Assembly: GCA_937941745.1 (NCBI GenBank)
Contig: CALDGV010000289.1
Coordinates: 1-16,020 of the forward strand
DNA: 16,020 nucleotides
Direction of reading: 5' to 3'
Source of the DNA: an uncultured Prosthecobacter sp.
Lineage (GTDB): Bacteria; Verrucomicrobiota; Verrucomicrobiia; Verrucomicrobiales; Verrucomicrobiaceae
Of this stretch, positions 1 through 16,020 are shown piece by piece; the first letter of the stretch is position 1, and every line of letters begins with the position of its first letter. The notes below the pieces were generated by a model, which saw nothing but the letters and a program-made list of their open reading frames with translations, searched no databases and was not told the DNA's origin. Both the position numbers and the translations under genes were made by a program.

Positions 1-665
1 AGCGTGGGGTCGATGGAACCCAGCTTCAGGTCTGCAAGGCCATATTTGGTGCCATCGTCCGAGCCGAAGAAGGCCAGCGGCCCCACGACGATGAACTTCC
101 CGTCCGTGACATTGCCGCTCTTGTCCGTGGCCTTGCCTGGGAAGACCTCCCCGCCTGCGGCACGCTCCAGGCGGTCCAGTGCCATGCTCACGATGTCGAT
201 GCGGGACTGAAGCTGCTCAGCCGTCGTCAGGTTTGCATTGTTCCCCTGGTTCTGAAGTTTCTTGAGCTGGTCACCGATGGCCTGCAGCTCCGTGACATGG
301 ATGCGGGTTTCAAAGTTGCGGGTGAACTCGTCCAGCAGGTTCGTAAGATAGTTGGTGCTGTCCTCCTTGGCCTTGTTGGAAGCCTTGAGGTTCGTCACCT
401 CCAGGGTGCGGCTGTCGCGGATGCGCAGCACACGGTCGTACTCCTTGCGGGCCTCGATGACCTTTTCCTCCAGCTGGCTGAGCTTCTGGGTCATGGGCAG
501 CTTTTCGGACTCGATGGCCTTGCGGGCCTCGGAGAGCTCGGCGGTGGCCTTGTCCAGCCGCTGCTGGAGGTCGTCGGTCACCTCCTTGAGCGGGCTGGAG
601 GCCTCCTGGGCATTGGCGACGAGGGCGAAGCCGAAGGCCATTAAAATGAGAAAGGACGTTTTCAT
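1..665 (-). CDS. TtpC-like MotA/TolQ/ExbB family protein, N-terminal periplasmic part (partial)
   Basis: Only the first 221 residues are present; the gene continues past position 1. Residues 1-20 form a clean signal peptide (start MKTSFLILMAFGF, cleavage near VANA/QEA). Residues 22-165 are highly charged, heptad-like coiled coil (KEVTDDLQQRLDKATAEL, LSQLEEKVIEARKEYDRVL). Near 185-218 comes a globular segment, GKFIVVGPLAFFGSDDGTKY followed by LGSIDP. As I recall the family, this arrangement precedes the membrane MotA/TolQ/ExbB proton-channel domain in TtpC-type proteins, which support TonB2-like systems, but that channel domain is not visible here. The gene starts 27 nt after the DUF3450-type gene, which itself follows a TonB-dependent receptor; this order supports a role in energising that receptor across the periplasm. 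Alternative: another exported coiled-coil protein. The start is well supported by the signal peptide, although there is no Shine-Dalgarno sequence. Confidence 0.75.
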   Translation of the reverse strand, partial: MKTSFLILMAFGFALVANAQEASSPLKEVTDDLQQRLDKATAELSEARKAIESEKLPMTQKLSQLEEKVIEARKEYDRVLRIRDSRTLEVTNLKASNKAKEDSTNYLTNLLDEFTRNFETRIHVTELQAIGDQLKKLQNQGNNANLTTAEQLQSRIDIVSMALDRLERAAGGEVFPGKATDKSGNVTDGKFIVVGPLAFFGSDDGTKYGLADLKLGSIDPT

Positions 666-692
666 GTTCACAAAGTCTTTGTTAGTCAGGCC

Positions 693-1490
693 TCACTTGA
701 TCTCGATGGGCAGGGGCACGAAGTCGGCGACCTTCTCACCCTTGTTCATGCCGATGAGGAGGTCGATGTCCGCCGCCTGCTCCGGTGTTTCCTTCCAGAC
801 CCAGCCGTCAGGCCCCGGCGTGCCGATGCCGGCCACGTCCGCCGTCTCCTCGCTGCCCGCGTAGTAGGCCGCGCCAAGCCCGAAGTAGATCGTGCGCACC
901 TCCACCTCACGGCCGTCCTTGAGTTTCCGGCGCTCATTGGTCACGGTGATGTCGGAGTGGAACTTGTTCACCTCGTTCAGGATGGCGAGCACCTTCAGGA
1001 AGCGCTCAGCGGCAGTGGCCTTGATCTCATCACGCTTCTTTCCCTCCACCGGCATGCCGTCATACTGCGGCTGCAGCTTGGCCTGGAGCGTGCCGGGAAG
1101 GATCTTCCAGAGCCTGCGCACACGGGCCTCCATCTTTTCCACGATCTCCACCTGCTGGTCCTGCACGGCGAGTAGCTCCTTGTTGCGGGCATCGAGCTTC
1201 TCGCGCTCCGTGTCGTTGGTGGAGATGGTCTTGTTCTCCTCCTCAGCCTTGCTGATCAGCTCCTTGAGCTGGCTGTCGAGCAGATCGACACGACTTTGCA
1301 GCACGTCCTTGCCGAGCTTCCACTCGGAGCGCTCCTTGTCGAGCAGCTTGCGGGTTTCATAGTATTTGTTCAGCAGCTCGCGGGAAAGGCCCAGATAGCC
1401 GGCATTCGCTGCGGGAGCGGGCGCCTGGGCTCTGAGCTGCAGCGGCAAAAGAACCGCCAGGAACAGGATGATGAGACGTGGAGCGTTCAT
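693..1490 (-). CDS. DUF3450-type periplasmic coiled-coil protein of a TonB system
   Basis: 265 residues. The reading frame stays open upstream to 1592, but that extension overlaps the receptor gene and lacks a signal. The ATG at 1490 gives a good signal peptide (MNAPRLIILFLAVLLPLQLRAQ) and a 22-nt gap after the receptor stop. Residues 35-130 are a long charged coiled coil (SRVDLLDSQLKELISKAEEE; REKLDARNKELLAVQDQQVE). The C-terminal third is globular, with ERFLKVLAILNEVNKF (about 162-177), then KLKDGREVEVRTIYFGLGAA (189-208) and a GPDGWVW segment. A coiled coil followed by a conserved 'r-x-x-x-lGxxxxy' globular domain is the DUF3450 pattern. That family is typically encoded between TonB-dependent receptors and TtpC/ExbB/ExbD genes, exactly the position seen here. 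Its biochemical role is not established; it is inferred to be a periplasmic partner of the TtpC-like protein. Confidence 0.78.
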   Translation of the reverse strand: MNAPRLIILFLAVLLPLQLRAQAPAPAANAGYLGLSRELLNKYYETRKLLDKERSEWKLGKDVLQSRVDLLDSQLKELISKAEEENKTISTNDTEREKLDARNKELLAVQDQQVEIVEKMEARVRRLWKILPGTLQAKLQPQYDGMPVEGKKRDEIKATAAERFLKVLAILNEVNKFHSDITVTNERRKLKDGREVEVRTIYFGLGAAYYAGSEETADVAGIGTPGPDGWVWKETPEQAADIDLLIGMNKGEKVADFVPLPIEIK

Positions 1491-1512
1491 AAGGATGGGG
1501 AAGGTTGCAGAG

Positions 1513-4500
1513 TCACCACTTGCCGGTAAGGCCGAGGGAGTAGCCGGTGCCGTTGTAAGTGACGGCAAAGGGCAGGCCGCCGTCGAAGACACGCTGGCGG
1601 GGTTCGTTCAGAAGGTTGGTGGCCCGGAAATTGAGGGTCCAGCGCTCGTTCAGCTTCTTGCTGAGGTTCAGGTCGAGCGAGGTGAACGGCCGCTGGTAGA
1701 TGTCGGGCGTGAGGTTGGACTCAAAACGTCCGCCCACCGTGTGCAGCATAGGACCCGTAACGTTCAACAGCAGGCTGGCGACCACGCCGGAATCCTTGTG
1801 ATCGTAGGTGAGGCTGGTGTTGAAGGTGTAGTCGGGCTGCCCCTGAAGGGGGCGGTCGCGGGAAAAGCCCGCCTGGCGGCGGATGAGGGCGCTGTCCTCG
1901 CTCAGCTGCACCTTGGAGAACACGTAGCCGAAGTTGAAGCCCCAGGTGAAGGGGTGCAGCTCCTCGACCAGGTTCTCCAGCTTGTAGTAGCCCTCAAGCT
2001 CGAAGCCGTAGAGCGTGGCGCTCTCCTCGTTTCTCGCGGTGTTGAAGACGCCGAGGTTCACAAATTCAATCGGCTTGTCGATGAGCTTGGAGAAGAAGGA
2101 CACCGCGAACTGGTTGCCGTTTGTGGGAGCGTATTCGTAGCGGAGGTCGAAGTTGATGATGTCGGACATCTCCAGCTCCGGGTTGCCGACGAAGAAGTTC
2201 CCGGTCTCCGGATCGCGGGAGAAGACCACGGCGATTTCCTTGAAGGTGGGCCGGGCGACGGACTGGCTGACGGCGGCACGGATGGTGGAGGATTCGCTGA
2301 CCTCCCATTTGGTGGAGATGGAGGGGAGGACATCAATGCGGTCGATCTCGAAATCGAGGCTGCCAAACTGACCGAGGAAGTTCCCCGCGCCGCCGCCTGA
2401 GGCGAACTGGGCGACATCAACGCTGATCAAGGTGGACTCCACGCGAGCGCCAAAGGTGGTTTCGAAGTCGTCAGACTTGAAAGTGAACTGACCGTAAGCC
2501 GCCGGAATGACCTGGGTGGCCTCGTAAGTCTCGATGGGCGGCACGTTGAAGGCGCGGGAGAGGAAGAAGTTGTCGCGGATGCGGAATGTTCCCGGTGCAG
2601 CCGTGGGGATGAGAACCGAATCAATCAGGTCCAGGTCCCCGATAAGGTCGCCCAGGGTCAGGGTCTGCGCGTTGTTGGCCGTCGGAGCACCGAGAATCGG
2701 CCCTCCGGGAGTGACGTTGAGGTAGTCCGCGATCAGCGTGGCGGAGGGCAGGCCGGAGTACTCGAAGTTATCGCTGCGGTATTTGCGGGTGCTGTAGTCG
2801 AAGGCGCCACCGAACTTGAAGATCACGCCGGGACCGCCTGCTGCGGCAGATTCATCGAGCGGAATTTCCGCATTGAGGGCGATGTTGTAATTGGTGTCAT
2901 CCAGCCGCCGCCAGACACGCTCCAGGTCGGGTGGAGCAGGATCCCCGGTGCCGACATAGTCGTTGAGCGCGTAAGAATAGGCATAGTTGGCCTTGCGCAG
3001 GTCCGGCTGGTCCTGCGAGCTCATGCTGTAGGAGACAAGCCAGTCAATCTTGGCCCCGGCAATGCCGTCGATGCCATGCTGCCCGGCAAGCTGCAGCGTC
3101 TGCAGGCGGCGCTCCGTGTAGTACATGAACTCGCGGAAGATGACGATCTCCTCCTGATCAATGGGGATGCCGTTGTCCAGCGTGCCGAGCACGGCCGTCT
3201 CACCGATGCTGAAAATGGCATCGTCCTGGGCGGAGACGTTCGCAAAGTAGGTGAGCGTGATGCTGTCCTCTGGCGAGAACTCAAGGGAGGCGCTGAGCAG
3301 GGCACCGGCAAGGAGGCTTTCCTGACCGCGTGCAAACTGGAACTGCTCCGTGGCCACCGGCGTGCCTGCCGCAGCATTCGCGAAGCCGCGGACACCTTCC
3401 TCCATGACGTATTTCTTGCTGTAGGTGAAGCCGCCGAGCAGGCCGAGCGTGCCCCCCATGAAGTCCTCCACCCGAGTGCCCGCCATGACGCTGAGGCTGA
3501 AGTCCATCGGCGCCTCCTTGTAGCTGGTGCCCATGGGACGCCCGTTGAGGGAGCTGGCGGCACGGAGGCGGTTGCGATGCGCGATGTAGCCAGGGTCGTT
3601 GGGGTTGAGAGGATTCTGCGAAGCATCCCCGAGGTATTCGCGAGGATCGGTCGGCAATGCGTTCACATCCGACATGAAGGACGGCAGCGCACGTGAGCCC
3701 GCACTGCCCAGGAAGCCCGTGCCACCGCCTTTGTAGCTGAGGAAGTCGCTGCGACCGGTGGAGTTGGAATTGCTGCCGTAAGAGGTGGAGACGTGGAAGA
3801 AAGGCTCGTCCGGCACGCGCTTGGTGACGATGTTCAAGTAGCCGCCCGTGACCTCACCCGGCATGGAGGGAGTGACGGTCTTGGCGCTGACGATGGTCTC
3901 GACGAGGCCCGTGGGGAAGATGTCGATGTTCACCGCGCGCTTGTCCGGATCAGAACTGGGCAGGCGCGCGCCGTTGAGCACAACCACGTTGTAGCGGTCA
4001 CTCAGGCCGCGGACGACCACATAGCGGCTGTCCGCCACAGAGACCCCGGCCAGGCGGCGCAGGGAGCTGCCAATGTCACCGCCTGAGCCGGCTGCCTTCA
4101 GCAGCTCAGGGTTGATGGAACTGGCGAAGGCGGAGAGGTCGGCGGAGAGACCGAGCGGCGTAATGTCGGTGGTGCCGGTCTCGACATCGGCCTGCACGAC
4201 GAACTCATCCAGCTCGACAACCTGGGCCGTCATTTCGATGTTGGCTTCTGCGACACTGCCGGAGGAGATCACGATGCCGCTCTTGCTGGTCCGGATGAAG
4301 CCCTCGGCCTGCAGCGTGGCGCGATAGACGCCCGGCGGAAGGTCATTGATGAAAAAGCGGCCTTCAGCATCCGTCACGGCCGTCTGCCCGCCCGGCTCAA
4401 GGATGAGGCCCACGTTGCCGATGGGCACGAAGAAGTCCGCATCCACGACGCTGCCCCGCAGGCCGCCGCGCGCTCCATCCTGGGCATGGACCTCAGAAAC

Positions 4501-4596
4501 GGCCAGAAAGCAGGCCAGGATCCAGCACCAGCCGCACCCTTGCTGAAACAGCGTGAGAAGGGTGGTAAACGGGGTCTTTGAAGCAGGCGATGCCAT
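1513..4596 (-). CDS. TonB-dependent outer-membrane receptor with carboxypeptidase-regulatory-like N-terminal domain
   Basis: 1027 residues, at the large end for TonB-dependent receptors. Residues 1-39 are an extended signal peptide (hydrophobic CWILACFLAVSEVHA, cleavage before QDG). Residues 42-124 form a carboxypeptidase-regulatory-like beta-sandwich (LRGSVVDADFFVPIGNVGL; TDAEGRFFINDLPPGVYRAT), as in SusC-like receptors. A TonB-box-like segment, LDEFVVQA, lies at 129-136. The plug covers about 150-258, with VVVRGLSDRYNVVVLNGARL, DIFPTGLVETIVSAKTVTP and GGYLNIVTKR. The remainder is the 22-stranded barrel: alternating aromatic strands, loops rich in Asp, Gly and Asn, and a terminal aromatic residue (GYSLGLTGKW). 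It imports a substrate across the outer membrane using TonB/ExbBD energy. The gene begins 33 nt after the solenoid gene and is followed by two energiser-type genes, so one transcript is likely. No residue identifies the ligand; iron chelate, cobalamin, glycan and phosphate-containing substrates all remain open. Confidence 0.95.
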   Translation of the reverse strand: MASPASKTPFTTLLTLFQQGCGWCWILACFLAVSEVHAQDGARGGLRGSVVDADFFVPIGNVGLILEPGGQTAVTDAEGRFFINDLPPGVYRATLQAEGFIRTSKSGIVISSGSVAEANIEMTAQVVELDEFVVQADVETGTTDITPLGLSADLSAFASSINPELLKAAGSGGDIGSSLRRLAGVSVADSRYVVVRGLSDRYNVVVLNGARLPSSDPDKRAVNIDIFPTGLVETIVSAKTVTPSMPGEVTGGYLNIVTKRVPDEPFFHVSTSYGSNSNSTGRSDFLSYKGGGTGFLGSAGSRALPSFMSDVNALPTDPREYLGDASQNPLNPNDPGYIAHRNRLRAASSLNGRPMGTSYKEAPMDFSLSVMAGTRVEDFMGGTLGLLGGFTYSKKYVMEEGVRGFANAAAGTPVATEQFQFARGQESLLAGALLSASLEFSPEDSITLTYFANVSAQDDAIFSIGETAVLGTLDNGIPIDQEEIVIFREFMYYTERRLQTLQLAGQHGIDGIAGAKIDWLVSYSMSSQDQPDLRKANYAYSYALNDYVGTGDPAPPDLERVWRRLDDTNYNIALNAEIPLDESAAAGGPGVIFKFGGAFDYSTRKYRSDNFEYSGLPSATLIADYLNVTPGGPILGAPTANNAQTLTLGDLIGDLDLIDSVLIPTAAPGTFRIRDNFFLSRAFNVPPIETYEATQVIPAAYGQFTFKSDDFETTFGARVESTLISVDVAQFASGGGAGNFLGQFGSLDFEIDRIDVLPSISTKWEVSESSTIRAAVSQSVARPTFKEIAVVFSRDPETGNFFVGNPELEMSDIINFDLRYEYAPTNGNQFAVSFFSKLIDKPIEFVNLGVFNTARNEESATLYGFELEGYYKLENLVEELHPFTWGFNFGYVFSKVQLSEDSALIRRQAGFSRDRPLQGQPDYTFNTSLTYDHKDSGVVASLLLNVTGPMLHTVGGRFESNLTPDIYQRPFTSLDLNLSKKLNERWTLNFRATNLLNEPRQRVFDGGLPFAVTYNGTGYSLGLTGKW

Positions 4597-4629
4597 GTGG
4601 AAATGCGGCCCGCTTCATGCCGGGGAAGA

Positions 4630-5847
4630 TCACTTTCTGCCGTCGATTTGATGCAACACTTTCGCCACATTCGGGGGCAGGCTTTGTGACAGAATCGCAT
4701 GACAAAGGCTGATTTCGAAGGCCCCCAGCCTCTGAATGCGCGGGTTAGGGTGGTTCCAGGCGCTTTCGGCGGCCTGAACCAGCAGGACGGAGCCACGCGT
4801 TTCGTCACCCACCTGCCGCCAGGCCATGCCATACCAGGCGAGGCAGAAGGGCTGATGCATCTTTTCCAAGGTGCGTGCCTGCTGCTCGCCCTGAGTGAGC
4901 AAGTCGTGCATGCGCGGGGCGAGCCCTCTCTTCTGCCAGAGCATGGCCATGCGGGCATGCAGGCGCGCCACCTCATCCGGAGGCCCGCCAAGCTGCCCTT
5001 GAACGGCATTCATGGCATCGCGTGCCAAGTCCTCGAAACCAGCGTCAAAAAGTTGCGTCGCAGCCTCCACGACCAGTTCAGCATGCACGACATGGCTGTC
5101 TGCCAGGATTTCCTGGGCGGCCTCGACGAACTGACGCGCCCGGTCCGGGGACGTCTTCTGACCAGCGGCCGATGCCAGCAAGCGCCGGGCGGCCTGCAGG
5201 AGGCCAGGAGCAGGAAGGCCGCGCTTCAAATTCTGCCGCTCCTGCCGATAGGCCAGGAGATCAAAACTGCCCTCACGTGCTGCCGTCACCGCCGTGACCT
5301 CAGTGCCGGTGCTGAAACGTGTCCATGGATCCGTGATGGCCTGAAACCAAGGTGCGATGCGCTGAGGAGGCAGACGCAGGGCATGCCCGCTGACTACAAG
5401 ACGTGAGGCCACCTCATCCACGGCGGCAGGTTTGACAAGTTTGGCCATCTGAGCGGCGAGCTCCCACCATTCCGTGGCCCGCTTTGCATCAGAAGCACCT
5501 GCGGCCTCGGCCAGGGAGGAAAGCAGCACAGCAGCGCGATGATCGGTGATCTTGGACACAACCTCACGAGCCAGTCCGGTGCGCCCACGCATGATCGCCA
5601 CCTCACCCGCCCGCATCAGGCAGCGGTTCCTGAGTTCATCATCACCTGTCATGGCCGAAGCAAAGTGCACGGCGGCAGCCAGTGGATCCTCTGCATCCAT
5701 GGAGTGTAGTGAAGTCTCCGGGGCCAGCCTGACATGAGGCAGCACCTCGGCGGGCAGGCCTTCGAGGGCCTTGCTCACACCAGCATCCGTCTGAGCAAGG
5801 GCAGGCAAGGCAAGGAAGACCAGGGAGGAAGTTCGAACAAACAACAT
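4630..5847 (-). CDS. Exported helical-repeat (TPR/alpha-solenoid-like) protein
   Basis: 405 residues from the ATG at 5847, which gives a signal peptide (MLFVRTSSLVFLALPALAQ). An ATG at 5871 would add eight residues (MIPRPDFA) but would leave almost no leader after the hairpin at 5883-5904; longer in-frame extensions overlap the upstream gene. The mature protein is almost entirely helical, with repeating helix pairs rich in Ala, Leu and Arg: MRAGEVAIMRGRTGLAREVV (about 78-97), AAVLLSSLAEAAGASDAKRA (105-124), VVEAATQLFDAGFEDLARDA (259-278), LHARMAMLWQKRGLAPRMHD (296-315). This spacing and the A-x-x-x-G-x-x-x-x-A patterns resemble TPR or Sel1-type solenoids, but no canonical TPR consensus is repeated cleanly. 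It was not recognised as a named family. A periplasmic scaffold serving the receptor encoded 33 nt downstream is an inference from position. Confidence 0.72.
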   Translation of the reverse strand: MLFVRTSSLVFLALPALAQTDAGVSKALEGLPAEVLPHVRLAPETSLHSMDAEDPLAAAVHFASAMTGDDELRNRCLMRAGEVAIMRGRTGLAREVVSKITDHRAAVLLSSLAEAAGASDAKRATEWWELAAQMAKLVKPAAVDEVASRLVVSGHALRLPPQRIAPWFQAITDPWTRFSTGTEVTAVTAAREGSFDLLAYRQERQNLKRGLPAPGLLQAARRLLASAAGQKTSPDRARQFVEAAQEILADSHVVHAELVVEAATQLFDAGFEDLARDAMNAVQGQLGGPPDEVARLHARMAMLWQKRGLAPRMHDLLTQGEQQARTLEKMHQPFCLAWYGMAWRQVGDETRGSVLLVQAAESAWNHPNPRIQRLGAFEISLCHAILSQSLPPNVAKVLHQIDGRK

Positions 5848-5882
5848 GGCAAAATCAGGTCGGGGGATCATGGCAACACGAA

Positions 5883-5904
5883 ACCCAGGGCTTGCGCCCT
5901 GGGT
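5883..5904 (-). terminator. Intra-operon terminator-like hairpin after the beta-helix gene
   Basis: A perfect 9-bp inverted repeat, ACCCAGGGC / GCCCTGGGT (5883-5891 and 5896-5904), encloses a 4-nt loop. It lies 28 nt past the stop of the beta-helix gene and 35 nt before the solenoid start. Read on the minus strand it is followed by only three U residues, so it is a weak or partial intrinsic terminator, an mRNA-stabilising 3' hairpin, or an attenuator between the two halves of the operon. The structure is certain as sequence; the role is inferred. Confidence 0.6.
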
Positions 5905-5932
5905 CCGCGGAAGGATGTGAAGATGGAGGGGA

Positions 5933-7894
5933 TCACAGACCGTAAACACGGTAGAGGGCGCGCTCATCAGACGGAGTGTCCGGATCCACGAAGCTGATCG
6001 TGCCTGCACCGGTCAGCGGCGTGGTGGTCAGCACCGACCAGGAGACTCCATCCAGGGAGCGCTCCACGACATAGCGGATGGAGGCGCCGGCCGAAGGGAA
6101 GCTGACCTGATGGCGGAAGGTGCCGCCACCGACGTTCGAGACACCCATCGAAATCACCGGACGCTGCAGGTTGCTGGTGGGCAGCACTTCCAGCGCCGAG
6201 AGGGAACCCCAGCCGAACATGTGGTTGTTGTCGCACATGGAGCCGGCGAATCCGGTATTGATGTAACCTGCGGGAAGCACGACTCCGGAGGCCAGGGGCA
6301 CATTGCGGGCGGCGGCGGCAGGAGCCAGGCGCGGATCAAGGCCGTTCTTGGTGTAGAGCGGGCAGGGAACGACCGCCGGCAGGGTGGCGTTGTTGGAGAA
6401 GCTCCATGGCGTCACGATGCTGGAGGCAGACTGATGCTGCAGAGGGGTGATCTGGTTCAGGATGACCAGGGCGCTGGCCGCTCCAGTGCCATTGGAGGCG
6501 CCGGTGGAGCTGTTGGCATTCACCAAAGCGCCGCCGGTGACAGTGCTGTTGTAGCTGTAAAGGTTGCTCCAGGTCAGGCGTGTGGAACGCGTGCCTGCGG
6601 CAGTCTCTGCGGCGCGGCTGATGGTAGAGGCGTTCTCGATCAGACCGTTGTGCAGGGCCACCTTGGCTTCAAGACGAGGCTGCACACCCTCCTTCTTCGT
6701 GCCTCCGGAAAGGAAGGTGAAGTTGAAGACCGCAAGGTCGGTCTCTGGCAGGCGGTCGCCGTCATTCGGCTCAGGGCCATCGACTTCCATGAGCTTGTCA
6801 TACTGGTAGTCGCCAGCGGTTTCGGTATGTCCGATGGCCTGGTTGCCGCTGAAGCCGGACCGCAGCGAGAGCGCCGGGCTGTTGTTGATGGCACCCTGCA
6901 CGAGCGTCCAGAACTGGTGAATGCCACGATAGCCTTCGTCAGCATCGAAGCTGTCATCCTGGTTGGCGGAGGCGAAAAGGAAGCGGGTGTTGCACTTGCC
7001 GCCGAAGAATTCAAAGCCGTCATCCTTGTTCTGGTAGCATTCGAGATGCTCAAGAACCGTGCCAGAGCCGAGGGCGCAGAGGGTGAAGGCGTTGATTTCA
7101 TTGCCCACCGCAGCAGCACCGAGCACGAAGCCACCGTAGCGGTTCACCACGAAGCGCATGACACCGCTGCTGTCGGAGTCATCCGTGCCGCCGTAGATCG
7201 AGAGCGGGGCGTTCAGCACGTTGCTGCCCGATCCGGAGGCGAGGCCTTCCGGGAAGTCCGTGCCGACGCCGAAATTCTGGCGGCGCTGGGCGTCTTCGGT
7301 CAGCACATGCGCGTCCCAGATGCCATCGAGGTCGGTGTCAGTTCCCTGAGTGTTGCAGGCGGCGTAGCCACGGCCGCTGAGGATGATGCCCCCCCAGAGG
7401 CCGGACTTGTTGAAACCGTTGTTTCCTTCCGGCCCGCCAGGTGTGTAATCATTGTTGGCCAGCAGGGTCGTGTTCGTGGCGATGTCAATGACCGTGCCTT
7501 TGAGGTTCGTCCATGTAGCGGGCACAGTGGCAGCACCGCCAGGAACGTTCGTGTCGTTCAGCGTGGTGAAGATGATCGGATCATCCGCCGTGCCGTTGGC
7601 GATGATCTTGGCACCACGGGCCACCACAAGGGTGCCAGGCTCCTCGGCATAACCGGAGAGGGATGCTGGCACGCCACGAATGACGGTGCCCGGTTCGATG
7701 GTGAGCGTGGCTCCTTCAGCCACGAAGATCACTCGGCCAAGGATGTACACATTGTCACGTGTCCAGCGGGTGTCGGTGACGATGCGGTTGTCGGCATCCG
7801 TGCCCACGGTGATGTAGTCAGCACGGGCGGCAGCACCGGAGAGTGCAGCCAGCGCACAGGCCAGGGAGAGCAGTTTGGAAGGTGTGTTTTTCAT
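5933..7894 (-). CDS. Exported right-handed beta-helix-type protein with a DxDxDG loop and a C-terminal beta-sandwich
   Basis: 653 residues. Signal peptide MKNTPSKLLSLACALAALSG, cleavage near AARA/DY. Residues 45-110 are a repetitive beta segment (VIFVAEGATLTIEPGTVIRG; GTLVVARGAKIIANGTADDP) typical of parallel beta-helix turns. Further turns follow: GLWGGIILSGRG (165-176), LSIYGGTDDSDSSGVMRFVV (231-250), and the strongly motif-like NKDDGFEFFGGKCNT (289-303) and NQDDSFDADEGYRG (311-324). At 186-194 an insertion carries DTDLDGIWD, a textbook DxDxDGxxD calcium-loop pattern. Residues 578-653 form a separate terminal module (YVVERSLDGVSWSVL... SFVDPDTPSDERALYRVYGL), a type I associate with exported Verrucomicrobiota proteins. 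I recognise the fold family but no enzyme active site. It is probably secreted or displayed at the cell surface. Its place upstream of a TonB receptor, 46 nt after the Ig-domain gene, suggests substrate capture; this is inferred. Confidence 0.8.
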   Translation of the reverse strand: MKNTPSKLLSLACALAALSGAAARADYITVGTDADNRIVTDTRWTRDNVYILGRVIFVAEGATLTIEPGTVIRGVPASLSGYAEEPGTLVVARGAKIIANGTADDPIIFTTLNDTNVPGGAATVPATWTNLKGTVIDIATNTTLLANNDYTPGGPEGNNGFNKSGLWGGIILSGRGYAACNTQGTDTDLDGIWDAHVLTEDAQRRQNFGVGTDFPEGLASGSGSNVLNAPLSIYGGTDDSDSSGVMRFVVNRYGGFVLGAAAVGNEINAFTLCALGSGTVLEHLECYQNKDDGFEFFGGKCNTRFLFASANQDDSFDADEGYRGIHQFWTLVQGAINNSPALSLRSGFSGNQAIGHTETAGDYQYDKLMEVDGPEPNDGDRLPETDLAVFNFTFLSGGTKKEGVQPRLEAKVALHNGLIENASTISRAAETAAGTRSTRLTWSNLYSYNSTVTGGALVNANSSTGASNGTGAASALVILNQITPLQHQSASSIVTPWSFSNNATLPAVVPCPLYTKNGLDPRLAPAAAARNVPLASGVVLPAGYINTGFAGSMCDNNHMFGWGSLSALEVLPTSNLQRPVISMGVSNVGGGTFRHQVSFPSAGASIRYVVERSLDGVSWSVLTTTPLTGAGTISFVDPDTPSDERALYRVYGL

Positions 7895-7940
7895 AAAAGT
7901 CGTCTTTAGATTCAGGCTATCTGGGGTTCAGCCATGGGCA

Positions 7941-10724
7941 TCAGGGAGCTGGCGTTGGCTCTTCGAGATAAACAGCACCCGAGAGCTGCGTGGCCGGGAG
8001 TCCGGCCTGATCGAGCAGGAAGTAGCCGATGCCGGTGGGCACTCCCTGGATGGGAACAATCATGCCAAAGAAGCTGGTTTTCTTCCTGGCCGTGGCTTCA
8101 AACGAACCGCTGAAAAGCCCGTTCGCTGCCGTGCCGGGAGTGAGTGCCGTCTTTGCAGCCACGGAAGCGACGGATGCCTTGTAGGAGGCCTGCACCGTCA
8201 CCGTGGTATCAGGATTCTGGGCAAAGGTGCCCAGGTTGGCGTTCTCGAAGCCCAGGTCCAGCGTCGAACCAGCCGCGAGGCCGAGAAGAGTGTTCGAGGC
8301 CGGTGCACGGTAGGCGCCTCCCACCAGGGTCACTTCAAAGTTGAAGCCGGCGCGATACAACTTGGCGGCATTGTTCTGCAGGCGGATCCATGCCCCAGAA
8401 CCGGCGATCTCGTTGTCAGCGGGGTTGGTGTTCAGAAGCGTGTTGATCACGAAGTCACCCGTGAAGGCACCCCTGTTGCCATACAGTGTCTGGAAAAGGA
8501 AGCCCTCTCCATTCGGCCCAAGGAAGGTGGAACCAGTGATGGACTCACCGTCGCCATGACGACCCGTGAAGGCAAAAGTGCCGTCCGCCTTGACGGAGAA
8601 GCTCGTGTAACCAAAGCCCTGGGGAACGCTGAGGTTGCCCTCATTGGAATCCCCCTCTTCAAGACCGATGGCCATGTTGTAGTTGCCAAGGTAGCTGTCT
8701 GCCTTGGTGTTTTTGCCATCCCAGATGCGGCGCCAGCCCGTGAAGAGAACTTCATCCATGCTGCCAGCGGCAGTGATCCGTCCCTGGCTGATGTAGTTGT
8801 TGTCCAGGTCAAACTCCAGCAGCAGAGGAGCCGCATTGGCGCGCCTTACGGTGAGGGCCACCGAGACGGTGGCGGTCAGCGGGTCGGTGCCCGTGACCGT
8901 GACGACACCAGCGATCGGCAGTGTCACCGTGCCGAGAATGAGTTTGCCAGAAACCGTGCCTGTCGGGCTGATGATCAGGTTGTCCAGACGACCACCCAGG
9001 TTCGCACCAAGAGCGTCCACCGGCTGCACTGGACCGATGTAGGTGCCAGCAATGCCAGCAGGGAAAGCAGCCACGCTCAGCATCGGAAACGGCTGGGGGG
9101 TCTCGCTCTTGTTCACCTTGTTGGTGATCGTGACCTTCACAGAAGTCTGCCCGGCCTTGGTCGGAATGCCGCTGATGATGCCCGTCCGGGGATCCAGCTT
9201 CAGACCAGCAGGAAGAGGTGCGGCAGCGAAGGTTTCCGCGATGTTGGACTCGTCCGGCTGAAGGTTCTGCGGGATCTGGTAGAAGTAGGCTCCACCCACA
9301 ATCGCTGGAGGGAAGACGACAGGAGCCAGCGTCGGAGCCTTGTCGTAAACCACAAGTGTGATGTTGCCCGTGGTCTGGGAGGCATTGCCGCTGGTGATGC
9401 GGCAGACATACTGATCACTGTCAGCAAGGGTGAGAGCCTTGATCGTCAGCGTCTTCGTGGCAGTGCCGGCATACTTGGGTCCATCCACCAGGGGATTGAG
9501 CAGGTCCGAAGCAAGGTACCAAGCATAAGAGAGCTTGCCCGGGCCGGCGGCCACGGCGTTGAGAGAGGCCGCCTTGCCAATCTGCCCGGCCACTTTCACC
9601 GGCGTCTGATCCACGATGACCACAGCGGCGGCGGCGCTGACGCTGCCCGTGCCTGCGCCAGGAGCATTGCTCACAGACACCGAGTAATTGCCTGCATCGG
9701 CCAGGCTGAGAGGACCCTGGTTCAGCGTGGCAGATGTCGCTCCGCCAATGGGAGCGCCCTTGCTCCACTGATACTTCAGGGTGCCTGCGCCCACGGCCTG
9801 CACCGCCAGGTTCAAGGCACCACCCGTGGGGAGCACTGCGGGAGCAGGAGGCACGAGGATCGTAGGGCGAGCTGTCACCACGTTCAGGAAGATGTCACTG
9901 CTGTCCTCAGCGCCAGCGGTGTTGGAGACAAGGCAGTCATAGTTGCCGCGGCCCGCAAGGCCCACGGAGGCGATGGTGTAGCTGGTGCCGGTGGCTCCTG
10001 GGATGGCCACGCCATCACGACGCCACTGGTAGGCCAGAGGGGCTGTGCCTTCGACCACGGACACATTGAAGGTCACCCGGGTGCCGACCAGGAACTGCGT
10101 GGCCGCAGGAGTCGTGGTGATGGCAACGCCGCTGACGGGGATCAAAGCACCGCCCGTGGTGTGGGAGCTGGCTGAACCACCGATGTTGCTGCCGTTCGCC
10201 AGCGCACCCAGGTGGGCGACGAGTTCAGGAGCACCGGAGTCCGGGCTGACAAAGGTGTCGAGAACCAGTGCCGTAGGTTCAACCCAGCGCTGATTGGTCG
10301 TGAAGATGGCCTGCTGGGTGGCCACAGCTGGATTCACGTTGTTCAGAACCCATATACAGACCTTTTCCCCGGCGATGTCCGTGGAGGTGCTGGCGCTGTC
10401 ATAGTAGGAGCGTCCTTCGTAACTGGCGGTGTGGTCGTAGGTGGCCGCGATGTCAAAGAAGCCGTTCAAAGTGGCCGCAGTGATGGGGCCGCTCTGGCTG
10501 TACACCTGGGTGAAGGCGGCATCCAAGGCTGCGTAGTCTTCGGAGTTCGCCGCAAAATCAAAGTCCGCAGGAAAGACACCAAAACGGATGGTCCCCTGGC
10601 TGACAGCGTTCGTGCCGCCAAGCAGCGTGAGACCGTTCGCGAGGTTGCTCGAGTAGAGATTTGCCGCCTGACTGCCTCCCAGGGAGGACAGCATCAACAG
10701 CGCTGTGAGTGCAAATTTTTTCAT
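7941..10724 (-). CDS. Large exported protein with three Ig-like modules and a putative-Ig module
   Basis: 927 residues. Signal peptide MKKFALTALLMLSSLGGSQA. Residues 21-195 form an N-terminal domain (GTIRFGVFPADFDFAANSED; DIAGEKVCIWVLNN; VEPTALVLDTF) seen, as I recall, in other secreted Verrucomicrobiota proteins. Three Ig-like modules follow at about 200-283 (YQWRRDGVAIPGATGTSYTI; GNYDCLVSNTAG), 287-371 (LKYQWSKGAPIGGATSATL; DAGNYSVSVSNAPG) and 372-460 (LSYAWYLASDLLNP; DSDQYVCRITSG). Each has the core Trp and the D-x-G/D-x-Y motif but no paired cysteines. Residues 463-552 contain LPAGLKLDPRTGIISGIPTK, the signature of putative Ig (He_PIG-like) modules. Residues 555-927 form a beta-rich region with no recognised family (MDEVLFTGWRRIWDGKNTK; TGSTFLGPNGEGFLFQTLYG). 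Adhesive or ligand-binding modules on a secreted protein suggest surface or extracellular action. It follows the 339-residue gene by 43 nt, so co-transcription is likely. Confidence 0.82.
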   Translation of the reverse strand: MKKFALTALLMLSSLGGSQAANLYSSNLANGLTLLGGTNAVSQGTIRFGVFPADFDFAANSEDYAALDAAFTQVYSQSGPITAATLNGFFDIAATYDHTASYEGRSYYDSASTSTDIAGEKVCIWVLNNVNPAVATQQAIFTTNQRWVEPTALVLDTFVSPDSGAPELVAHLGALANGSNIGGSASSHTTGGALIPVSGVAITTTPAATQFLVGTRVTFNVSVVEGTAPLAYQWRRDGVAIPGATGTSYTIASVGLAGRGNYDCLVSNTAGAEDSSDIFLNVVTARPTILVPPAPAVLPTGGALNLAVQAVGAGTLKYQWSKGAPIGGATSATLNQGPLSLADAGNYSVSVSNAPGAGTGSVSAAAAVVIVDQTPVKVAGQIGKAASLNAVAAGPGKLSYAWYLASDLLNPLVDGPKYAGTATKTLTIKALTLADSDQYVCRITSGNASQTTGNITLVVYDKAPTLAPVVFPPAIVGGAYFYQIPQNLQPDESNIAETFAAAPLPAGLKLDPRTGIISGIPTKAGQTSVKVTITNKVNKSETPQPFPMLSVAAFPAGIAGTYIGPVQPVDALGANLGGRLDNLIISPTGTVSGKLILGTVTLPIAGVVTVTGTDPLTATVSVALTVRRANAAPLLLEFDLDNNYISQGRITAAGSMDEVLFTGWRRIWDGKNTKADSYLGNYNMAIGLEEGDSNEGNLSVPQGFGYTSFSVKADGTFAFTGRHGDGESITGSTFLGPNGEGFLFQTLYGNRGAFTGDFVINTLLNTNPADNEIAGSGAWIRLQNNAAKLYRAGFNFEVTLVGGAYRAPASNTLLGLAAGSTLDLGFENANLGTFAQNPDTTVTVQASYKASVASVAAKTALTPGTAANGLFSGSFEATARKKTSFFGMIVPIQGVPTGIGYFLLDQAGLPATQLSGAVYLEEPTPAP

Positions 10725-10767
10725 GGGTGGAAATCGAATGGGTGAAGGGTGTGGAAGGAGAGTCTCT

Positions 10768-11787
10768 TCATTCGGCGAAGGGCTCTGCGAGCGTCAGCGC
10801 TGCCGTGCCTGTCTGATCCTTGAGCAGAAGCGCCTTGCCCGGATGGATGGGCACTGCGCCTTGGTCCGTCGCTCCATCACCCAGCGCACGCCAGCCGCTG
10901 CCACCTGCTCCGCCCGTCTTGTAGTAGTAGCCGGTCAGCGCCCCGTTCTCCTCAAGATAGAGGACGTCCGCCGTGCCAGGCCCCGTTCCACCATCGAGAG
11001 TGGACTGGAGTCCGCTGCCCGCCAGAGTCGTGCCGACCAGGAAGGGGTTGTTCACGATGGAGAAGCCCTGGCCACCGAGCTTGGCGACCTGGCGGCCTGG
11101 CAGCATTTCACCGGAGAAACGCACAAAGATCTCCGGCGTGCCCGTGCTGCGGCGCACCACCATCACACCGGCAGTCGGCTGGATCACGGTATCGTTCTGA
11201 TCTGCTCCGGAAGGATCACTCACCAGCCTCCACTTGGCCGCCGTGCTGTTGTAGAAGTAGCCGACGAGGCTGCCTTCGTTGGTGAGATACACGATGTCCG
11301 CCGTGTCAGGCGTGGCGGCAGCGTTCAGGCCCAGGTTGTTGGTCTGGCCAAAAATGCCCGCCAGAGTGCTCAACTGATAAATCACGAACTCATCACCCAC
11401 ATTGGGGGAGGCTCCGAGAGAGGCTGTGACGGTCTCTCCTGCCGAGGCAGTGATCGCTGCGCTCAGCCCATAAGCATTGGTGCTCCCAGCCTGCTGGTTC
11501 ACCCGGCTGGTGATCTTGATGGCCTTGGCACCGGCAGGGAGAGCGGCGATCGAAGGACTGGCGGTAAGCGTCAGGTCATTGCCGGACACGGCGGACACGG
11601 TGCCGGAGCTGATAATCTTCACGTTGGAAAGTCCCAGCAGGGTGGTCTTGCCACGGAGCAGCTTCTGCGTCAGCACACCAGTGGTGCGGCTGACCGGCAG
11701 CATGGTGTCCTGCGCACGTGAAGACGCGCTGGTGGTCAGGGCGAGCATGGCCAGCCATGCGAGCTTGGATTGGGGTTTCAGAATCAT
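10768..11787 (-). CDS. Exported TIGR02597-like protein with an internal duplication
   Basis: 339 residues from the ATG at 11787. The frame is open to 11898, but only this start gives a signal peptide (MILKPQSKLAWLAMLALTTSASSRAQ). The mature protein is beta-rich. Residues 161-217 and 271-328 are recognisable copies of one unit: DTADIVYLTNEGSLVGYFYN with KWRLVSDPSG against GTADVLYLEENGALTGYYYK with GWRALGDGATD, each ending near V-x-x-x-x-T-G-T. A conserved FSIVNNPFLVG segment (242-252) sits between them. The overall layout resembles the uncharacterised TIGR02597 family of Verrucomicrobiota exported proteins; the assignment is from memory of the pattern and is moderate. No catalytic motif is visible. 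It is the first gene of the minus-strand run, 53 nt downstream of a predicted promoter -10, and the Ig-domain gene follows after 43 nt. Confidence 0.72.
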   Translation of the reverse strand: MILKPQSKLAWLAMLALTTSASSRAQDTMLPVSRTTGVLTQKLLRGKTTLLGLSNVKIISSGTVSAVSGNDLTLTASPSIAALPAGAKAIKITSRVNQQAGSTNAYGLSAAITASAGETVTASLGASPNVGDEFVIYQLSTLAGIFGQTNNLGLNAAATPDTADIVYLTNEGSLVGYFYNSTAAKWRLVSDPSGADQNDTVIQPTAGVMVVRRSTGTPEIFVRFSGEMLPGRQVAKLGGQGFSIVNNPFLVGTTLAGSGLQSTLDGGTGPGTADVLYLEENGALTGYYYKTGGAGGSGWRALGDGATDQGAVPIHPGKALLLKDQTGTAALTLAEPFAE

Positions 11788-11839
11788 GGTGTTTGGGGAA
11801 TCGACGTCAAAGCGCACCTCTGCCGGTGCATCACCGTCG

Positions 11840-11868
11840 ATAAGAACCCACTCACCGCCTCCTGCCAA
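11840..11868 (-). promoter_or_regulatory. Predicted sigma70-type promoter of the uptake gene cluster
   Basis: On the minus strand, TTGGCA (11863-11868; five of six match the -35 consensus) is followed by a 17-nt spacer and TCTTAT (11840-11845; four of six match TATAAT). The -10 lies 53 nt upstream of the ATG at 11787. It is the only well-spaced match I found in the 200 nt between the terminator and the first gene. The call rests on consensus matching alone. Confidence 0.4.
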
Positions 11869-11890
11869 AACCTCACGGGCAACACTTTCG

Positions 11891-11991
11891 TCACCCAACC
11901 AACGACGCGTTATGTGACATGTGAGGGCAGCTGCATCTTCATGGAAACATTTTTGTCACACTGAAGACCGGCATGGCTCTCCCTTGTCACA
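11891..11991. promoter_or_regulatory. Cluster of TGTCACA-type motifs upstream of the uptake cluster
   Basis: TTGTCACA occurs identically at 11953-11960 and 11984-11991, starts 31 bp apart, which is about three helical turns. The reverse complement TGTGACA occurs at 11913-11919, followed at once by a second half-copy, TGTGA. A looser copy, GTCACC, begins at 11890. All lie upstream of the predicted promoter. The density suggests a transcription-factor site, but the spacing fits neither a CRP palindrome nor a PHO box, so no regulator is named. The last copy partly overlaps the terminator T-tract. Confidence 0.3.
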
Positions 11992-12018
11992 AAAAAGGGC
12001 TGCCCGCAGGCAGCCCTT
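11991..12018 (-). terminator. Intrinsic terminator of the M29-like gene
   Basis: A perfect 10-bp inverted repeat, AAGGGCTGCC / GGCAGCCCTT (11995-12004 and 12009-12018), has a 4-nt loop. On the minus strand it runs directly into a TTTTTT tract (11991-11996), and it begins 26 nt past the stop codon at 12045. This is a canonical Rho-independent terminator. It separates the peptidase gene from the uptake cluster downstream on the same strand. Confidence 0.92.
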
Positions 12019-12044
12019 GGAAGGTTTGAAGTGCTGAAGATGGA

Positions 12045-13232
12045 TCAGTCATCCGCAGCCAGGGCATCCATCAGGTATTTGGCAGGCTGGAAGTGCTCGA
12101 TGAGGACTTCTTTTTGAGCTCCACGGGTCATCCGCACCTGCTTGATGTCAAAGTTGGGCGTTTTGTGCGGAGCAAACAGGATGTCATCATGCGTGGCGTT
12201 CTGACGACGCTTGAACTGATCGGGCGTGATGTGGCCGCCCAGATGGTCATCGCGACCCGTGGCAAGGTGACAGGTGCCGAGGACCTTCTCATCCTGGATG
12301 TCAGAACCTGAAACAGGAAGCACCTGGGTGCCAAAGCCAAGCTCGCCAAGAACTCCGGTCATAGGATCATCGAGCAGGCGGGCATTGTGAGCATCGATGG
12401 TGGCCTGCTTGCCGGCAATGAGCTCGCTCTTGATGATCCGTCCCTCTGTGACGGTGAGCTTGCCGAGGGTGCCATCCTCATACTTCATGGGGAAATGGCC
12501 TTCGGCACTGACCGGCACGAAGTACACCTCGCCAGCTGGCAGATTCGCCACATCGGGTGTCGTGCCACGGCAGAGACCATGAGACTTTTGAGCCTCCTGG
12601 CCACCAAGCTCAAGGCGCGCCGTGAGCACGGAGCCATCCTCAAGGCCGAAGTCAATCTCGACAGAGTCAGCGCGGGTCATGGCCAGACGAAGCTTTTCGG
12701 CATCGCGGCTGACCTCCTCATAATCCACGGCCAGGCCGCTGTTGAGGATGACTTCATTGAGGCCGTGAAGCGTGGCTCCGCGGAAGCCGTACTGCTTGGC
12801 AAAAGCCGTCAGAGGAGCGGTGGCCGAGAAGGTGGTGATGGCGAGGATGATGTCGTACTGAGGATAGATGTCCTTTTCGAGGCTGAGCAGGTTGCCGCTC
12901 ATGTCCACGCACTCATCGGGAAGGTCGAGATTGCTGCCGCCGGTCTGAACGTAGGCAAACATTTCTCCTCCTTTGAGGGCCAGTTCATCCATCACGCCTT
13001 CATGCAGGCGTTTGTAAAAGTATTCGTGCGCACGACGCTGGATGGCGCGGGCGGGATTTTGCAGGAAGGCCATGTCCCTGGCTTCGCTCAGGTCAGGCAG
13101 GTCGATGAGGATGCAGATCTTGCAGCCGAAGGTTGGCTGAAAGACGGTGTGAAGCAGGCGGTAGAGGTCGAATTTGGGGAACTGCCGGTTGTCAGCAGCC
13201 GATTGAACGGTGGTCATGGAGGCGGTCATCAT
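12045..13232 (-). CDS. M29 (aminopeptidase T)-like metallopeptidase homologue
   Basis: 395 residues, with no signal peptide, so probably cytoplasmic. Start chosen at 13232; ATGs at 13229 and 13217 are equally possible because there is no Shine-Dalgarno sequence. The C-terminal half carries the M29 pattern: ANLPAGEVYFVPV (E235), LGELGFG (E297), LGTCHLATG (H322) and ATHDDI (H348, D350). These correspond by pattern to the two Glu, His and His-x-Asp metal ligands of family M29 aminopeptidases. The catalytic Tyr expected about seven residues after the first His is not visible (ATGRDDHLGGH instead). The N-terminal 220 residues (RAIQRRAHEYFYKRLHEGVM; DIYPQYDIILAITTFSATAP) resemble only loosely the M29 N-terminal domain. 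It is either a divergent aminopeptidase or a metal-binding relative with altered chemistry. It is transcribed divergently from the reductase gene and ends in its own strong terminator. Confidence 0.7.
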   Translation of the reverse strand: MMTASMTTVQSAADNRQFPKFDLYRLLHTVFQPTFGCKICILIDLPDLSEARDMAFLQNPARAIQRRAHEYFYKRLHEGVMDELALKGGEMFAYVQTGGSNLDLPDECVDMSGNLLSLEKDIYPQYDIILAITTFSATAPLTAFAKQYGFRGATLHGLNEVILNSGLAVDYEEVSRDAEKLRLAMTRADSVEIDFGLEDGSVLTARLELGGQEAQKSHGLCRGTTPDVANLPAGEVYFVPVSAEGHFPMKYEDGTLGKLTVTEGRIIKSELIAGKQATIDAHNARLLDDPMTGVLGELGFGTQVLPVSGSDIQDEKVLGTCHLATGRDDHLGGHITPDQFKRRQNATHDDILFAPHKTPNFDIKQVRMTRGAQKEVLIEHFQPAKYLMDALAADD

Positions 13233-13338
13233 AGGCGGTAGGGATCGGTTTTGGGTAGCGGCAATTACGGGGGCGCAGGAATTTCTGGCCGCGCTTTTCT
13301 TTCGTGAATTTTAAGGCATCCAAGAACGGTTCCCCGCC

Positions 13339-14043
13339 ATGAAATCCAAAAGCGCTGCGAAAACCGTCCTCATCACTGGCTGCACACGAGGCCTGGGCCT
13401 TGCCATGGTGCCGGAGTTTGTCAGCCGCGGCTGGAAGGTGGCAGGCTGCGGACGAAATGCTGACACCGTTGAGGAATTGCAGCGGACATGGGGCGAAGAG
13501 CACCTTTTCCGGACCTGCGATGTGCGTGACGAAAAGCAGGTGAAGACATTCTGCGAAGCCGTCGTGAAAGGGTCCGGCGCACCTGACCTGGTCCTGAACA
13601 ACGCTGCAATCGTCAACCGCAACGCTCCTGTATGGGTAGTTCCAGGCGAGGAGTTCGACCAAGTCATCGACATCAATGTCAAAGGCACCGCTCATGTCAT
13701 GCGCCACATCATGCCGGTGATGTTGAAGCGTGGCAGCGGCGTGATCGTGAACTTCTCCTCCGGATGGGGACGCTGCACGGCCCCCGAAGTCGCGCCTTAC
13801 TGCGCCAGCAAGCATGCGATTGAAGGCCTTTCGCAGGCTGCCGCGCAGGAGACAGGAGGCAGGGTGGCTGTGATTCCCCTGAACCCTGGCATCATCGACA
13901 CCGAGATGCTGCGCAGCTGCTTTGGCGAAGGTGCGGCTGGCTTTCCTGATGCCCGTGAATGGGCACGAAAAGCCGTGCCCTACCTGATCTCCCTGCAGCC
14001 GCGTGACAACGGCCGCCCGCTCACTGTTCCTGGGGCTGATTGA
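13339..14043 (+). CDS. Classical short-chain dehydrogenase/reductase (SDR)
   Basis: 234 residues, slightly short for the usual 250, cytoplasmic. It has every hallmark of a classical SDR: nucleotide-binding TGCTRGLG (13-20), acidic CDVRD (60-64), NNAA (87-90), and the tetrad N113 (DINVKG), S141 (NFSSGWG), Y154 and K158 (YCASK), then NPGIIDTEM (182-190) after the last Rossmann strand. Arg39 in GCGRN, at the end of the second strand, is the position that usually indicates NADPH preference. The substrate loop and C-terminus (ARKAVPYLISLQPRDNGRPL) are short, and the substrate cannot be named. The gene is transcribed on the plus strand, divergent from the M29-like gene with 106 nt between them. It appears monocistronic, as the next gene starts 191 nt later behind two inverted repeats. 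Confidence 0.92.
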   Translation: MKSKSAAKTVLITGCTRGLGLAMVPEFVSRGWKVAGCGRNADTVEELQRTWGEEHLFRTCDVRDEKQVKTFCEAVVKGSGAPDLVLNNAAIVNRNAPVWVVPGEEFDQVIDINVKGTAHVMRHIMPVMLKRGSGVIVNFSSGWGRCTAPEVAPYCASKHAIEGLSQAAAQETGGRVAVIPLNPGIIDTEMLRSCFGEGAAGFPDAREWARKAVPYLISLQPRDNGRPLTVPGAD

Positions 14044-14087
14044 TACAAAAGCAGCCAAGGATTCTCCTTCAGGGATGTCACCGCAGC

Positions 14088-14107
14088 TCGTGCCGGATCT
14101 GGCACGA
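14088..14107. other. Inverted repeat after the SDR gene
   Basis: A perfect 7-bp inverted repeat, TCGTGCC / GGCACGA (14088-14094 and 14101-14107), with a 6-nt loop, lies 44 nt past the SDR stop. It lacks a following T-tract, so it is at most a weak terminator; it could equally be an operator. Confidence 0.4.
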
Positions 14108-14148
14108 ATCATGCATTTGCAGAAATCCCCCCATCTGTTGAGCTGCTG

Positions 14149-14195
14149 GTGTCGAGAACCGTGACCTTGGTCCTTTTGGACGAAGGTCTCGGCAC
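14149..14195. other. Long imperfect hairpin in the leader of the beta-strand-repeat gene
   Basis: A two-part stem. The outer arm is GTGTCGAG / CTCGGCAC (14149-14156 and 14188-14195; eight pairs with one G-U). The inner arm is ACCTTGGTCC / GGACGAAGGT (14164-14173 and 14178-14187; ten pairs with one mismatch) around a TTTT loop. A 7-nt bulge sits on the 5' side. It ends 39 nt before the ATG at 14235. It may be an RNA leader structure or part of the SDR transcript end; no T-tract follows. Confidence 0.4.
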
Positions 14196-14234
14196 AGGCA
14201 GACGACCACTCGACGGACATCGACTCCCCCCATC

Positions 14235-16020
14235 ATGTCCTCGAAACGCCTTCAGGCGCATTGCCGCGCCTTTGTCCGATCCATTGCCATTTCCTTCTGC
14301 CTCGCCACCGCGCCTGCTGATTCTCAGACCTTGATCTGGGACGCCAATGCCGGGACTGCGGGCCAGCCCAACGGCTCCGGACAGTGGCTGGGAACGAACC
14401 AATGGTGGGATGGCAGCAGCAACACCGGGTGGAACAACAGCGGCAGCGCAATCGCCCAGATGGGTGCCACCGGCTCCACCTTGGTGAGTCCCAACACGGT
14501 CACCATCACCAGCGGCACCGTGAATGCCGCCGGGATCAACTTCATGGGCTTCTCAACCTCACCAGGCACGGGACAGCAATACACCATCGCAGGGTCCTCA
14601 GGCATTTTGAACCTGGGCACGGGAGGCGTGATCCAGACAGCCGACCTGAGCAGCACGGGCAGCAATTTCATCACCTTTCAAAGCACGCTCCAGGTCTCAG
14701 GAAACGGCCTCACGATCCAGAAATCGGGCGGCACGGCGCAGCAGTTCATGCGTTTTGACATGCTCTCCAACCCAAACCTCACCGGAACGCTGACGATCAA
14801 GGGCAACAATGGAGGCGTTTTTTTCCGCAGTGGTGCTCCCGGCACCTTCGGAGCCGTTTCCAGCGTGGTCGTCGAGGCAGACAGCTGCTTCTCGGTGGTG
14901 GGTGCAGGCACCTACGCCATGCCTATGAGCATTGCCGGCACAGGTGGGAACGGCCAGTATGGAGCCATTCGTGTGGACACCACCGGCATCACGCTCAGCG
15001 GGGACATCACCCTGACTGCGGACTCAGGCATTCAAACCAACACAGGTGGGATCACTGGCACGGTGATTTCCGGAGTGATCAGCGGCGGTTTTGGCTTCAC
15101 CCGATTTGCCACCGGCTCGGGAGCAGGCACCCTGGCCTTCCAGAACGCCAGCACCTACTCCGGCATGACGACGCTGGGCCGCAGTGGGACGTTTGCAGGC
15201 GGCGTGACCATTCTCGATTTTTCCGCCGCCAGCGCACCAGCGGAAGACATCCTTTACCATGAAGTCATCACACCCGGCGCCTTGAACCTGATCGGCGGGA
15301 ACAATTCCGCCACGGTGCTCAGTCTCATCGGCAAGGCAGGCACCGTAAACCAACAACGCTTCGGCAATGTGACGCTCAACACAGCTTCAACAGGCGCTGG
15401 AGGCACCGCGGTGATCAGCCTGTCTTCAGGCTCAGGGGGACAGATGAACCTGAGCCTCGGCAGCATCACCCGCAGCAGTTCAGCCGCCTCCCTGGCCTTC
15501 CAGGCACCAGCGAACGGCAGCATCACCACCACGCAGGCCGACGGTTTCCTCGGCCCTTGGGCCACCTATCGCCAGGCCTCTGGAGACATGCGCTGGGCAC
15601 AGGTGACTTCAGGGGTCATCGGCGCGTTCAGCTCAGACCTGCTTCATGAGACCGGCCAGACCATCTCGGCCAACACGGGTTACAGTTCAGCAAGCCATCT
15701 GGAGGTATCTGGATCTTCAACGGGGGCGGTGACTCTGGCCTCCGGCACCACGCAACTGGCGAGCCTGACCTTGAGTGACTCCTGCTCGGAGCGTGTGATT
15801 GACCTCGGGGGACAGACTTTGCGCCTGGGTTCCTCTGAAGTGACCTCCACAGGAGGCGTACTGATGACCTCGAACAGCCGGAACGTCACCCTGGGCGTGG
15901 CTGGAAGTGCCGGGGTCCTGACCGCAGGCAGCACCACGGCGGGCAGTGCAGGGCAGCTTTTCCTCACCAATGCTTCCAATGGCATCCTGACGGTGAACTC
16001 AGCCATCGCGAACAATGGTT
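14235..16020 (+). CDS. Exported autotransporter-associated beta-strand-repeat protein (5' part, runs off the window)
   Basis: At least 595 residues, open to the right edge. The ATG at 14235 begins a positively charged signal sequence (MSSKRLQAHCRAFVRSIAIS, then FCLATAPADSQT). The mature part starts LIWDANAGTAGQPNGSGQW, a common opening of secreted Verrucomicrobiota beta-strand-repeat proteins. It is then extremely rich in Gly, Ser, Thr and Ala in short beta strands (LNLGTGGVIQTADLSSTGSN; ITLSGDITLTADSG). Residues 297-315 (AGTLAFQNASTYSGMTTLG) match the 'GxLxLxGxNTYSGxTTx' core of the autotransporter-associated repeat (PATR/TIGR02601-type). No enzymatic motif is seen. Such proteins form long beta-solenoid passengers. 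Whether this one ends in an autotransporter barrel or a PEP-CTERM-type anchor lies outside the window. Antisense frames are open across it but look like composition shadows. Confidence 0.82.
   Translation, partial: MSSKRLQAHCRAFVRSIAISFCLATAPADSQTLIWDANAGTAGQPNGSGQWLGTNQWWDGSSNTGWNNSGSAIAQMGATGSTLVSPNTVTITSGTVNAAGINFMGFSTSPGTGQQYTIAGSSGILNLGTGGVIQTADLSSTGSNFITFQSTLQVSGNGLTIQKSGGTAQQFMRFDMLSNPNLTGTLTIKGNNGGVFFRSGAPGTFGAVSSVVVEADSCFSVVGAGTYAMPMSIAGTGGNGQYGAIRVDTTGITLSGDITLTADSGIQTNTGGITGTVISGVISGGFGFTRFATGSGAGTLAFQNASTYSGMTTLGRSGTFAGGVTILDFSAASAPAEDILYHEVITPGALNLIGGNNSATVLSLIGKAGTVNQQRFGNVTLNTASTGAGGTAVISLSSGSGGQMNLSLGSITRSSSAASLAFQAPANGSITTTQADGFLGPWATYRQASGDMRWAQVTSGVIGAFSSDLLHETGQTISANTGYSSASHLEVSGSSTGAVTLASGTTQLASLTLSDSCSERVIDLGGQTLRLGSSEVTSTGGVLMTSNSRNVTLGVAGSAGVLTAGSTTAGSAGQLFLTNASNGILTVNSAIANNG

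Follow-up and report, generated by a model that had tools for sequence, protein, structure and literature searches.

To our knowledge, few classes of TonB-dependent receptor have a known constant partner. The CarboxypepD_reg domain is typical of SusC, and it also opens the domain order of Oar (CarboxypepD_reg-Plug-barrel), a receptor with a role in protein secretion. A less studied pair was described in Caulobacter, where the available excerpts of the original report present ElpS (CC_0170) as a surface lipoprotein that is produced on phosphate starvation and whose gene adjoins the TonB receptor gene cc0171, upstream of gspC-N (PMC2996285). The same excerpts note, as early as 2010, that elpS and cc0171 homologues co-occur in genomes and that Shewanella and Bacteroides species have relatives of cc0170. 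They also report that deletion of elpS left phosphatase activity unchanged and that ElpS itself showed none, that cc0171 was constitutively expressed and intracellular phosphate did not detectably change, that deletion of cc0171 did not stop ElpS production, and that type II secretion was linked to the release of ElpS and not to its translocation (PMC2996285). Type II secretion belongs to the Caulobacter PhoB regulon together with several TonB receptors, according to part of a further paper (PMC11208175). Concerning the energising machinery, excerpts on the Vibrio TonB2 system identify TtpB2 as a DUF3450 protein and state that TtpB2 and TtpD2 are both needed for this system and for siderophore use (PMC6957404), while the available part of another study describes the DUF3450 extensions of ExbB-type proteins as having no known function (PMC12505986). 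Within the Verrucomicrobiaceae, an isolate was described in a partly available report as importing fucoidan whole (PMC12872454).

Here we analysed a window of 16,020 nucleotides from an uncultured Prosthecobacter sp. (the whole stretch of DNA considered) in which an exported beta-helix protein, a TonB-dependent receptor and a DUF3450/TtpC-type motor are encoded together.

Results

Seven consecutive genes with a conserved upstream element

An earlier note had described seven co-directional minus-strand genes pairing exported proteins with a receptor and its energiser. All seven were present, running consecutively from 11787 down to position 1 (Table 1), and with the chosen ATG starts the intergenic gaps from gene 1 to gene 7 were 43, 46, 85, 33, 22 and 27 nt. 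The export signals attributed to all of them look like signal-peptidase-I type without a lipobox, as judged by eye only. The gaps, the upstream hairpin and the conserved element described below fit one operon, which would be read as a single transcript.

Table 1. Features of the gene cluster and of its upstream region.
Feature	Coordinates	Strand	Evidence or remark
Gene 1, exported, internally duplicated protein resembling TIGR02597	10768..11787	-	Below-cut-off score and half-to-half match
Gene 2, exported multi-Ig protein	7941..10724	-	Ig_3 x3 and He_PIG
Gene 3, exported beta-helix protein, PF28492 family, ElpS-related	5933..7894	-	
Gene 4, exported all-helical solenoid	4630..5847	-	AlphaFold2 model; position kept in 16/16 relatives
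Gene 5, TonB-dependent receptor with CarboxypepD_reg domain	1513..4596	-	PF13620, PF07715 and PF00593 above cut-off
Gene 6, DUF3450 protein (TtpB type)	693..1490	-	PF11932, 65.9 bits (cut-off 32.6)
Gene 7, N-terminal part (221 aa), TtpC/ExbB-type motor protein	1..665	-	Cut by the window edge
Conserved element GTGACRAAAGTGTTNCC	11878..11894	-	Exact match, 107 nt before gene 1
Second copy of the GTGACRAAAGTGTTNCC element	11943..11959	-	One mismatch
Terminator-like hairpin and T run at the end of the preceding gene's unit	11995..12018	-	

The domain assignments proposed from the letters alone were largely borne out. For gene 1, the duplication was confirmed by the mutual alignment of its halves (E=2e-11), and the score against TIGR02597 was 25 bits, below the cut-off of 50. 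Gene 2 carried the expected Ig-like domains. Its first ~205 residues (about 10110-10724) were homologous, by alignment, to short PEP-CTERM-like proteins encoded at the same place in relatives. The size of this protein varied: the window and several relatives have a form longer than 900 aa that carries Ig domains, others one of about 215-230 aa, and the C-terminal ends of five aligned short forms bear what we take to be a PEP-CTERM tail.

Genes 3 and 4 had no match in the Pfam or NCBIfam libraries; PF28492 was listed for a protein near-identical to that of gene 3 (P0001) and for a Sphingomonas protein linked to gsp genes (P0129). As proposed, the model of the gene 3 product was a right-handed beta-helix (mean pLDDT 90), and AlphaFold2 predicted an all-helical solenoid for that of gene 4 (mean pLDDT 82). 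Seven acidic residues were invariant across 22 beta-helix proteins. For gene 4, Foldseek returned nothing at E<=0.001, the best hits being generic helical repeats. Sequence searches of solved structures with the beta-helix profile, the gene 1 profile and the receptor gave no matches at the limits used, and the solenoid profile gave seven weak ones, mostly to repeat or designed proteins.

The receptor encoded by gene 5 presented the order CarboxypepD_reg-Plug-barrel, and its best NCBIfam match, TIGR01782, remained below cut-off. The DUF3450 assignment of gene 6 held well above its cut-off, and the part of gene 7 inside the window matched a TtpC/ExbB profile made from relatives (E=6e-79), in agreement with the TtpC-like label; it also had a weak DUF3450 match (23.9 bits, below cut-off). 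None of the ten window proteins matched the SusD family in Pfam or NCBIfam, so the idea of an energised gate without a SusD homologue holds at the domain level. Type II secretion genes were absent from the window.

Upstream of gene 1, the hairpin separates the cluster from the preceding minus-strand gene, terminator-like matches being no commoner than chance over the whole window (9 versus a shuffle mean of 11.5). Of 23 loci, the window among them, 16 carried the GTGACRAAAGTGTTNCC element 102-149 nt upstream of gene 1 with one mismatch or none, a count that comprises some of the loci on which the element had been defined; by comparison, 49 of 6900 random same-locus windows reached two mismatches. 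Four further loci carried GTGACGGYATTGTTGCA 99-103 nt before gene 1, and the best GTGACRAAAGTGTTNCC-type site had 3 mismatches in L025, 6 in L027 and 8 in L053. The element reads as an imperfect inverted repeat and is in favour of a regulated promoter upstream of gene 1, with a signal that the element itself does not name. Its 14-base core occurred once in six of ten genomes and twice in one, and was absent from three. At one mismatch or fewer, the ten genomes held 31 sites, 13 at the cluster and 18 elsewhere, and a reversed-pattern control gave 11. The 18 off-cluster sites preceded or sat in unrelated genes (in two genomes, that for asparagine synthase); given these positions and the control, a wider regulon marked by the element was not supported and was rejected. 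A Pho box clearly better than shuffles was found upstream of gene 1 in none of the 10 loci scanned, and an Rfam scan of 11500-12300 produced a single match, below threshold.

Conservation within the family

We then considered 68 genomes of one family, centred via two contigs labelled Verrucomicrobiaceae. Sixteen fetched loci, the window not counted, covered the whole stretch, and all of them kept the gene order of the window, from gene 1 through gene 2, beta-helix and solenoid to the receptor. The gene 2 domain was present in 15 of the 16 and missing in L027. Genes 1, 2 and the solenoid diverge fast. Solenoid matches in the loci used to build its profile (including L039-L042, L050 and L051) arise by construction, L021 having been left out of the alignment for stop codons within its coordinates; independent support came from L041 (E=2e-5 against the window protein) and, outside the profile, from L048 (E=8e-66) and L131 (E=7e-75). 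The conserved order is more than a chance line-up.

The position of the motor was less constant. Motor genes adjoined the receptor in nine of the 16 complete relatives, following it on the same strand in six and converging on it in three, and lay elsewhere in the genome in seven. In each of these seven, the only DUF3450 gene above cut-off headed a TtpC-ExbD-TonB-TPR cluster elsewhere, with a separate short ExbB-like frame in three and a long TtpC frame in the others. L020/G018, apparently Prosthecobacter fusiformis, appears to combine the five-gene part with one such unlinked motor. A complete TonB2-type motor cluster, with ExbB, ExbD, TonB and a last gene, was seen in relatives such as L023 and L025.

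Across the 68 genomes, the beta-helix was detected in 24, the receptor clade in 25 (E<=1e-30) and DUF3450 above cut-off in 23; all three were present in 21, none in 42 and some in five. The five partial genomes were broken assemblies with two or fewer components: G037 and G058 each had part of a DUF3450 gene at the end of a contig, G052 had pieces of both the receptor and the DUF3450 gene, and G030 and G036 had short contigs. Beta-helix and receptor occurred together in 23 genomes (3 discordant), receptor and DUF3450 in 23 (2 discordant) and beta-helix and DUF3450 in 21 (5 discordant), with pairwise Fisher p values of 4e-16 to 2e-12 that are inflated by the shared ancestry of related, often fragmented genomes. 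At E<=1e-30, receptor matches were confined to one contig per genome. G058 also carried a second, truncated beta-helix/receptor locus (L045).

The beta-helix/receptor pair beyond the family

In a phylum sample of 387 genomes, the beta-helix profile matched 59, and we examined 20 of these, mostly high-scoring ones and all outside the 68. The receptor lay on the same strand within 1.8 kb of the beta-helix in all 20 of these Verrucomicrobiota loci, with the beta-helix first in nine and the receptor first in eleven. DUF3450 was near the pair in 13 and motor genes in 14 (in L117 without DUF3450, at the locus edge); the motor cluster was not seen in the other six. A solenoid match stood between beta-helix and receptor in five, and the gene 1 and gene 2 profiles had no match in any of the 20.

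Among plasmids and chromids, 20 of 21 beta-helix records had, on the same strand and no more than 2.5 kb away, a match to the window receptor; Pseudoalteromonas accounted for 12 of the 21, and the records are therefore not independent. We examined fourteen beta-helix loci individually, 13 of which carried annotation. In these, the receptor was the next gene in 12 (the exception being Marinobacter), a motor was present in seven, all Alteromonadales, and type II secretion genes lay beside the pair in two (Sphingomonas and Indioceanicola). The three Bacteroidota loci had neither motor nor type II secretion genes. Upstream of the pair, Alteromonas pBGP9 carried phoB, phoR and a phosphate-binding protein gene, the one annotated locus with phoB-phoR, and a siderophore cluster was near one Pseudoalteromonas locus, on the opposite strand.

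In the window and in all 50 pairs measured, which had been chosen for holding both genes, the receptor was nearby on the same strand as the beta-helix. Over the 50 pairs, limited to beta-helix proteins above 350 aa and receptors above 750 aa, the distances of the two proteins correlated with r=0.89 (maximum of 2000 permutations, 0.17), partly through common genome descent. Co-occurrence with the receptor clade, on which the idea of a functional unit had been staked beforehand, held in the family and beyond it and lends that idea strong support. Lipoprotein-type N-termini were recognised by eye in 11 Proteobacteria and Bacteroidota beta-helix proteins, and were not seen among the Verrucomicrobiota proteins with an assessable N-terminus. 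The PF28492-type family comprised 2537 proteins at E<=0.001 among 7999 candidates scored.

Discussion

The locus shares features with each of the described systems. Like ElpS/Cc0171, it encodes an exported PF28492-type protein beside a TonB receptor, a distant relation that we infer through Sphingomonas and Indioceanicola relatives of the pair; these relatives precede gsp genes, as elpS-cc0171 do in the excerpts available. Unlike ElpS, which is a lipoprotein and adjoins type II secretion genes, the window beta-helix has no lipobox by eye, is followed by the solenoid, and belongs to a unit that adds genes 1 and 2 and has DUF3450 and TtpC genes downstream of the pair. As in Vibrio TonB2 (TtpB2, TtpC2, ExbB2, ExbD2, TonB2, TtpD2), DUF3450 followed by TtpC starts the motor, and in relatives such as L025 the cluster ends with one more gene, as it does in the parts of the Vibrio description available; from its position, this TPR gene is the putative TtpD2 counterpart. 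In contrast to Vibrio, a separate ExbB gene was not seen in some relatives, and the motor is tied to one receptor/beta-helix pair, whereas TonB2 serves siderophore uptake in the same partial description. SusCD likewise pairs a CarboxypepD_reg-containing receptor with an exported partner protein, but here SusD is unmatched, the partner is a beta-helix without a lipobox and motor genes are encoded with the receptor.

Because the pair resembles ElpS/Cc0171 and the motor is of the same type as Vibrio TonB2 (Ttp), the core amounts to a known pair that has been little studied, and the suggestion of an undescribed system does not extend to it. That suggestion keeps its force for the fixed tie of the pair to a DUF3450/TtpC motor and for the family-specific genes 1 and 2, which were not found described in the open-licence literature searched.

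We consider it probable that the cluster specifies an energised system dedicated to uptake across the outer membrane, whatever its substrate, a reading that covers any substrate and therefore overlaps with the glycan and metal explanations below. The PF28492 beta-helix would act on or outside the cell, capturing or preparing a substrate, and would pass it to its cognate TonB-dependent receptor, which a TonB2/Ttp-type motor may drive for import. This motor would consist of DUF3450, TtpC, with or without a separate ExbB, ExbD, TonB and the TPR protein, its first two genes being those that end the window. The solenoid may serve as an envelope adaptor between beta-helix and receptor, and the products of genes 1 and 2 could extend the exported assembly, the gene 2 domain probably being joined, depending on the genome, to a PEP-CTERM-like tail or to an Ig array. 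Counting against an uptake unit, the motor lay apart from the pair in seven of the 16 family loci, and six of the 20 phylum loci showed none.

As to the substrate, phosphorus-containing compounds are our tentative choice, slightly favoured over glycans and held at well under even confidence. The ElpS relatives and the phoB-phoR-phosphate-binding gene neighbourhood in Alteromonas point to them; the Pho box scan of 10 loci, phoB-phoR in 1 of 13 annotated loci and the Pseudoalteromonas siderophore cluster point away, and the missing lipobox and type II secretion genes were also counted against. The reported results on elpS deletion, ElpS phosphatase activity, cc0171 expression and intracellular phosphate, as far as the excerpts go, argue against a simple phosphate role (PMC2996285).

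In a more specific form of uptake, the beta-helix would bind or cleave a polysaccharide and the receptor import the oligosaccharide, as a SusD-free counterpart of SusCD. The nearest solved folds of the beta-helix include alginate lyases/epimerases, pectate lyases and tailspikes, but at 6-13% identity they indicate a fold in common and not a function. The SusC-typical CarboxypepD_reg domain and the below-cut-off TIGR01782 match of the receptor also agree with glycans, as does the import of whole fucoidan by a Verrucomicrobiaceae isolate, in the portion of that report available (PMC12872454). However, no glycoside hydrolase was recognised when ORF N-termini (first 70 residues) around 13 relatives were skimmed, and the type II secretion (2 of 13) and phoB-phoR (1 of 13) neighbourhoods tell against this reading, which we regard as rather unlikely.

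Uptake of a metal chelate is improbable. It would have the DUF3450/TtpC motor serve an iron or metal receptor while the exported proteins bind metal or chelate, in keeping with the need for TtpB2 and TtpD2 in siderophore use through TonB2, as partly available (PMC6957404), with invariant acidic residues that could hold a metal and with the Pseudoalteromonas siderophore cluster. Yet the receptor scored far under the cut-offs of the NCBIfam siderophore, haem and B12 receptor models, and siderophore genes were near only 1 of 13 annotated loci, on the other strand. About equally improbable, and if anything a shade more so, is that receptor and motor serve to bring the beta-helix and the products of genes 1 and 2 to the surface or to anchor them there, with no nutrient import; the near inseparability of beta-helix and receptor and the Oar-like domain order, Oar acting in secretion, would suit such a role. 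The link of type II secretion to ElpS release and not to outer-membrane translocation would suit it too, but ElpS was still produced after cc0171 deletion, both according to excerpts (PMC2996285), and the partner in other phyla has its own lipoprotein signal. Finally, a chance alignment of secreted-protein genes, compatible with the fast divergence of genes 1, 2 and the solenoid and with the gene 1 and 2 profiles matching 0 of 20 loci outside the family, was rejected as very improbable, being contradicted by the conserved order, the joint presence and absence and the correlated divergence.

Returning to dedicated uptake, a fuller statement can be advanced with somewhat less than even confidence: the PF28492 beta-helix may be the cognate exported partner of a receptor class that has its own TonB2-type motor in Verrucomicrobiota and Alteromonadales. 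This would constitute a SusD-free class of machine dedicated to uptake across the outer membrane. The pair itself would span at least three phyla, and this family would have added to it a solenoid and two further exported proteins, behind one conserved operator-like element. Altogether, a large PF28492-type family without an assigned function is linked to a single receptor clade and, in two groups, also to a single type of motor, and its substrate is therefore directly testable. If the proposal is true, DUF3450/TtpC motors would gain a role outside Vibrio iron uptake.

Neighbouring genes of the cluster

In the window, two genes flank the cluster, and the start of a third lies beyond them. For the repetitive exported protein encoded at one end of the window, the PATR match fell below the cut-off. 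In many relatives (loci L019, L020, L023, L025, L026, L027 and L041), a recurring trio of genes lies beside the cluster, upstream of gene 1 (TIGR02597-like), and none of the three was seen in the window. At the other side of the cluster, two other genes were found downstream of the TonB-dependent receptor in several genomes that lack the motor (the DUF3450/TtpC-type genes) at that place (L039, L040, L042, L019 and L020).

Genes near the cluster in the window and in related loci
Feature	Position	Strand	Length	Description
Flanking protein	window 12045-13232	-		sole match M29 peptidase, sub-threshold
Flanking protein	window 13339-14043	+		short-chain dehydrogenase
Repetitive exported protein, start only	window 14235-16020	+		weak autotransporter beta-strand-repeat matches
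Trio member 1	upstream of gene 1, relatives		~257 aa	exported protein
Trio member 2	upstream of gene 1, relatives		~158 aa	lipoprotein-like
Trio member 3	upstream of gene 1, relatives		~320 aa	TPR/YfiO-like
Protein A	post-receptor, motor-less loci		short	zinc-ribbon-like
Protein B	post-receptor, motor-less loci		444 aa	begins MKMHP

Large proteins and further copies of the conserved element

The loci L044, L048 and L050 combined a short-form gene 2 with a distinct large protein of 993-1209 aa, which was encoded upstream of gene 1 and carried the same N-terminal domain as gene 2. At L050, the conserved element, the 17-nt site found ahead of gene 1, also preceded the gene of this large protein, with two mismatches. 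Two genomes presented a copy between the solenoid and receptor genes (L023:9148 and L025:10680); it likewise had two mismatches, and the genes there run on the other strand. In L073 and L074, which belong to two related genomes, an asparagine synthase gene had a copy of the element 135 nt upstream.
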